61,339 nt of DNA, from positions 1 through 61,339 of the forward strand of contig JAFSWB010000001.1 of assembly GCA_017444735.1 (NCBI GenBank), read 5' to 3'. This document shows, piece after piece, positions 1 to 61,339 of this stretch. How positions within the stretch are numbered: the stretch's first letter is position 1; each line of letters opens with the position of its first letter. Position numbers and translations under genes: made by a program. This stretch comes from Clostridia bacterium (GTDB lineage: Bacteria; Bacillota; Clostridia; Oscillospirales; CAG-272). Below the pieces are notes generated by a model. It saw only the letters and a list, made by a program, of their open reading frames with translations. It was not told the DNA's origin and did no database searches.

Positions 1-1
1 G

Positions 2-193
2 TATATCGTTACGAAGGATATTGTCAGAGCCGTCACGGTTATGGTTGTATTCTGCCCCTGCGCCCTCGTCCTTGCCACACCTACTGCGATAATGGCAGCA
101 ATCGGACAGGCTACCGGTGCCCTTGTTCATAATGCTGGTTCCTGTTTTGTTGTTTTGTTAGCGGCTCTTCTTTATGACCGGAAATACAATTGA
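2..193 (+). pseudogene. Remnant of heavy-metal P1B-type ATPase with a large internal deletion
   Basis: Frame 2 is open from the window edge to a TGA at 191-193. It carries the metal-binding transmembrane motif FCPCALVLATPTAIMAAIG. This is followed almost at once by ALVHNAGSCFVVLLAALLYD, which is the last transmembrane helix of the same family. In an intact pump some 350 residues lie between these blocks: the DKTGT phosphorylation loop, the nucleotide-binding domain and the hinge. All of that is missing, so no ATP-driven transport is possible. The 5' end lies outside the window. The frame is preserved across the junction, which suggests a clean in-frame deletion. An intrinsic terminator follows at 210-246. 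Confidence 0.8.
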
Positions 194-209
194 AACCCAA
201 AAAATAATA

Positions 210-246
210 ACGCCTCTGAGCCATATCGGCTCGGAGGCGTGTTTTT
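210..246 (+). terminator. Intrinsic terminator after the ATPase remnant
   Basis: Inverted repeat 210-222 / 228-240 (13-bp stem with one G-U pair, ATATC loop) followed by GTTTTT. It lies 17 bases after the stop of the plus-strand remnant. Confidence 0.75.
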
Positions 247-599
247 GCCACATCAACTCATCAAAAGCGTCACTTTCGATCTCGCTCATGTCCTCGATAG
301 GAAGAGACAAAATGCCAGTATGCGATTTCTATTTCGGTGCGGACAGCGTAACATTCGCCTTGCACGATTAGCAAGGATTTTTCGAGTTCAATATCTTCAA
401 TTAGCAGGAGCGCCTTTTTGATTAGCAAAAATGGAGTTTTTTTGCTAATTTCTATTAGCAAGACAGAAGATCAACCGTGATAATTAGCCACTTAATTGTT
501 TACAGTCTGTCCACCAATAAATGCAAGTGGAGTAGTAAGATTGGACGAAAACCAAAAAAGCCGAAAACCCTTGAAAACAAAGGCTTTCGGCGTTGTTTC
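247..599. other. AT-rich stretch without a convincing gene; contains an ATTAGCA motif cluster
   Basis: No protein here looks real. A 63-codon minus-strand frame (270-461) has no recognisable domain and no ribosome binding site, and its Leu-Leu-Ile runs come from the repeated heptamer. ATTAGCA occurs at 367, 400, 421 and 454, inverted as TGCTAAT at 443, with a near copy at 483. Base composition is clearly lower in GC than the rest of the window. This fits with decayed mobile DNA between the ATPase remnant and the tRNA-Arg. Confidence 0.5.
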
Positions 600-676
600 T
601 GGCACCCACGGGAGGATTCGAACCTCTGGCCTGCCGCTTAGGAGGCGGCCGCTCTATCCTGCTGGGCTACGTGGGC
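600..676 (-). tRNA. tRNA-Arg (anticodon CCT), CCA encoded
   Basis: Read on the minus strand: acceptor GCCCACG pairs with CGTGGGT, with discriminator G and a genomically encoded CCA at 600-602. The D-arm is GCCC-AGCAGGATA-GAGC. The anticodon stem GCCGC/GCGGC encloses loop CTCCTAA, giving anticodon CCT. The T-loop is TTCGAAT. Length is 77 nt, and all arms fold except a terminal A-C mismatch in the T stem. It reads AGG codons. Confidence 0.95.
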
Positions 677-750
677 GTGTGTACTTTTCAGGAACAATCT
701 CGAACTCTATAATGCCCGCTTTTCCTCCAAAGGCGATTGTTCCAACATAA

Positions 751-791
751 CCTTAGGAGGCGGTCGCTCTATCCTGCTGAGCTACGGAGAC
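751..791 (-). pseudogene. 5' half of a tRNA-Arg truncated after the anticodon loop
   Basis: From 791 downward the minus strand reads like the start of another tRNA-Arg(CCT): acceptor strand GTCTCCG, a complete D-arm GCTC-AGCAGGATA-GAGC, then ACCGC and loop CTCCTAA with anticodon CCT. After CTAAGG (about 751) the similarity stops. No T-arm or acceptor 3' strand follows. It is 74 bp upstream of the intact tRNA-Arg. Breakage inside the anticodon region is where many tyrosine integrases recombine. A 9-bp inverted repeat (691-699 / 735-743) lies in the intervening DNA. Confidence 0.75.
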
Positions 792-871
792 GTACCGATC
801 GGCGACTTTTCGGACGCCGGGTAATATTTTATCACAATAAATACGCGTTTGCAATACCCCGAGGCGTTTTT

Positions 872-1384
872 TTACTCTCCCGGAACGCGCAGCCGCTGTG
901 CGAGGAACTGCGCCGTCAAGCCCGTGAGAAGCCCGGTCGCGACGGCTGAGAGGACGAGGACCGGAGCGTATACGAGGACGGACGGCGACCTGTAGATCAC
1001 GACCGCCGCGGCGAGCTGTCCCGCGTTGTGAAAAATCGCTCCGACGACGCCCGCGACGAAGATCTGACGGTCGGTGATGAACCGCTTCAGAATGAGGACG
1101 GCGAGAAAGGAGAAAAGCCCTCCCGCAAGAGAAAAAACGATCCTGCCCGAGAAGATCCCGCCGATCACGACGCGCGTGAGCATCACGCCGAAGGCGTCCT
1201 TCGCGCCGACGCGCATCAGGACCCAGACGGTGACGATGTTTGCGAGTCCGAGCTTGACCCCCGGGATCGGCACGAGAGGCGGGATCTGCGCCTCGACGAC
1301 GAATATCACAAGGGCTATCGCCGCGAAAAGCGCGTCCTTTACGATCCTTTTCGCCGCGTTTCCGGCGCTTTTCCTTCCGCTCAT
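872..1384 (-). CDS. Gx transporter family protein (heptaprenyl diphosphate synthase component I-like membrane protein)
   Basis: A 170-residue integral membrane protein with about five hydrophobic segments. It contains the family pattern PGVKLGLANIVTVW near residues 42-55 and conserved small-residue helices. The family (Hpre_diP_synt_I) was named after a prenyl-synthase subunit but is now usually regarded as an ECF-like transporter or membrane partner. Its start codon directly abuts the TAG stop of the NusG_II gene, so the two are translationally coupled. Order ApbE, NusG_II, Gx on the minus strand recurs in Firmicutes gene clusters for flavin-based extracytoplasmic redox chemistry. The substrate is unknown. 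Confidence 0.8.
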   Translation of the reverse strand: MSGRKSAGNAAKRIVKDALFAAIALVIFVVEAQIPPLVPIPGVKLGLANIVTVWVLMRVGAKDAFGVMLTRVVIGGIFSGRIVFSLAGGLFSFLAVLILKRFITDRQIFVAGVVGAIFHNAGQLAAAVVIYRSPSVLVYAPVLVLSAVATGLLTGLTAQFLAQRLRVPGE

Positions 1385-1765
1385 CTATCTCGCCTCCGCG
1401 TCAGCCCCGGCGTCGCCCGACGTGATCCTCACGGTCAGCCGGTGCGGCATACAGACGATGGGGTACGGTCTCTCCCCCGACGCCCAGCCGGCCGCGACGC
1501 ATATTTTGTCGGGACAGTCCGCCGCCGTCACCGCTATCATTCCCGGTCTTACGGTGACGGTGTTCCTGTCGCCGTCTTCGTCTCCGATCTCGATTTTGTA
1601 CTCTTCCGTCACGCGGTCGAGGTCGATCCTGTAAAGGACCTTTCCGTCCTTCACGATCTCCGCCGTCGTTCCGGCGGGGAGAAAAAAGCGGACGGCGATC
1701 GCGGCGGCCGCCGCGACGGCGGCGATCACGGCGATTATGATTATCCACGTTCTCGTCTTTATCAT
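1385..1765 (-). CDS. NusG domain II-containing protein, membrane-anchored
   Basis: 126 residues: one N-terminal transmembrane segment (about 6-28), then an extracytoplasmic beta-rich domain with the family pattern VTAADCPDKICV (about 78-89) and a C-terminal PYPIVCMPHRL block. Despite the name this family is not a transcription factor. It is found exported in Firmicutes beside ApbE and Gx proteins. The start overlaps the apbE stop in an ATGA. The stop is TAG, one of only three terminal TAGs I find in this window, and it is followed immediately and in frame by the ATG of the Gx gene. Confidence 0.8.
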   Translation of the reverse strand: MIKTRTWIIIIAVIAAVAAAAAIAVRFFLPAGTTAEIVKDGKVLYRIDLDRVTEEYKIEIGDEDGDRNTVTVRPGMIAVTAADCPDKICVAAGWASGERPYPIVCMPHRLTVRITSGDAGADAEAR

Positions 1766-2769
1766 GAGACAATCCTCAATGTGTATCCTGAATCCTCTTC
1801 TCGGGTGAACGCGTCCTTCAGTCCGTCCGTTATGACAATCTCTCCGCCGCTTGTGACGAGGATCATCTCAAAGTCGCGCGTTTCCCGCCACAGTCCGACC
1901 GCGCGCTCCTCGCCCATCACGAAGACAGCCGTTGAGAGCCCGTCCGCGGTCGTCCCGCTCTTCCCGACGACGGTCGCCGAAAGAAGACCCGAGTCGGCGG
2001 GGGACGCGGTGGCGGGGTCGATTATGTGCCAGATCCTTCTGCCGGACGCGTCGTTGAAATAGCGCTCGTACCCTCCGGAGGTGACGACGAAGAGGTCGGA
2101 CGCCTCCACCGTCCCGACGGAGCCGTCGCCGGCGGGGTCGCGGACCGCTATCCGCCACGGGGAGCCGTCCGGACGCGAGCCCAAAGCGCCGATATTCCCG
2201 CCAAGATCGATGAGAGCGGACGATACGCCGTTTTCCTTCAGGATCGCGGCGGCGCGGTCTGAAAGATACCCCTTTGCGACGGCGCCGAGATCGACTCCCG
2301 CGCCCTTGGGGATACGGATCGTTCCTTTCTCGATCCGGACCCCTTCGTATCCGATCTTTTCAGTTATTTTCGCGAGCTCTTCCTTCGACGGGACGCGGTT
2401 TTCGCCCGTTGTGAATCCCCACGCCCTGACGGCGGGGTAGACCGTGACGTCGAGCGCCCCTCCCGTCGCCCGGCTGATCCGGAGCGACTCGCCGACGAGC
2501 TTCAGCGTGTCGGCGGACGCCTTGACCTCCCCGTCTCTGTTGAGCGCGGAGATCTCGCTGTCCTTATCCGTCACGGAAAAAAGCGTCTCGAGACGCGCCG
2601 CCTCGGCTTTGACCTGGTCGCCGGCGTCGGTCCCGTAGGTACGGACGGACATATACGTGTCCATGGCGAAAAACTCTGTCGTGTATCCGCGGTCGGAGGC
2701 GCATGACGCGAGGGATATCGCAGCGGCGGCGGCGCAAAGAAAAACGGCGGTTCGTTTCAGCATTATCAT
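1762..2769 (-). CDS. apbE: FAD:protein FMN transferase, lipoprotein (ApbE family)
   Basis: 335 residues with a lipoprotein signal (lipobox ISLASC, Cys about 23). The ApbE domain shows MDTYMS, GVDLGAVAKGYLSDRA, LIDLGGNIGALG and the metal-site region HIIDPATASPA. ApbE enzymes covalently attach FMN from FAD to a Thr of extracytoplasmic flavoproteins such as Rnf/Nqr subunits. No FMN-binding acceptor protein is encoded in this window. It is first gene of the apbE-NusG_II-Gx unit. The first ATG of two close ones was chosen; the SD (GGTGA) is weak. Confidence 0.9.
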   Translation of the reverse strand: MIMLKRTAVFLCAAAAAISLASCASDRGYTTEFFAMDTYMSVRTYGTDAGDQVKAEAARLETLFSVTDKDSEISALNRDGEVKASADTLKLVGESLRISRATGGALDVTVYPAVRAWGFTTGENRVPSKEELAKITEKIGYEGVRIEKGTIRIPKGAGVDLGAVAKGYLSDRAAAILKENGVSSALIDLGGNIGALGSRPDGSPWRIAVRDPAGDGSVGTVEASDLFVVTSGGYERYFNDASGRRIWHIIDPATASPADSGLLSATVVGKSGTTADGLSTAVFVMGEERAVGLWRETRDFEMILVTSGGEIVITDGLKDAFTREEDSGYTLRIVS

Positions 2770-2836
2770 TCACCAAAGAGGCGGCGGCGCTCAGACAGAA
2801 CACCGCCGCCGTTTTAATTTACGACGTGATTTTCGA

Positions 2837-3361
2837 TTATTCTTCTTCTTCTTCGGACCCGGCCGTTTCTTCGACGGGCTCGGTAGCGGCGGCGGTGTCG
2901 GCCTGATCCGTATCGTCGTCCTTCGCCTCGGTATTCGTCCACGAGTCGAGATAGTAGACGATGACGTCGCCGTCATGGACGACCGCCTTGCTCGCGAGCT
3001 CGGTCGCGTCCTTCTGGTTCAGCTTATAGATCCAGCCGGAGACGACGCCGTTCTGCGTGCGTTCCTTCTGTCCCTTGATCGCGGTGATACGGCCGCCCTC
3101 CACGCTCTCGTCGATCGAGTACTGGATGGCGTTTTCATCGAGGATCTCGCGAGTCGCCTGAAGAACGGTGGGGGGATTGCTTTCCGTTCCTTTTACGGTC
3201 CCTTCCATAACGCCGCAGATGAGGTCCTTGTCGCCGTTCGGCTTTATTTTGATGACGGAAAGTCTGACCGTGGCGGAGACGACGTTTCCGCCGCAGGCGA
3301 TCATTCCCGTCGACAGGAAAACGATTGCCAGAATAAGTGCTGTCGCTTTGATTATTTTCAT
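2837..3361 (-). CDS. DUF4430 domain lipoprotein
   Basis: 174 residues. Residues 1-22 are a lipoprotein signal with lipobox GMIAC. A DUF4430 domain follows (about 30-145), a fold resembling the C-terminal part of transcobalamin, with the typical GWIYKLN and a VVHDGDVIVYYLD ending. The last 25 residues are an acidic Asp/Glu/Thr tail. Such lipoproteins often sit beside ECF transporters, so with the neighbouring Gx protein a cofactor or vitamin binding role is possible but unproven. It has its own consensus promoter at 3402-3430. Confidence 0.8.
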   Translation of the reverse strand: MKIIKATALILAIVFLSTGMIACGGNVVSATVRLSVIKIKPNGDKDLICGVMEGTVKGTESNPPTVLQATREILDENAIQYSIDESVEGGRITAIKGQKERTQNGVVSGWIYKLNQKDATELASKAVVHDGDVIVYYLDSWTNTEAKDDDTDQADTAAATEPVEETAGSEEEEE

Positions 3362-3401
3362 TTTGAAAAATCCTTTCGTGAATGCTTATCGCGCTATCAC
3401 A

Positions 3402-3430
3402 AATATACAATATTTGCGCGTTTTTGTCAA
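3402..3430 (-). promoter_or_regulatory. Sigma-70 type promoter for the DUF4430 gene
   Basis: On the minus strand: TTGACA (3425-3430), 17-bp spacer, TATATT (3402-3407). It lies 40 bases upstream of the lipoprotein start. Confidence 0.7.
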
Positions 3431-3449
3431 TATCCTTTTGAGAGGATTT

Positions 3450-3941
3450 TCAGTTAAGGACGGCGAATCCCACGGTGAGATACAGGAAATACGCCTCGAG
3501 CGCCCAGAGCGGGACGGCGGCCAAAAAGACGGAGGCGTAAAATTTCCCGCACGATACGGCGGCGGGAATGAGGACCGCGGCGGAGAGGAGGAGCGCGGAG
3601 GCGGCGACGACGCATTTCGCCGAGAAAAAGAGGGGACACCAGAACAGAGCGAAGAAAAACGCCGCCGCCGAGTTGATGAGGGGCGCCGGTTGGTCGCGTC
3701 TTCTCCCGAGGCAGATCGCCGCGAAAAAGCCGAAGAAGAGATAGGCGGCGACCGACAGGGCGAAGAGGACGAAAAGGGGAGGGGTAAAGGGCGGCTTTCT
3801 CATTACCCGCCAGAAGAAGGGAACGCCGCCCGTCGTGACCCACGTCAGGACGCCGAGGACGGCGGCGACGGCGGGCAGGACGATAAACGCCGCTTTCGGC
3901 GCCGATACGCAGACAAGGTCGCTTTTCAGTTTCTTCAGCAT
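3450..3941 (-). CDS. tspO: TspO/MBR family membrane protein
   Basis: 163 residues with five hydrophobic segments, the size and topology of TspO. Diagnostic features are the RKPPFTPP loop after the first helix, the FALFWCPLFF segment in the middle (family: LNxxWSPLFF) and an aromatic-rich last helix ending near LN. Family members bind tetrapyrroles and take part in stress-related porphyrin handling. The ribosome binding site AGGTGA lies inside a strong hairpin followed directly by six U residues and the ATG, so expression is probably regulated (see 3942-3973). Confidence 0.85.
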   Translation of the reverse strand: MLKKLKSDLVCVSAPKAAFIVLPAVAAVLGVLTWVTTGGVPFFWRVMRKPPFTPPLFVLFALSVAAYLFFGFFAAICLGRRRDQPAPLINSAAAFFFALFWCPLFFSAKCVVAASALLLSAAVLIPAAVSCGKFYASVFLAAVPLWALEAYFLYLTVGFAVLN

Positions 3942-3973
3942 AAAAAATCACCTCATAAAAAGATATGAGGTGA
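3942..3973 (-). promoter_or_regulatory. Hairpin with poly-U that contains the tspO Shine-Dalgarno (terminator / SD sequestration)
   Basis: In the minus-strand transcript the arms TCACCTCATA (from 3973) and TATGAGGTGA (to 3948) form a 10-bp stem with a TCTTTT loop. The arm AGGTGA is the only SD-like sequence for tspO, and TTTTTT (3947-3942) separates it from the ATG. The element therefore has the form of an intrinsic terminator for the upstream ttcA transcript and also occludes the tspO ribosome binding site. Confidence 0.6.
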
Positions 3974-3998
3974 AAAATCGCCGTATTCGGGCGGCGCG

Positions 3999-4733
3999 TC
4001 ATCCGCGGCTTTTCCATCCGTCGATCCCGCCGCGCTCCAGCGCGCCGACGACGGCTTTGTAAACGCCCCTGTAATCGCGGTCGAGGGAACGGAGCGTTTT
4101 TTTCATCCTCTCACGCTCGGTCGCTCCGTCCTCGGGACAGACCTTCTCCGCGACCGGGAGCGAAAAGGCGCGGCAGAGCGGAGCGATCTCACGTTCCCGC
4201 ATATAGATCAAAGGGCGGATCAGACGCACTTTTTCGTACTCCGTCACGGGCGAAAAGCAGGCGACCTTTCCGCCGAGAAGAAGGTTCATCATAAACGTCT
4301 CCGCGGCGTCGTCCATGTGATGGCCGAGCGCGAGGACGCCGCACCCGAGCGCCTCCGCCGCGTCGTTCAGCGCGCCGCGCCTGAGACGCGAGCACAGACT
4401 GCACGGGCTTCCCTCGTTCCTCGCTTCAAAAACGATCGACGCGATCTTCGTTTTTATAACCGTGTGGCGCACTCCGATCCTTTCGCAGAACGAGGAGAGC
4501 GCGGAGTAGTCGGCGTCCTTTCCCGTGACGTCCGAAAAAGACGGATCGACGGTGACGGCTTCGAGCCCGAAGTCGTAGTCGCCGAAATGCGAAAGCTCCG
4601 AGAGGAGCCATAAAAGGGCGGTCGAATCCTTTCCGCCGGAAACGCCGACGGCGATCCTGTCGCCCGGTTTTATCATTCCGTAGTTTTCGACCGCCCGGCG
4701 GATTACGCCGAGCGCCGTTTGCTTGTTTTTCAT
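3999..4733 (-). CDS. ttcA: tRNA 2-thiocytidine biosynthesis protein TtcA family
   Basis: 244 residues. PP-loop ATP pyrophosphatase motif SGGKDS at 32-37, CSLC at 111-114, GHHMDDAAET at 137-146 and a further Cys in VCPEDG near 198. The CxxC plus third Cys arrangement is the iron-sulfur site of TtcA enzymes, which thiolate cytidine-32 in tRNA. This distinguishes it from TilS. The paralogous 2-thiouridine enzymes (TtuA/Ncs6) are the main alternative. It is divergent from the amidase gene at 4810. Confidence 0.8.
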   Translation of the reverse strand: MKNKQTALGVIRRAVENYGMIKPGDRIAVGVSGGKDSTALLWLLSELSHFGDYDFGLEAVTVDPSFSDVTGKDADYSALSSFCERIGVRHTVIKTKIASIVFEARNEGSPCSLCSRLRRGALNDAAEALGCGVLALGHHMDDAAETFMMNLLLGGKVACFSPVTEYEKVRLIRPLIYMREREIAPLCRAFSLPVAEKVCPEDGATERERMKKTLRSLDRDYRGVYKAVVGALERGGIDGWKSRG

Positions 4734-4809
4734 CGTTTGTCCTTTGTGTCAATCGGCGGCGAGCCGAATAAAATGGTATCGATCCCATATTCCGAAAGGA
4801 GCGATTGAA

Positions 4810-5373
4810 ATGGCGGAAAAGATATACATAGATCAGGGGCACAACCCGGTCAACCCGAATGCGGGAGCGGAGGGGAACGGTCTGCGGGAGCAGGACCTCG
4901 TTTACACGATAGGGCAGAGACTGTCGGAAATACTGAGAGCGGGAGGGCTTGAGACGAGACTGTCGCGGCCGTCTCCGACGACCCAGCTCGGAACGTCCGT
5001 CGCGTCGTCGCTCGCCGCGCGCGTCAACGACGCGAACGCGTGGGGCGCGGACTGGTTCGTCAGTCTCCACACCAACGCGTCGAGCATCGTATCGGCGAGC
5101 GGGTCGGAGTGCTTCGTTTACAGCGAGACGAGTCCGGCTTACGTTCTCGCGGAGAATATCGCGTTCCAGCTCAACGCCGCCACGGGGCTCCGGGACAGGG
5201 GCGTCTTTACCCGCCCGTCGCTCTACGTCCTGAGGCGGACGGCGATGCCCGCCGTCCTCGTCGAGCTCGGATTCATCACGAATCCGTACGACGCGGAGCT
5301 GATGCGGTCGTCTCCCGAGATCTTCGCCGCGGGCGTCGCGAACGGCGTGTTCGCGTATCTCGGGCTTCTGTAG
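4810..5373 (+). CDS. N-acetylmuramoyl-L-alanine amidase (Amidase_3), no signal peptide
   Basis: 187 residues, a stand-alone Amidase_3 zinc hydrolase. IYIDQGHNP supplies the first His, NGLREQDL the zinc Glu, SLHTNA the second His and LVELGFITN the catalytic Glu. It cleaves the amide between MurNAc and the stem peptide. The ATG at 4810 was chosen because AAAGGAG precedes it by 6 bases; an in-frame upstream extension has no SD. There is no signal peptide or cell-wall-binding repeat, so its route to the wall is unclear. It ends in TAG just 9 bases before the convergent trmD. Confidence 0.85.
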   Translation: MAEKIYIDQGHNPVNPNAGAEGNGLREQDLVYTIGQRLSEILRAGGLETRLSRPSPTTQLGTSVASSLAARVNDANAWGADWFVSLHTNASSIVSASGSECFVYSETSPAYVLAENIAFQLNAATGLRDRGVFTRPSLYVLRRTAMPAVLVELGFITNPYDAELMRSSPEIFAAGVANGVFAYLGLL

Positions 5374-5382
5374 AGCCCGGGG

Positions 5383-6084
5383 TCACTTTTCCTCCGGCGG
5401 GAGAAGATCGGGGCGGCGCATGCGCGTCAGCTCCTCGGCTTTCTGCCGCCTCCAGTCGTCGATATTCTTGTGATGACCGCTTATCAGGACCTCCGGGACT
5501 TTCATTCCGTGAAATTCCGGAGGTCTCGTGTACTGCGGAAATTCGAGAAGACCGCCGGAAAACGACTCGACCTCGAAGCACTCGGGGTCGGACAGCACGC
5601 CGGGGCAGAGCCTTCCGACGCAGTCGGCGAGGATGCAGGCGGGTATCTCGCCGCCGGTGAGGACGAAGTCTCCGATCGAGATCTCCTCGTCGATTATCTC
5701 GTCGATCACGCGCTGATCGACGCCCTCGTAGTGGCCGCATAGGATTATGAGCTGTCCGTATTCCGAAAGGGAGCGGGCGATCCCTTGCGTCAGCGTTTTC
5801 CCGCGCGGGCTCATATATATCGTTCTGATCTTTTCGCGGGGGAGGGAAGAGGGATCTTCGACAATTGCAGAATAACAGTTCCAGATCGGCGGAGCCGCCA
5901 TCAGCATCCCTTTTCCGCCGCCGTAAGGCGTGTCGTCGACCCGTCTGTTCTTATCCTCGGAATAATCCCTTATGTTATAGGTTCTCACGTCGAGAGCGCC
6001 GCTTTTTCTCGCTCTTCCGATGATGCTCTCGGAGAGGACCGTGTCGACGAATTCCGGGAAAAGAGTCATTATATCTATCCTCAT
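5383..6084 (-). CDS. trmD: tRNA (guanine-N1)-methyltransferase
   Basis: 233 residues with the trefoil-knot SPOUT signature: DDTPYGGGKGM (about 50-60), CGHYEGVDQRV (about 115-125) and SIGDFVLTGGE (about 136-146). It methylates G37 of tRNAs with G36, which prevents frameshifting. Its start overlaps the rimM stop in an ATGA. The usual partners rpsP and a KH-domain gene are not next to it here. Confidence 0.95.
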   Translation of the reverse strand: MRIDIMTLFPEFVDTVLSESIIGRARKSGALDVRTYNIRDYSEDKNRRVDDTPYGGGKGMLMAAPPIWNCYSAIVEDPSSLPREKIRTIYMSPRGKTLTQGIARSLSEYGQLIILCGHYEGVDQRVIDEIIDEEISIGDFVLTGGEIPACILADCVGRLCPGVLSDPECFEVESFSGGLLEFPQYTRPPEFHGMKVPEVLISGHHKNIDDWRRQKAEELTRMRRPDLLPPEEK

Positions 6085-6617
6085 TTTTCTTCTCCCCCGC
6101 CGTCCGTCATCCCGTCTATGAGATGAACGTAAATACCCGCGCCGTCCCCGTCGGGGACGACTTTTTTTATGAATTCGGGGACGCCGGGGATCATGAACTC
6201 TCCCCCGCGCTCCGTTTTTACGACGTAGATATGCTGGATCCTGTCCGTCATCACGTCGGACAGCGTGCCGACCGCGGCGCCCCGTTCCTCGTCGACGACG
6301 GGAAGCCCGATGACGTCGGCGATGAAGAAATCGCCCTCTTCAAGATCGAACGATTCTCTGTCGGCGAAGAAAACCGTCCCTTTCATCGCGGCGGCGCGGT
6401 CGAGATCGTCGATCCCCTCGACGGAGGTGACGACGAACCCTTTGTGGACGAACGCTCCCGTGACCCGCCACTCGCGCATCGATCCGTCCTTTTCCTTCGT
6501 ATAGATCTTCTTCAGAGCGAGAAGGTCCTCCGAAGCGTTGCAGAGACTTTTCAGCTTCATCATGCCGCGGACCCCGTGCGTTCCTGCCACGGCGGCGCAT
6601 TCAAGATATTTATTCAA
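6081..6617 (-). CDS. rimM: 16S rRNA processing protein RimM
   Basis: 178 residues: an N-terminal RimM barrel with GTHGVRGMMKLKS, a PRC-like C-terminal barrel with FFIADVIGLPVVDE and the typical ending MIPGVPEFIKKV. It assists maturation of the 30S head with S19. The start is TTG, 7 bases after GGAGG. The promoter lies at 6643-6671. Confidence 0.95.
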   Translation of the reverse strand: MNKYLECAAVAGTHGVRGMMKLKSLCNASEDLLALKKIYTKEKDGSMREWRVTGAFVHKGFVVTSVEGIDDLDRAAAMKGTVFFADRESFDLEEGDFFIADVIGLPVVDEERGAAVGTLSDVMTDRIQHIYVVKTERGGEFMIPGVPEFIKKVVPDGDGAGIYVHLIDGMTDGGGEEK

Positions 6618-6642
6618 GATCGGTCCTCCCCGGTTTTTTGTT

Positions 6643-6671
6643 ATTTTACCATATTATTTACAAGGAATCAA
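6643..6671 (-). promoter_or_regulatory. Promoter for rimM-trmD
   Basis: Minus strand TTGATT (6666-6671), 17-bp spacer, TAAAAT (6643-6648). It is divergent from, and nearly abutting, the queT promoter. Confidence 0.6.
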
Positions 6672-6680
6672 CAAATGCGC

Positions 6681-6709
6681 TTTACTTTGACCGGTCCGTG
6701 TGATATAAT
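6681..6709 (+). promoter_or_regulatory. Promoter for queT
   Basis: TTTACT (6681-6686), 17-bp spacer, TATAAT (6704-6709). Predicted transcription start is near 6716, leaving a leader of about 77 nt. Confidence 0.65.
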
Positions 6710-6715
6710 GAGCGA

Positions 6716-6792
6716 CGGTGTCTTCACACCGGTGAGTTCGAAACCATCCTCACCCGGCCCGCACGGCCCAAATCAAAACTAAGGGGAAAAAA
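6716..6792 (+). promoter_or_regulatory. Structured leader of queT, candidate preQ1 riboswitch
   Basis: The short 5' UTR folds into three stacked hairpins: CGGTGT/ACACCG, GGTGAG/CTCACC and GGCC/GGCC. It ends in an A-rich tail AAAACTAAGGGG that includes the ribosome binding site. preQ1-I riboswitches also end in AAAACUAAGG overlapping the SD, and queT genes are known preQ1 riboswitch targets. I could not fit the aptamer core to a known preQ1 class, so this remains a candidate. Confidence 0.35.
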
Positions 6793-7335
6793 ATGAAAGA
6801 AAAGATCCGTTTCATCACGACGGGCGCGGTCATCGCCGCCCTGTACGCCGCGCTTACGATGGCGCTGTGGGAGATCTCCTCCGCGGGGATCCAGTTCCGG
6901 CTGTCGGAGGCGCTTTGCGTTCTTCCCGCGTTCACTCCCGCCGCCATTCCCGGGGTGACGATCGGCTGCGCGATCGCAAACATTATCGGAGGCACGTGGG
7001 TCGACGTCGTTTTCGGCTCGCTCGCGACTCTCCTGGCGGCGATCGCGACGTATATGATCGGCAGGTCGTTCAAGGTAGGCGAGAGGAAGAACGTCGGCGT
7101 CGGCGCGGCGATCCTCTGCCCGCTTCCGCCCGTGATCTTCAACGCGGCGATCATCCCGTTCGTCCTCTACTACGGATACGGAGTGACGACGACCCTCGGC
7201 GCAGACGGCAAATTCGCCGTCCTCGGACTGCACGCTCTGACGGTCGGAGTCGGCGAGGCGGCTGTCTGTTACATACTCGGACTTCCGCTGATGGACGCCG
7301 TCAACAGGATAGGAAAGAAAGTTAAGATATACTGA
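6793..7335 (+). CDS. queT: QueT family transporter (queuosine precursor ECF S component)
   Basis: 180 residues with about six hydrophobic segments. The start resembles other small ECF S components (long first helix, then QFRLSEALCVLPAF), followed by GVTIGCAIANIIGG and a VGEAAVCY block near the C-terminus. It probably imports preQ0/preQ1 for queuosine synthesis in tRNA together with ECF ATPases encoded elsewhere. It has its own promoter and leader. SD AAGGGG lies 6 bases before the ATG. Confidence 0.85.
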   Translation: MKEKIRFITTGAVIAALYAALTMALWEISSAGIQFRLSEALCVLPAFTPAAIPGVTIGCAIANIIGGTWVDVVFGSLATLLAAIATYMIGRSFKVGERKNVGVGAAILCPLPPVIFNAAIIPFVLYYGYGVTTTLGADGKFAVLGLHALTVGVGEAAVCYILGLPLMDAVNRIGKKVKIY

Positions 7336-7337
7336 AA

Positions 7338-7366
7338 AAAAGATCCCGGTCGTCCCGGGATCTTTA
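7338..7366. terminator. Bidirectional terminator between queT and the M15 peptidase gene
   Basis: Inverted repeat with AGATCCCGG (7341-7349) and CCGGGATCT (7355-7363), an A-run on the left and TTTATTTT on the right. It serves both convergent genes and overlaps the stop codon of the minus-strand one. Confidence 0.8.
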
Positions 7367-9211
7367 TTTTGCGGCGTATTCTTCAAGACAGAGTTTCTGT
7401 TCTTTTATCGCGTAGGCGGCGGCTCGCCCGACGTAACGCCAGTGCCACGGCTCGAATTTTACTCCGGTGAGATCGGTCTTCCCCTCGGGGAATCGGAGGA
7501 TAAATCCGAACTTCCACGCGTTTTCCTCGAGCCAGCGGTAGACCTCCGTGTTCGCGAACTCCGCGTTCGCGTATTCCATGTTGTGCATATCAACGGAGAG
7601 CCCCGTCTGGTGTTCGCTCGTGCCCGGACGGGAGGAGTACGTCGTGACGATCTCCTCCGCCGCTTCGCGCGAGAGGGAAGGGTCGGCTTCGAGCTCGCCG
7701 GCGACGTAATTTTCAAAGAGCGCAGTCTGATCGGCGTACGAGCGGTAACCGCTCGTGACGGAAACGTCGTCGAAGCCCATCGCCGCCATTTCGGCGAAAA
7801 GCGCCTCGAGGGCGTTCGCGGCGTAAAGGCGCGCCTTTGCCGTCGCTCTGCCGTCCTGCCTCGTCATCGGCAGATCGGTCAGGTCTTCCGGGACCGACGC
7901 CGCGGAGAGCGGATGGTCGGCGTTTACAAGCACGAGGTATTCCGACGCGTCGGGCGGATTCATATACGTTTCGTATGACGAAAGATCGGTGATAAACGTG
8001 ACGTCCGGAACTTTTATCGCGTTTCCGGGAACGTACCCCTCCGCCGGGAACTGATCCTTCAGCTTGAGAGAGACGGGCAGATAGACCGGCTTTCCCTTTA
8101 CGGAGAGCTCCTCGTCCTCGAGGCGGGAGACGCTGACGGTGTTTTTCTTCTTGTTGAAGACCACCTTTATCCCCTCGACGTATTCTTCGGCGAAGCTCAG
8201 AGGGACCCACATATTCTCGCCGACCGTGGCGCATTCCGCCTCGACCGTTATCCTGCGCGAGCCGACGCTGACCGTGCGCCCCTTGTCGGTGAACGTGACG
8301 CTCATCTCGTCGCCGGTGCCGGAGCTGTCGTTCTTTTCGTCCCACTTCGGGAAGACGAACGTCATCTCCCCGGCGCTTCCCGTCGTCGCCATGGACAGAT
8401 AATCGGCGAGGTCGTTGAAGCAGATATAGAGGACTCCGTCGCGGTAAGCGGTCGATCTGTCCGCCGTTCTGACCGTCGTTCCGCCGAAGACGTACGAGAT
8501 CCCGGACGATTTCGGCGCGTCGGGAGAGCGGAAGAACGAATACGCGAAAATCCCGGCGGATATCGCGCCGAGCAGTACGAAGATCACCGCTCCTATGAGA
8601 AATCTTGCGAAGAAGGTCTTTCTTTTTTCTTTTCTCTGTTTTTTCCTGACGACGCGCATCTTTTCGCGTATCTCGCGCTTCTGCCTTTTGATGCGTTCGG
8701 CGCGGATCGCCTCCTCGCGGCGGCGCCTCTCGAGCTCGGCTCGCCGTCTCTCGGAGCGCAGCGCCTCGAGCCGCGCTCGGCTCTCCGCCTCCCGGCGGGC
8801 GGCTTCGCGCGCGTCTCTTTTCGCTGCAGCCAGAGAATATCCGCGCGGATCGGGACGGACGGGCGTCCGGCGGTCCTCCTGACGCGGACGCGAGGGCGTC
8901 GGGACCCTTTCCGCGTTCCCGTTCCGGCCCTGCTGCCGGACGGGCATACGCGCGGCGGACCGGTCCTGACGGACGGGTCTTTGCGGGACGTTCCGGTCCT
9001 GACGGGCGGGTCCTCCGACCCGTGCGCGGTCGCGGGATCCCGGCGTTCCCGCCGCGTTCCCGCTCCTCGTCCGCGCCGCCCCGGCGGCCGGTCCGTTCGC
9101 CCGGTTTCTCCCGTATCCCTCCGGGTAGCGCGATCTTGTATAAGGAGGGATCGCGCCGCGTCCGTTCGCGGGCGCGCTGCCCCGTCCCGCGTTCTGCCTT
9201 TGTTCGCTCAT
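7364..9211 (-). CDS. Membrane-anchored D-alanyl-D-alanine carboxypeptidase, M15 (VanY type), with long basic cytoplasmic tail
   Basis: 615 residues. About 1-200 is a low-complexity Arg/Gln/Pro/Gly region turning into an Arg/Glu-rich helix. One transmembrane segment follows (about 203-225), then a stalk resembling a copper-amine-oxidase N domain (about 235-350). The C-terminal M15B domain has SGYRSYADQ, SEHQTGLSVD and EPWHWRYVG, which carry the zinc His/Asp/His and the catalytic Glu. It trims terminal D-Ala from peptidoglycan stems. The ATG at 9211 is preceded by AGGAGGTGA. An upstream in-frame GTG lies inside that SD and was rejected. Confidence 0.85.
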   Translation of the reverse strand: MSEQRQNAGRGSAPANGRGAIPPYTRSRYPEGYGRNRANGPAAGAARTRSGNAAGTPGSRDRARVGGPARQDRNVPQRPVRQDRSAARMPVRQQGRNGNAERVPTPSRPRQEDRRTPVRPDPRGYSLAAAKRDAREAARREAESRARLEALRSERRRAELERRRREEAIRAERIKRQKREIREKMRVVRKKQRKEKRKTFFARFLIGAVIFVLLGAISAGIFAYSFFRSPDAPKSSGISYVFGGTTVRTADRSTAYRDGVLYICFNDLADYLSMATTGSAGEMTFVFPKWDEKNDSSGTGDEMSVTFTDKGRTVSVGSRRITVEAECATVGENMWVPLSFAEEYVEGIKVVFNKKKNTVSVSRLEDEELSVKGKPVYLPVSLKLKDQFPAEGYVPGNAIKVPDVTFITDLSSYETYMNPPDASEYLVLVNADHPLSAASVPEDLTDLPMTRQDGRATAKARLYAANALEALFAEMAAMGFDDVSVTSGYRSYADQTALFENYVAGELEADPSLSREAAEEIVTTYSSRPGTSEHQTGLSVDMHNMEYANAEFANTEVYRWLEENAWKFGFILRFPEGKTDLTGVKFEPWHWRYVGRAAAYAIKEQKLCLEEYAAK

Positions 9212-9256
9212 CAGCGGCGTCACCTCCTTCTTTCTTGATACCCTGGGCAGATCCCT

Positions 9257-9811
9257 TTATTTTGATTCGACGACGAAGAAATACGGGCTTGTCGGCGAAT
9301 TGACGAGTTTTATCTGCGCTATTGAGTATCTGAACCGCGATATTCCGGAGAAATATCCGAGAAGCGCCTCTCCCTCCGCCATACCCTCGGGATGGCCGGG
9401 GTAGACGGCGACGATCAGCACGGCGTCCTCGCCGAGCATTCCGACCGCCGCGTCGACGGCGGGGAGCGTCGTCTCCCTCATCGTCGTAAGCTCCTTTTTT
9501 CCGGAGCCGGGGAGATATCCGAGATTGAATATCCCCGCGCGGATCTTCTCTTTCACGAATTCGGGGGCGCGGTGATGCGAAACCCGGAAAAGCTCCCAGT
9601 TGTCGGGACATCCCGACTCGATCAGCCGTTTTCTCGTCGAGGCGAGAGCGAGCTCCTGAATATCGAAAGCGTAGACCTTCCCGGTCTCTCCTACGGTTTT
9701 AGAGAGAAACTCGGTGTCGTGGCCGTTTCCCATGGTAAAGTCGACGGCGACGTCGCCGGGGCGAAGATGAGCGAGAAGAAAGCGCTTGTGTAAATCGAGC
9801 AGATCGATCAT
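9257..9811 (-). CDS. mnmM: tRNA U34 aminomethyl methyltransferase MnmM (YtqB family)
   Basis: 184 residues, class I SAM methyltransferase with motif I VDFTMGNGHDT near residues 24-34 and the family block FNLGYLPGSGKK near 97-108. The ending SPYFFVVE is typical of YtqB/MnmM, which in Bacillus methylates the wobble-uridine aminomethyl group. The ATG at 9811 was chosen because AGGTGA sits 5 bases before it; a GTG at 9820 is too close to the SD. The SD overlaps the stop of the upstream ABC-F gene, indicating coupling. Confidence 0.85.
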   Translation of the reverse strand: MIDLLDLHKRFLLAHLRPGDVAVDFTMGNGHDTEFLSKTVGETGKVYAFDIQELALASTRKRLIESGCPDNWELFRVSHHRAPEFVKEKIRAGIFNLGYLPGSGKKELTTMRETTLPAVDAAVGMLGEDAVLIVAVYPGHPEGMAEGEALLGYFSGISRFRYSIAQIKLVNSPTSPYFFVVESK

Positions 9812-9812
9812 A

Positions 9813-11744
9813 TCATTCACCTTCCTCCCCCGCCGAAAGGGCGGAGCGAAGCTCCTCCTCTTCGTTCCAGAGCGTCATCAGTCTGTCTTCCGCGACCGTT
9901 TTCCTGTCATACAGCTCCGCCGCGCGCATATAGTCGGACGCCGCGTCTCCGAAGAGCTCGTCGTCGATATCGGCGATCTCGACCTCGAGCCGTCCCGCCT
10001 CCTCGGCGATCGCCTCAAGGCGGCGCTCGGCGCGTCTTCTGTCCTGCGTCGCGCGCTTTCGGGAGAGATATTCGTCCTTCGCCGCCGACGTCACCGGCGG
10101 CTCTTCCTTCTTTTCCGCGTCGCCGCCGCGCGCGCGGCGTTCAAGATCGTCGTAGGTCCCGATGAAGCTTTCCGCCGTCCCATCCCGCATTATTATAAAG
10201 CGGGTGGCGAGTTTCTTTATGAAATAGCGGTCGTGCGAGACGCAGACGATCGTCCCGTTGAACGACGACAGCGCCCGTTCGAGCGCCTCGCGCGAGTCGG
10301 CGTCAAGATGGTTCGTCGGCTCGTCGAGAATCAAAAGATTGACCTTCATAAGGATCAGCTTGGCGAGGGTGAGCCGCGCCCGTTCGCCGCCGCTCAGCAC
10401 GGAGACCTTCTTTTCGACGTCCTCTCCGCGGAACATGAACAGCGCGAGCGTATCGCGGATGCGGGTCAGCGGCAGGCCCGGGTAGGCGTCCCAGATCTCG
10501 TCGAGAACCGTGTTCTCCTCGGTCAGCCCCTGGTTGTCCTGAGAATAGTATCCCATCTGTACGTTGTATCCGGTCTCGATTACGCCGGAAAGAGGTTCGA
10601 GGTCGCCCTTGAGTATCCTGAGGAGCGTCGATTTGCCGCATCCGTTCGGACCGATGACAAAGAGACGGTCGCCGTTCTTCAGAAGAAACGACAGATCCGA
10701 AAAGAGTTTCTTCTGCGGGTAGGCCATCGTGAGCCGCTCGACGTTCAGAACGTCGTTCCCGCTTTTCGACGCGGCGTTTATCTCAAACGATATCGAACGC
10801 GGCGCCGCTTTCGGCGCCTCGATCTTTTCCATCCTGTCGATCGCCTTCATGCGGGACTCGGCGGCGATGATGTTCCGCTCTCTCCCCCATCTGCGCTGAT
10901 TTTCGATGAACGCCTCGAGACGCGCGATCTCCTTCTGCTGGAGATCGTATTTTTTTCTCAATTCCTCGCGCGCTTTTTCCTTCTCCTCGACGAAGTGCGA
11001 GTAGGGAACTGGATAAAGGCGCGCGGTGTTGTGCTCTATGTCGAGCGTCTTGTTCGTCACCCTGTCGAGAAAGAGACGGTCGTGCGAGACGACGAGGAAC
11101 GTCTTTTTGTAAAGGGCGAGATACCCCTCGAGCCATTCGAGCGTCCCGATGTCCAGATGGTTCGTCGGTTCGTCGAGCAGGAGGACGTCGGGTTCGCCTG
11201 CGAGAAGACGCGCCAGGGCGAGCCTCGTCCTCTGACCGCCGCTCAGGGCGGAGATCGGCAGAGAGTGGTATTGTTCGCCGAATCCGAGGGAGACGAGAAG
11301 ACTTCTGCATTTTGACCTGAAATAAAGGCCGCCGCCATCGCGGTATTCCGCGCTGACGTCGGAGAGCTCCGACGAGAGCTTCGAGATCGCGTCGGGATCG
11401 GTCGCGGAGGAGAGAGCTTTTTCGAGCTCCTCCGTCCTCCGCTCCATCCGGAGCAGCTCAGGGCGCGTCGCCCACATCTGTCCGAGAACGGTGTCGGGGC
11501 AAGCGGGGTCGATCCGGAACGTGTCGTCCTGATGGAGGATACGGATCGTTTTGTCGCGCCCGACGGAGACGGTCCCCGCGTCGGGCTCGAGTTCTCCCGC
11601 CAAAAGGCGGAAAAGCGTCGATTTTCCGCTTCCGTTGACTCCGACGACTCCGACCCGGTCCCCTTCTTCGACTGAAAAAGACACGTCGCTCAGTATCGCG
11701 GTCACTCCGTAACCGTATGAGACGCCGGAGGCAGACAGTATCAT
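9813..11744 (-). CDS. ABC-F family ATPase (ribosome-associated, YdiF/Uup-like)
   Basis: 643 residues with two ABC domains and no membrane segments. The first Walker A is GVNGSGKS (about 35-42) and the second GPNGCGKS. There are two LSGGQ/LSGGE signatures and two LLLDEPTNHLD-type Walker B blocks. The inter-domain linker (P-site tRNA interaction motif region) is charged and helical. The C-terminal 110 residues form a coiled coil like Uup. ABC-F factors act on the ribosome E site. Resistance-type members exist, but nothing here points specifically to antibiotic resistance. Confidence 0.9.
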   Translation of the reverse strand: MILSASGVSYGYGVTAILSDVSFSVEEGDRVGVVGVNGSGKSTLFRLLAGELEPDAGTVSVGRDKTIRILHQDDTFRIDPACPDTVLGQMWATRPELLRMERRTEELEKALSSATDPDAISKLSSELSDVSAEYRDGGGLYFRSKCRSLLVSLGFGEQYHSLPISALSGGQRTRLALARLLAGEPDVLLLDEPTNHLDIGTLEWLEGYLALYKKTFLVVSHDRLFLDRVTNKTLDIEHNTARLYPVPYSHFVEEKEKAREELRKKYDLQQKEIARLEAFIENQRRWGRERNIIAAESRMKAIDRMEKIEAPKAAPRSISFEINAASKSGNDVLNVERLTMAYPQKKLFSDLSFLLKNGDRLFVIGPNGCGKSTLLRILKGDLEPLSGVIETGYNVQMGYYSQDNQGLTEENTVLDEIWDAYPGLPLTRIRDTLALFMFRGEDVEKKVSVLSGGERARLTLAKLILMKVNLLILDEPTNHLDADSREALERALSSFNGTIVCVSHDRYFIKKLATRFIIMRDGTAESFIGTYDDLERRARGGDAEKKEEPPVTSAAKDEYLSRKRATQDRRRAERRLEAIAEEAGRLEVEIADIDDELFGDAASDYMRAAELYDRKTVAEDRLMTLWNEEEELRSALSAGEEGE

Positions 11745-11769
11745 GTTAAGGGTTCACTCCAATCAAAGA

Positions 11770-11803
11770 GACCGCGCCGGGCCGTTTTCCGCCCGGCGCG
11801 GTC
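11770..11803 (-). terminator. Terminator-like hairpin after the TPM-domain gene
   Basis: 13-bp perfect GC-rich stem (11770-11782 / 11791-11803) followed on the minus strand by TCTTTGATT. It lies between the TPM gene and the ABC-F gene. Confidence 0.6.
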
Positions 11804-11812
11804 CGTAAAAAC

Positions 11813-12802
11813 TCAATGTCTCGTAAATTCGCGGGTCGCGCTCGGATCGACGTTTTCATCCGAGGCGCTCCCTCTGTAATATTCGTTTTCAAAATCGACT
11901 CTCTGTCCCCTCGGAGGAGCCGTGCGGACGTTATTCTGAGCCGTTTTTCTCGGCGTATACTGTCCTCTCATCACGGGGCGCGCCGTCGGAGTCGAATCGG
12001 GATAGACGAAGCGGTCGGGACGGTTCTGTCCCTGGCGGCGCTGTTCGTCCGGATACCCGGACTGCTGGGGGCGTCTCTGCTGAGGATACCCTTGATTGTA
12101 ACGGTCCGCGGGGCCGCGCTGCGGCGAGCCGTAATAGTTTCCTCTCCCGCTTTCCGCGAGTCTCCTGCGTCTCTCCTCGAGTCTGATGAGACGCTCTCTT
12201 TCCTGCTTCTTTTCAAGGTAAACGAGCGCGCCGTATCCGCCGCCGAGAAGCAGGGCGATTATGATGACGATCCAGAGGAACACCTTCCACCCGGACGATT
12301 TCTTCCCGCTCGACTGCGTCGGGGCGTCGGTCTTCTTGACGTTGTCGCCGATGAACGCCGCGAGGGATTTGACGGTCGCCGCCACGCCCGCGCCGTAGTT
12401 CCCCGCGGAGAACTCCGGTTCAAGAGAGGTGTTGAGGATCTCGGAGAGCTTATCGTCCGTCAGGACGTCCGAGATGACGGAGCTCTGTACGGCGCAGTAA
12501 TCGTCGGTGCTCTTGACAAGAAGGATGAGGACGCCGCTTACCTTCCATTCGCCGAACACGCCTCTGGCGTACGTTCTGGCGGGGATGTCGCCGGTGTTGT
12601 CCACGGTGCAGACGGCTATCCTGTAACCGTTTGAGACGAAGAGCGCGTCGTTCACGCTCTTGATCTCCGTTTTCGCTTCATCGCTCAGCATACCCGCGCC
12701 GTCGTAGAAAAACGTGTCGCTCTTCGGATAATCGGCAAAAACCGACGTTGACAGCGCGATGATGAACAGGCACGCGAGAATAAGGGCTATTCCTTTTTTC
12801 AT
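11813..12802 (-). CDS. Exported TPM-domain protein with a long disordered tail
   Basis: 329 residues: signal peptide (1-23, ending SVFA), TPM domain (about 28-155) starting with FFYDGAGMLS, one transmembrane helix (about 172-195), then a Gln/Arg/Pro/Tyr-rich tail of about 130 residues. By topology the TPM domain is outside and the tail inside. TPM domains occur in photosystem II repair factors and in putative phosphatases. The role in Firmicutes is unknown. It follows telA with a 4-base gap, in the same operon. Confidence 0.8.
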   Translation of the reverse strand: MKKGIALILACLFIIALSTSVFADYPKSDTFFYDGAGMLSDEAKTEIKSVNDALFVSNGYRIAVCTVDNTGDIPARTYARGVFGEWKVSGVLILLVKSTDDYCAVQSSVISDVLTDDKLSEILNTSLEPEFSAGNYGAGVAATVKSLAAFIGDNVKKTDAPTQSSGKKSSGWKVFLWIVIIIALLLGGGYGALVYLEKKQERERLIRLEERRRRLAESGRGNYYGSPQRGPADRYNQGYPQQRRPQQSGYPDEQRRQGQNRPDRFVYPDSTPTARPVMRGQYTPRKTAQNNVRTAPPRGQRVDFENEYYRGSASDENVDPSATREFTRH

Positions 12803-12806
12803 TTTG

Positions 12807-13940
12807 TCATTCCTTCTCTCCGTTGACTTTCAGGAGTTTTTCTCTGAGCTCACGCTCTATGCCGCGGAGCTTCGCCTCGGCCTCGATCCTCTTTTCGCGT
12901 CCCTCTGTCTGGATCTTCTGGACCTCGTCGAGGGTCGCGATAAGCTGTTCGTTGGTGTGGGTGAGCGTCTCGAGGTCGACGATCCCGCGCTCTGTTTCCT
13001 TTGCGATCTCGACCGTCGAGGTGTGAAGCGTCTCGGCGTTCTGGCGGAGCAGCTCGTTCGTCATGTCGGTAACGCTCTTCTGCGCTTTCATCGCCTCTTC
13101 GGAGTGGGCGATTCCGAGAGCGAGTACCATCTGGCTCTTCCAGAGCGGGATGGTGTTGACGAGGACCGTCTGGATCTTTTCGCTCATCATCGAATCGTTG
13201 TTCTGAAGGAGCCGGATCTGCGGAGCCATCTGTATCGCGACCATCCGTGTGAGCTCGAGATCGTGGAGCTTCCTCTCAAATCTGCCGCACATATCGGAGA
13301 AGTCGTTGACCGCCTGCGCGTCTTCGGGAAGACCGGATTCCTCCGCTTTTTTCTTCAGCCCGGGAAGCGTCGTTTCTCTCTCTTCGGCGAGCTTCTTTTT
13401 GCCCGCGGCGATATACATCGTCAGTTCCTTGAGATATTCGAGATTCATATCGTAAAGCTGATCGAGAGTCGCGATATCCTTGAGAAGCGTGACCTGATGG
13501 CCTTCGAGCTCCTCGCTGATCGCCGAGACGGATTCCTCGGCTTTCGCGTATTTGAGCTTCATCGTTTCGATCTTGTTCTTCGTTTTGCGGAACAGACCCA
13601 AAAAGCCGCCTTTTTCCGGCTCGTTCAACCCTTTGAGCTGTGCGACGAGATTCGTTATCATCTGTCCCGTCTGTCCGAAGTCCTTCGTGCGCACTCCTTC
13701 GAGCGCGGCGTCGGAAAAGTCGGAGACTTTCTTCTGAGCGGGCGCGCCGTAGCTGAGCACCTGAGCGCTGTCCGTGATATCGATCTTCTCGGCGAATTCG
13801 TCGATCTGACGCTGTTCTTCCTCGGTGAATACGAATTCCTCGACAGCCGCCTCGGCGGTCGCGGCCTCCGGTGCGGGGGCGGCCGCGGCGGCCTGGCCGA
13901 AACCGGTCGTGAGTTTCAGTTCGGGGGTTCCGTTTTCCAT
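12807..13940 (-). CDS. telA: TelA family protein (toxic anion resistance)
   Basis: 377 residues, almost entirely helical and soluble. The TelA core includes KAEESVSAISEELEGHQVTLL and LTRMVAIQMAPQIRLLQNND (long coiled coils), followed by QTVLVNTIPLWKSQMVLALG. Members were named for tellurite resistance, but a general envelope stress role is more likely. A TPM or 5-bromo-4-chloroindolyl-type partner gene downstream is common in this family, as seen here. The N-terminus has an Ala-rich low-complexity stretch (17-35). Confidence 0.9.
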   Translation of the reverse strand: MENGTPELKLTTGFGQAAAAAPAPEAATAEAAVEEFVFTEEEQRQIDEFAEKIDITDSAQVLSYGAPAQKKVSDFSDAALEGVRTKDFGQTGQMITNLVAQLKGLNEPEKGGFLGLFRKTKNKIETMKLKYAKAEESVSAISEELEGHQVTLLKDIATLDQLYDMNLEYLKELTMYIAAGKKKLAEERETTLPGLKKKAEESGLPEDAQAVNDFSDMCGRFERKLHDLELTRMVAIQMAPQIRLLQNNDSMMSEKIQTVLVNTIPLWKSQMVLALGIAHSEEAMKAQKSVTDMTNELLRQNAETLHTSTVEIAKETERGIVDLETLTHTNEQLIATLDEVQKIQTEGREKRIEAEAKLRGIERELREKLLKVNGEKE

Positions 13941-13979
13941 TTTTCTGTGACCTCTCTTTTCGTATATTTGAATTGATTT

Positions 13980-14897
13980 TCAGTCTTCTTTATCCGGTCC
14001 CGCGGCGGGTCCGGCCGCCTCCTTGTCCTCTTCCTCCGTTCCGGCGGGTTCGGGCGGAAGCGGCTCTCTCATCTTCTTCACGGTCAGCGCGAGCTGATAC
14101 GCGCCGTACAGCGCGACGGAGAAGAGAAGGACGTTGACGATGAAGGGCGGGTGGGAAAGCCCCGCCGTAAAGCGGAGCGCGATCCTCGCGGCGGCGGCGG
14201 GTCCGAGAACGAACGCCGCCGTTATCCTCGTGAAGACGGCGAGAACGGGGCTTATTCTGCCGAGACGGTCTCTCGAGTCGCTCATAAACAGCAAGAGCGA
14301 GATCGAGAGCAAAACGTTTGTCAGTCCCTTTTCCGGCGAGTTTATCGGGGCGGAGCTCAGATCGAAGTAATAAACGAAAATGAGGAGCGCCGAGTGCGCC
14401 ATCGGGAAGAGCGAGAGGATGACGCCGGACGCCCCGGTCCCGACGCGCGAGGTGCGCAGGATCATCGCGGCGGCGGCGACGACGGCGGCGGCGAGAGTCG
14501 CGATCTCAAGCGCCCCGGTCGGCAGTCCCTTGTTCGACACGATCGTCGATACGACGTACGCCGCGAACATAAGAGCGGTGAAAAGCGAGAAAAACAGGCC
14601 GCCGTCTCCCTTGACGGGAAGCTGTTCCCTCGCCGCGGTCTTCCGCGAGGCGATCGCCGCCGCGAGAGCGGCGACAACGGCTCCGCCGATCAGGCACCCG
14701 GCCGCTATGATCTCCCGCGAGCCCGCGCGGTAGTGCATTATGTCCGCCTCGTAAGAGGTGATGTAGGCGATATAGTAGATCACGGCTCCGACCGTTCCGA
14801 GAACGGCTGCGATCGCCGATCCGATAATCACGGGACGGACGCTCCCGCGGCGAGCGCCGCGTTCCTCCGACCCGCTTTTTACTGTGTCTTTTTCCAT
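13980..14897 (-). CDS. Polytopic membrane protein, function unknown
   Basis: 305 residues with seven to eight hydrophobic segments between about 20 and 270 and charged, disordered ends. I recognise no catalytic or transporter motif. It is first gene of the telA-TPM unit (39-base gap to telA) behind a promoter at 14975-15003, so it may share the same envelope function. Confidence 0.7.
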   Translation of the reverse strand: MEKDTVKSGSEERGARRGSVRPVIIGSAIAAVLGTVGAVIYYIAYITSYEADIMHYRAGSREIIAAGCLIGGAVVAALAAAIASRKTAAREQLPVKGDGGLFFSLFTALMFAAYVVSTIVSNKGLPTGALEIATLAAAVVAAAAMILRTSRVGTGASGVILSLFPMAHSALLIFVYYFDLSSAPINSPEKGLTNVLLSISLLLFMSDSRDRLGRISPVLAVFTRITAAFVLGPAAAARIALRFTAGLSHPPFIVNVLLFSVALYGAYQLALTVKKMREPLPPEPAGTEEEDKEAAGPAAGPDKED

Positions 14898-14974
14898 CAG
14901 TGCAAGTAACCTTTCCTTGTCGTTTTCCGCCGTTTATCCCCGGCTGCGGGGCGCAAAAAATCATCCTTTTATCT

Positions 14975-15003
14975 ATAATAGCACAATCGGGGCGCAAATT
15001 CAA
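14975..15003 (-). promoter_or_regulatory. Promoter for the membrane protein-telA-TPM unit
   Basis: Minus strand TTGAAT (14998-15003), 17-bp spacer, TATTAT (14975-14980). It is 78 bases upstream of the first start codon. The remaining 150 bases up to the S10 promoter hold no gene. Confidence 0.6.
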
Positions 15004-15152
15004 TATTTTGGGGAGAAATATGAGGCGGTTTTGCGCCGCCGGGACGGACTAAAAGGCGCGCGGAACACCGTTTGTGAAAAAATACCAAAAAACACGCAAA
15101 ATCTCCTTGAAATTTCTTACAATATTTTTTCGGACTATTTTGAAAGTTGTTA

Positions 15153-15181
15153 TTGAAAGGAAATCGCGTTTATGATATAAT
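15153..15181 (+). promoter_or_regulatory. Promoter of the S10-spc-alpha superoperon
   Basis: TTGAAA (15153-15158), 17-bp spacer, TATAAT (15176-15181) in an AT-rich upstream region with A/T tracts resembling an UP element. The predicted start is near 15188. Confidence 0.75.
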
Positions 15182-15187
15182 ACTGCT

Positions 15188-15455
15188 GTTTGATGCGCGA
15201 TGATGCGGGAGGTTGCCGCAAGTCCCGTACTGTCAGGGGACGGCGGGGAATTTCCGCGGAGTATGTCCGGCAGAAGCCGGGCGGGGAACACGCGTTTTTG
15301 ACGCGTTCCTGACTCTGACTGCGAGGGCATTTCTGCCCTTATCGAACCGGGATCTGACTATACGTCGATCTCGGCGCACTTTCGGGGAAAAAAGGAACGC
15401 ACGGACGCGTGAACAGCGCCTCAGAAAAAATCCATATTATTTAGGAGGCAAAATC
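15188..15455 (+). promoter_or_regulatory. Long structured leader of the S10 operon
   Basis: About 267 untranslated bases separate the promoter from rpsJ. The leader is GC-rich with several potential hairpins, for example ACGCGT around a TTTTG loop followed by GACGCGT (15289-15307) and AGGGCATTTCTGCCCT (15324-15339). Autogenous leader control by L4 is known for S10 operons in some bacteria; here that is an inference from length and position only. SD TTAGGAGG lies 8 bases before the ATG. Confidence 0.5.
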
Positions 15456-15767
15456 ATGGCAGCAAGTGAAAAGATCAGGGTAAGGCTCAAAAGTTACGAG
15501 CACTCTCTCGTCGACACGGCGGCGGCGAAGATCGTCGACATCGCGAAGAGAAACGGCGCGGAAGTTTCCGGACCCGTTCCGCTTCCCACCGACAAGGAGA
15601 TCGTAACGATCCTCCGCGCCGTCCACAAGTACAAGGACAGCCGCGAGCAGTTCGAGCAGAGAACTCACAAGAGACTTATCGAGATCAAAAAGCCCTCGCA
15701 GAAGGTCGTCGAGGCCCTTATGTCGGTGGAACTTCCCGCCGGCGTCGATATCGACCTCAAGCTGTAA
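15456..15767 (+). CDS. rpsJ: 30S ribosomal protein S10
   Basis: 103 residues: [11 protein letters not shown] start, VSGPVPLPT loop and RTHKRLIEI. First gene of the superoperon. In the ribosome it is part of the 30S head and also partners NusB in antitermination. The start at 15456 is fixed by the AGGAGG 8 bases upstream. An in-frame extension to 15213 is untranslated leader. Confidence 0.97.
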
Positions 15768-15935
15768 GGCAAAAAACCACGCACCAACGGGTAGATCTCA
15801 CATACCCTTTGGAAATAACCAACCCGTACAGAGCGATAAAGGATGAGATCCCCTCCGGATCAGAACCCGAAGCTTGATGGCGGTGAGGTCAAGTTGGCCG
15901 CGAGCCAACCAATAACCTTTTAAGGAGGAAAAACG
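15768..15935 (+). promoter_or_regulatory. Structured rpsJ-rplC spacer
   Basis: This 168-nt spacer is long for an operon whose other junctions are mostly 0-20 nt. It contains the hairpin GTTGGC-CGCGA-GCCAAC (15893-15909). It also has a GGGTA segment (15789-15793) that can pair either with TACCC (15803-15807) or, as ACGGGT, with ACCCGT (15822-15827). These two pairings exclude each other. No promoter is evident. Confidence 0.4.
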
Positions 15936-16565
15936 ATGAAGAAAGGAATCATCGGCAAAAAGCTGGGGATGACGCAGATCTTCGACGAGAACGGATTCGT
16001 TATCCCCGTGACGGTCATCGAAGCGGGTCCATGCCCCGTTACACAGAAGAAGACCGCCGAAAACGACGGATACGAAGCGGTTCAGCTCAGCTTCGAGGAT
16101 ATCCGTGAAAAACTCGTCAGCAAACCGAGAGCGGGACATTTCAAGAAGGCGGGCGTCAGCCCGAAGCGTCATCTCAAGGAATTCCGTCTTGAGGACGCGG
16201 CTTCGATGAACGTGGGCGACGTGGTTGCCGTCGATACCTTCGCCGCAGGCGACAAGGTCGACGTTACGGGCACCAGCAAGGGCCACGGATATTCGGGCGC
16301 GGTCAAGAGATGGGGCTTCCACACTCTGAAGATGACTCACGGTTCCGGTCCCGTCCACCGTCAGGCAGGTTCCATGGGAGCCAACTCGACTCCGTCCAGG
16401 ATCTACAAGAACAAGAAGATGGCGGGTCAGTACGGTAACGAGCAGGTCACCGTCCTGAATCTCGAAGTCGTTAAAGTCGATGCGGAAAAGAACCTTATCG
16501 CCGTCAAGGGCGCCGTTCCCGGATCCCGCGGCAATATCGTGTTCATCCGCGACAGCGTCAAATAA
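15936..16565 (+). CDS. rplC: 50S ribosomal protein L3
   Basis: 209 residues: start [14 protein letters not shown], the central extension near [14 protein letters not shown] that reaches the peptidyl-transferase centre, and the C-terminal [24 protein letters not shown] lies 7 bases before the ATG. Confidence 0.97.
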
Positions 16566-16585
16566 GTCGGAAGGAGGAAGAAAAA

Positions 16586-17212
16586 ATGCCAGAAATCAAA
16601 GTTGTGAACATGGCGGGCAGCGAAGTCGGTAAGATCAACCTTTCCGATAAAGTATTCGCGGCGCCTGTGAACGGTGCAGTCCTCCACGCGGCTGTCAAGA
16701 ATTACCTCTCCAATCAGAGGCAGGGCACTCAGTCAACGCTGACCAGAACCGAAGTCTCCGGCGGCGGCAAGAAGCCGTGGCGTCAGAAGGGGACGGGCCG
16801 CGCGAGACAGGGTTCCACCAGAGCTCCCCAGTGGACTCACGGCGGAGTCGCTCTCGGGCCGAAGCCCCGTTCATACAGAACGAAGCTCAACCGCAAGGTG
16901 AGACGTCTTGCGATCACCGGGGCGCTTTCCTCTAAGGTCGCCGAGAACGAGATGATCGTCGTCGATTCGATCGCGACGGAGGAATACAAGACGAAGACGA
17001 TGGTGAAAATGCTCTCCGACGTCGGCGCGGCGAAGAAATCCCTCGTCGTGCTCCCGACCCGGGACGACAAGGTTTACCGCAGTCTCTCGAACATCCCCGG
17101 CGTGGTCGTCGCATACCCGAACACCCTTAACGCGTACGACATCCTCAACTGCGGATCTCTCGTGATCGCAGAGGACGCGGCGCGCAAACTCGAGGAGGTG
17201 TACGATAAATGA
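16586..17212 (+). CDS. rplD: 50S ribosomal protein L4
   Basis: 208 residues with the exit-tunnel loop KKPWRQKGTGRARQGSTR (about 63-80) and a globular domain ending in the RKLEEVY helix. L4 can act as autoregulator of S10 operons in other bacteria. Its end overlaps the rplW start by 4 bases (ATGA). Confidence 0.97.
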   Translation: MPEIKVVNMAGSEVGKINLSDKVFAAPVNGAVLHAAVKNYLSNQRQGTQSTLTRTEVSGGGKKPWRQKGTGRARQGSTRAPQWTHGGVALGPKPRSYRTKLNRKVRRLAITGALSSKVAENEMIVVDSIATEEYKTKTMVKMLSDVGAAKKSLVVLPTRDDKVYRSLSNIPGVVVAYPNTLNAYDILNCGSLVIAEDAARKLEEVYDK

Positions 17213-17502
17213 AATTCGCACAGGATATCATTCTGAAGCCGATCATCACCGAGAAATCGATGGATATGATCGCCGACAAGAAATACACCTTCAAGGTCGC
17301 TCCCGACGCGACGAAGCCCGAGATCGCGAAGGCGGTCGAGGAGCTCTTCGGCGTCAAGGTCGCGGCTGTCAACGTGATGAACATGAAGAGCAAACCGAAG
17401 AGAGTGCGTTTCGCCCTCGGCAGAACGGCCGAATGGAAGAAAGCGATCGTCACTCTGAAGCCCGATTCAAAGACCATCGAGTTCTTTGAGGGTATGAACT
17501 GA
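17209..17502 (+). CDS. rplW: 50S ribosomal protein L23
   Basis: 97 residues: DIILKPIITEKSMDM start and the MKSKPKRV loop. It lies at the tunnel exit and docks trigger factor and SRP. Overlaps rplD by 4 bases. Confidence 0.97.
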   Translation: MKFAQDIILKPIITEKSMDMIADKKYTFKVAPDATKPEIAKAVEELFGVKVAAVNVMNMKSKPKRVRFALGRTAEWKKAIVTLKPDSKTIEFFEGMN

Positions 17503-17520
17503 TGAGGGAGGAGAAAGAAG

Positions 17521-18348
17521 ATGCCAGCTATCAAATATAAACCGACGTCTCCTGCAAGAAGACATATGTCAGTGCCCTCCTTCGAGGAAGTAACGAAGTC
17601 CACTCCCGAAAAGAGTCTTCTTGCCAAGAAGAAGAAACACTCCGGCCGCAACAGCTACGGCAGGATCACCGTCCGTCACAAGGGCGGCGGGAACAAGCAG
17701 AAGTACCGCATCATCGACTTCAAGAGAGAAGACGGCAAAAAGACGGTCATCGGCGTTGAGTACGATCCGAACAGGACCGCCTATATCGCCCTTCTTCAGG
17801 ATGAGAACGGTAAGAAGAGCTACGAGGTCGCGTCCGTCGGCGTTACCGACGGCGTCGTGATCTCCTCCGGCGCGGATTCCGATATCAAGCCCGGCAACAC
17901 TCTGCCGCTTGCGAATATCCCCGTCGGTACCTTCATCAACAACATCGAGCTCTACCCCGGCAAGGGTGGACAGCTCGTCCGGTCCGCCGGCGTCCAGGCG
18001 CAGCTTATGGCAAAGGAAGGGGATATGGCGCAGGTCAGACTTCCCTCCGGCGAGGTCCGCTACATCCGCATCGGATGCCGCGCGACGATCGGCCAGATCA
18101 GCAACGTCGAGCACGACACCGTCAAGATCGGTAAAGCCGGAAGACGCCGCCACATGGGCGTCCGTCCGACGGTCCGCGGTTCGGTCATGAACCCCTGCGA
18201 TCACCCGCACGGCGGCGGCGAGGGCAAGAGCCCGATCGGCCGTCCGGGCCCTGTGACTCCCTGGGGCAAGCCCGCTCTCGGATATAAGACGAGAGACAAG
18301 AAGGCAAGGACCGACAAATTCATCGTCAAACGCAGAAACGACAGGTAA
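17521..18348 (+). CDS. rplB: 50S ribosomal protein L2
   Basis: 275 residues with RRHMSV at the N-terminus, [15 protein letters not shown], and the conserved peptidyl-transferase loop [20 protein letters not shown] near 222-241, including the key His. Full length and normal. Confidence 0.97.
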
Positions 18349-18364
18349 GAAGGAGGCAGCATAA

Positions 18365-18646
18365 ATGAGCAGAAGCTTGAAAAAAGCGCCTTTCGTAGAA
18401 GAAAAACTCTTTGCGAGGATTTCCGCTATGAATGAAAAGGGCGAAAAGAAAGTGCTCAAGACCTGGTCAAGAGCCTCTACCATTTTCCCGGAGTTTATCG
18501 GCCACACGATAGCCATTCACGACGGCAGACGTCACATCCCGGTTTATATCACCGAGGATATGGTCGGCCATAAGTTGGGCGAATTCGCTCCGACGAGGAC
18601 CTTCAAGGGTCACGCCGGATCGAAGACCTCCAACAACGGTAAGTAA
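18365..18646 (+). CDS. rpsS: 30S ribosomal protein S19
   Basis: 93 residues: [14 protein letters not shown] start, [20 protein letters not shown] centre, [15 protein letters not shown] end. Standard for the family. SD AAGGAGG precedes. Confidence 0.97.
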
Positions 18647-18667
18647 TGAGGAGAGGGAGGAAAAGCA

Positions 18668-19003
18668 ATGGAAGCAAGAGCTACTGAAAAACACATCCGC
18701 ATCTCCCCTCGTAAAGTCAAGGTCGTTCTGGATCTGATCAGGGGCAAGAGCTACGCCGAGGCGGTCGGTATTCTGAGGAATACCCCGAAGGCGGCGAGCG
18801 AGCACGTTCTGAAACTCCTCCGCAAGGTCGCCGCCGACGCGGAGCACAATTTCGAGATGGATCCCGAGGCCCTCTACGTCTCCGAGTGCTACGTCGGAGC
18901 GGGCGCCACGCTGAAGCGGATCATGCCGAGAGGCAAGGGCTCCGCCGACAGGATCCTGAAGAGAACGAGCCACATAACCGTCGCGCTGACGGAAAAACAG
19001 TGA
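18668..19003 (+). CDS. rplV: 50S ribosomal protein L22
   Basis: 111 residues. RISPRKVKVVLDLIRGK near the start and the exit-tunnel hairpin GAGATLKRIMPRGKGSADRI (about 80-99) are diagnostic. Confidence 0.97.
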   Translation: MEARATEKHIRISPRKVKVVLDLIRGKSYAEAVGILRNTPKAASEHVLKLLRKVAADAEHNFEMDPEALYVSECYVGAGATLKRIMPRGKGSADRILKRTSHITVALTEKQ

Positions 19004-19017
19004 GGAGGTAGTCGAAA

Positions 19018-19983
19018 GTGGGACAGAAAGTAAATCCGCACGGCCTCAGAGTCGGTGTTATCAAGAACTGGGATTCCAGATGGTACGCCTCCGATGAGAA
19101 ATTCGGCGACATCCTCGTGGCTGACTACAACATCAGACAGTATCTGAAGAAAAAGCTGTTTGCAGCCGGTATCCCGAAGATCGAGATCGAGAGGGACAAC
19201 ACCGGCCGCGCGAGAGTGTTCATCCACTGCGCGAAGCCCGGTCTCGTTATCGGACGCGGCGGCGCCGAGATCGACGCTCTCCGCCTCGACCTCGAGAAGA
19301 GAATGGGCGTTCCCGTCTCCGTCAACGTCGTCGAGGTCAAGCACATCGACCTTTGCGCTCAGCTCGTCGCGGAGTCGATCGCCTCTCAGCTCGAGAGACG
19401 TATCGCTTTCCGCCGCGCGATGAAGCAGGCCATCGGCCGCACCATGCGCATGGGAGCGAAGGGCATCAAGATCGCGGTCTCCGGCCGTCTCGGCGGAGCG
19501 GATATCGCGCGCAGCGAGCACTATCATGAAGGAACCATTCCGCTGCAGACTCTCCGTGCCGATATCGACTACGGATTCTGGGAAGCGGACACCACCTACG
19601 GCAAGATCGGCGTTAAAGTCTGGATCTACAACGGCGAAGTCCTCTCCGAGGTCGCCCGCACCGGCGGACAGAGAGAAGACAGACGTCAGAACAGAAGACC
19701 GGGCGACCGCCGTGATCGCCGTGACGGCGACCGCAGAGGCGGAGACCGCAGAGGCGGAGACCGCAGAGACGGCGACCGCAGAGGCGGCGACCGCAGGGGC
19801 GGCGACCGCAGAGACGGCAGACCCGGCGGCAGACGCGACGGCGGCTTCGAGCGTAAAGAGGGCAGGGGCTTCAGAGATCCCGGCTTCAGAAGAGACGCTG
19901 CGAAGGCGCAGAGCGCTCCCCGCGAAGAGGCTCCCGCCGCGGACGCACCCAAGGAAGGAGGCGTGACCGATGTTAATGCCTAA
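19018..19983 (+). CDS. rpsC: 30S ribosomal protein S3 with a C-terminal Arg/Gly/Asp repeat extension
   Basis: 321 residues, versus about 220 for typical S3. Residues 1-218 are a normal S3: [12 protein letters not shown] start, KH domain with [31 protein letters not shown] and VKVWIYNGE. From about 219 a basic low-complexity tail begins, with tandem GDRRGG/GDRRDG hexads (roughly 235-270) and then a Glu/Ala-rich end. The start is GTG after GGAGGT. The last codons overlap the rplP start by 14 bases. The tail could bind RNA; that is inference. Confidence 0.95.
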
Positions 19984-20401
19984 GAGAGTGAAGTACAGAA
20001 GGGTACAGAGAGGACGTATGAAGGGCGTCGCCACCCGCGGCAATAAGCTCGCGTACGGCAGCTACGGCCTCATCGCCTCCGAACCCGCCTGGATCACCGC
20101 AAATCAGATCGAGGCCGCCCGTATCGCGATGACGAGATATATTCGCCGCGGCGGTCAGGTCTGGATCAAGATATTCCCTGACAAGCCCGTTACGAAGTAG
20201 CCGCTTGAAACCCGCATGGGTTCCGGTAAAGGCGCTCCCGAATTCTGGGTAGCCGTCTTCTAGCCCGGCAGAGTGCTCTTCGAGATGGACGGAGTGACCG
20301 AGGACATCGCCCGTGAAGCTATGCGTCTCGCCATGCACAAGCTTCCGATCAAATGCCGTTTCGTCACCCGTGATCAGCTTGAAGCAGAAGTGGAGGGATA
20401 A
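19970..20401 (+). CDS. rplP: 50S ribosomal protein L16 interrupted by two in-frame UAG codons
   Basis: Reading in one frame from ATG 19970 to TAA 20399-20401 gives 143 codons that match L16 throughout. The sequence begins [11 protein letters not shown], continues [16 protein letters not shown] and [13 protein letters not shown], then TAG (20198-20200, codon 77), then [20 protein letters not shown], then TAG (20261-20263, codon 98), then [10 protein letters not shown] and [15 protein letters not shown]. From memory of Bacillus and E. coli L16, codon 77 aligns with Lys and codon 98 with Lys or Gln, each one base from TAG. There is no frameshift and no other decay. L16 is near-universal and important for A-site tRNA placement. 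Either UAG is decoded here, or the sequence is wrong, or an intact copy exists elsewhere. Without decoding, only 76 residues are made. Confidence 0.9.
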
Positions 20402-20404
20402 GCT

Positions 20405-20593
20405 GTGAGAACGTCAGAACTCAGAAATAAATCGGGCGCTGAACTCGAAGCGATGCTGAAGGATCTCAAGGGAGAGCTCTTCAACCTTCGTTTCCAGCAC
20501 GCCATCAACCAGCTTGACAATCCCCACAAGATTTCCGACACGAAGAAAGAAATCGCAAGGGTCATGACCATCATCAGCGAGAAGAACGCGTGA
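20405..20593 (+). CDS. rpmC: 50S ribosomal protein L29
   Basis: 62 residues, two-helix protein: ELRNKSGAELEAMLKDLKGE and LFNLRFQHAINQLDNP, typical length. GTG start 3 bases after the rplP stop, so it may be translated by coupling to ribosomes that finish rplP. Confidence 0.95.
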   Translation: MRTSELRNKSGAELEAMLKDLKGELFNLRFQHAINQLDNPHKISDTKKEIARVMTIISEKNA

Positions 20594-20607
20594 GGGGGAT
20601 ATAAAAG

Positions 20608-20871
20608 ATGGAAAACACAAACCGTAATTTGAGAAAGACCAGAGTGGGCCATGTCGTCAGCGACAAGATGGAGAAGACGATCGTCGTCGCCATCGAGGAC
20701 AACGTAAAGCACCCCACGTACGGTAAGATCATCAAACGCACCTCCAAGATCCACGCGCACGACGAGAACGACGAATGCCGTATCGGCGACAAGGTCGAGG
20801 TCATGGAGACCAGACCGCTCTCCAAGACGAAGAGATGGAGACTCGTGAGGATCATCGAGCGCGCGAAATAA
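20608..20871 (+). CDS. rpsQ: 30S ribosomal protein S17
   Basis: 87 residues: [20 protein letters not shown] start, [13 protein letters not shown] and [20 protein letters not shown]. Normal. Confidence 0.96.
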
Positions 20872-21010
20872 GATCCCGAAGGGAACGTTCCGTCGGCTGA
20901 AGCGCGGCGGACGAAAAGCCCCCCTCCGCGCCGGGACACGGCTGACGGAGGAAAGAGAACCGCGCAAAATCGTGGTTCCGTTATAAAATCCAAAGGGAGG
21001 ATGTTCTTAA
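20872..21010 (+). other. rpsQ-rplN spacer with hairpins
   Basis: A 139-nt spacer, with no gene. The hairpin GAACCGCG-CAAAAT-CGTGGTTC lies shortly before the rplN SD (AAAGGGAGG). It is at the position where the spc part of the superoperon begins in other bacteria. I see no clear promoter. Confidence 0.4.
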
Positions 21011-21379
21011 ATGATTCAGCAGCAATCATATATGAAGGTTGCCGACAACACGGGCGCTAAGGAGCTTATGTGCATCCGCGTGCTCGGCGGCACCGGAAGA
21101 CGGTACGGCAACATCGGCGACGTCGTCGTCTGTACCGTCAAGAAGGCGTCACCCGGCGGCGTCGTCAAAAAGGGCGACGTTGTCAAGGCGGTGATCGTCA
21201 GAAGCGTTAAAGGTCTTCGCCGTCCCGACGGTTCCTACATCAAGTTCGATGAGAACGCGGCGGTCATAATCGGCGATGACAAAAACCCGAAGGGGACCCG
21301 TATTTTCGGGCCCGTCGCCCGCGAGCTCCGCGAGCACGAGTACACGAAGATCCTGTCTCTTGCGCCGGAAGTTCTTTGA
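21011..21379 (+). CDS. rplN: 50S ribosomal protein L14
   Basis: 122 residues: [17 protein letters not shown] start, [11 protein letters not shown] and [13 protein letters not shown]. Exactly the family length. Confidence 0.97.
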
Positions 21380-21394
21380 TCGGAGGGCAGCGTG

Positions 21395-21721
21395 ATGAAA
21401 AAACTTCATATCAGAAGAGACGACACCGTCATGGTTGTCTCCGGCAACGACCGCGGCAAGAGCGGAAAAGTCCTCGAGGTCTCCCCGAAAGAGGGAAAAG
21501 TGATCGTGCAGGGCGTCAACATCGTCAAGAAGCACGTCAAACCGAGACCCCCGCAGGAAAACGGCGGTATAGTCGACGTCGAGGGCGCTCTTTACGCGTC
21601 CAAGGTCCAGATCGTCTGCCCGTCCTGCAAAAAGCCCACCAGGGTCGCCCACAAGTTCGTTGAAAAGAACGGCAAGACCAAGAAGGTCCGCACGTGCGCC
21701 AAGTGCGGAGCGGAACTTTGA
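21395..21721 (+). CDS. rplX: 50S ribosomal protein L24
   Basis: 108 residues with a KOW motif ([21 protein letters not shown]), [13 protein letters not shown], and a C-terminal zinc-ribbon-like pair CPSCKKP / [11 protein letters not shown] at 21395 chosen over the adjacent GTG because of spacing to GGAGG. Confidence 0.96.
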
Positions 21722-21738
21722 GAGGGGAGGTAAGAGCA

Positions 21739-22278
21739 ATGTCAAGACTCAGAGAAATGTATAAGAACGAAGTTGCTCCCGCCCTTATGAAGAAGTTCGA
21801 GTACAAGAGCGTGATGCAGATCCCGAAGATCGACAAGGTCGTCATCAACGTCGGCGCGGGCGAAGCGAAGGAAAATTCCAAGGTCATCGACGCGGTCATC
21901 GAGGATCTCACCAAGATCGCCGGTCAGAGGGCCGTCCCCACCTACGCCAAGAAGTCTGTCGCAAACTTCAAAGTCCGTCAGGGCATGAAGATCGGCGCGA
22001 AGGTCACTCTCCGCGGCGAGCGTATGTATGAGTTTATCGACAAACTCTTCAACTTCGCTCTTCCCCGCGTTCGCGACTTCAAGGGAATCAACCCCGAGGC
22101 GTTCGACGGCAGAGGAAACTACGCTCTCGGACTCAAAGAGCAGCTCATTTTCCCCGAGATCGAGTATGAAAAGGTCGACAAGGTCCGCGGAATGGACATC
22201 TGCTTCGTCACGACCGCTCCGACCGACGAGGAAGCAAAAGAACTGCTCACTCTCATGGGCGCTCCTTTCGCAAACTGA
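21739..22278 (+). CDS. rplE: 50S ribosomal protein L5
   Basis: 179 residues: [19 protein letters not shown] start, [31 protein letters not shown] and [15 protein letters not shown]-type end. Contacts 5S rRNA and P-site tRNA. Start fixed by GGGAGG 8 bases upstream. Confidence 0.97.
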
Positions 22279-22323
22279 CGAAGGACTCCGAATACTAAGA
22301 AAGAAAGGCATAGGTCATTCAGA

Positions 22324-22509
22324 ATGGCTAAAAAAGCGATGATCAACAAGCAGCAGAGAAAGCAGAAATTCTCGACCAGAGAATACAATCGCTGCAAGAT
22401 CTGCGGCAGACCTCACGCTTATCTCCGCAAATACGGTATCTGCCGTATCTGCTTCAGGGAGCTTGCCTACAAGGGAGAGATCCCCGGCGTCAGAAAGGCG
22501 TCCTGGTAA
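22324..22509 (+). CDS. rpsZ: 30S ribosomal protein S14, zinc-binding (type Z)
   Basis: 61 residues with four zinc Cys at 24, 27, 40 and 43 ([10 protein letters not shown] and [10 protein letters not shown]). This is the short C+ form usual in Gram-positives. GVRKASW end. Confidence 0.96.
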
Positions 22510-22684
22510 GAGCGGGAGGAGAATGGTGCCGGGGGGCTGCGGCTCCGCGGCAGCGGTAAGGGATCTTTTCCGACCCCGCGGTTCCGCGCCGATAGGAAGC
22601 CTCAGGGCTTAACCGTCGGCGAGCGGCCGGCGCTTCAGCGTCCGGCAGCAAGAATTTTACTTGCATGACAGGAGGTAATCGAAA
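22510..22684 (+). other. rpsZ-rpsH spacer, GC-rich and structured
   Basis: A 175-nt spacer, the longest in the operon, with no gene. Candidate hairpins include GCTGCGGCTCCGCGGCAGC (22537-22555) and GCCGGCGCTTCAGCGTCCGGC (22627-22647). S8 binds its own operon mRNA in other bacteria, so this is a reasonable place for S8 autoregulation, but that is inference. Confidence 0.4.
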
Positions 22685-23083
22685 ATGCAGATTTCAGACG
22701 TTATTGCGGATATGCTGACAAGGATCAGAAACGCAAGCAGCGCGAAGCATGAGACCGTCGACGTCCCCGCTTCCAATATGAAGAAGCAGATCGCGGACAT
22801 TCTTCTCCGCGAGGGCTACATCAAGGGAGTTCAGGTGATCGAAGACGGCAAGCAGGGCATCATCAGGATCGCCCTCAAGTACGAGACGGGCAAGAAGAGC
22901 GTTATCCACGGTCTCCGCCGCGTTTCGAAACCGGGTCTCCGGATCTACTCCAACTGCGATGATATGCCGAAGGTCCTCGGCGGCCTCGGCGTTGCCATCG
23001 TCTCAACGTCCAAGGGCATCATGACCGACAAAGAAGCAAGACGCGAACACGTCGGCGGCGAGATCCTCGCCTTTGTCTGGTAA
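22685..23083 (+). CDS. rpsH: 30S ribosomal protein S8
   Basis: 132 residues: [15 protein letters not shown] start, [12 protein letters not shown] and the C-terminal [23 protein letters not shown]. Normal. Confidence 0.97.
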
Positions 23084-23101
23084 GGGAAGGGGGATACTGA
23101 A

Positions 23102-23641
23102 ATGTCAAGAATAGGAAGATCTCCCGTTACCGTTCCCGCGGGCGTCACCGTCAACGTTGACGATGCGAACCGGGTCACCGTTAAGGGACCGAAAGGCGAG
23201 CTTTCGTTCGTCGCTCCCCACTCCATGACCGTCAAGGTCGACGGCGCGGTCGTTACCGTGAGCCGTCCCGACGACGCGAAGGAGCACCGCTCGCTCCACG
23301 GCATGACGAGAACGATCATCAACAATATGGTCGTCGGCGTCTCCGAGGGCTTCTCGAAGAAGCTCCAGATCGTCGGAGTCGGATACAGAGCCGCCAAGGA
23401 AGGGAAGAAACTCGTTCTCAACCTCGGTCACTCTCATCCGATCTACTTCGAGGAAAACGAGAAGGTTTCCTTTGAAGTTCCGGACGCGAACACGATCATA
23501 GTCAAGAGCTATGACAAGCAGGTTTGCGGACAGATCGCCGCGGAGATCCGCTCCAAGAGACCTCCGGAACCGTACCTCGGCAAGGGTGTCAAGTATGAAA
23601 ACGAGCACATCCGCCGCAAGGCCGGTAAGACCGGTAAGTAA
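23102..23641 (+). CDS. rplF: 50S ribosomal protein L6
   Basis: 179 residues: [14 protein letters not shown] start, [20 protein letters not shown] and [16 protein letters not shown]. Normal. Confidence 0.97.
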
Positions 23642-23655
23642 GGGAGGGACATCAA

Positions 23656-24015
23656 ATGGTAAACAAAAGAGATAAGAACATTCAGCGTCTGAAAAGACAC
23701 GTACGTGTCCGCGCCAAGATCAGCGGCACCCCCGAGCTTCCCCGTCTTTGTGTCTACCGTTCCAACGCCCACATCTACGCTCAGATCATCGACGACGTAA
23801 ACGGAGTTACCCTCTGCGCGGCGTCCTCGAACGAGCAGGGCTTCGAAGGGCTCGGCAGCAACAAGGAAGGCGCGAAGAAGGTCGGCGCCAAGATCGCGGA
23901 ACGCGCTCTCTCAAAGGGTATCGAAAACGTCGTTTTCGACCGCGGAGGATACATCTATCACGGGCGTGTATCGGAGCTGGCAAGCGGTGCGCGCGAGGGC
24001 GGACTCAAGTTCTGA
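23656..24015 (+). CDS. rplR: 50S ribosomal protein L18
   Basis: 119 residues with the Arg/Lys-rich N-terminus, [18 protein letters not shown] and [14 protein letters not shown]. Binds 5S rRNA. Confidence 0.97.
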
Positions 24016-24094
24016 GCCTCACGCAGACCGATGCCGGAAGGCCGGTTTGTACACTGTTTAATCAAAAAATTAAACATTTCATAGGAGATTTACG

Positions 24095-24598
24095 ATGTTA
24101 AGAAATTTCAATCCCGAGGAGCTTGACCTCAAGGAAAAGCTCGTCGTAGTGAACCGTGTATCGAAGACCGTCAAAGGCGGTCGTATCCAGCGCTTCGCCG
24201 CCCTTATGGTGGTCGGAGACGAAAACGGTCACGTCGGCTACGGTCTCGGCAAAGCCGCCGAGGTCCCGGAAGCCATCCGCAAGGGCATCGAGGATGCGAA
24301 AAAGAACATGATCGAGGTCGCCATGCGCGACACGACGATCCCCCACGAGGTGATCGGAGTGTTCGGCGCCGGCAGAGTTCTTCTGAAGCCTGCCGCAAAA
24401 GGTACCGGAATCATCGCGGGCAAAACGGTCCGTATCGTTCTCGAGCTTGCGGGTATCAAGAATATCAGAAGCAAGTGCCTCAGATCCAACAATCCCGTGA
24501 ACGTGGTCAAGGCCACGTTTGAGGGACTCGGCAGCCTCAGGACTGTCGAACAGGTCGCCAAGACGCGCGGTATCAGCACGGAACAGGTCAAAGGCTGA
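24095..24598 (+). CDS. rpsE: 30S ribosomal protein S5
   Basis: 167 residues: [38 protein letters not shown] and [18 protein letters not shown]. Contains the spectinomycin-site loop [12 protein letters not shown]. Confidence 0.97.
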
Positions 24599-24615
24599 GA
24601 GGGAGGTTATTGATT

Positions 24616-24795
24616 ATGGAAAACGTAAAAGTAACTCTCGTCAAGAGTCTCATTGCGCAGAAGCCTGCGACGAAAGCGACCGCGAAGTCACTCGGCCTTC
24701 GCAAAATCGGCGATTCGATCATTCACGAGGCCGGTCCGGTTATCGACGGTAAGATCAAGGTCATCTCGCACCTCGTCACCGTCGAAAAGGCATGA
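24616..24795 (+). CDS. rpmD: 50S ribosomal protein L30
   Basis: 59 residues with [18 protein letters not shown] and [17 protein letters not shown] at 24616 follows GGGAGGTT. An upstream TTG is less likely. Confidence 0.95.
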
Positions 24796-24809
24796 AAGGA
24801 GGATCAAGG

Positions 24810-25253
24810 ATGAAGCTCCATGAACTGTCACCCGCTCCGGGTTCCGCAAAGAAAGCATGGCGCAAGGGCAGAGGCCCGGGTTCCGGCAACGGCAAGACCG
24901 CCGGCAAGGGACATAAAGGTCAGAACGCTCGTTCCGGCGGCGGCGTCCGTCCGGGATTCGAAGGCGGCCAGCTCCCTCTGTACAGGAAGATCCCGAAGAG
25001 AGGGTTCAAAAACCACTTTGCAAAGAATTACGCCATCGTCAATGTCAAAACGCTTAACGAACGCTTCTCTGACGGCGAAACGGTCAATCTTGACGCGCTG
25101 CTCGAGAAGGGCGTGATCGGTAAACCACTGGACGGACTCAAAGTCCTCGGTAACGGAGAAATCGAAAAGAAACTGACCGTTCAGGCTGCGATTTTCTCGG
25201 GAAGCGCAAAGGAGAAGATCGAGGCCGCCGGTGGAAAGGCCGAGGTGGTATAA
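24810..25253 (+). CDS. rplO: 50S ribosomal protein L15
   Basis: 147 residues: [20 protein letters not shown] start, Gly-rich [20 protein letters not shown] and [12 protein letters not shown]. The start was moved to the ATG after GGAGGATCAAGG. Confidence 0.97.
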
Positions 25254-26582
25254 GTGTTTCAGACGATCAAAAACGCTTGGAAGCTTGCCGATCTCAGAAA
25301 GAAGCTGCTCTACACGCTTCTCATCGTGTTCATTTACAGAATAGGCACGGCTCTTCCGGTCCCTTACATGGACGCGAACGCTCTCAGCAACCTCGCGTCT
25401 CAGATGTCGGGCTCCGTGTTCCAGTATCTGAACATTCTGTCCGGTAACGCGCTGTCAAGAGCTACGATCTTCGCTCTCGGCATTCAGCCGTACATCACGG
25501 CGTCCATTATCCTGCAGCTCCTCTGCGTCGCCATTCCCGCGCTGGAAAGGCTGTCCAAGGAGGGCGAGGAAGGAAGAAAGAAGATCAACCAGATCACCAG
25601 ATACACGACCGTCGCTCTCGCTCTTATTTCGGCATTCGGTTACTACCAGCTGCTGAAATCGCAGGGCGCCATCACGGACAAGAGCTGGTTCCCCATGATC
25701 GTCATAATCATGAGCTACTGCGCCGGTTCCGCGCTGGTCATGTGGCTGGCTGAAAAAATCAACGAGAACGGTATCGGAAACGGTATCTCCATCATCCTCT
25801 TCGCGAACATCATCTCCCGCGGACCCGCTATCGTAAGCGGATTCATCGGGTACATCCGCGGTACGGCCACGTACCAGACGGCTGACGGCTCGACTGCTAC
25901 GATCCCTCAGTGGCTCGGCATCATCATCGCTGTCGTCGGACTCGTCGTCGCGTTTGCGATGATCGCGTTCATCGTGTGGATGACCAACAGCGAGCGCAGA
26001 CTTCCCGTCCAGTACGCGAAGAAGGTCGTCGGAAGAAAGATGTACGGCGGACAGAGCTCCAATCTGCCCATCAAAGTGAATATGACCGGCGTTATGCCGA
26101 TCATCTTCGCGAACTCCATCATCACGGTTCCGCAGACTATCGCGATGTTTACGGGTCAGCCGAAGAGCGCGTTCTGGAGAGGCTTCCTTGCTCTCTTCAA
26201 CAGCGACAGCTGGTTTTACGCCGCGCTGACGCTCGTGCTCCTCGTAGCGTTCTCATACTTCTATATTGCGATTTCCTTTGACCCCGTCGAGGTATCCAAC
26301 AATATCAAGTCGCAGGGCGGCTTTATCCCCGGTATCCGTCCGGGACGTCCGACCGCCGACTATATCAAGAGGGTACTGAACAGAGTGACGTTCATCGGCG
26401 CGATTTGCCTCGCGGTCGTCGCGGTCCTTCCGCTTCTCGCGAACATAATCGCCGGCGGCGCTCTCAGCTCCATCGCTTTCGGAGGATCATCGATCATCAT
26501 CGTGGTCGGCGTCGTCCTCGAAACGATCCGCGAGATCGAAGCTCAGATGACGATGAGGCACTACAAGGGCTTCCTTGAGTAA
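25254..26582 (+). CDS. secY: Preprotein translocase channel subunit SecY
   Basis: 442 residues with ten transmembrane helices. Family blocks: PYMDANALSNL, ALGIQPYITASIILQLL, GNGISIILFANI and GFIPGIRPGRPTADYI. Forms the protein-conducting channel with SecE/SecG. GTG start directly after the rplO TAA, with SD GAGGTGG within rplO. Confidence 0.97.
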   Translation: MFQTIKNAWKLADLRKKLLYTLLIVFIYRIGTALPVPYMDANALSNLASQMSGSVFQYLNILSGNALSRATIFALGIQPYITASIILQLLCVAIPALERLSKEGEEGRKKINQITRYTTVALALISAFGYYQLLKSQGAITDKSWFPMIVIIMSYCAGSALVMWLAEKINENGIGNGISIILFANIISRGPAIVSGFIGYIRGTATYQTADGSTATIPQWLGIIIAVVGLVVAFAMIAFIVWMTNSERRLPVQYAKKVVGRKMYGGQSSNLPIKVNMTGVMPIIFANSIITVPQTIAMFTGQPKSAFWRGFLALFNSDSWFYAALTLVLLVAFSYFYIAISFDPVEVSNNIKSQGGFIPGIRPGRPTADYIKRVLNRVTFIGAICLAVVAVLPLLANIIAGGALSSIAFGGSSIIIVVGVVLETIREIEAQMTMRHYKGFLE

Positions 26583-26598
26583 AAGCGGGGATAAGAGA

Positions 26599-27240
26599 AT
26601 GGCAAGAAAGATCAATCTGATCCTTCTCGGCGCTCCCGGCGCCGGAAAGGGTACGCAGGCTGAGATCATTTCCGAGAGGTACTCTATTCCCGCTATATCG
26701 ACCGGCGCGATCATCCGCGCGGCGATAGCGTCCGGCTCAGAGATGGGCAGGAAGGTCAAGGAGTACACCGAACGGGGCGATCTCGTTCCCGATGAAGTCG
26801 TGATCGAAATAATCAAAGAGAGACTCAGTCTCCCCGATTGCGAAAACGGTTTCATTCTCGACGGGTTCCCGAGAACGGTCCCTCAGGCGGAGGCGCTCGA
26901 ACGCCTCGGCGTCGAGATCACGGACGTGATCTCGATCGAGGTCTCGGACGAGGACATCATGGAGAGAATGAGCGGACGTCGCGTCTGCCGTGCGTGCGGC
27001 GCCACCTACCACGTCAAGTACAAGCCGTCTCCCAACGGTGAGATCTGCCGCTGCGGCGAAGAGCTCACCAGACGCGCCGACGACGATCCCGAAGTCGTCG
27101 CGTCGAGACTGAAGATCTATCACGAGCAGACCGAGCCCCTCAAGAAGTTCTATGAGGAGCGCGGAAAACTCAAGATCGTCATCGGTCAGGAAAAGCTTGA
27201 AGACACGACAAGACTGACGTCCGAAGCGCTCGGTGACTGA
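26599..27240 (+). CDS. adk: Adenylate kinase, zinc-LID type
   Basis: 213 residues. P-loop GAPGAGKGT at 11-19, DGFPRT at 88-93 and a long LID with CRAC (130-133) and CRC (150-152), typical of Gram-positive zinc-binding Adk. Converts ATP + AMP to 2 ADP. ATG at 26599 was chosen over a TTG that overlaps secY. Confidence 0.96.
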   Translation: MARKINLILLGAPGAGKGTQAEIISERYSIPAISTGAIIRAAIASGSEMGRKVKEYTERGDLVPDEVVIEIIKERLSLPDCENGFILDGFPRTVPQAEALERLGVEITDVISIEVSDEDIMERMSGRRVCRACGATYHVKYKPSPNGEICRCGEELTRRADDDPEVVASRLKIYHEQTEPLKKFYEERGKLKIVIGQEKLEDTTRLTSEALGD

Positions 27241-27278
27241 CAGGGAGCGAACCGGTCGGAGAACAACAGGGCGAATAT

Positions 27279-28028
27279 ATGATCGTTATTAAGAATTCCG
27301 AACAGTTGAAGAAGATGCGGGTCGCGGGAAGGATAACCGGCGAGGCGATCGTCCTTGCGGGCGAGGCGGTGCGCGAAGGCGTCACCACGAAGCACCTTGA
27401 CGATATCATCCGCCGCCACATTGAAAAGTGCGGCGCCCGTCCCTCGTTCCTGGGGTACGGCGGTTTTCCGGGAAGCGCCTGCATCTCCGTCAACGAACAA
27501 GTCATCCACGGGATACCGTCGCCGGATATTATCCTGAAGGAGGGCGATATCGTCAAGATCGACGTAGGCGCCTTCAAGGACGGATTCCACGGCGACAGCG
27601 CCAACACCTTCGCGGTCGGGAAGATCTCTCCCGAGGCGCAGCGTCTGATCGACGTGACGAAGGAGTCGTTCCGGCTCGGAGCCGCGCACGCGGTCCCGGG
27701 CGGCAGGCTCGGCGACGTCGGCCACGCGATCCAGGAGCACGTCGAGGCGGCGGGATTCTCCGTCGTCAGGAAGTACGTCGGCCACGGCGTCGGCGAGGAT
27801 CTCCACGAGGACCCGAACGTACCGAACTACGGTACGCCGGGACGCGGGGTCCGGCTCTGCCGAGGAATGGTGATCGCCATCGAACCGATGGTGAACGCCG
27901 GGACGTACGACGTGAAGGAGCTCCGCGACGGCTGGACCGTCGTGACGCGCGACGGGAAGCTGTCCGCTCACTACGAGCACACCGTGGCGATCACGGACGA
28001 CGGACCCGAGTTTCTCACAATGGTATGA
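27279..28028 (+). CDS. map: Methionine aminopeptidase type I
   Basis: 249 residues. Metal ligands Asp95, Asp106, His169, Glu202 and Glu233, with substrate His77, sit in KIDVGAFKDG, GDSANTF, VGHGVG, AIEPMV and YEHTVAI. Removes initiator Met. Stop overlaps the next start (ATGA). Confidence 0.97.
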   Translation: MIVIKNSEQLKKMRVAGRITGEAIVLAGEAVREGVTTKHLDDIIRRHIEKCGARPSFLGYGGFPGSACISVNEQVIHGIPSPDIILKEGDIVKIDVGAFKDGFHGDSANTFAVGKISPEAQRLIDVTKESFRLGAAHAVPGGRLGDVGHAIQEHVEAAGFSVVRKYVGHGVGEDLHEDPNVPNYGTPGRGVRLCRGMVIAIEPMVNAGTYDVKELRDGWTVVTRDGKLSAHYEHTVAITDDGPEFLTMV

Positions 28029-28372
28029 GGGACGGTGTGACGAGACCGAATCCCTACCTCGGAGCGGTCGTCCGCTCCGTTGCGGGGAGAGACAGACGGC
28101 GCGTCTTCATCGTCACGGACGTGACGCTTGAGGGCGGAAGGGTGATGCTGACCGTCGCGGACGGTTCGCTTCGCCGGATCTCGGACGGAAAGCGCAAAAA
28201 CGCGCGTCACGTGAAGATCATCGCAGCCGTCACGGATGAGGAATGGAAAAGGATCGCGGAGCGCCCCGACGACGAAGTCGTGAGGGAAACGCTCGCGGGA
28301 TACGATCCGCTGATAAAATCGGCGGACGACGGAACAATTTATCGCCCGGATCGCGGCGGAACGGAGAATTGA
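28025..28372 (+). CDS. KOW-domain RNA-binding protein
   Basis: 115 residues. An N-terminal KOW-like segment ([19 protein letters not shown], about 12-30) and [11 protein letters not shown] further on are seen in the small proteins encoded between map and infA in many Clostridia. A role in ribosome assembly or translation is suggested only by position. It overlaps map by 4 bases. The C-terminal half is more divergent and acidic. Confidence 0.8.
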
Positions 28373-28376
28373 TTAT

Positions 28377-28598
28377 ATGCCAAAGGATGACGTGATCGAA
28401 TTTGAAGGTACGGTCGTTGAGGCGCTGCCGAACGCCACCTTCAAGGTGAAGCTTCCGAACGATATGATCGTTACCGCTCATATTTCCGGAAAGCTCAGAA
28501 TGAACTATATCAAGATTCTTCCCGGTGACAACGTCAAGATCGAGGTTTCGATCTACGATCCCACCAAGGGACGGATCACGTGGAGGACGAAGGGCTGA
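28377..28598 (+). CDS. infA: Translation initiation factor IF-1
   Basis: 73 residues, S1-like OB fold: [34 protein letters not shown] and [10 protein letters not shown]. Family length. Confidence 0.97.
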
Positions 28599-28658
28599 CG
28601 CGAGACCGTCTCTCCCCGGAGTCCGTGGCACAAATTTCGAGAAAGGTGGTAAAAAACT

Positions 28659-28772
28659 GTGAAAGTAAAACCTTCCGTAAAGAGAATTTGCGACAAGTGC
28701 AAGATCATCAAGCGCCATGGCAAAGTCATGGTGATCTGTGAGAATCCGAAGCACAAGCAGAGACAGGGCTGA
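28659..28772 (+). CDS. rpmJ: 50S ribosomal protein L36, zinc form
   Basis: 37 residues, too short for many gene finders: start GTG after AAAGGTGG, then [18 protein letters not shown] and [12 protein letters not shown]. Zinc ligands Cys11, Cys14, Cys27 and His32 are all present. Confidence 0.95.
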
Positions 28773-28812
28773 GCCCCTGACTTTCAGGAACAGAAAGAGG
28801 TGAAACGAAAGA

Positions 28813-29181
28813 ATGGCTCGTATATCAGGTGTTGATATTCCGAACAACAAACGGATCGAGTACGCGCTGACCTACATCTACGGTATCGGTCTGAAGAGCT
28901 CTCAGGATATCCTGGCGAAGACCGGAATCAATCCGGATACCCGCGCGAAGGACCTGACCGAGGACGATATCGCGAAGCTCCGTGATGAGATCGAGAACAA
29001 CTACAAGGTCGAAGGTGAACTTCGCCGTGAAGTCGCTCTGAACATCAAGCGTCTCATCGAGATCAACTGCTATCGCGGAATCCGTCACAGAAAGGGACTG
29101 CCCGTCCGCGGACAGAGGACCAAGACGAACGCGAGAACGAGAAAGGGTCCCGCAAAGACCATCGCCAACAAGAAAAAGTAA
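28813..29181 (+). CDS. rpsM: 30S ribosomal protein S13
   Basis: 122 residues: [20 protein letters not shown] start, [20 protein letters not shown] and Lys-rich end. Normal. Confidence 0.97.
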
Positions 29182-29199
29182 AAGGAGACAGGAGAGCAA

Positions 29200-29595
29200 A
29201 TGGCTAAGGTTGCAAAGAAAACCATCAAGAAGCGCCGCGATAGAAAGAATATCGAAAAAGGCGCTGCCCATATCCGCTCGACCTTCAACAACACTATCGT
29301 TACCATCACCGATACGGCGGGTAACACGGTGGCTTGGTCGTCGTCCGGTTCTCAGGGCTTCAAGGGCTCCAGAAAGAATACTCCTTACGCCGCGCAGACC
29401 GCTGCGGAAGCTGCCGCGAAAGGCGCTATGGAACATGGTATGAAGACTGTCGAAGTGTTCGTCAAAGGTCCCGGTAACGGACGTGAGGCGGCGATCCGCG
29501 CTCTTCAGACCGCTGGGCTCAACATCACTCTCATCAAGGACGTGACGCCGATCCCGCACAACGGATGCCGTCCGCCCAAGCGCAGAAGAGTATAA
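29200..29595 (+). CDS. rpsK: 30S ribosomal protein S11
   Basis: 131 residues: [34 protein letters not shown] and the C-terminal [18 protein letters not shown]. Confidence 0.97.
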
Positions 29596-29615
29596 ACTAA
29601 CAGGAGGAATTTGAT

Positions 29616-30242
29616 ATGGCAAGATATACAGGCGCGTCCTGCAAGCTCTGCCGCAGAGAGGGAAGAAAGCTCTTTCTCAAGGGCGAGCGCTGCCTCAGCG
29701 ACAAGTGTGCCGTCGTCAGACGTTCGACCGTTCCCGGCCAGCACGGTATGGGTCGTAAAAACGTCAAGGAGTACGGTCTCCAGCTGAGAGAGAAGCAGAC
29801 TGCAAGACGCTACTACGGTGTTCAGGAAAAGCAGTTCAAGGGTTACTACGTCAAGGCCGACAAACAGGAAGGCGTCGCGGGTGAAAACCTCCTCTCCATC
29901 CTCGAGAGACGTTTCGACAACGTCGTTTACAGAATGGGCCTCGCATCCAGCCGCAAGGAGGCAAGACAGTTCGTCCGTCACGGACACTTCACCCTCAACG
30001 GCAAGAAGGCGAACATTCCGTCCATCATCACCAAGGTCGGCGACGTCGTCGCTCTCAAAGAGGGAAGCAGATCGCTCGAGAAATTCAAGGGCCTGCTTGA
30101 AACCGCCGATACGGTCATCAAGCCGAAGTGGCTTGACGTCGATGAAGACTGCCTCACCGCGAAGGTCGTCGCCATCCCGCAGAGAGATGACGTTGACTTC
30201 CCGTTCGAAGAGCAGCTTATTATCGAGCTTTACTCCAAATAA
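29616..30242 (+). CDS. rpsD: 30S ribosomal protein S4, zinc-binding
   Basis: 208 residues with zinc Cys 9, 12, 26 and 31, the S4 RNA-binding domain LASSRKEARQFVRHGHF and C-terminal IIELYSK. Primary 16S binder. Confidence 0.97.
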   Translation: MARYTGASCKLCRREGRKLFLKGERCLSDKCAVVRRSTVPGQHGMGRKNVKEYGLQLREKQTARRYYGVQEKQFKGYYVKADKQEGVAGENLLSILERRFDNVVYRMGLASSRKEARQFVRHGHFTLNGKKANIPSIITKVGDVVALKEGSRSLEKFKGLLETADTVIKPKWLDVDEDCLTAKVVAIPQRDDVDFPFEEQLIIELYSK

Positions 30243-30342
30243 TAACCTGACAATCGGAGGATGCGTACGCACCGCACAAATTGCGCTCCCCTTTGTCGGG
30301 GCGTTGACATGAATAGTGCGAAAAATTGTAGGAGGGTTATTG

Positions 30343-31314
30343 ATGATAGAAATAGAGAAGCCGAATATTGCGACGATGGACCTGAGCGAAGATGGTAAAG
30401 CAGGAAAGTTTATCATCGAGCCTCTCGAGAGGGGCTACGGAGTCACCCTCGGTATATCGCTGCGCCGAGTTCTGATCAACTCACTTCCCGGCGTCGCGGT
30501 TTCAAGAATTAAGATAGACGGTGTTCTTCACGAGATCTCCACGATCCCCGGGATCGTCGAGGACGTGCCCGAGATCGTCCTGAACGTCAAGGGAATAGTC
30601 GCGAGACTGTTCGTCGACGGCTCGAAGACGGTCGTTATCGACACGACGGGAGAGCGTGAGATCACCGCGGAAGACATAAAGACGGACGCCGACGTCGAGA
30701 TCCTGAATCCCGAGCATCACATCTGCACCGTCGGTGAGAACGTGAGATTCTATATGGAGATCACATTCGATCACGGCAGAGGATACGTTTCCGGAGAATA
30801 CAACAAGCAGGTATATCTGGAGAACAACGGCGGGATCCAGGCGCCGGTCGGCACGATCTTTACCGATTCCAACTACACTCCCGTGTATCACGTCAACTAT
30901 ACCGTACAGAACACCAGAGTCGGAAGCAGCACCGATTTCGACAAGCTGACGCTCGAAGTTCTTACGAACGGCGTGATTCTCGCGAAGGAAGCGATTTCGC
31001 TTGCCGCCAAGATACTCAACGAACATCTCAACTTGTTTGTCGATTTGTCAGACGAGGCCAAGAATGCGGAGATCATGATCGAGCGCGAGGAGACCATAAA
31101 GGAAAAGGTCCTTGAGATGACCATTGAGGAGCTTGACATGTCCGTCAGAAGCTTCAACTGTCTGAAGCGCGCGGGCATCGATACGGTCGAAGATCTGATC
31201 GGAAAGACCGAAGAGGATATGATGAAAGTCAGAAACCTCGGAAAGAAATCGCTGGAGGAAGTCATCACGAAGCTTGCCGCTCTCGGACTCGAACTCAAGA
31301 AAGAGGAAGAGTGA
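30343..31314 (+). CDS. rpoA: RNA polymerase alpha subunit
   Basis: 323 residues. The N-terminal dimerisation domain has [20 protein letters not shown] and [17 protein letters not shown]. The C-terminal DNA/activator-binding domain starts near 245, with [17 protein letters not shown] and [13 protein letters not shown] at 30343 follows AGGAGGG; an earlier GTG lies upstream of this SD. Confidence 0.97.
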
Positions 31315-31382
31315 CGCGGGAGGTCAGGCACAAGCGGTCCGGTATCGGACCGGACAATCTTTAGCAAAAGGAGGACAACACA

Positions 31383-31757
31383 ATGCCAGGAACAAGAAAA
31401 CTCGGCAGACCGACCGCGCACAGAAACGCTATGCTTCGCGGACTGGTCACGTATCTTCTCGAAAACGGCTCTATTGAAACGACGCTGACGAGAGCAAAGG
31501 AGATCCGCTCGATGGCCGACCGTATGGTCACCCTCGGAAAGAAGAACACCCTTGCGGCAAAACGTCAGGCGCTCTCATACATCACCAAGAGAGAAGTGGT
31601 AACGAAACTCTTTGACGAGATCGCTCCCTCGTTCGAGGACAGAAACGGCGGTTACACCCGCGTTTACAAGATGGGTCCCCGTCGCGGCGACGGCGCTGAG
31701 ATGGCCGTTATCAGACTTGTCGGATACAAGTTGCCCGAGAAGAAGGAAAAGAAATAA
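31383..31757 (+). CDS. rplQ: 50S ribosomal protein L17
   Basis: 124 residues: [21 protein letters not shown] start and [15 protein letters not shown] end. Last gene of the superoperon. Confidence 0.97.
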
Positions 31758-31766
31758 TCAAAAGAT

Positions 31767-31798
31767 ATTGCCGCGCACGTTTTTCGGTGCGCGGCAAT
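31767..31798 (+). terminator. Hairpin at the end of the ribosomal superoperon
   Basis: Perfect 12-bp stem ATTGCCGCGCAC / GTGCGCGGCAAT. Only TCTG follows rather than a U-run, so it may be an mRNA 3'-stabilising stem or a leaky terminator. The GH27 gene follows 20 bases later on the same strand. Confidence 0.5.
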
Positions 31799-31817
31799 TC
31801 TGTAAGAGGAGAATGAT

Positions 31818-32966
31818 ATGAAAAAAACGACGCCCGTTATGGGATGGAACTCATACTGCAACTGCGACTGCTCGCCGAGCGAGAAGATCATAACCGACGC
31901 CGCGGACGCCCTCGTCCGCCTCGGTCTCTCCGATCTCGGCTACAACATGGTCGGACTCGACGACGGATATCTCGGACGCGAGAGGAACGCCGAGGGTCAG
32001 CTCGTCTGGAAGGAAGACATTTTCCCGCACGGGATGAAGTGGCTCACCGATTATATCCACGCGAAGGGACTCCTCGCCGGATGCTATCTCGGATGCGGTC
32101 TCACGACGTGGTGGGGCGACGCCGGAACGCTCGGTCACGAGGAAGAGGACGCGAAACGGATCGCCGAGTGGGGTTTCGACCTCGTGAAATACGACAACCA
32201 CCCGACCGACGAAGACGGTCCGCGCAACCTCGTCGCCGAGTATATAAAGATGGGTCTCGCACTCAAGAACTGCGGCCGCGAGATCATCTACTCGATGTGC
32301 GAGCACGGCTCAACGCGCCCGTGGCTGTGGGCGCACGGCGTCGGCGATATGTGGCGCGTCGGCGGCGACATCCGCGACAACTTCTCGCGCGAGACGGATC
32401 AGTACCGCGGGATCCTCGGCGCGATGGACGAATACGGCTCCGACTCGACGCCGCACACGAGAGCGGGCGGTATCAGCGACCCCGATTTCCTCGTCGTCGG
32501 TATCAAAGGCAATTCGCAGTTCATGGAGCTCGGCAACGGTCTCACCGACGCGGAAGGCAGAACGCAGTTCGCCCTTTGGTGCATGACGTCGTCTCCGCTG
32601 ATCATCGGCGCCGATCTCAACAAACTCGACGAGGAATCTCTGAGGACGCTCAAAAACAAAAACCTGATCGCAATCGACCAGGACCCGCTCGTTATCCCCG
32701 CGCGCCGAGTGTCGTCGGAATACCACGGCAGGGAACTGTGGGTAAAGGAACTTTCCGACTTCCGCTGGGCGGTCGCCGTTCTCAACCGCGGACCGAATCC
32801 GAATCGCTTCTCATTCCGTTGGGAAGAAGTCGGGCTCGCGGGCGGCATCGGTATGACTGTACGCGACGAGTGGACCGGAGAGACGATCCCCGAACAGTTC
32901 GGCGTCTTCTCCTGCGACGTCGACTCGCACGACACGAGAGTCTTTACTCTTACGCCTGAACTGTAA
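31818..32966 (+). CDS. Alpha-galactosidase, GH27, cytoplasmic
   Basis: 382 residues with a GH27 barrel from residue 5 (TPVMGWNSY). The nucleophile is Asp126 in KYDNH and the predicted acid/base Asp184 in WRVGGDIRDNF. CEHGSTRPWLW and TSSPLIIGADL are typical. A beta-sandwich C-terminal domain follows from about 290. No signal peptide, so it would act on imported alpha-galactosides. SD AGAGGAG precedes the ATG. It has no sugar transporter beside it in this window. Confidence 0.9.
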   Translation: MKKTTPVMGWNSYCNCDCSPSEKIITDAADALVRLGLSDLGYNMVGLDDGYLGRERNAEGQLVWKEDIFPHGMKWLTDYIHAKGLLAGCYLGCGLTTWWGDAGTLGHEEEDAKRIAEWGFDLVKYDNHPTDEDGPRNLVAEYIKMGLALKNCGREIIYSMCEHGSTRPWLWAHGVGDMWRVGGDIRDNFSRETDQYRGILGAMDEYGSDSTPHTRAGGISDPDFLVVGIKGNSQFMELGNGLTDAEGRTQFALWCMTSSPLIIGADLNKLDEESLRTLKNKNLIAIDQDPLVIPARRVSSEYHGRELWVKELSDFRWAVAVLNRGPNPNRFSFRWEEVGLAGGIGMTVRDEWTGETIPEQFGVFSCDVDSHDTRVFTLTPEL

Positions 32967-32970
32967 AAGC

Positions 32971-33002
32971 GATCCCGCGGGGATTTCCCCGCGGGATCAT
33001 TT
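32971..33002. terminator. Strong bidirectional terminator between GH27 and thrH
   Basis: 12-bp perfect stem GATCCCGCGGGG / CCCCGCGGGATC with an ATTT loop. ATTTTT follows on the plus strand; the minus strand has GCTTTTAC. Confidence 0.8.
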
Positions 33003-33602
33003 TTACAAAACTTCTTTTATCGCCCTGAGCAGGTCTGCGTACTCTTCGTACGCGGAAAGCTCGGGGTGATCTTTTTTGATCTTCTCGGTCGAGCGGAAGA
33101 GAAAGCCCGCGCGGCTCGCCTTTATCATTTCGAGGTCGTTGAAGCTGTCTCCCGCGGCGATGGTGTCGTATCCGATCGACTGGAACGCGCGGACGGTCGA
33201 GAGCTTCGTCTTCTCGGTGCGGAGGCGGTAACCCGTCACTCTGCCGTCGGGCGCGATCTCGAGGGAATTGCAGAAGATCGTCGGCCAGCCGAGTTTTTTC
33301 ATCAGCGGCGAGGCGAACTGCTCGAATGTGTCGGAGAGGATGACGGTCTGCGTGAGGCTCCTCAGCTCGTCGAGAAAGTCCTTCGCGCCCTCCATCGGGT
33401 CGATACCGGCGATCGTCTCGCGGATCTCGCCTATGCCGAGACCGTGTTCGGCGAGCGTTTTGAGGCGGAACTTCATCAGCTTGTTGTAATCGGGCTCGTC
33501 GCGCGTCGTGCGTCGGAGCTCGGGGATCCCGCTCTTTTCGGAGAACGCGATCCAGATCTCGGGGACGAGGACGCCCTCAAGGTCGAGACAAACGATGTTC
33601 AT
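33003..33602 (-). CDS. thrH: Phosphoserine phosphatase / homoserine phosphotransferase (ThrH)
   Basis: 199 residues, HAD superfamily. Start CLDLEGVLVPEIWIAFSEKS is the ThrH version of the HAD motif I (Asp7, Glu9). Motif II is VILSDTF and motif IV AAGDSFNDLEM. It can dephosphorylate phosphoserine or move phosphate to homoserine. It begins 1 base after the typA stop, in the same transcript. Confidence 0.85.
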   Translation of the reverse strand: MNIVCLDLEGVLVPEIWIAFSEKSGIPELRRTTRDEPDYNKLMKFRLKTLAEHGLGIGEIRETIAGIDPMEGAKDFLDELRSLTQTVILSDTFEQFASPLMKKLGWPTIFCNSLEIAPDGRVTGYRLRTEKTKLSTVRAFQSIGYDTIAAGDSFNDLEMIKASRAGFLFRSTEKIKKDHPELSAYEEYADLLRAIKEVL

Positions 33603-33603
33603 T

Positions 33604-35436
33604 TCAGCCTCCTTTTTTGATCCTTGCTTCGGCTTTCAGTCTCAGCTCGGTGTTGAGGATCCTCTTTCTGAGTCTGATGTTCTTCGGGGTCACTTCGATC
33701 AGCTCGTCGTCGGCGATGAATTCGATCGCCTGTTCGAGCGACAGCTCCTTGGGCGGGACGAGGCGGAGCGCCTCGTCGGCTCCGGCGGAGCGGATAGACG
33801 TCAGATGCTTTTTCTTGCAGACGTTCAGAGCAATGTCCTCTTTCTTCGGGCATTCGCCGACGATCATCCCCTCGTAGACGGGCGTCTGGACGCCGATGAA
33901 CATAACGCCCCTGTCCTGACTGTTGAAGAGGCCGTATGACGTCGACTCGCCGTCCTCGGACGCGATCAGCGATCCGGTGAAGCGCGTCGTGACGTCGCCC
34001 TTGAACGGCTGATAGCCGTCGAATACGGAGCTTATGATCCCCTCGCCTCTGGTGTCGGTCATGAACTCGCTTCTGTAACCGAGCAGACAGCGGGCGGGGA
34101 TCGAGTATTCGATCCTCATCCGGGACCCGGCGGGTCCCATTTCAAGAAGCTCGCCTTTCCGTGCGCCGAGCTTTTCGATGACGGGACCGACGTACTCCTC
34201 GGGGACGTCGGCGGTCACTCTCTCCATCGGCTCGCATTTTACGCCGTCGATCTCCTTGAAGAGAACGCGCGGCGTGGAGCAGCAGAGCTCGTAACCCTCG
34301 CGTCTCATCGTCTCGATGAGGATGGAAAGGTGCATCTCGCCGCGGCCCGCGACCTTGAACGAGTCGGTCGTCTCGCCGTCGCTGACGCGGAGCGACACGT
34401 CGCGGAGAGTTTCTTTGTAAAGGCGCTCGCGGAGCTGACGCGACGTCACGAATTTGCCCTCGCGACCCGCGAACGGGCTGTCGTTGACGGAGAACGTCAT
34501 CTCCATCGTCGGCTCGCTGACCTTGACGAATTCGAGCGGCTCGGGAGCGAGCGGCGACGCGATCGTATCGCCTATCGTGATATCCTCGGCGCCGGAGAAG
34601 CAGACGATATCGCCGACCGTCGCCTCGTTGACCTCATCCTTGTTGAGCCCGTCAAACTGCCATAACGTGACGATCTTCGTCTTTTTCGGCACCGCGTCCG
34701 GGTCGTGATAGTTCACGATAACGGCGTCCGCGCCGACCTTCGCCGTTCCTCTGTCGATACGGCCGACGCCGATCCTTCCGACGTAGTCGTTATAGTCGAT
34801 ACTCGAGACGAGGAGCTGGAGCGGCTCGTCCGGCTCGCCCTCCGGGGCGGGAATGTATTCAAGGATCGTATCGAAGAGCGGGTCGAGATTGACTCCCGCC
34901 TCATACGGCGAAAGGGAAGCGGTCCCCGCCCTCCCCGAGCAGAAGATCATCGGGGAGTCGAGTTGTTCGTCCGTCGCGTCCAGATCGAGCAGTAGCTCGA
35001 GGACCTCCTCCTCGACTTCCTCGATCCGCGCGTCGGGACGGTCGATCTTATTGATAACGACGATAACGCGGTGACCGAGCTCCATCGCCTTGCCGAGAAC
35101 GAATCTCGTCTGCGGCATCGGACCCTCCGCGGCGTCGACGAGAAGAAGAACGCCGTTGACCATCTTCAGGATCCTCTCGACCTCCCCGCCGAAATCGGCG
35201 TGGCCGGGGGTGTCGACGATGTTGATCTTGACGCCGCCTCTCTTTACGGAGGTGTTCTTGGCGAGAATGGTTATTCCGCGTTCTCTCTCCAGATCGCCGG
35301 AGTCCATGACTCTCTCGCGGACCACCTGATTCTCATGATATTCGCCGCACTGCTTCAGCATTTCGTCGACCAGCGTCGTCTTGCCGTGGTCGACGTGGGC
35401 GATGATTGCGATATTTCTGAGGTCTTCTCTGACCAA
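33604..35436 (-). CDS. typA: Translational GTPase TypA/BipA
   Basis: 610 residues. G1 [10 protein letters not shown] (about 12-21), G3 [13 protein letters not shown]4 NKID, and EF-G-like domains III and V, ending with the BipA-specific C-terminal domain ([13 protein letters not shown]). It binds the 70S ribosome and aids 50S assembly under stress and cold. TTG at 35436 chosen as start because AAAGAGG precedes it by 8 bases and the homologous N-terminus ([13 protein letters not shown]) begins there. Confidence 0.93.
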
Positions 35437-35477
35437 AGCTCGCGCCTCTTTTCTTTCAATAAATAAACACACGGGAT

Positions 35478-35506
35478 ATTTTATCACAAATCGCGGGAAA
35501 ATTAAA
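35478..35506 (-). promoter_or_regulatory. Promoter for typA-thrH
   Basis: Minus strand TTTAAT (35501-35506), 17-bp spacer, TAAAAT (35478-35483). The -10 is good and the -35 weak. Confidence 0.5.
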
Positions 35507-35560
35507 TATCGAAAATGATATTATTTCGTCCTCGGGACGGAATTTTTTTGTATCGTGCGT

Positions 35561-35595
35561 AAAAAGCCGCCCGGCGGGATTCCCCGCCGGGCGGC
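35561..35595 (-). terminator. Terminator of the cohesin-dockerin gene
   Basis: 13-bp GC stem (35566-35578 / 35583-35595) followed on the minus strand by TTTTTACG. It lies 23 bases after the stop codon. Confidence 0.85.
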
Positions 35596-35617
35596 GCAAG
35601 CGTTGTTACCCTGATCG

Positions 35618-38617
35618 TCAATAAATATCAGTAGTCGTTCCGGAGATGAATTTGAGCAGACGCGTCAGGTCTTTACTGTTGACGACCCCGTCGCCGTTGA
35701 CGTCGAGCGCCTTCTCGTTGACGAAGACGCTTCCCGGATTCGAGATGTGCTTGAGAAGACGGGTCAGGTCCTTACTGTTGACGACCCCGTCGCCGTTGAT
35801 ATCGCCGCGCACGTAGTCGAGAACGGGGATGATCTCATCCTTTTCCGCGCCGCAGACCGTGCAGGTGTGGTGCATGATCCCGGTCTCGGTCTCCGTCGCG
35901 CGGAGCGTTCTCACTCCCTTGTCCCATACGTGGCCGAGAGCGGCGGAGACGTCGCCGTTGTACGAGTCGCCGCAGCGTGTGCAGACGTAGACGGTGTATC
36001 CTTCATCCTCGCAGGTCGGAGCGACCGTTTCACCCGCGACGTAGTCGTGACCGAGCGCGTCGGTCGGGCGCGTTTCGACAGCGCCGCAGCGCGAGCAGGT
36101 GTGCGTTTCGACGCCTCTCTCGGTGCAGTTCGCCGGCGTCGTCTCGAACCATTCGCCGAAGGAGTGGCCGAGAGGAGCGACTTCGGCGTCCCTGTAGGAA
36201 TCGTTGCATCTCGAGCAGGTGTGCGCGGTATAGCCCGCCTCGGTGCAGGTCGGCTCGGTGACGACGTCGTCATAATCGTGGTCGAGAGGAGCGACGGGAG
36301 AGTCGGTAAAGGCGTCTCCGCAGCGCGAGCAGGTATGCGTGGTGAAGCCCGCCTCGGTGCAGGTCGGAGCGGTGACGACTTCGCCGTAGTCGTGGCCGAG
36401 GGCGTTGATCGTCTCGCCGACGTACGAGTCGCCGCAGCGCGAGCACGTATAGGTGACGAAGCCGTTCTCGGTGCAGGTCGGTTCAGTCCTGACTCCCGCG
36501 TAGTCGTGGTCGAGAGCCGCGACGGGCGAATCGGTGAAGGACGCGCCGCATCTCGAGCAGGTGTGCGTGGTGAAGCCCGCCTCGGTGCAGGTCGGAGCGG
36601 TGACGACGTCTATGTAATCGTGGCCGGGGGCGTTGATCGTCTCGCCGACGTACGAGTAGCCGCAGCGCGAGCACGTATAGGTGATAAAGCCGTTTTCTGT
36701 GCAGGTCGGTCCGGTCGTTACGCCGACGTATTCGTGGCCGAGAGCCGCGACGGGCGAGTCGGTGAAGGTGTCTCCGCAGACCGAGCAGGTGTGCGTGGTG
36801 AAGCCCGCCTCGGTGCAGGTCGGAGCGGTGACGACGTCGACGTATTCGTGAACGTGGGAGAGAACGGTAACGCTTCCGGGGGTGATCGCAAAGCTCACGT
36901 CGTCCTCATTGTAGTTGCTGACGTTGCCGGCGGGATAGGAGATACTGACCGGATACTCCGTTCCCTCGACAGCGCCGTCAAGGACGACAAACTTCAACGT
37001 TATGAACAGGCCGTCGCCCTCGAAGTCGGAGCCGTTGACCCAGGAAATCTTTGTTTCGGCGTTGATATTACCGCCGACGCCGGGAGCGAGGGTCGCGCCG
37101 GCGAATGAAAGAGCGGTTTCGTCAAAAACGGGGGTGAGGATAGCGGCAGAGAAACCGGGATTGTTTTCGATCGTGACGGGGACGAGAACGGTCTCGCCGA
37201 CCGTGCCCGAGACGGCGCCGACCGTCATGATCGGCTCCTTCACGTTGACCGTGACGGAACCGGCGGACACGGTCCATTCGACGTCGTCCTCGTTGTAATT
37301 GCTGACGTCTCCGTCCCCGAAGGTGATGCCGACGGGGTAAGTGCCCGCCGAGGCTCCGGCGTTAACGGTGAACGTAAGGTTGAGGAAAACTCCGTTTCCG
37401 GTATAGTCTGAGCCGAAGGACAATGAAAATCCTTTTTCGGTCGAATTGGAATTACCGACGATGCCGGAGGCGAGCTTTGCGCTGACAAAGGTGAGGGCGG
37501 TTTTGTCGAACGAGAATTGACCGATAGCCGCCGCAAAGCCGGGGTTTCCGGAAATCGTCACGGGGATCGTTACGGTATCTCCGGGTTCTCCCGTCGCGGA
37601 AGCGATCGTGAACGTGAGCTTGTCGGCCGGATCTTCCGGTCCGGGTCCGGGCGGATCTTCCGGTCCGGGACCCGGGTCGTCGCCCTGAAGGACGGTGACC
37701 GATCCCGACGTGACGGTCAGAGGAACGTCAGCCTCGTCATAGTTGCTTACGCTATCGTCATCGAACGAGAAGGTGATCGGAATGACGGCGCCGACGGCGG
37801 CGTCAGCCGCCACGCTGAATCTGAGCGTTACGAACAGGCCTGTTCCGGTGTAATCGGAGGAACCGACCCAGGAGATCCCCGATGCGGATTTCGACGCCAT
37901 TCCGCCGATGCCCGACGCGAGGATGATCCTATCAAAGGTGAGAGCGGAAGAGTCGAACCCGACGGAGAGCGCGAGAGCGGAGAAACCGGTGTTCTCGGTT
38001 ATCGTGACGGGGATGTCGATCGTTTCGCCCTGCTTTGCCTCGCCCGATCCGATAACAAGGGACAGAGCCGGCACGACGGGGTCGGGTCCGGGATCCGGAG
38101 GATCGATCGGATCGTGCGGATCTTCGGGAGTCGAGCTTCCCTTGACGGTCACGGAGCCGGCGGTCACGACCGTGGGAACGTTGTTCTCATCGGAGTCGCT
38201 CACGTCGTCTTCACTGTAAGTAAACGATATCGGAAGGACGGAGTCCGCCGCGGCTCCGGCGGAGACGGCGAATTTGAGCGTTATGAAGAGACCGGTCGCC
38301 GTCGCCTCTGAAAACGCGGTGTAAGAGAGACCGGACGCCGATTTTGAGAGCATACCTCCGATGCCGTCCGCAAGGGTCGCCGACTGGAAAGTCAGCGCGG
38401 AGGAGTCGTAGTCGATCGTGACTGCGAACGCCGCAAAACCGGGGTTTTCGGTGATCGTTACGGGGACTTCGACCGTGGTTCCCGCCTCGGCCTCGACGCT
38501 GCCAATCGTTATTCTCAGCGGGGAAGCCGCGGTCGCGGCGATCCCGAGGAAGGGAATACACCCGACGATCATGATAATGGCGAGCACGGAAGAAATCGTT
38601 TTCCTGATGTTTCTCAT
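35618..38617 (-). CDS. Scaffoldin-like secreted protein: four cohesin-type modules, nine CxxC repeats, C-terminal dockerin
   Basis: 999 residues. Signal peptide (1-31, ends AATAAS). Four cohesin-like modules at about 33-160, 184-308, 332-458 and 462-586; each has VPVTI(T)ENPGF, LTF and a final SVTV strand. The first three are separated by Pro/Gly/Asp linkers such as DPGPGPEDPPGP. Nine repeats of about 38 residues follow (590-930), built as PTCTEAGFTTHTCSRCG plus GH; two alternating subtypes imply duplication of a dimer. The end is a type I dockerin (about 936-999) with two Ca-binding loops DINGDGVVNSKDL and DVNGDGVVNSKDL. No sortase or SLH anchor. Start: ATG at 38617 after AAAGGAGA. A TATAAT-type -10 lies at 38678-38683. 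Confidence 0.85.
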   Translation of the reverse strand: MRNIRKTISSVLAIIMIVGCIPFLGIAATAASPLRITIGSVEAEAGTTVEVPVTITENPGFAAFAVTIDYDSSALTFQSATLADGIGGMLSKSASGLSYTAFSEATATGLFITLKFAVSAGAAADSVLPISFTYSEDDVSDSDENNVPTVVTAGSVTVKGSSTPEDPHDPIDPPDPGPDPVVPALSLVIGSGEAKQGETIDIPVTITENTGFSALALSVGFDSSALTFDRIILASGIGGMASKSASGISWVGSSDYTGTGLFVTLRFSVAADAAVGAVIPITFSFDDDSVSNYDEADVPLTVTSGSVTVLQGDDPGPGPEDPPGPGPEDPADKLTFTIASATGEPGDTVTIPVTISGNPGFAAAIGQFSFDKTALTFVSAKLASGIVGNSNSTEKGFSLSFGSDYTGNGVFLNLTFTVNAGASAGTYPVGITFGDGDVSNYNEDDVEWTVSAGSVTVNVKEPIMTVGAVSGTVGETVLVPVTIENNPGFSAAILTPVFDETALSFAGATLAPGVGGNINAETKISWVNGSDFEGDGLFITLKFVVLDGAVEGTEYPVSISYPAGNVSNYNEDDVSFAITPGSVTVLSHVHEYVDVVTAPTCTEAGFTTHTCSVCGDTFTDSPVAALGHEYVGVTTGPTCTENGFITYTCSRCGYSYVGETINAPGHDYIDVVTAPTCTEAGFTTHTCSRCGASFTDSPVAALDHDYAGVRTEPTCTENGFVTYTCSRCGDSYVGETINALGHDYGEVVTAPTCTEAGFTTHTCSRCGDAFTDSPVAPLDHDYDDVVTEPTCTEAGYTAHTCSRCNDSYRDAEVAPLGHSFGEWFETTPANCTERGVETHTCSRCGAVETRPTDALGHDYVAGETVAPTCEDEGYTVYVCTRCGDSYNGDVSAALGHVWDKGVRTLRATETETGIMHHTCTVCGAEKDEIIPVLDYVRGDINGDGVVNSKDLTRLLKHISNPGSVFVNEKALDVNGDGVVNSKDLTRLLKFISGTTTDIY

Positions 38618-38741
38618 TATCAAAAATCTCCTTTTCAAGTCTTTTTTTATGTCAACGACATATACTTTTCCTTATAAATTATATAACAATTCATAAGTTA
38701 AAATGTGAACATACTGTTACATTTAGGATTAAAAAGAAAAC

Positions 38742-38770
38742 CCTTCGCGGTTTTTCCGCGAAGGTTTTTC
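38742..38770 (-). terminator. Terminator after tRNA-Gln
   Basis: Stem CCTTCGCGG / CCGCGAAGG (38742-38750 / 38756-38764), with poly-T on both sides. It lies directly downstream of the minus-strand tRNA and upstream of the scaffoldin promoter region. Confidence 0.7.
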
Positions 38771-38840
38771 AGGGATATCAGGATTCGAACCTGAAACGAC
38801 AGAGTCAAAGTCTGTTGTGTTGCCATTACACCATATCCCT
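38770..38840 (-). tRNA. tRNA-Gln (anticodon TTG), CCA not encoded
   Basis: Minus strand: acceptor AGGGATA pairs with TATCCCT, discriminator G. The anticodon stem ACAGA/TCTGT holds loop CTTTGAC, giving anticodon TTG. The T-arm is CAGGTTCGAATCCTG. Length 71 nt, no genomic CCA, in contrast to the tRNA-Arg at 600. Confidence 0.95.
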
Positions 38841-38943
38841 TCGTACGGCGTATATTTTAACACACCGCGAAGGGAAAGTCAACAGAAACGACCGTCGTGT
38901 TTCAAACCCGTCCGAGGCGGGCCTCATTGAATTCCGGCTCTTG

Positions 38944-41205
38944 TCAGTCGTCCGTCGGCCCCATCTTTTCAAACGGGATCGGAACGAAATCGGGGATCTT
39001 TTCGAACAGGGGAGCGTCAGGTCTGATCCGGTAATCGCGCCCCTCAAAATCGACGAAACCGGGGTCCTCGTCGGTGATGAAGTTAGTGTCGAGCCCGGTC
39101 GCGCTCTCAAGTCCGTTATCGAGCTTGAACGGACGAGACGCCCTCACTATTACGTTGTTTTCGTAGTGATTGGCGTACGGCGTCCTGAGCCGCCTTTCCG
39201 CGGCTCCCGACTTCTCGACGTAATCCGGGTCTTCGAGATCGCGGTGATGCTCGATCGCCGCCGCCGCCCACTCCGCGAACGTCGGATTCCTCTTCAGGTA
39301 TTTTTCGTTGCTCATCGAGACGGCCGCGTTGTAAATACTCTCGAAAAAGCCCTTCCAGTGATCGAACGGGCAGAGCCAGTAGCTTATGTCCCCGCCGAAG
39401 GCGAAATATCCGGCGTCGATGCTGACGTTGTTCCAGAAGCAGTGCTCGCCGCCGTTGTGATGGTTGTAGCTCCTGCCTCCCGAGACCCAGTTCGTGCCGT
39501 TCTCGATCGATCCGTTTCCGACGACGACGTTCCCGTACGCGTACATTCCGCGCGAAAGGTCGTCAAAGTAGACGCCGTAGTCCCCCTTGGCGAAGTCGTG
39601 GAAATAGTTGTATCTGTAGTGGTTCGCGCAGGACGAGCATCCGCCGCCTCCCACGTAGATCATTCCGGTATCGTGCGCGACGGTGTCGCCGCCCTTGATG
39701 ACGTTGTACTCGAAAACGCCTTCGTTGTGGCCGGCGTCCCCGAGCGTCGTGTATTCGAGATAGTTGTGCGAGACGACGTTTCCGACGCCTCCTCCGCACA
39801 TGATCCCGAATCTGCACCGCGCGTTGACGACGACGCAGTTCTGGACGAAGTTGTTCGCGGGCGTGAGCGTCTTTCTGTCGCCGCCGGAGATCGCCCCCGC
39901 GTGATTCGTGAAGTACTCGATCTTCGTCGAAACGACGCCGCAGCGCTCCCCGCCGTCAACGGCGAAGGCGGAGTCGACGTATTCGCGATGCTCGCACGTT
40001 CCCGATATGCGGCAGCGCTGAACGAGCACGTTAACGCAGTCGTAAACGCCGACGGCGCAGCCCGCGCACCGTCCGAGATCGAGCCGGTCGATGAGGACGT
40101 ATCCGGCGTCTCTCAAGACGAGCTGATCGAGGTGTCGCGTCACGAAGCGGATATCGTCGCCCTCCTTTATTCCGCCGTCCGGCGGGATGAGGTAGAGGCG
40201 TCCCGTCTTTCTGTCGAGATACCACTCGCCGGGCGCGTCGAGTTCCTCGGGAACGTTCGTGAAATAGTAATTGTTCGACGGATCGTCGTTTATGGGGGAG
40301 TCCTCGAACGATCCGACGCCGCTGACTGTCTTGTTCTCCTTATCGACGGAGACGACCCGGGTGTGATGGGTTATCCAGTCGTGAACGAGCGCGCCGTAGA
40401 CGTAGATCTCGTCGTTTTCATCCCACGCGGAGAGTCTGTCGTCGGGATCGGGAACGGCGATCTTCCACGGGTCCCCGTTTCCTCCCGCCTCGACGACGCA
40501 GTCCTTCGTCGAAAAGAGCTTGTCATTTGAGTTCGGATAGCGGGCGAGATCGAGGATCCTCCCGTTATAGAGGAGAGTCGATCCCCACGCGGTCCCGAAC
40601 TGACCGCCTTCTTCCGCGACGGATCCGAAATCGGAAAATCCGAGCTCGTTAAGATCCGCAAAGACGACGCGGTCTCTCGCTTCCGGGCGGAGCTTGTTCA
40701 GAAACGGGTCGCCGGAGGCGTTTTTGAACGCGGACGCGGGTATCCCCGGCGACGAGGACAGGACCGGAGTCTCTCCCTCCGCCGCCGTGATGATGAGAGG
40801 CGACTCGGGAGTTCCGGAATGAGCGGGGCCGATCGTCAGAGTTTCGGTCAGCTCGTAAAGGCCGCCTCTCATGACGATTTTCGCTCCGCCGAGTCCCTCG
40901 ACGCGGCGGAGCGCCTCGCCGAGAGTGCGTATCGGATCGTCTTTTTTTCCGGAGGCGCCGTCGCTGCCGTCCGGGGAGACGAAAAACGTGTTTTCGTTCG
41001 ATTTCGCGAACGCGTCGGTATTGAACGGGCGGACGACCGTGATCTCGTCCGGGAGCTCAGCCACAGCTGCGAAAAAGCGGTCTCTTACCCCGCCCTCGGC
41101 GGTGGGACGCGCTTTGATCTCCCCGTATTCCCGAGGCATATTGAGCGTGATCTCAAAACGGTCCGACGTGATCTCGCTCTGCCTTCTCTCCGTCATTTCT
41201 CGCAA
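38944..41205 (-). CDS. Right-handed parallel beta-helix protein, probable carbohydrate-active enzyme
   Basis: 753 residues. An N-terminal segment NTFFVSPDGSDGASGKKDDP (about 72-91) then IRTLGEALRRV is the entry of beta-helix glycosidases and lyases such as GH141-like proteins. Repeated N/V/V coils run from about 370 to 640, for example NNFVQNCVVVNARC, HNYLEYTTL and NVVVGNGS. I cannot assign a substrate. There is no signal peptide, so either it is cytoplasmic or exported otherwise. The TTG at 41205 fits the SD GAGGTG; an ATG 9 bases later is the alternative. Confidence 0.7.
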   Translation of the reverse strand: MREMTERRQSEITSDRFEITLNMPREYGEIKARPTAEGGVRDRFFAAVAELPDEITVVRPFNTDAFAKSNENTFFVSPDGSDGASGKKDDPIRTLGEALRRVEGLGGAKIVMRGGLYELTETLTIGPAHSGTPESPLIITAAEGETPVLSSSPGIPASAFKNASGDPFLNKLRPEARDRVVFADLNELGFSDFGSVAEEGGQFGTAWGSTLLYNGRILDLARYPNSNDKLFSTKDCVVEAGGNGDPWKIAVPDPDDRLSAWDENDEIYVYGALVHDWITHHTRVVSVDKENKTVSGVGSFEDSPINDDPSNNYYFTNVPEELDAPGEWYLDRKTGRLYLIPPDGGIKEGDDIRFVTRHLDQLVLRDAGYVLIDRLDLGRCAGCAVGVYDCVNVLVQRCRISGTCEHREYVDSAFAVDGGERCGVVSTKIEYFTNHAGAISGGDRKTLTPANNFVQNCVVVNARCRFGIMCGGGVGNVVSHNYLEYTTLGDAGHNEGVFEYNVIKGGDTVAHDTGMIYVGGGGCSSCANHYRYNYFHDFAKGDYGVYFDDLSRGMYAYGNVVVGNGSIENGTNWVSGGRSYNHHNGGEHCFWNNVSIDAGYFAFGGDISYWLCPFDHWKGFFESIYNAAVSMSNEKYLKRNPTFAEWAAAAIEHHRDLEDPDYVEKSGAAERRLRTPYANHYENNVIVRASRPFKLDNGLESATGLDTNFITDEDPGFVDFEGRDYRIRPDAPLFEKIPDFVPIPFEKMGPTDD

Positions 41206-41216
41206 GTCGTCACCTC

Positions 41217-41672
41217 TTATTTTTCTTCGTTGTCCTCGTCTTCGTCATCGTCTGTGTCGGTCGAGACAAAGGGATCGTAGTCGGTGTCGTCGTCTTTGCG
41301 CTCATCCTCGGGACGTTCGAGCTTTTCGCCGCACGTCGGGCAGAAGAAAGCGGACTTCGAGACCTTTCCGCCGCAGGCGGGACAGACGCGGGACTTTCTC
41401 AGCTCGGCGAGCTTTTCGCGGTACGCCTTGATGTCGCCGTTGATCTTGTCGGCCTGCGTGATGAGGGTCGCGATCTCCTCGGCGTTGTCAAGTCCCTCGC
41501 GCTCGGAAGAATAAAAGAGCGCGCCGATCTTTGCGTAGGTGGATTTCAGTCTGACTTCCTCCGCCTTGATGTTGAACTTGACCCTTGCGACTCCGGTGAG
41601 CTCGCCGGTCTTTTTCGCGGTATAGTAAGCCGCGTCCGTTACCGTTTTCTGAAGATCGTCAAAAAATGCCAT
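41217..41672 (-). CDS. Zinc-ribbon protein with coiled coil and acidic tail
   Basis: 151 residues. The helical N-terminus (about 1-95) has a MAFFDDLQKTVTDAAYYTAKK start. A zinc ribbon CPACGGK / CPTCGEK (about 97-117) and a 30-residue Asp/Glu tail follow. Such proteins are common in Clostridia with unknown function. It lies 11 bases upstream of the beta-helix gene, so probably in the same transcript. Confidence 0.75.
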   Translation of the reverse strand: MAFFDDLQKTVTDAAYYTAKKTGELTGVARVKFNIKAEEVRLKSTYAKIGALFYSSEREGLDNAEEIATLITQADKINGDIKAYREKLAELRKSRVCPACGGKVSKSAFFCPTCGEKLERPEDERKDDDTDYDPFVSTDTDDDEDEDNEEK

Positions 41673-41730
41673 GATAAACCTCCGTTATTTATTCCGCGGG
41701 TCGCGCCCGCTGATTTACAGGATAATTACG

Positions 41731-43101
41731 TCAAGCCCACCCGATGACGAGCTGCGCCACCTTGAAGTAAACGAGAAGCGACAGCGCGTCGACGATCGTC
41801 GTTATGAACGGCGACGCCATGACGGCGGGGTCGAATCCGATCCTCTTGGCGAGGATGGGAAGGATCGCTCCGACGAGCTTTGCGATTATTACGACGCAGA
41901 CGAGCGTCAGCGAGACGACGATCGCCGCGCTGATCGAAACGCGGTCGATGAGCATCATCTTGCCGAAATTGACGACGGAAAGCGTCGCTCCGCACAGGAT
42001 CGCGACGCGGATCTCTTTCCAGAGGATGCGGAGGATGTCGCGCATCGAGATCTCGCCGAGCGAGAGTCCGCGGATCACGGTGACGGAGACCTGACCGCCG
42101 GCGTTGCCGCCCGTGTCCATCAGCATCGGGATGAAGGCGATCAGAGCGGTCATCGCCGCCGAACGGGTCAGGGCGTCCTCGAAATGCTTCAGGATGCCGC
42201 TCGTGAACGTGGCGGACACCATGAGCAGAAGGAGCCACGGTATCCTCTTTAGCCACGTCGCGAAGACGCCGGTCTTGAGATACGGTTTGTCGGTAGGCGT
42301 GATAGCCGCCATGATTTCGATATCCTCGGTGTCCCCGCTCTCGATGACGTCCATAGCGTCGTCGTACGTCACGATCCCGACGAGACGCTTTTCGTTATCG
42401 ACGACGGGGATCGCCATGAGGTCGTATTTCGACATCGTCCGCGCCGTTTCCTCTTTGTCGTCGAGGGTGCCGACCGAGATCACCTGATCTTCCATCAGCT
42501 CTCCGACGGTCATCCCCTCTTTCGGAGCGGTCAGGATATCCTTCACCGTTACGACGCCGATAAGATGGCGCGCCGGGTCCGTCACGTAGCAGGTGTAGAT
42601 CGTTTCCTTGTCGACTCCCGTTTTCTTGATTTGCGCGAACACGTTGTCGGCGGTCATCGACGGCTTCAGCTCGACGAACTCCGTCGTCATTATCGAGCCG
42701 GTGCTGTCGTCGGGATAGTGGAGCAGCTCGTTTATCTCCTTGCGCTTCTGGGGGTCGGAGTGGACGAGGATCCTCTTTACCACGTTCGCCGGCATCTCTT
42801 CTATGATATCGACGGTATCGTCGACGAACAGGTCGGAGATGACCGCGGTCAGCTCCTTATCGGAGAACGCTTCGATGAGGGTGACCTGATGATCGCTGTC
42901 CATTTCGACGAAGCACTCGGCCGCCATTTCCTTCGGCAGGATTCTGAAAAGGATCGGGATGCTCTCCTCGTCGATTTCGTCGAACAAGAGCGCCACGTCG
43001 GCAGGCTCGTACGATGACAGCATACTTCGGAGCTCGTGAAACTTCCTGTTTGCGAGTAATTCTTCGATCTCCGGTACGATCTTCCTGATCTCATCCGTCA
43101 T
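41731..43101 (-). CDS. mgtE: Magnesium transporter MgtE
   Basis: 456 residues: N-terminal helical domain with LFDEIDEESIPILFRILPKE, a CBS pair (about 140-260), then five transmembrane helices with the selectivity segment FIPMLMDTGGNAGGQ. Cytosolic Mg2+ sensed by the N and CBS domains gates the channel. ATG at 43101 follows AAAGGAGA; a GTG further up lies before the SD. No Mg riboswitch fits in the 45-base upstream gap. Confidence 0.95.
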   Translation of the reverse strand: MTDEIRKIVPEIEELLANRKFHELRSMLSSYEPADVALLFDEIDEESIPILFRILPKEMAAECFVEMDSDHQVTLIEAFSDKELTAVISDLFVDDTVDIIEEMPANVVKRILVHSDPQKRKEINELLHYPDDSTGSIMTTEFVELKPSMTADNVFAQIKKTGVDKETIYTCYVTDPARHLIGVVTVKDILTAPKEGMTVGELMEDQVISVGTLDDKEETARTMSKYDLMAIPVVDNEKRLVGIVTYDDAMDVIESGDTEDIEIMAAITPTDKPYLKTGVFATWLKRIPWLLLLMVSATFTSGILKHFEDALTRSAAMTALIAFIPMLMDTGGNAGGQVSVTVIRGLSLGEISMRDILRILWKEIRVAILCGATLSVVNFGKMMLIDRVSISAAIVVSLTLVCVVIIAKLVGAILPILAKRIGFDPAVMASPFITTIVDALSLLVYFKVAQLVIGWA

Positions 43102-43146
43102 AGATCCCGTCTCCTTTCCCACAGCGACGTCGACGCCGCCTTAATA

Positions 43147-43845
43147 TCAATCGCGGGCCTCCCGGGACGCGCCGTTTTCCGCCGCTCCCAGAAGCTTCCC
43201 GTATTTGTCCTTTTTGTTCTCCGCGCCGAAAAACGACGTCCCGACGACGAAGTTGTCCGCTCCCGCCGACGCGGCGAGAGAGATATTGTCCTCATTGATC
43301 CCGCCGTCGACCTGCACCGAGATCTTCGGATCGACCGAGTCGGCGATACGGCGGACTTCCTCGACCTTCGGAAGCATACCGTCCATGAATTTCTGACCGC
43401 CGAAGCCGGGCTCGACCGTCATGACGAGGACCATATCGCAAAGATCGATCACGTCCCTGATATCGGACGCCGGATATCCCGGCTTCAGAGCGACCGCGGA
43501 ACGCATACCGAGATTGCGGATATGCGCGAGCGCGCCGCGCCGCGAACAGACGTCCCCGACGTCGGAGTGGATCGTCACGGAATAAGCGCCGGCGTCGGAC
43601 AGGCGGTCGATATACTCCCAGGGAGCGACGGTCATCATATGAACGTCGACGGGGACTCCGGCGACGCCGACCGTCTTTTTTATTATGTCGAACCCGAAGC
43701 TGATGTTCGGCACGTAGACGCCGTCCATGACGTCGGCGTGAAGCATCGGAACGCCCGCCGCGACGGCTTCCTTCACGCTCTTTTCGAGCCGCAGAAAGTC
43801 GCACGCGAGGAGCGACGGGTTGATTATTATCGGATGATTTCTCAT
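43147..43845 (-). CDS. rpe: Ribulose-phosphate 3-epimerase
   Basis: 232 residues, TIM barrel: INPSLLACDF, MLHADVMDGVYVPNISFG, VDVHMM, VMTVEPGFGGQKFM and VDGGIN carry the metal His/Asp/His/Asp. Interconverts ribulose-5-P and xylulose-5-P. ATG at 43845 follows AGAAGGA. Confidence 0.95.
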   Translation of the reverse strand: MRNHPIIINPSLLACDFLRLEKSVKEAVAAGVPMLHADVMDGVYVPNISFGFDIIKKTVGVAGVPVDVHMMTVAPWEYIDRLSDAGAYSVTIHSDVGDVCSRRGALAHIRNLGMRSAVALKPGYPASDIRDVIDLCDMVLVMTVEPGFGGQKFMDGMLPKVEEVRRIADSVDPKISVQVDGGINEDNISLAASAGADNFVVGTSFFGAENKKDKYGKLLGAAENGASREARD

Positions 43846-44019
43846 TGTTTTGTTCCTTCTGCCTGAAATAACGTCGCGCGGTGACGGGAAGGGTCGTTCT
43901 CTCATACGATAGTTATGAGCTTTCAGCTCTCAAATCAGTATACGCCCGAGCGGACGCCGAGGGATCGTCAAAAGAAAGGACTGTCGGCGCGACGGCTCAC
44001 GCGAGGGCTTTTTATAAAC

Positions 44020-44490
44020 TCATTCGCTGAGGAGGCACACCGCGTGGGCGGCGATCCCTTCGCCGCTCCCGGTGAAGCCGAGCTTTTCTTCCGTGGTCGC
44101 TTTCACGTTGACCCGGGAGACGGGGACGCCGAGCGCCGCCGCTATCGACGCTTTCATCTCTTCAATGAACGGCGAGAGCTTCGGCCTTTCGGCGACGACG
44201 GTGACGTCGGCGTAATCGGGGGTGAAGCCGCCCTCGCGGACAAGCCGCGCGGTCTCGCGAAGGAGTTCCGCGCTGTCCGCGCCGAGAAACCGGTCGTCGT
44301 TGTCGGGAAAGTGATATCCTATATCGCGCATACCCGCGGCGCCGAAGAGGGCGTCGATCAGCGCGTGGATCACAACGTCGCCGTCGGAGTGCGCGGCAAG
44401 GCCGAATCCGGCGGGTATTTCGACGCCGCCGAGGACGAGTCGTCCGCCGGGCGTCGTTCTGTGTACGTCGTATCCGTGACCGATCCTCAT
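44020..44490 (-). CDS. ispF: 2-C-methyl-D-erythritol 2,4-cyclodiphosphate synthase
   Basis: 156 residues: RIGHGYDVHR start with zinc Asp and His, HSDGDVVIHALIDALFGAA, GYHFPDND and KATTEEKLGFTGSGEGI. MEP pathway of isoprenoid synthesis. Its start overlaps the ispD stop by 2-3 bases. Confidence 0.96.
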   Translation of the reverse strand: MRIGHGYDVHRTTPGGRLVLGGVEIPAGFGLAAHSDGDVVIHALIDALFGAAGMRDIGYHFPDNDDRFLGADSAELLRETARLVREGGFTPDYADVTVVAERPKLSPFIEEMKASIAAALGVPVSRVNVKATTEEKLGFTGSGEGIAAHAVCLLSE

Positions 44491-45266
44491 TTCGCGTCCT
44501 CCTTCGATCCTTCACCGTTCGCGGCGCGGCGGGCGAGGATCGCCTCCGCGATCGCCGCGTCTTCCGGGTATGTGATCTTGATGTTTTCTCTGCCGCAGTC
44601 GACGAGCTTGACCTTGAAGCCGAGCCGTTCCGCCATCATCGCGTCGTCGGTGACGGAGGCGCCGTCCTTCAGCGCGGAGTAAAGCGCGGCGCGGTACAGG
44701 TTCGCCGTAAATACCTGAGGCGTAGAGATGAGCCAGACGCGGTTCCTGTCGAGCGTCTCCTCGACCGTGTCGTATCCGTCGGAGCGCTTCACGGTGTCGG
44801 TCGCGGGACACGCCGCGACTGCGGCGCCCGCGCGGGACGCGGCGGCGATGACTTTCTTTATCGCGTCCGGCGTGACGAGACACCGGGCGGCGTCGTGGAC
44901 CGCGATGAACCGGGAGGACGGAGACGCTTTTTCAAGCCCCGCCTCCGCCGATCTCATCCTGACGTCTCCGCCGGGGACGACGGCGGCGAGCTTCGATATC
45001 CTGCCTTCGAGAAGCCCGCGGCAGCGTTCGACGTCCTCCTCGCCGGTCACGACGATTATCTCTTTGACGTCGGGGCACTCATCGAACGCCTGAGCCGACC
45101 GGACGACGGCGGGGACCCCGCCGACGGGAAAGAACTGCTTTTTCTCGCCCGTTCCTTCGGAGAAGCGTTCCGAGGAGCCGGCGGCGAGGATCACGGCTGT
45201 CGTCGGACGCTCTCTGACGACAGCGTCGGCAAGCGAACTCAGAAAGGGAAGTATCCCGAGCGGCAC
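44487..45266 (-). CDS. ispD: 2-C-methyl-D-erythritol 4-phosphate cytidylyltransferase
   Basis: 259 residues, slightly longer than usual because of about 15 residues before the nucleotide-binding AVILAAGSSERF. HDAARCLV, CPATDTVKR and RNRVWLISTPQ are further family blocks. GTG at 45266 chosen because GGAGGTGA lies 5 bases upstream. Makes CDP-ME from MEP and CTP. Operon with ispF. Confidence 0.93.
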   Translation of the reverse strand: MPLGILPFLSSLADAVVRERPTTAVILAAGSSERFSEGTGEKKQFFPVGGVPAVVRSAQAFDECPDVKEIIVVTGEEDVERCRGLLEGRISKLAAVVPGGDVRMRSAEAGLEKASPSSRFIAVHDAARCLVTPDAIKKVIAAASRAGAAVAACPATDTVKRSDGYDTVEETLDRNRVWLISTPQVFTANLYRAALYSALKDGASVTDDAMMAERLGFKVKLVDCGRENIKITYPEDAAIAEAILARRAANGEGSKEDAK

Positions 45267-45380
45267 GGTCCTCACCTCCGAAATCTCATAGATACATAGA
45301 TTATACCACATTTGAAAGGAAGGGTAAAGAAAAAAACGCAATATACGGGAAACTTTTTCCGTCCGATATCGTCCCGCGGC

Positions 45381-45409
45381 TTGATTTGCGGGCTGAAATC
45401 TGCTATCAT
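45381..45409 (+). promoter_or_regulatory. Promoter for pepD
   Basis: TTGATT (45381-45386), 17-bp spacer, TATCAT (45404-45409), 32 bases before the start codon. Confidence 0.6.
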
Positions 45410-45440
45410 TTACAAAAAGCGTATTCCGGGGGAAAGAACA

Positions 45441-46868
45441 ATGTTTGAAAACGTCAGTCACGGGGAAGTATTCTCCTTTTTTGAAGAAATATCGAAGATC
45501 CCGCGCGGATCGGGAAACGAGGCGGGGATAGCGTCGTTTCTCGAGGGATTCGCGAAGGATCGCGGGCTTTCGTGCGTCCGCGACGGCGCGAACAACGTCC
45601 TCATAATGAAAGAGGCGTCCGCGGGCAGGAAGAAAAGCCCGTCCGTCGCGCTTCAGGGCCACGTCGACATGGTCTGCGAGGCGGCGCCCGGCGTCGTCCA
45701 CGATTTTCTCCGCGATCCGATAAAGCTGATACAGGACGGGGATATCCTGTCGGCGGACGGCACGACGCTCGGCGCCGACGACGGCGTCGCGGCGGCGATA
45801 ATGCTCGCCCTGCTCGACGGCGATCTTCCTCTCCCTCGCATCGAGTGCCTTTTCACGACGTCTGAGGAGATCGGGCTTCTCGGGATGAAGGCGTTCGACT
45901 TCTCGCTTCTCAAATCGCGCCTTATGATAAATCTCGACTCCGCCGACGAGGGCGTCGCGACCGTCTCCTGCGCCGGAGGCGTAAGGACGGACGTCACGCT
46001 GCCGCTCGATCCGTCGGGCGGGGAGGACGGAGAGTTTTACAGTCTCGACGTCGGGGGCCTTTTCGGCGGTCACTCGGGCGAGGACATCTCCCTTCGCCGC
46101 GTGTCGGCGATCGCCGCCGCGTTCGACGTTCTGAGGTTCGTGTCGGCGGTCTCTCCCGTCCGCGTCGCGCGCGCCGCGGGCGGCGGAAAGGACAACGCGA
46201 TCCCGCGCGAGTGCTCCGTCGTATTCGCCGCGGACCGCGGCGCCGATATAACGGGAGCCGCGGCGAAAGCGGAGGTCCTGCTCCGCGCGCATCTGACCGA
46301 CTGCGACGGCGGTCTTTTCGTGAAGATCGGAAAGGCGGAGAAAACGGAGACCGCGACGGCGGAAAGCACTCAGAAACTGATCGACTTTTTCTCGACGCTC
46401 CGTCCGGGTCCGGTCGAGTGGATCGGAAGCCGTGACGGCATGGTCGAGACGTCGTATAATATCGGAAAGGTCGCCGTCTCCCCTTCCGAGGCGAAGATCA
46501 CTCTTTCGTCCCGCTCGCCGGGAGCGGAGGCGCTCGACGATATGGAGCTTCGTCTCGAGGCGACTGCGCGTCTCGCCGGCGGCGCGGCTCGCCACAGAGC
46601 GCGCTATCCCGGATGGAAATACAGAGAGGGAACGACCCTCCAGCGCGTATATTCGGCAGTTTTCGAAAAACAGTACGGATACGCCCCGGTCATCACCGGG
46701 ATCCACGCGGGGCTCGAGTGCGGCCTCGTAAGCGACGCGATCCCCGATATGGATATCATCTCTCTCGGGCCGGTCGTCAGGGACCTTCATTCCCCGGCGG
46801 AGACGCTGTCCGTTTCGTCCCTCGACCGTCTTTACTCGGTCGTTCTCGGGATGCTTGAAGAGATATAA
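45441..46868 (+). CDS. pepD: Aminoacyl-histidine dipeptidase (PepD, M20C)
   Basis: 475 residues: SKIPRGSGNE start, metal sites in LQGHVDMV (His), LGADDGVAAA (bridging Asp) and TTSEEIGLLG (catalytic Glu), INLDSADEG and a C-terminal His in ITGIHAGLECG. A cytoplasmic dipeptidase with broad specificity. ATG at 45441 chosen after GGGGGAAAG. Confidence 0.92.
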   Translation: MFENVSHGEVFSFFEEISKIPRGSGNEAGIASFLEGFAKDRGLSCVRDGANNVLIMKEASAGRKKSPSVALQGHVDMVCEAAPGVVHDFLRDPIKLIQDGDILSADGTTLGADDGVAAAIMLALLDGDLPLPRIECLFTTSEEIGLLGMKAFDFSLLKSRLMINLDSADEGVATVSCAGGVRTDVTLPLDPSGGEDGEFYSLDVGGLFGGHSGEDISLRRVSAIAAAFDVLRFVSAVSPVRVARAAGGGKDNAIPRECSVVFAADRGADITGAAAKAEVLLRAHLTDCDGGLFVKIGKAEKTETATAESTQKLIDFFSTLRPGPVEWIGSRDGMVETSYNIGKVAVSPSEAKITLSSRSPGAEALDDMELRLEATARLAGGAARHRARYPGWKYREGTTLQRVYSAVFEKQYGYAPVITGIHAGLECGLVSDAIPDMDIISLGPVVRDLHSPAETLSVSSLDRLYSVVLGMLEEI

Positions 46869-46886
46869 AACAAAGGAGAAAATAAA

Positions 46887-47156
46887 ATGAAAGCTGTAAT
46901 TACGGTAATCGGACGCGACACGGTCGGCATCCTCGCGAAGGTAAGTTCGGCGTGTGCCGAAAAAGGCGCGAATATCATCGACGTGACGCAGTCCGTCATG
47001 AGAGATATGTTCACGATGATAATGCTCGTCGACATCGACGGGCTGACTTCCGATTTTTCGGATCTCTCCTCGTCCCTTGAGGCGCTCGGAGAAGAAATCG
47101 GCATGAAGGTCCACGTAATGCACGAGGATATTTTCAATTCGATGCACAGGATCTGA
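46887..47156 (+). CDS. ACT-domain protein (UPF0237)
   Basis: 89 residues: one ACT domain, KAVITVIGRDTVGILAKVSS, then ANIIDVTQ and a conserved MHEDIFNSMHRI end. This protein is almost always encoded next to the PFL/UPF0210 gene, as here (14-base gap). Probably a small-molecule sensor. SD AAAGGAGA. Confidence 0.9.
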   Translation: MKAVITVIGRDTVGILAKVSSACAEKGANIIDVTQSVMRDMFTMIMLVDIDGLTSDFSDLSSSLEALGEEIGMKVHVMHEDIFNSMHRI

Positions 47157-47170
47157 TCGGAGCTTGACCT

Positions 47171-48529
47171 ATGATAAACACGAAAGATATTCTTGAAACG
47201 ATCAATATGATCGACAACGAAAATCTCGACATACGAACGATCACGATGGGGATCTCGCTCCTCTCGTGCGCCGATTCCGACGCGAAAAGGGCGGCGGAAA
47301 AGGTCTACGACAAGATCACCCGCTCGGCGGAGGGCCTTGTCGCGGCGGGCGAGCGGATCGAGCGCACGTACGGCATCCCGATAATCAACAAAAGGATCTC
47401 GGTGACGCCGGTTTCGATGCTCGCGGCGGCGTCCGGAGGCGATCCGACGGTCTACGCCCGGACGATGGACCGCGCGGCGAAAGAGCTCGGCGTCAACTTC
47501 ATCGGCGGGTATTCCGCCCTCGTTCACAAGGGCTTTTCGGCGGGCGACAGGGAACTGATAGCGTCGATCCCCGAGGCGCTCTCGGAGACGGAGTTCGTCT
47601 GCTCGTCGGTCAATATCGGATCGACGAAGTCGGGGATCAATATGGACGCCGTCGCCCTTATGGGGGAGGCGGTCGTCAGAACGGCGCGCCTCACGGCGGA
47701 CCGCAGCTGCATCGGCGCGGCGAAGCTCGTTGTCTTCATGAACGCGCCGGAGGATAATCCGTTTATGGCGGGCGCGTTCCACGGACCGGGCGAGCCGGAC
47801 CTCGTCCTGAACGTCGGCGTCTCCGGACCCGGCGTCGTCAGAGCCGCCGTCGCGAAGCATCCCGACGCCGATCTCTCCGTCATCGCGGACGTTATAAAGA
47901 AGACGGCGTTCAAGATAACGAGGATGGGTCAGCTCGTCGGAACGGTCGCGTCCGATATGCTCGGAGTGCCGTTCGGGATCGTCGACCTGTCCCTCGCCCC
48001 GACGCCCGCGGTCGGCGACTCGGTCGCCCACATCCTCGAGGAAATGGGGCTCGAAACGTGCGGCGTCCCCGGCACGACGGCGGCACTCGCGCTCCTCAAC
48101 GACGCGGTGAAAAAGGGCGGCGTGATGGCGTCGTCCCACGTCGGCGGACTGTCCGGCGCGTTCATCCCCGTGTCCGAGGACGCCGGTATGATCGACGCCG
48201 CGAGAGACGGAACGCTCACGGTCGAAAAGCTCGAGGCGATGACGGCTGTCTGCTCCGTCGGCCTCGATATGATAATAATCCCCGGCGACACGACGGCGGA
48301 GACCGTCTCCGCGATCATCGCCGACGAGGCGGCGATCGGAATGGTGAACTCGAAGACGACGGCGGTCCGCGTGATCCCCGCGATAGGGAAGAACGTCGGC
48401 GACGAGCTCGAATTCGGCGGCCTTCTCGGGTCGGGACCCGTGATGAAGCTGAACGACGCGAAAAGCTCCGCCCGGTTCGTCCGCCGCGGCGGACGGATCC
48501 CCGCTCCGCTTCAGTCTCTCAAAAACTGA
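47171..48529 (+). CDS. PFL family protein (UPF0210/DUF711)
   Basis: 452 residues. Typical blocks: [79 protein letters not shown] end. The structure of the family resembles glycyl-radical enzyme barrels, but biochemical function is not established. Its last 43 bases are part of the 87-bp direct repeat at 48486-48572. Confidence 0.9.
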
Positions 48530-48572
48530 CGCCGACGGGTTTTATAAAATAAAAAACGGTCTTCACTTTCCG
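48486..48572 (+). repeat. 87-bp perfect direct repeat, copy 1
   Basis: Identical base for base to 49423-49509. This copy spans the 3' end of the PFL gene and 43 bases beyond it, ending at CACTTTCCG. Here the right arm of the terminator hairpin is missing (CCGAGGCC follows), so this copy looks like the broken side of the terminator but the native side of the coding sequence. Confidence 0.95.
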
Positions 48573-48627
48573 CCGAGGCCTGATAAGGAAGTAATCCGAA
48601 AACAAGATTACAATTGGGGGATCGATT

Positions 48628-49257
48628 ATGAAAAAGATAATAGGTATCGCCGGCGGAACGGCGAGCGGGAAATCGACGTTTACCGATAAACTGGCTGAAA
48701 AACTCACGGCGGACGGACTTTCCGTGAGAACTGTTCATATGGATTCATTCTTCCGTCCCGAGGAGGAACGACCGCACGTCGCGTCGCATATAAGCGGGAA
48801 GGTCTACGTCGATGACAACTGTCCCGATACAGTTGATCTCGACGCTTTTCACGCGGAGTTTGACGCGGTAAAGACGGACGAGAAGACCGATGTCGTGATT
48901 GCAGAAGGACTTTTGATCCTATGGGACGATAAGATAAAGGATGATCTTGACTTACGCGTATTCGTCGACTGCGCCGCGGACGAGAGGATCGTCCGCCGCC
49001 TCCGCAGAAATATGGAGTGGGGACTTTCATTTGATAAGATATCGGCTGTTTATCTCGATATGGTCCGCTTCCGTCATGAGCAGTACGTCGAGCCTACGAA
49101 GTGGACGGCGGATATTATCGTGAACGGCGCAGGCGACACGGGGAAAGCGACCGAAATGATCGCCGGGTGGGTCGAGAAGCAGCAAAAAACTCCGGAGATG
49201 CCGGAATATGACGGAAAACACAGTTTGAAAAGACAAGAGGGCGGTTCTGCGTCTTGA
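48628..49257 (+). CDS. udk: Uridine kinase-like P-loop kinase
   Basis: 209 residues. Walker A GGTASGKS near residues 9-16, HMDSFF, AEGLLIL and FVDCAADERIVRRLRRNMEW (LID region with Arg residues) are typical of uridine kinase/PRK family. Phosphorylates uridine/cytidine or a similar substrate. The C-terminal residues about 195-209 are encoded by a palindromic element and are unlikely to be native. The gene sits alone between the 87-bp repeats, with lower GC than its neighbours. SD is GGGGG, 7 bases before ATG. Confidence 0.85.
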   Translation: MKKIIGIAGGTASGKSTFTDKLAEKLTADGLSVRTVHMDSFFRPEEERPHVASHISGKVYVDDNCPDTVDLDAFHAEFDAVKTDEKTDVVIAEGLLILWDDKIKDDLDLRVFVDCAADERIVRRLRRNMEWGLSFDKISAVYLDMVRFRHEQYVEPTKWTADIIVNGAGDTGKATEMIAGWVEKQQKTPEMPEYDGKHSLKRQEGGSAS

Positions 49258-49276
49258 ACCGTCCCCTTGTCTTGTT
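49232..49276 (+). repeat. REP-like palindrome overlapping the 3' end of the kinase gene (possible terminator)
   Basis: Arms GACAAGAGGGCGGTTC and GAACCGTCCCCTTGTC (49232-49247 / 49256-49271, 14 of 16 pair) followed by TTGTT. It resembles the GACA-GGGGACGGTTC palindromes that are scattered in many clostridial genomes and associated with IS200-like REP transposases. The kinase stop codon lies inside its loop side. Confidence 0.65.
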
Positions 49277-49297
49277 AAAAAACCTTCTTGTTCCCCT

Positions 49298-49326
49298 TTG
49301 ACAGTTTAACCAAGATGTTATATAAT
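49298..49326 (+). promoter_or_regulatory. Perfect consensus sigma-70 promoter
   Basis: TTGACA (49298-49303), exactly 17 bp, TATAAT (49321-49326). It drives the truncated secreted-protein frame at 49345. Confidence 0.8.
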
Positions 49327-49422
49327 TTAACAAATAATAATTCAATGCGAAGGATATTCACAATAAAAAAGATCATCGGAGTCGTTCTGACGGTCACGCT
49401 TTTCCTCTCCGTCCTCTCGGCG

Positions 49423-49509
49423 GCGGCGGACGGATCCCCGCTCCGCTTCAGTCTCTCAAAAACTGACGCCGACGGGTTTTATAAAATAAAAAACGGTCTT
49501 CACTTTCCG
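49423..49509 (+). repeat. 87-bp perfect direct repeat, copy 2
   Basis: Identical to 48486-48572. This copy continues into an intact terminator hairpin (49490-49524), so the 3' side appears native here. The shared left boundary is a GCGGCGGACGG microhomology inside the signal-peptide region. Confidence 0.95.
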
Positions 49510-49524
49510 GTGAGGACCGTTTTT
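49490..49524. terminator. Bidirectional terminator
   Basis: 14-bp stem AAAACGGTCTTCAC / GTGAGGACCGTTTT with loop TTTCCG and A/T runs on both flanks. It ends the DUF1294 gene on the minus strand and the plus-strand transcript. Confidence 0.85.
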
Positions 49525-49525
49525 G

Positions 49526-49795
49526 TCAGAAGACGTATTTCAGCAGGAGAAGGAACAGAATAAAATGCGCGACGGTGAGAAGCGGGAGGGAGATCATAAA
49601 GAGCGGCTTTTTCGTCTTGTGGCGGATGACGATCATCGTGAGAAACATCGTCGGCGCGCCGCCGAGAGCGGCGAGGAAGACGAGCGTCCGCTCGGGGATC
49701 CGCCGCGCGCCGCGCTTCGCGCGTATCTTGTCCGCGATCGCCGCGACGGCGGAGACGAGCGAGACCGCCGCCATATAAACGGCGTACGCGATCAT
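49526..49795 (-). CDS. DUF1294 membrane protein
   Basis: 89 residues with three hydrophobic segments and the family pattern [18 protein letters not shown] then [12 protein letters not shown]. Function unknown; DUF1294 is often fused to cold-shock domains elsewhere. The ATG overlaps the rnhA stop (ATGA). Confidence 0.85.
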
Positions 49796-50253
49796 AACGG
49801 ATCGCTCTCTCCTCTGTCGAGGAACGCCGCCGATTCGGCCTGCGCCATCTCGTCGCACCGCTCGTTGTACGGATGACCGGCGTGGCCCTTGACCCAGACG
49901 AAGCTGACCTTGTGTATCGCGAGCAGAGAAAGAAGCTCCTCCCACAGCTCCGGGTTGAGCGCCGGCTTGCCGTCCGCTTTCCGCCAGCCCTTGCGGCGCC
50001 AGTCCTCCGCCCATCCGAGCGTGATCGCGTCGCAGACGTATTTCGAGTCGGACGTCACCGTGACGTCGCACGGCTCCTTAAGCTTTTTCAGCGCCGATAT
50101 GACCGCCGTCAGCTCCATCCTGTTGTTCGTCGTCGACGCCTCGCCTCCGGAGAGCTCCTTTTCGATCCTGCCGTAGACGAGGATCGCGCCCCATCCGCCG
50201 GGTCCCGGGTTCTTCCTGCACGATCCGTCGGTATAAATATCAACGTGTTTCAT
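49792..50253 (-). CDS. rnhA: Ribonuclease HI
   Basis: 153 residues: VDIYTDGSC (catalytic Asp), [12 protein letters not shown] (Glu), TSDSKYV (Asp) and [17 protein letters not shown] (His/Asp). Degrades RNA in RNA-DNA hybrids. Confidence 0.96.
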
Positions 50254-50349
50254 AACTCACACTCCCGCCTTTTCGCTCTCTTTATTCTACCACATCGCGG
50301 TTCTCCGTTCAAGTGAGAAAAAAACCTCCGCCGACTTCTTCCGCGCCCC

Positions 50350-50378
50350 TTGAAATCCCTCGGATTATGTCATATAAT
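50350..50378 (+). promoter_or_regulatory. Promoter for the DUF1846 gene
   Basis: TTGAAA (50350-50355), 17 bp, TATAAT (50373-50378). It is 56 bases before the start codon. Confidence 0.7.
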
Positions 50379-50433
50379 ATACTATGGGAAAAGAGGTTCT
50401 CCGGGAGGAGATCAGAACGAGCTGGGGGCGGCA

Positions 50434-51921
50434 ATGCAGAAGATCGGTTTTGACAACGAAAAATATCTGAAGGAGCAGTCCGAACATATCCGCGACAGGA
50501 TAGCGAGCTTCGGAGGGAAGCTGTATCTCGAATTCGGAGGAAAGCTTTTCGATGATAATCACGCCTCGCGCGTGCTTCCCGGCTTCGCGCCGGACAGCAA
50601 GATCCGGATGCTGATGAAGCTGAAGGATCACGCGGAGATCATTATCGTCGTCTCCGCCGAGGCGATCGAACAGAACAAGGTCCACGCGGCGGTCGGGCTG
50701 ACGTACGATATGGACGCCCTCCGGCTGATCGACGCTTTTACCGAGATCGGGCTTCTCGTCAGGTCGGTCGTCATCACCCACTACAAGGGCCAGCCGGCGG
50801 CTGACAAATTCATGGCGCGCCTCGAGAACCTCGGCGTTAAGGTCTACCGCCACTATCCGATCCCCGGATATCCGTCCAATACAAAGCTCATCGTCAGCGA
50901 GGACGGATACGGCAAAAACGAGTACATAGAGACCGAAAGGTCGCTCGTCGTCGTCACCGCGCCCGGTCCGGGAAGCGGCAAGATGGCGACGTGCCTCTCC
51001 CAGCTTTACCACGACAATCTGCGCGGGATCAAGTCCGGATACGCGAAATTCGAGACGTTCCCGATCTGGAATCTGCCTCTGAACCACCCCGTCAACCTCG
51101 CGTACGAGGCGGCGACGGTCGATCTCAACGACGTCAATATGATCGACCCGTTCCACCTCGAGGCGTACGGGAAAACGACCGTCAACTACAACCGGGACGT
51201 CGAGATATTCCCGGTCCTCAAGCTCATCTTCGAGGAGATATACGGCGAATGCCCGTACAAGTCCCCGACGGATATGGGCGTCAATATGGCGGGCTACTGC
51301 ATCACGGACGACGAGGCGGTCAGGGACGCCGCGAAAAAGGAGATCGTCAGACGGTATTACAGCACGCTCTGCAAAAGGACGAACGGAGCGGCGAAGGACA
51401 CCGAAGTTTACAAAATGGAGCTTCTTATGAACAAGGCGGGCGTCAGCCCCGCCGACCGTCCCGTCGTCAAGGCGGCGCTCGACAAAGCGCACGCGACGGG
51501 CGGCCCCGCCGTCGCCATCGAGCTTCCCGACGGGTCTCTCATTACCGGAAAAACGTCGCTTCTGCTCGGCGCGTCGGCGTCGGCGCTTCTCAACGCGCTC
51601 AAGGTCCTCGGCGGCATCAACGACGAGCTCCATCTCATCCCGCCCGCCGTCATCGAACCGCTCTCGCGCCTCAAGACGGAAAAGCTCGGCGGTCACAACC
51701 CGCGGCTCCACGCGGACGAGGTCCTCGTCGCTCTCTCGATATCGGCGTCGACGAACCCCGCCGCGGAGCTCGCCATGAAACAGCTTGACAAACTGAAATG
51801 GTGCGAGGCTCATTCGAGCGTTATGGTCACCGCGGTCGACTCCGGCATTTACAGAAAACTCGGGATCAATCTCACTCAGGAACCGATCTACCAGTCGAAA
51901 AAACTGTTCCACAGACAGTGA
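50434..51921 (+). CDS. DUF1846 domain protein
   Basis: 495 residues with family blocks MQKIGFDNEKYLKEQSEHI at the start, GGKLFDDNHASRVLPGF, TAPGPGSGKMATCLSQLYHD (P-loop-like GPGSGK near 184-189) and KSPTDMGVNMAG. Conserved in Firmicutes and Actinobacteria. A nucleotide-binding or transferase activity is suggested by the P-loop-like segment but unproven. Cytoplasmic. ATG at 50434, SD GGGGG. Confidence 0.85.
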   Translation: MQKIGFDNEKYLKEQSEHIRDRIASFGGKLYLEFGGKLFDDNHASRVLPGFAPDSKIRMLMKLKDHAEIIIVVSAEAIEQNKVHAAVGLTYDMDALRLIDAFTEIGLLVRSVVITHYKGQPAADKFMARLENLGVKVYRHYPIPGYPSNTKLIVSEDGYGKNEYIETERSLVVVTAPGPGSGKMATCLSQLYHDNLRGIKSGYAKFETFPIWNLPLNHPVNLAYEAATVDLNDVNMIDPFHLEAYGKTTVNYNRDVEIFPVLKLIFEEIYGECPYKSPTDMGVNMAGYCITDDEAVRDAAKKEIVRRYYSTLCKRTNGAAKDTEVYKMELLMNKAGVSPADRPVVKAALDKAHATGGPAVAIELPDGSLITGKTSLLLGASASALLNALKVLGGINDELHLIPPAVIEPLSRLKTEKLGGHNPRLHADEVLVALSISASTNPAAELAMKQLDKLKWCEAHSSVMVTAVDSGIYRKLGINLTQEPIYQSKKLFHRQ

Positions 51922-51943
51922 CTCCGGAAAGGGGGGACCGATC

Positions 51944-52570
51944 ATGAAACGGCTCGCCGTTTTCTTCAAAGCGATCGCCGCCGGTATAATGATAAGCATC
52001 GGCGGAGCGGTCTATCTCTCGTGCGACAACAAATACGTCGGAGCGGTCGGATTCTGCGTCGGCCTCATCTCCGTCGTAATGCTCGGAATGGAGCTTTATA
52101 CCGGAAAGATCGGATATATCCCCACGGAGCCGGTCTCGTACTGGTTCGACACGGTGATCTCGGTCTTCGGAAACCTCGTCGGGTGCGCGATCATCGGGTT
52201 CATCCTGCCCGCGTCGGATAAAGCGGTCGCCGCCTGCGCCGCGCGGCTGACAAAGCTCGTGCCGCGAACGCTCGCCGACGCCGCGCTCTGCGGCCTTCTG
52301 ATCTACGTTTGCGTCGAGATCTGGAAGAGGCATAAAAACGTCGTCGGAGTCCTGTTCTGCGTCCCCGCCTTCATCCTCTGCGGGTTCGAGCACTCCGTCG
52401 CCGATATGTTCTACTTTATAAACGCGAGATCGTTCTCGCTCGAATCTATTCTCTTCGTCGCTGTCGTTGTCGTCGGCAACGGCGTCGGAGCGGTCCTGAC
52501 CCACCTCCTTCTGAAAGGGGCGGAGAAGATCGCCGAAAAAGGAAAAAAAGGAGCGGATAACAATGTTTAA
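51944..52570 (+). CDS. Formate/nitrite transporter (FNT) family channel
   Basis: 208 residues with six hydrophobic segments. Family blocks are GFCVGLISVVMLGMELYTGK and FILCGFEHSVADMFYF (about 140-155), which contains the pore His of FNT channels. It is shorter than classical FocA (about 280), mainly in the loops and ends. Substrate (formate, nitrite, lactate or hydrosulfide) cannot be told. Its 3' end overlaps trpS by 8 bases. Confidence 0.85.
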   Translation: MKRLAVFFKAIAAGIMISIGGAVYLSCDNKYVGAVGFCVGLISVVMLGMELYTGKIGYIPTEPVSYWFDTVISVFGNLVGCAIIGFILPASDKAVAACAARLTKLVPRTLADAALCGLLIYVCVEIWKRHKNVVGVLFCVPAFILCGFEHSVADMFYFINARSFSLESILFVAVVVVGNGVGAVLTHLLLKGAEKIAEKGKKGADNNV

Positions 52571-53570
52571 GGATAAAAAGATCGTTTTCTCCGGCGTTCA
52601 GCCGACAGGCGTGCTGACGCTCGGGAACTACCTCGGAGCGCTTCGGAACTTCTCGGCGTTTTCCGATGAATACCACTGCTATTACTGCGTCGTTGACGAG
52701 CACGCGATCACGGTCAGGCAGGACCCCGGGGAGCTGAGACGGCGCACGTACGATATGATCGCCCTTTATATCGCCTGCGGGCTCGACCCGGAGCGGAACA
52801 CTCTGTTCGTGCAGAGCCACGTCCCGGCTCACGCGGAGCTGTCATGGATCCTCAACTGTTTCACGATGTTCGGCGAGCTTTCGCGGATGACGCAGTTCAA
52901 GGACAAATCGAAAAAGAACGCGGACAACGTGAACGCCGGTCTTTTCACGTACCCGGTGCTTATGGCGTCGGACATCCTTCTTTACCAGACGGACCTCGTC
53001 CCGGTCGGCTCCGATCAGAAACAGCACCTCGAGCTGTCCCGCGTCATCGCGGAGCGTTTCAATCACGTTTTTTCAGACACCTTCACCGTTCCGGAGCCGT
53101 ACATCCCGAAGACGGGCGCGAAGATCATGTCTCTCGCCGATCCGACGAAGAAGATGTCGAAATCGGACGAAAACGAGAACGCCGTCGTCAGGATCCTCGA
53201 CCCGCGCGACGTGATAATAAAGAAATTCAAGAGAGCCGTCACCGACTCCGGAAGCGAGATAAAGAGAGCGCCGGGGAAGGACGGCGTCGGAAACCTCATG
53301 ACGGTCTATTCCGTGTTCACCGGAAAGAGCGACCGTGAGATCGAAAAGGAATTCGAGGGAAAAGGGTACGGCGATTTCAAGGCGGCTGTCGGCGAGGTCT
53401 GCGCGGACGCGCTCGCGCCCGTTCAGGCGGAGTTCGCCCGACTCTCGGCGGATAAAAAGTACCTCGAGGAGGTCATGAAAAAAGGCGCCGAGGAGGCGGG
53501 ATACAACGCGCGCCGCACGCTCGCGAAGGTACGCCGGAAAGTCGGCTTCATCGACTTGCCGCGCGATTGA
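52563..53570 (+). CDS. trpS: Tryptophanyl-tRNA synthetase
   Basis: 335 residues: FSGVQPTGVLTLGNYLGAL carries the HIGH-type motif, VDEHAIT, GLFTYPVLMASDILLYQ, VGSDQKQHLELSR and the KMSKS loop KKMSKSDEN. SD AAGGAG is located within the FNT gene. No T-box leader, as it lies inside an operon. Confidence 0.96.
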   Translation: MFKDKKIVFSGVQPTGVLTLGNYLGALRNFSAFSDEYHCYYCVVDEHAITVRQDPGELRRRTYDMIALYIACGLDPERNTLFVQSHVPAHAELSWILNCFTMFGELSRMTQFKDKSKKNADNVNAGLFTYPVLMASDILLYQTDLVPVGSDQKQHLELSRVIAERFNHVFSDTFTVPEPYIPKTGAKIMSLADPTKKMSKSDENENAVVRILDPRDVIIKKFKRAVTDSGSEIKRAPGKDGVGNLMTVYSVFTGKSDREIEKEFEGKGYGDFKAAVGEVCADALAPVQAEFARLSADKKYLEEVMKKGAEEAGYNARRTLAKVRRKVGFIDLPRD

Positions 53571-53576
53571 GCGGAT

Positions 53577-55130
53577 ATGAAGGAACGGATCCGGCTCGTT
53601 CTTGACAGAACGGAAGGTGATTTTGCGATCCTCACCGACGAAGACGGACGGGTGTACGAGTGCCCGGCTTCGCTCCTGCCCGAAGGGACGGGGGAGGACG
53701 CTCATCTGCTCGCCGCCGTCCGGGTCGGCTCGGTCGTCTCGCTCACGGCGGACGGGCGCGCCGCGGCGACGGACAACAGGAAACGGCTTTTGAGCATTTT
53801 CGGCGAAAATGCAGTTAATAAAGATGAGAAAGGACCAATCGGAACTATGAAAACAAAGGCGGTCAGACTTCACTCCAGAATGGATCTGCGGCTCGAGGAG
53901 ATCGAGCTGCCCCCGATAAAGGACGACGAGATCCTCGCTTGCGTTATCTCGGACAGTATCTGCATGAGCTCGCACAAGGCGGCGGAGCAGGGCGCCGCGC
54001 ACAAGAGAGTCCCCGACGACGTCGAGGAGAACCCGGTCATCATCGGTCACGAGTTCTGCGGACGGATCGTCGAGGTGGGATCGAAGTGGGCCGATAAGTT
54101 CAAGCCGGGCGACAAGTTCGTGATCCAGCCCGCGCTCAACTACAAGGGCTCGCTCGCCGCGCCGGGATATTCCTACAAATACTGCGGAGGCGCCGCGGAG
54201 TACGTCGTGATCCCGCCTGAGGTCATGATCTGCGACTGTCTTCTCCCGTATTACGGCGACGCGTTCTTCTACGGCTCGCTTGCCGAACCGATGAGCTGCA
54301 TCGTCGGCGGATATCACGCGAACTATCACGTAAAGCCCGGCTCGTATCACCACGAGATGGGTATCGTAAAGGGCGGCCGCGCCGCGATCCTCGCGGGAGC
54401 GGGACCGATGGGGCTCGGAGCCGCCGATTACGCCGTCCACTGCGACAGAGCGCCGTCTCTGCTCGTCGTGACCGACATTGACGACGCGCGTCTGAAACGC
54501 GCCTCGGAGATCGTCACGGTAGAGGAAGCCGCCCGCTGCGGAGTCGACCTCCGCTACGTCAACACCGGATCGACCGACGATCCCGTCGGCCTTCTGCGCG
54601 GGATGACGGACGGAGAGGGCTTCAACGACGTGTTCGTCTACGCGCCGGTCAAGCCGGTCGTCGAGACGGGCGACGCGATCCTCGCGCGCGACGGGTGCCT
54701 GAACTTCTTCGCGGGGCCGACCGATCCCGCGTTCTCCGCGATGTTCAACTTCTACAACGTCCACTACGGCTCGACGCACATCGTCGGAACGAGCGGCGGC
54801 AACACGGACGATATGAGAGAATCGATCTCGATGATGGAAAAGGGTCTTATCAATCCCGCCGGGATGATAACCCATATCGGAGGGCTCAACGCGTACGCCG
54901 ACACGGTCATAGATCTGCCGAACATCAAGGGCGCGAAGAAGCTCATCTACACTCACGCGACGCTTCCTCTGACCGCCATCGCCGACTTCGGCAAGAGGGC
55001 GGAGGAGCTCGCGGGCACGCCCGAGGGCGCGCTTTTCTCCGACCTCGACGCGATCTGCTCGGCTCACGGCGGCCTCTGGTGTCTCGAGGCGGAGCAGCGT
55101 CTTCTCCGCGATACCGCGATCGGCGGATGA
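53577..55130 (+). CDS. DUF3006 domain fused to a zinc-dependent alcohol dehydrogenase (L-sorbose-1-phosphate reductase-like)
   Basis: 517 residues. 1-75 is a DUF3006 domain (RLVLDRTEGDFAILTDEDGR, then LPEGTGEDAHLLAAVRVGSVV). From about 91 (MKTKAVRLHSRMDLRLEEIE) a full medium-chain dehydrogenase follows: GHEFCGRIVEVG (zinc His/Glu), KFVIQPALNYKGS, ILAGAGPMGLGAADYA (NAD binding). The linker carries a possible internal start, with GAAAGGA 12 bases before that Met codon, so two proteins may be made from one frame. The frame is unbroken. It follows trpS by 6 bases. Confidence 0.8.
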   Translation: MKERIRLVLDRTEGDFAILTDEDGRVYECPASLLPEGTGEDAHLLAAVRVGSVVSLTADGRAAATDNRKRLLSIFGENAVNKDEKGPIGTMKTKAVRLHSRMDLRLEEIELPPIKDDEILACVISDSICMSSHKAAEQGAAHKRVPDDVEENPVIIGHEFCGRIVEVGSKWADKFKPGDKFVIQPALNYKGSLAAPGYSYKYCGGAAEYVVIPPEVMICDCLLPYYGDAFFYGSLAEPMSCIVGGYHANYHVKPGSYHHEMGIVKGGRAAILAGAGPMGLGAADYAVHCDRAPSLLVVTDIDDARLKRASEIVTVEEAARCGVDLRYVNTGSTDDPVGLLRGMTDGEGFNDVFVYAPVKPVVETGDAILARDGCLNFFAGPTDPAFSAMFNFYNVHYGSTHIVGTSGGNTDDMRESISMMEKGLINPAGMITHIGGLNAYADTVIDLPNIKGAKKLIYTHATLPLTAIADFGKRAEELAGTPEGALFSDLDAICSAHGGLWCLEAEQRLLRDTAIGG

Positions 55131-55179
55131 CGCCGTAAAGGCGCCGCGTCGCGCGGGTACGGAAAAAAATACAAAACAA

Positions 55180-55212
55180 ACGGGAGCGTGGTTGACACGC
55201 CCCGTTTTTTTG
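55180..55212 (+). terminator. Intrinsic terminator after the dehydrogenase gene
   Basis: ACGGGAGCGTG / CACGCCCCGT stem with one irregularity, loop GTTGA, then TTTTTTT. Confidence 0.8.
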
Positions 55213-55250
55213 TGAAAACGTATAAAAAGTTCATTTTCGTGAAATAATGA

Positions 55251-55279
55251 TTGTAAAAGCGAACGCGCTGTGATATAAT
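55251..55279 (+). promoter_or_regulatory. Promoter of the HTH-glycosyltransferase-acyltransferase operon
   Basis: TTGTAA (55251-55256), 17 bp, TATAAT (55274-55279). Confidence 0.7.
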
Positions 55280-55320
55280 TTCCGCAGGATCAAAAAGAAC
55301 GGTTCTTACGGAGGAACGCC

Positions 55321-55533
55321 ATGAAAATCAGGTGCGGAGTATCGTACAACAAGCTCTGGAAGATACTTATCGACAGAAAACTCAAGAAAAAGGACTTGAG
55401 AGAGGCGACTCATCTCTCCCCGTCCGTGATCGCGAAAATGGGAAGAGACGAGCCCGTCAATCTCGAGACGCTCGCCCTTATCTGCCGCTTTCTGAAATGT
55501 CAGATCGGCGATATCGTTGAAATAAAAGCCTGA
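55321..55533 (+). CDS. XRE-type helix-turn-helix regulator (YozG-like)
   Basis: 70 residues: one Cro/CI-type HTH (KLWKILIDRKLKKKDLREAT, then LSPSVIAKMGRDEPVNLETL) with the ending LKCQIGDIVEI typical of small Firmicutes regulators. SD ACGGAGG is present. It is the first gene of the operon, 23 bases before the glycosyltransferase, so it probably controls itself and that pair. Confidence 0.88.
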   Translation: MKIRCGVSYNKLWKILIDRKLKKKDLREATHLSPSVIAKMGRDEPVNLETLALICRFLKCQIGDIVEIKA

Positions 55534-55556
55534 CTTCATTCGGAAAGGACAGCATT

Positions 55557-56693
55557 ATGGTAATAGTTGTATCGTGCGACGTGCTGGGTCAGAAGAACAA
55601 CGGAACGACCCTCGCGGCGTACAACCTGATCGACTCTCTCAAAGCGGCGGGACACGAGGTCCGCGTCGTCTGCTCCGACCCGGAGCGGCGGGGCGAGGAC
55701 GGGTTTTATATAGTGAAGCGCCTCCGCGTCGGAATATTCAAGGGATATCTTGAAAAGAACGGCGTCGCTCTGTCGTGGCCGGACCGCGCCGTTGTCGGAC
55801 GCGCTCTTGACGGCGCCGACGCCGTCCACGTGATGACGCCTTTCCCGCTCGGCAACTACACCGCCCGCGAGGCGGTCCGGCGCGGGATCCCGCTGACGGC
55901 GGGATTCCATTGTCAGGCGGAGAACTTCACCTCGCATTTCTTCATGAAGAACTTCAAGCCGGCAAATCTCGCGGTATACAGGATCTTCTATAAAAAGCTG
56001 TACCGCAAGGTCGGGACGGTCCACTATCCGACCGAGTTCATAAAGGACGTTTTCGAGAAATACGGCGGTCCGACGAACGGACGCGTCATCTCGAACGGCG
56101 TCGGCTCCGAGTTCACTCCCGGGGAGTCCGGGAGGGAGGACGACGGCGAATTCCGCATACTCTTCACGGGCAGATACAGCCGCGAAAAGAGTCACGAGGT
56201 CCTGATCGACGCGGTGAGAAAAAGCAAGTACCGCGACAGGATACGCCTCGTTTTCGCCGGCGACGGGCCGCTCCGCGACAAGCTGAAAAAGCGGTCGGCG
56301 GATCTGCCGCTCAAACCGGTGTTCAGATTCTTCGGAAGGGAAGAGCTTATCGGCGTCATCAGGAGCGCCGACCTTTACGTCCACCCCGCGGAGATAGAGA
56401 TCGAGGCGATCTCGTGCCTCGAGGCGATCGCCTGCGGAGCCGTCCCCGTCATCTCCGACTCGGAGCGGAGCGCGACGAGGTATTTCGCCCTCGACGAGAT
56501 GAACCTCTTCAGAAACGGCGACAGCGCGTCTCTCGCCTCTCGCATCGACTGGTGGCTCGATCACCCGGAGGAGAAGAAAAAGAGAAGCGAGGAATACGCC
56601 GGGTACGCGCACGAGTTCAACTTCGACGCGTGTATGAAAAAAATGGAGGAAATGATAAAGGAGAACGCCGCGGCGTCGACACGCGTGAGCTGA
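55557..56693 (+). CDS. Glycosyltransferase family 4, probably lipid glycosyltransferase
   Basis: 378 residues, GT-B fold. N-terminal NNGTTLAAYNLIDSLKAAGHEV, middle ISNGVGSEFTPG and LFTGRYSREKSHEVLI, C-terminal HPAEIEIEAISCLEAIACG (nucleotide-sugar Glu pair E-x7-E). It most resembles diacylglycerol glucosyltransferases that make the glycolipid anchor of lipoteichoic acid. Acceptor not proven. Confidence 0.85.
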   Translation: MVIVVSCDVLGQKNNGTTLAAYNLIDSLKAAGHEVRVVCSDPERRGEDGFYIVKRLRVGIFKGYLEKNGVALSWPDRAVVGRALDGADAVHVMTPFPLGNYTAREAVRRGIPLTAGFHCQAENFTSHFFMKNFKPANLAVYRIFYKKLYRKVGTVHYPTEFIKDVFEKYGGPTNGRVISNGVGSEFTPGESGREDDGEFRILFTGRYSREKSHEVLIDAVRKSKYRDRIRLVFAGDGPLRDKLKKRSADLPLKPVFRFFGREELIGVIRSADLYVHPAEIEIEAISCLEAIACGAVPVISDSERSATRYFALDEMNLFRNGDSASLASRIDWWLDHPEEKKKRSEEYAGYAHEFNFDACMKKMEEMIKENAAASTRVS

Positions 56694-56698
56694 CTGAT

Positions 56699-57484
56699 AT
56701 GAAAAAGACCGAAAAAGCGACCGTGCGGTTTACCGACGAGAAAAACGACGACTTTGCGGGAAACAACATAAAAGCGGAGCCGATCGGACCGGATTTCAAG
56801 TACGTCCGGCGCGGCTTCCTCTGGCGCGCGGCGGAGTTTTTTATGTACCGGATCGTCGCGACCCCGCTCGTTTTCCTGATGGGGAAGCTCCTCTACGGAT
56901 TGAGGATAAAGAACAGAAGGGCGCTCCGCCGGATCAGGGGGACGGGTTATTTCCTCTACGGCAATCACACGCAGAATATGATGGACGCGTACACTCCGTC
57001 GCTCTCCGCGTTCCCGAAGCACGTCCATATCGTGACGAGCCCGGAGGCGGTGTCGATCAAAGGCATCCGCGCGCTTGTCTCCATGCTCGGCGGGATCCCG
57101 GTCCCGGACGGAGTAAAGGGGATATCGCCGTTCCGCTCCGCGATCGAGGAGCGGATAAAAGAGGGTCGGGTCGTCGCGGTCTATCCCGAGGGGCATATAT
57201 GGCCGTGGTACAATAAAATCAGAGATTTTTCCGACGTCTCGTTCGATTACCCCGTGACGCTCGGCGTCCCGTGCGTCGCGTTCGTGACTACGTTCAGAAA
57301 AAGGAAGATCATAAAGAACGGTCACCCCTATCTGACCGTCACGCTGTCCGACCCGTTTTATCCGGACTCCGGCGTCCCGAGGGCGGAGGCGCGGCGGGAC
57401 CTCCGCGACCGCGTTCACGCGTTTATGACGGACGTCGCCTCCGACCCGGACAATTACGAATTCATCAAATACGAAAAAGCTTAG
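56699..57484 (+). CDS. 1-acyl-sn-glycerol-3-phosphate acyltransferase (PlsC) family
   Basis: 261 residues. Acyltransferase motif I is the variant NHTQNMMD (His followed by Asp six residues later, one more than the usual HX4D). Motif III is YPEGHIWPW. One membrane helix lies near 50-70. Likely acylates a lipid in the same pathway as the glycosyltransferase 5 bases upstream. Ends with TAG, one of only three terminal TAGs in the window. Confidence 0.8.
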   Translation: MKKTEKATVRFTDEKNDDFAGNNIKAEPIGPDFKYVRRGFLWRAAEFFMYRIVATPLVFLMGKLLYGLRIKNRRALRRIRGTGYFLYGNHTQNMMDAYTPSLSAFPKHVHIVTSPEAVSIKGIRALVSMLGGIPVPDGVKGISPFRSAIEERIKEGRVVAVYPEGHIWPWYNKIRDFSDVSFDYPVTLGVPCVAFVTTFRKRKIIKNGHPYLTVTLSDPFYPDSGVPRAEARRDLRDRVHAFMTDVASDPDNYEFIKYEKA

Positions 57485-57492
57485 CGCGCTTT

Positions 57493-58284
57493 TTATCCCA
57501 GCATTACGTCAAGAAGCATCATCAGGGCGAATCCCGAGACGATCCCCATCGTGGCGAGATACGGGTTGCTGCTCTGATTTCTCTGGCACTCCGGGATCAG
57601 CTCGTGAACGGCGACGAGGATCATCGCCCCCGCGGCGAACGAGAGGATGAACGGCAGCGCCCGTTCCGCGCCCGTGACAAGGATCGCCCCGGCGACGCCC
57701 GCCGCCGGCTCGACGAGACCGGACGCCTGACCGACGAGGAAGCTCTTCCACCGCGAGTAGCCCTCCCTTCTCAGAGGGACGGATACCGCCGCGCCCTCGG
57801 GAAAATTCTGTAAAGCGATCCCGACGGCGACCGTTACCGCCCCCATCACCGCCTCCGGGGGCGTTCCCGCTCTGCCGAGAGCGCCGAAAGCGACTCCGAC
57901 GGCGAGTCCCTCCGGGATATTGTGCACGGTGATAGATAGCACGAGCATTATGACCCTTCCGGGGGTCTTTTCTTTTTCTCCCGTCGCCGCTCTGGCGCGC
58001 GTCACCGCCTTGTCCGTCGCCCAGATAAAGACGGCGCCGAGAACAAACCCCGCCGTTACGACGAGATACGGGGGAACGGTCCCCGCTTCCTCCGCGCGCC
58101 GCGCGGCGGGCTCGAGAAGCGACCAGAAGCTCGCCGCGATCATCACGCCGGATGCGAAACCGAGCAGGACGTTCATCACCCTTCTGTCCGGTTCCCTGAA
58201 TATCAAAACCGTCGCCGACCCGAGAGCGGTCACCGCCCACGTTCCGAGCGTGGCGACGAGCGCGTATAATACAAGATGATCCAT
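57493..58284 (-). CDS. ZIP family metal transporter
   Basis: 263 residues, eight transmembrane helices. TM4 VHNIPEGLAVGVAFG and TM5 ALQNFPEGAAVS carry the HNxPEG metal site; LVEPAAGVAGA and VAVHELIPE follow. Imports Zn2+ or other divalent cations into the cytosol. Convergent with the acyltransferase gene; a weak AAAAGC/GCTTTT hairpin at about 57473-57494 may separate them. Confidence 0.9.
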   Translation of the reverse strand: MDHLVLYALVATLGTWAVTALGSATVLIFREPDRRVMNVLLGFASGVMIAASFWSLLEPAARRAEEAGTVPPYLVVTAGFVLGAVFIWATDKAVTRARAATGEKEKTPGRVIMLVLSITVHNIPEGLAVGVAFGALGRAGTPPEAVMGAVTVAVGIALQNFPEGAAVSVPLRREGYSRWKSFLVGQASGLVEPAAGVAGAILVTGAERALPFILSFAAGAMILVAVHELIPECQRNQSSNPYLATMGIVSGFALMMLLDVMLG

Positions 58285-58391
58285 TTTTACCTCCCGATCA
58301 CAGTATATTAAAGGGAGGACGCGTCTGTGCCGGAACGGTCTGACGCTGGGCGGAGGGCGAGAAGCGAGGAGTGAGAGGTAAGAGTTGAGAG

Positions 58392-58420
58392 TTGATTTTT
58401 TCGACGTTCTGTGATAAAAT
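58392..58420 (+). promoter_or_regulatory. Promoter of the sulfatase gene
   Basis: TTGATT (58392-58397), 17 bp, TAAAAT (58415-58420). Upstream (58350-58391) is a purine-rich GAG/GTGAG imperfect repeat. Confidence 0.6.
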
Positions 58421-58475
58421 ATTCTTTACTAATTGATAAATCGACCTGATCGGTTGACCGGAAGGAGGGATCGTC

Positions 58476-61115
58476 ATGAGCGGCGCTTCGTCAGCGGTCG
58501 GCAAAAGGCCCCGTTTTCTGAGGGGCGAGCGCGGCGTTGTGAGAACGTGGCTGATCGAGACGGTCCTTATCGTTTTCTCCGCCGTTTACACCGAGGTCTG
58601 CCTTCATTTTCTCATCTTCGGACGGGCCGACGACAGGATCTGGTTCCCCGTGTTCTTCGGGCTCATCGTCGGGACGCTCGAGGCGGCGATCGCCTCTTTT
58701 ATTCCTAAGATCCCGAGGAGGATCTTTATCGGCGCCGCGGTGTCGCTCGGCACGTTCCTCTCCGAGATCCAGCTTGTATATCAGTCGATTTTCGGGAACC
58801 TGATGCCTCTCAACCTCGTCAGGATGGGCGGCGGCGCGTTAGCGAACTTCGCCGGACAGACTTTTTACGCGATCGGCCGCAATCTTCACAGGATCCTCCT
58901 TTTGGCGCTTCCCGTTTTTGCCGTCGTCGCGGTCTTCGTCCTTTTGAGAAAAAGCCGCCGCGAACCCGCTTTCGCCCGTGAGAAGATCATCGGCGTCGCG
59001 GCGTTTTCGGCGTCCGTTATCCTCACCGTTTCGGCGCTCCTGTCCGGCGGCGACGGTCCGTCGTCTGCTTACAGGGTGTTCTCCTCGTCCGGCGTCTCGA
59101 CCGACACGAGCTATAAGACGGTCGGAATGACGGCGACGACGATTCAGGAGATCAGATATATGCTGTTCGGAAAGGACGACGACCTTCCCGATCTGATCGT
59201 AATCGACCGCGGCGGTGACGGTGACGGCGATATAACATACTCGTCGGACGAATACAACGTAGACGACCGGATCGACTTCCGCGCGCTCGCGGCGAGCTGC
59301 GGCGCGGGTCAGAGCGATCTTTACAAGCTCGACCGGTATATGGAGAGCGCCGTTCCGACAAAGAAGAACGAGTACACCGGAGTTTTCGAGGGGTATAACG
59401 TCATAACGTTCTGCGCCGAGTCGTATTCTCCGTATTTCCTGTCGGAGGAGCTGACGCCGACCCTCTGGGAGATGACTCACAACGGGTTCGTTTTCAACAA
59501 CTATTACGGCACCTTCCAGTCGGTCACGACGAACGGCGAATACACGATGTGCATGGGCCTTTATCCCGATATGACCCGCTCGAAAACGCTTTCGAGCTTT
59601 GACGTTTCGATCGGTCACTATCTCCCGTACGCGCTCGGAAACGCGCTCGGAGAAAAGGGATATCTCACTCTCGCTTATCACAACTATCTCGGCGACTTCT
59701 ACAACAGAAACGCCACCCACCCGAATATGGGGTACGAATTCAAGGCGGTCGGGACCGGACTCGACGTCCCGCTGAGCTGGCCGGCGTCAGACGACGATAT
59801 GATAAAGGCGTCGGTCGGCGATTACGTGAACAACGGCCGTCCCTTCCACGTTTACTATATGACGTTCAGCGGTCACTACCAGTACGACTGGGAAAACGCC
59901 ATGAGCGCGAAGCACAGGAGCGAGACGAAGGACCTCCCGTATTCCGAGGAGGTCAAGGCGTTCGTCGCGTGCAATCTCGAAGTCGAGTACGCGATGAGGA
60001 CGCTCCTCTCCGAGCTGGAGCGGGCGGGAGTCGCGGACAGGACGCTGATCGTCCTGACGAACGACCACTATCCGTACGGTCTTTCCGAGGAACAGTACAG
60101 TGAGCTCGCGGGATTTCCCGTCGACGTGACGTTCGGGAAATACCGCAACGATTTCATCTGCTACGTTCCCGGAATGGAGCCGGTCGAGGTCGACGCGTAC
60201 TGCTCGACCGCCGATATTCTCCCGACCGTTCTCAATCTGCTCGGAGCGGACTACGATTCGCGTCTTCTCGCCGGCGTCGACGTATTGTCGGAGGGCGATC
60301 ATATCGCCGTCCTCTCGGATGAGAGCTTTATCGCCGACGGCTTCAGATACGACGCCGAGACGGGGAGCGTTATTCCGGACGATCCGGATTCGGAGCCGGA
60401 CGAGGCGACCGTCGACAGATTGCGCGCCGAGGTCTCGAACAGATTCGCTCTCTCGACCAGGATCCTGAACGGCAACTATTACGCGCACGTTTTCGGAAAA
60501 GAGACGGACGTCGCCGACGAAGCCGTCGTTTTCGAGGATATAACCGATATCTTCGTTCAGAACAACATCACGTTCCTTTATCGCCGCGGGTTCGTCGACG
60601 CGGTCGACAACAGGACGTTCGGCGTCGATGAGATCGCCGAGCTCGGCGAGCTTCTCGATATCGCCTACCGGATGGCGGGTTCGCCCTCGCCGGGCGTCCC
60701 CGTTCCCGAATGGTGCTCGTCGGAAAACACGGACAAATGGGATTCCGCCGTCGCGTGGGCGGCGGAAAACGGGATAATCAGAGAGAGCGATCCGGAGCTC
60801 GTCGCTCCCGACGGGCCGGTCAGCTCGCATCTTGTCGTCCTGGTCATTTACCGCGCCGCCGGAGTTCTCGGCGGCAACACGGAGAACTACAATCACGATG
60901 CGGTCGACTGGGCGATCGCGGAGAATCCCGAAGTCGATCCGGAGATACTTCGGGGAGTTGAGTTCTGTCTCGGAAATCTCGTTTACGTCGGGTACGACGG
61001 GACTCACAAGGGATTGTGGCGTCCGGATGAGGAGGAGAACACCTTCAACCGCCAGAGGATAGCGAACATCATGTTCAAGTTCTACACGGTCCTGATCGAA
61101 AAGACGGGAAAGTAA
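58476..61115 (+). CDS. LTA synthase-like sulfatase-family membrane protein with C-terminal SLH-like repeats
   Basis: 879 residues. Five transmembrane helices (about 25-190), then an extracytoplasmic alkaline-phosphatase/sulfatase domain (about 300-640): NVITFCAES (metal Glu), SVTTNGEYTMCMGLYPD (nucleophile Thr region), LIVLTNDHYPYG (metal Asp/His). Members transfer glycerol-phosphate or phosphoethanolamine to envelope polymers. The last 190 residues contain three SLH-like segments (FLYRRGFVDAVDNRTFG; WDSAVAWAAENGIIRESD; FNRQRIANIMFKFY). Fusion of an LTA-type synthase with SLH-like repeats is unusual. Start after AAGGAGG. Confidence 0.82.
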   Translation: MSGASSAVGKRPRFLRGERGVVRTWLIETVLIVFSAVYTEVCLHFLIFGRADDRIWFPVFFGLIVGTLEAAIASFIPKIPRRIFIGAAVSLGTFLSEIQLVYQSIFGNLMPLNLVRMGGGALANFAGQTFYAIGRNLHRILLLALPVFAVVAVFVLLRKSRREPAFAREKIIGVAAFSASVILTVSALLSGGDGPSSAYRVFSSSGVSTDTSYKTVGMTATTIQEIRYMLFGKDDDLPDLIVIDRGGDGDGDITYSSDEYNVDDRIDFRALAASCGAGQSDLYKLDRYMESAVPTKKNEYTGVFEGYNVITFCAESYSPYFLSEELTPTLWEMTHNGFVFNNYYGTFQSVTTNGEYTMCMGLYPDMTRSKTLSSFDVSIGHYLPYALGNALGEKGYLTLAYHNYLGDFYNRNATHPNMGYEFKAVGTGLDVPLSWPASDDDMIKASVGDYVNNGRPFHVYYMTFSGHYQYDWENAMSAKHRSETKDLPYSEEVKAFVACNLEVEYAMRTLLSELERAGVADRTLIVLTNDHYPYGLSEEQYSELAGFPVDVTFGKYRNDFICYVPGMEPVEVDAYCSTADILPTVLNLLGADYDSRLLAGVDVLSEGDHIAVLSDESFIADGFRYDAETGSVIPDDPDSEPDEATVDRLRAEVSNRFALSTRILNGNYYAHVFGKETDVADEAVVFEDITDIFVQNNITFLYRRGFVDAVDNRTFGVDEIAELGELLDIAYRMAGSPSPGVPVPEWCSSENTDKWDSAVAWAAENGIIRESDPELVAPDGPVSSHLVVLVIYRAAGVLGGNTENYNHDAVDWAIAENPEVDPEILRGVEFCLGNLVYVGYDGTHKGLWRPDEEENTFNRQRIANIMFKFYTVLIEKTGK

Positions 61116-61131
61116 AACGGCGACGGCGCGG

Positions 61132-61162
61132 GTTCGATTCCCGTATTCAATACCTACTGAAA
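61132..61162 (+). repeat. 31-bp direct repeat resembling a tRNA T-arm, copy 1
   Basis: Begins GGTTCGATTCCCG, like a tRNA T-loop and stem, and continues TATTCAATACCTACTGAA. Identical to 61309-61339. No tRNA body precedes it. Confidence 0.85.
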
Positions 61163-61188
61163 AAAGCGCCCCGGGGGCGCTCTTTTTC
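61160..61188 (+). terminator. Terminator after the sulfatase gene
   Basis: AAAAAAGCGCC / GGCGCTCTTTTT stem, poly-T end. 45 bases after the stop codon. Confidence 0.75.
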
Positions 61189-61263
61189 AGCAGGTGACGG
61201 GAATCATCGCAGTCGCGCGGGCTCGCTTTTCGACGTTTCGAAAAGCTCACGCTCCTTTGGTCG

Positions 61264-61310
61264 CCGGGGCGGGCAAACAGTCCACAGGACTGTTTGCTTA
61301 CGCGCCCCGG
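61264..61310. repeat. Long hairpin preceding the second T-arm-like repeat
   Basis: Inner stem GCAAACAGTCC / GGACTGTTTGC (61273-61283 / 61287-61297), 11 bp perfect with a 3-base loop. An outer stem CCGGGGCG / CGCCCCGG surrounds it. It is not followed by a U-run. Confidence 0.7.
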
Positions 61311-61339
61311 TTCGATTCCCGTATTCAATACCTACTGAA
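61309..61339 (+). repeat. 31-bp direct repeat resembling a tRNA T-arm, copy 2 (at window edge)
   Basis: Same 31 bases as 61132-61162, 177 bp further on. The repeat may extend beyond the window. Confidence 0.85.

Follow-up and report, generated by a model that had tools for sequence, protein, structure and literature searches.

The rplP gene, which encodes ribosomal protein L16, carries two in-frame TAG codons in the window, by which we mean the whole analyzed stretch of 61,339 nucleotides. Comparison with related genomes makes it very probable that the draft consensus is wrong at both TAGs and that no recoding is involved. Although the sequence does contain the stops, the living organism most likely lacks them, and L16 is most likely uninterrupted there. 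Were they genuine, the cell would rely on UAG suppression to make one of its core ribosomal proteins, a remarkable situation. The case indicates that a one-directional patch of draft consensus error can imitate stop-codon recoding, and that comparison with sister genomes, using the spectrum of changes, the invariant sites and the true TAG terminators, can separate error from recoding without reads. Positions of the relevant features are given in Table 1.

Table 1. Features of the window that bear on the interrupted rplP gene
Feature	Position	Strand	Evidence or comparison
rplP (ribosomal protein L16) frame, two interruptions	19970..20401	+	Translation, Pfam, sole copy found
TAG, codon 77, in frame	20198..20200	+	Lys in 86/86 relatives
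Codon 92, Phe in window	20243..20245	+	Tyr in 78/86 relatives, Phe in 7/86, Gln in 1/86
Codon 97, Phe in window	20258..20260	+	Val in 86/86 relatives
TAG, codon 98, in frame	20261..20263	+	Lys in 86/86 relatives
Patch of 71 bases	20191..20261	+	Purine-to-T in 6/7 differences from three agreeing sisters
Amidase_3 gene, true TAG terminator	4810..5373	+	Pfam; TGA at the same residue in sister G001
NusG_II gene, true TAG terminator; ATG of next gene directly after	1385..1765	-	Pfam; G001 ends at the matching residue, TGA
Acyltransferase gene, true TAG terminator	56699..57484	+	Pfam; G001 ends at most 5 codons away, TAA

Translation of the rplP frame bore out what had been read from the letters alone: a full L16 terminated by TAA, free of frameshifts and indels but reading TAG at codons 77 and 98, in an operon whose adjoining ribosomal genes are intact. 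Read through with Lys, the product matched the Pfam profile Ribosomal_L16 with 193 bits over profile positions 1-132 of 132. Its conservation was assessed in 86 relatives, comprising 80 loci found by protein, whose named members are mostly uncultured Clostridia, and six sisters from the same genus. All of them have Lys at residue 77, Val at 97 and Lys at 98, and nowhere else in L16 does the window show a residue never seen among the 86. Two stops noticed among the relatives proved to be natural ends at residue 141. The sequence-only reading had assigned Lys or Lys/Gln to the TAG sites; Lys stands, and Gln is unseen in these 86 relatives. It had also described the flanking residues as perfectly conserved, which is wrong at residue 97, beside the second TAG, and at residue 92.

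The same comparison was extended to 21 genes of the ribosomal region, in which 669 positions are near-invariant, that is, identical in all but at most one of the 80 loci. Of these positions, 14 are different in the window, nine of them in common with at least one sister. The five found in the window only are rpsS 51, rpsQ 55 (Gly in five of the six sisters) and rplP 77, 97 and 98. The rplP changes thus lie at otherwise invariant sites and have no counterpart in relatives, as would be expected of spurious stops.

Sister reading frames (137 out of 170) could be aligned to 48,651 bases of the window. With four cases of differing starts or ends set aside, rplP, whose stops showed against three sisters, was the only gene with true internal stops in these bases, so that its double interruption exceeds chance; the sister frame continues for 67 residues past the TAG of the window. 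Several other apparent stops were examined and rejected. What looked like an internal TAG between 1385-1765 and 872-1384 marks the boundary of NusG_II with a separate gene, Hpre_diP_synt_I, where the sister carries TGA. A TGA at 50314 is upstream of the conserved DUF1846 part, in a frame begun too far upstream, and a stop at 874, near the end of an alignment, is an end difference. Stops at 20984 and 21008 precede the rplN start at 21011, and that at 21377 precedes the rplX start at 21392.

Within the genus, L16 was matched in seven of 12 genomes, and stops are present in this genome only. In the family, a match was obtained in 255 of 395 genomes searched, the other 140 being left out of the count; genomes with matches weaker than E = 8.2e-58 were searched a second time. 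Within the matched stretch, where stops are reported, this genome alone of the 255 has an internal L16 stop; some matches are partial (G126, G165, G251, G293, and G208, which begins at position 9) and other kinds of break are possible there. Conserved programmed readthrough, with UAG kept in related species, was thus not encountered in any of the six sisters or the 254 other family genomes. Both a look at rplP in related genomes and a count of internal TAGs in other genes had been proposed on reading the sequence, and neither yielded a second case. In one of the partial matches (L141, G293:C211:24870-25124) the similarity ends at profile position 87 inside a longer open frame, as a frameshift would give.

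Forty positions of rplP differ from the base agreed by three close sisters. Changes from a purine to T account for six of the seven differences in 20191-20261 as against one of the 33 in the rest of the gene (Fisher 1.2e-5, with patch boundaries that were chosen after the patch was seen). Outside the patch, 27 of the 33 differences are at third codon positions. A scan was performed over the interval 15110-31794, using the 12,954 sites for which two or more of the three sisters were present and agreed; runs of seven differences were evaluated for each of eight classes of change against 2,000 shuffles. It contained 1,109 differences, 90 of them purine-to-T, and the patch was the densest purine-to-T run (p = 0.001, or about 0.008 when corrected for the eight classes). 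The lowest value for the other seven classes was p = 0.14, and no second patch of comparable strength was found in the scanned stretch.

Two of the changes in the patch create the TAGs, one turns Val97 into Phe and one turns Tyr92 into Phe. These four, at 20198, 20244, 20258 and 20261, affect bases otherwise common to all six sisters. The remaining two purine-to-T differences, at 20191 and 20236, are at third codon positions that vary also in more distant sisters; they are therefore weaker evidence and may be ordinary divergence. Three of the six purine-to-T differences start from G.

A one-directional run of this kind over 71 bases is best fitted by a single bad read or one damaged template strand, and we infer a technical cause from it. 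A thinly covered stretch of about 71 bases in rplP might have been called from such a read or strand. Copying across lost purines, with A placed opposite them, would produce changes from A or G to T in the plus strand, and a local error on one strand could in this way have entered the consensus and given both the TAGs and the changes at Val97 and Tyr92. Insertion of A opposite abasic sites during copying, the A-rule, is described in PMC4167244. The suggestion in the sequence-only reading of two sequencing or assembly errors is in this respect the best supported of its proposals, although a single one-directional patch speaks against two independent events. According to PMC11017572, spurious internal stops in bacterial assemblies result from low coverage and from low-quality reads, the latter having a larger effect on internal stops than on frameshifts. 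The rplP case resembles the spurious pseudogenes described there in having stops without a frameshift, in a gene expected to be intact and in a draft assembly; it differs from that description in that the changes are one-directional and clustered within 71 bases, the remainder of the compared sequence appearing clean. Two points count against an error, namely that the patch is isolated in the scanned stretch and that other members of the family rarely show an internal stop in L16 (0 of 254). Both TAG sites read GGCTA on the minus strand, and an Illumina motif error was considered, since PMC4787001 describes error motifs ending in GG; in a window of 58% G+C the shared motif is no proof of such an error.

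An allele that is really interrupted appears unlikely. It would be a broken copy of the operon in the species or in part of its population, the working rplP being unassembled or present in other strains. The window is contig 76 of a draft whose 97 contigs add up to 1,762,720 bases; this draft is 80.67% complete and leaves room for a second copy, and two other genomes of the family, G233 (L136, L144) and G119 (L137, L145), each gave two intact L16 matches of full length that lie on different contigs. These pairs may be either a duplication or contamination. In this draft, however, the L16 profile has one match, and the intact second rplP that had been raised as an explanation was not found in its 80.67% by profile or by DNA search; the six L16-bearing genus sisters have one match apiece. 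Moreover, rplP outside the patch looks constrained, with its differences mostly at third positions, and decay should bring many kinds of change along the gene rather than almost exclusively purine-to-T within 71 bases.

Reading of UAG as an amino acid, Lys or other, by a suppressor tRNA, a code change or readthrough, is highly improbable, even though both TAGs replace Lys codons that are invariant in the relatives and TAG is a rare terminator in this genome. Gene ends were sampled in 226,943 bases with a simple codon-usage gene finder. The finder predicted 206 genes whose stop falls in the sample, of which 114 end in TGA, 82 in TAA and 10 in TAG, one of the last being the front part of rplP. 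Downstream of the nine other TAG-ended genes the coding score is negative in eight (only slightly, -0.8, for 56699-57484), and in the remaining one the TAG is immediately followed by the ATG that starts the next gene. A Pfam scan of eight of these nine genes gave a match for seven. For all three TAG-ended genes of the window that were tested, sister G001 ends at or close to the matching residue with TGA or TAA (Table 1). UAG is therefore an ordinary working stop here.

The decoding apparatus agrees with this. One gene of the RF-1 family was found in the draft, coding for an intact 355-residue protein with GGQ, whose motifs are judged to be those of RF1 and not RF2. RF2 was not found in the 80.67%-complete draft. 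This fits an incomplete assembly, because eight of the 11 genus sisters show two RF-1 family genes (two show one, and one shows none), and the RF2 sequence is probably missing from the draft. In one of these sisters a gene expected to be intact is likewise interrupted: the matched part of the weaker of two RF-1 family matches (G007:C46:4429-4755) contains a single in-frame TAA, perhaps through an error like that proposed for the rplP TAGs.

The draft yielded 27 tRNAs, an incomplete set compared with the 40 of G001, which leaves some room for a decoding tRNA. No CUA anticodon was present among the 27 of the 80.67%-complete draft (25 typed by ARAGORN and two from an Rfam alignment; the latter, cut off at contig ends, have anticodons UCC and UUC) or among the 40 of the 96%-complete sister. 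For PylS, a single match of 19.7 bits was obtained in this incomplete genome against a cut-off of 178.15, and none above it; matches at that loose level occurred in 13 of 14 control genomes, with one above the cut-off. The readthrough, suppressor tRNA or pyrrolysine listed among the possibilities of the sequence-only reading, to be checked through RF1, a CUA tRNA and the pyl genes, is contradicted by these results: UAG is a working stop, RF1 is intact, internal TAGs are confined to rplP among sister-supported genes, and neither a CUA tRNA nor PylS above cut-off was found in the incomplete draft.

The rplP gene does share with UAG reassignment and pyrrolysine use an in-frame UAG in a conserved gene, but differs from them in that one gene only is affected here, RF1 is present, UAG is used as a stop, and neither a decoding tRNA nor PylS was found in the incomplete draft. 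UAG in many conserved genes, UAG no longer ending genes, and loss or change of RF1, three marks of a reassignment, were all absent. Suppression would also leave the changes at Val97 and Tyr92 unexplained. A narrower version, in which the bases are real and UAG is read as Lys at the two L16 sites by a suppressor tRNA absent from the assembly, with RF1 kept and L16 output tuned by competition between suppression and termination, has an equally slight chance of being correct.

Just as little credence can be given to a real strand-biased burst of mutation, through lesion bypass in the cell or a retroelement-type mutator. The shared direction of the changes is what lesion bypass following the A-rule (PMC4167244) would give. 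Against such a burst, two stops in an essential gene should be lethal in the absence of another copy. The rplP gene is essential in model bacteria. Diversity-generating retroelements are known to change adenines only, and a target of such an element was rejected because half of the purine-to-T differences start from G, one of them (20258) at a base common to the six sisters.

Upstream, the frame of rpsC (S3) overlaps the start of rplP. Its C-terminal part (window 19680-19983) forms a long repetitive tail rich in Arg, Gly and Asp; the core of the protein is about 97% identical to that of close sisters, and the tail lies outside those matches.
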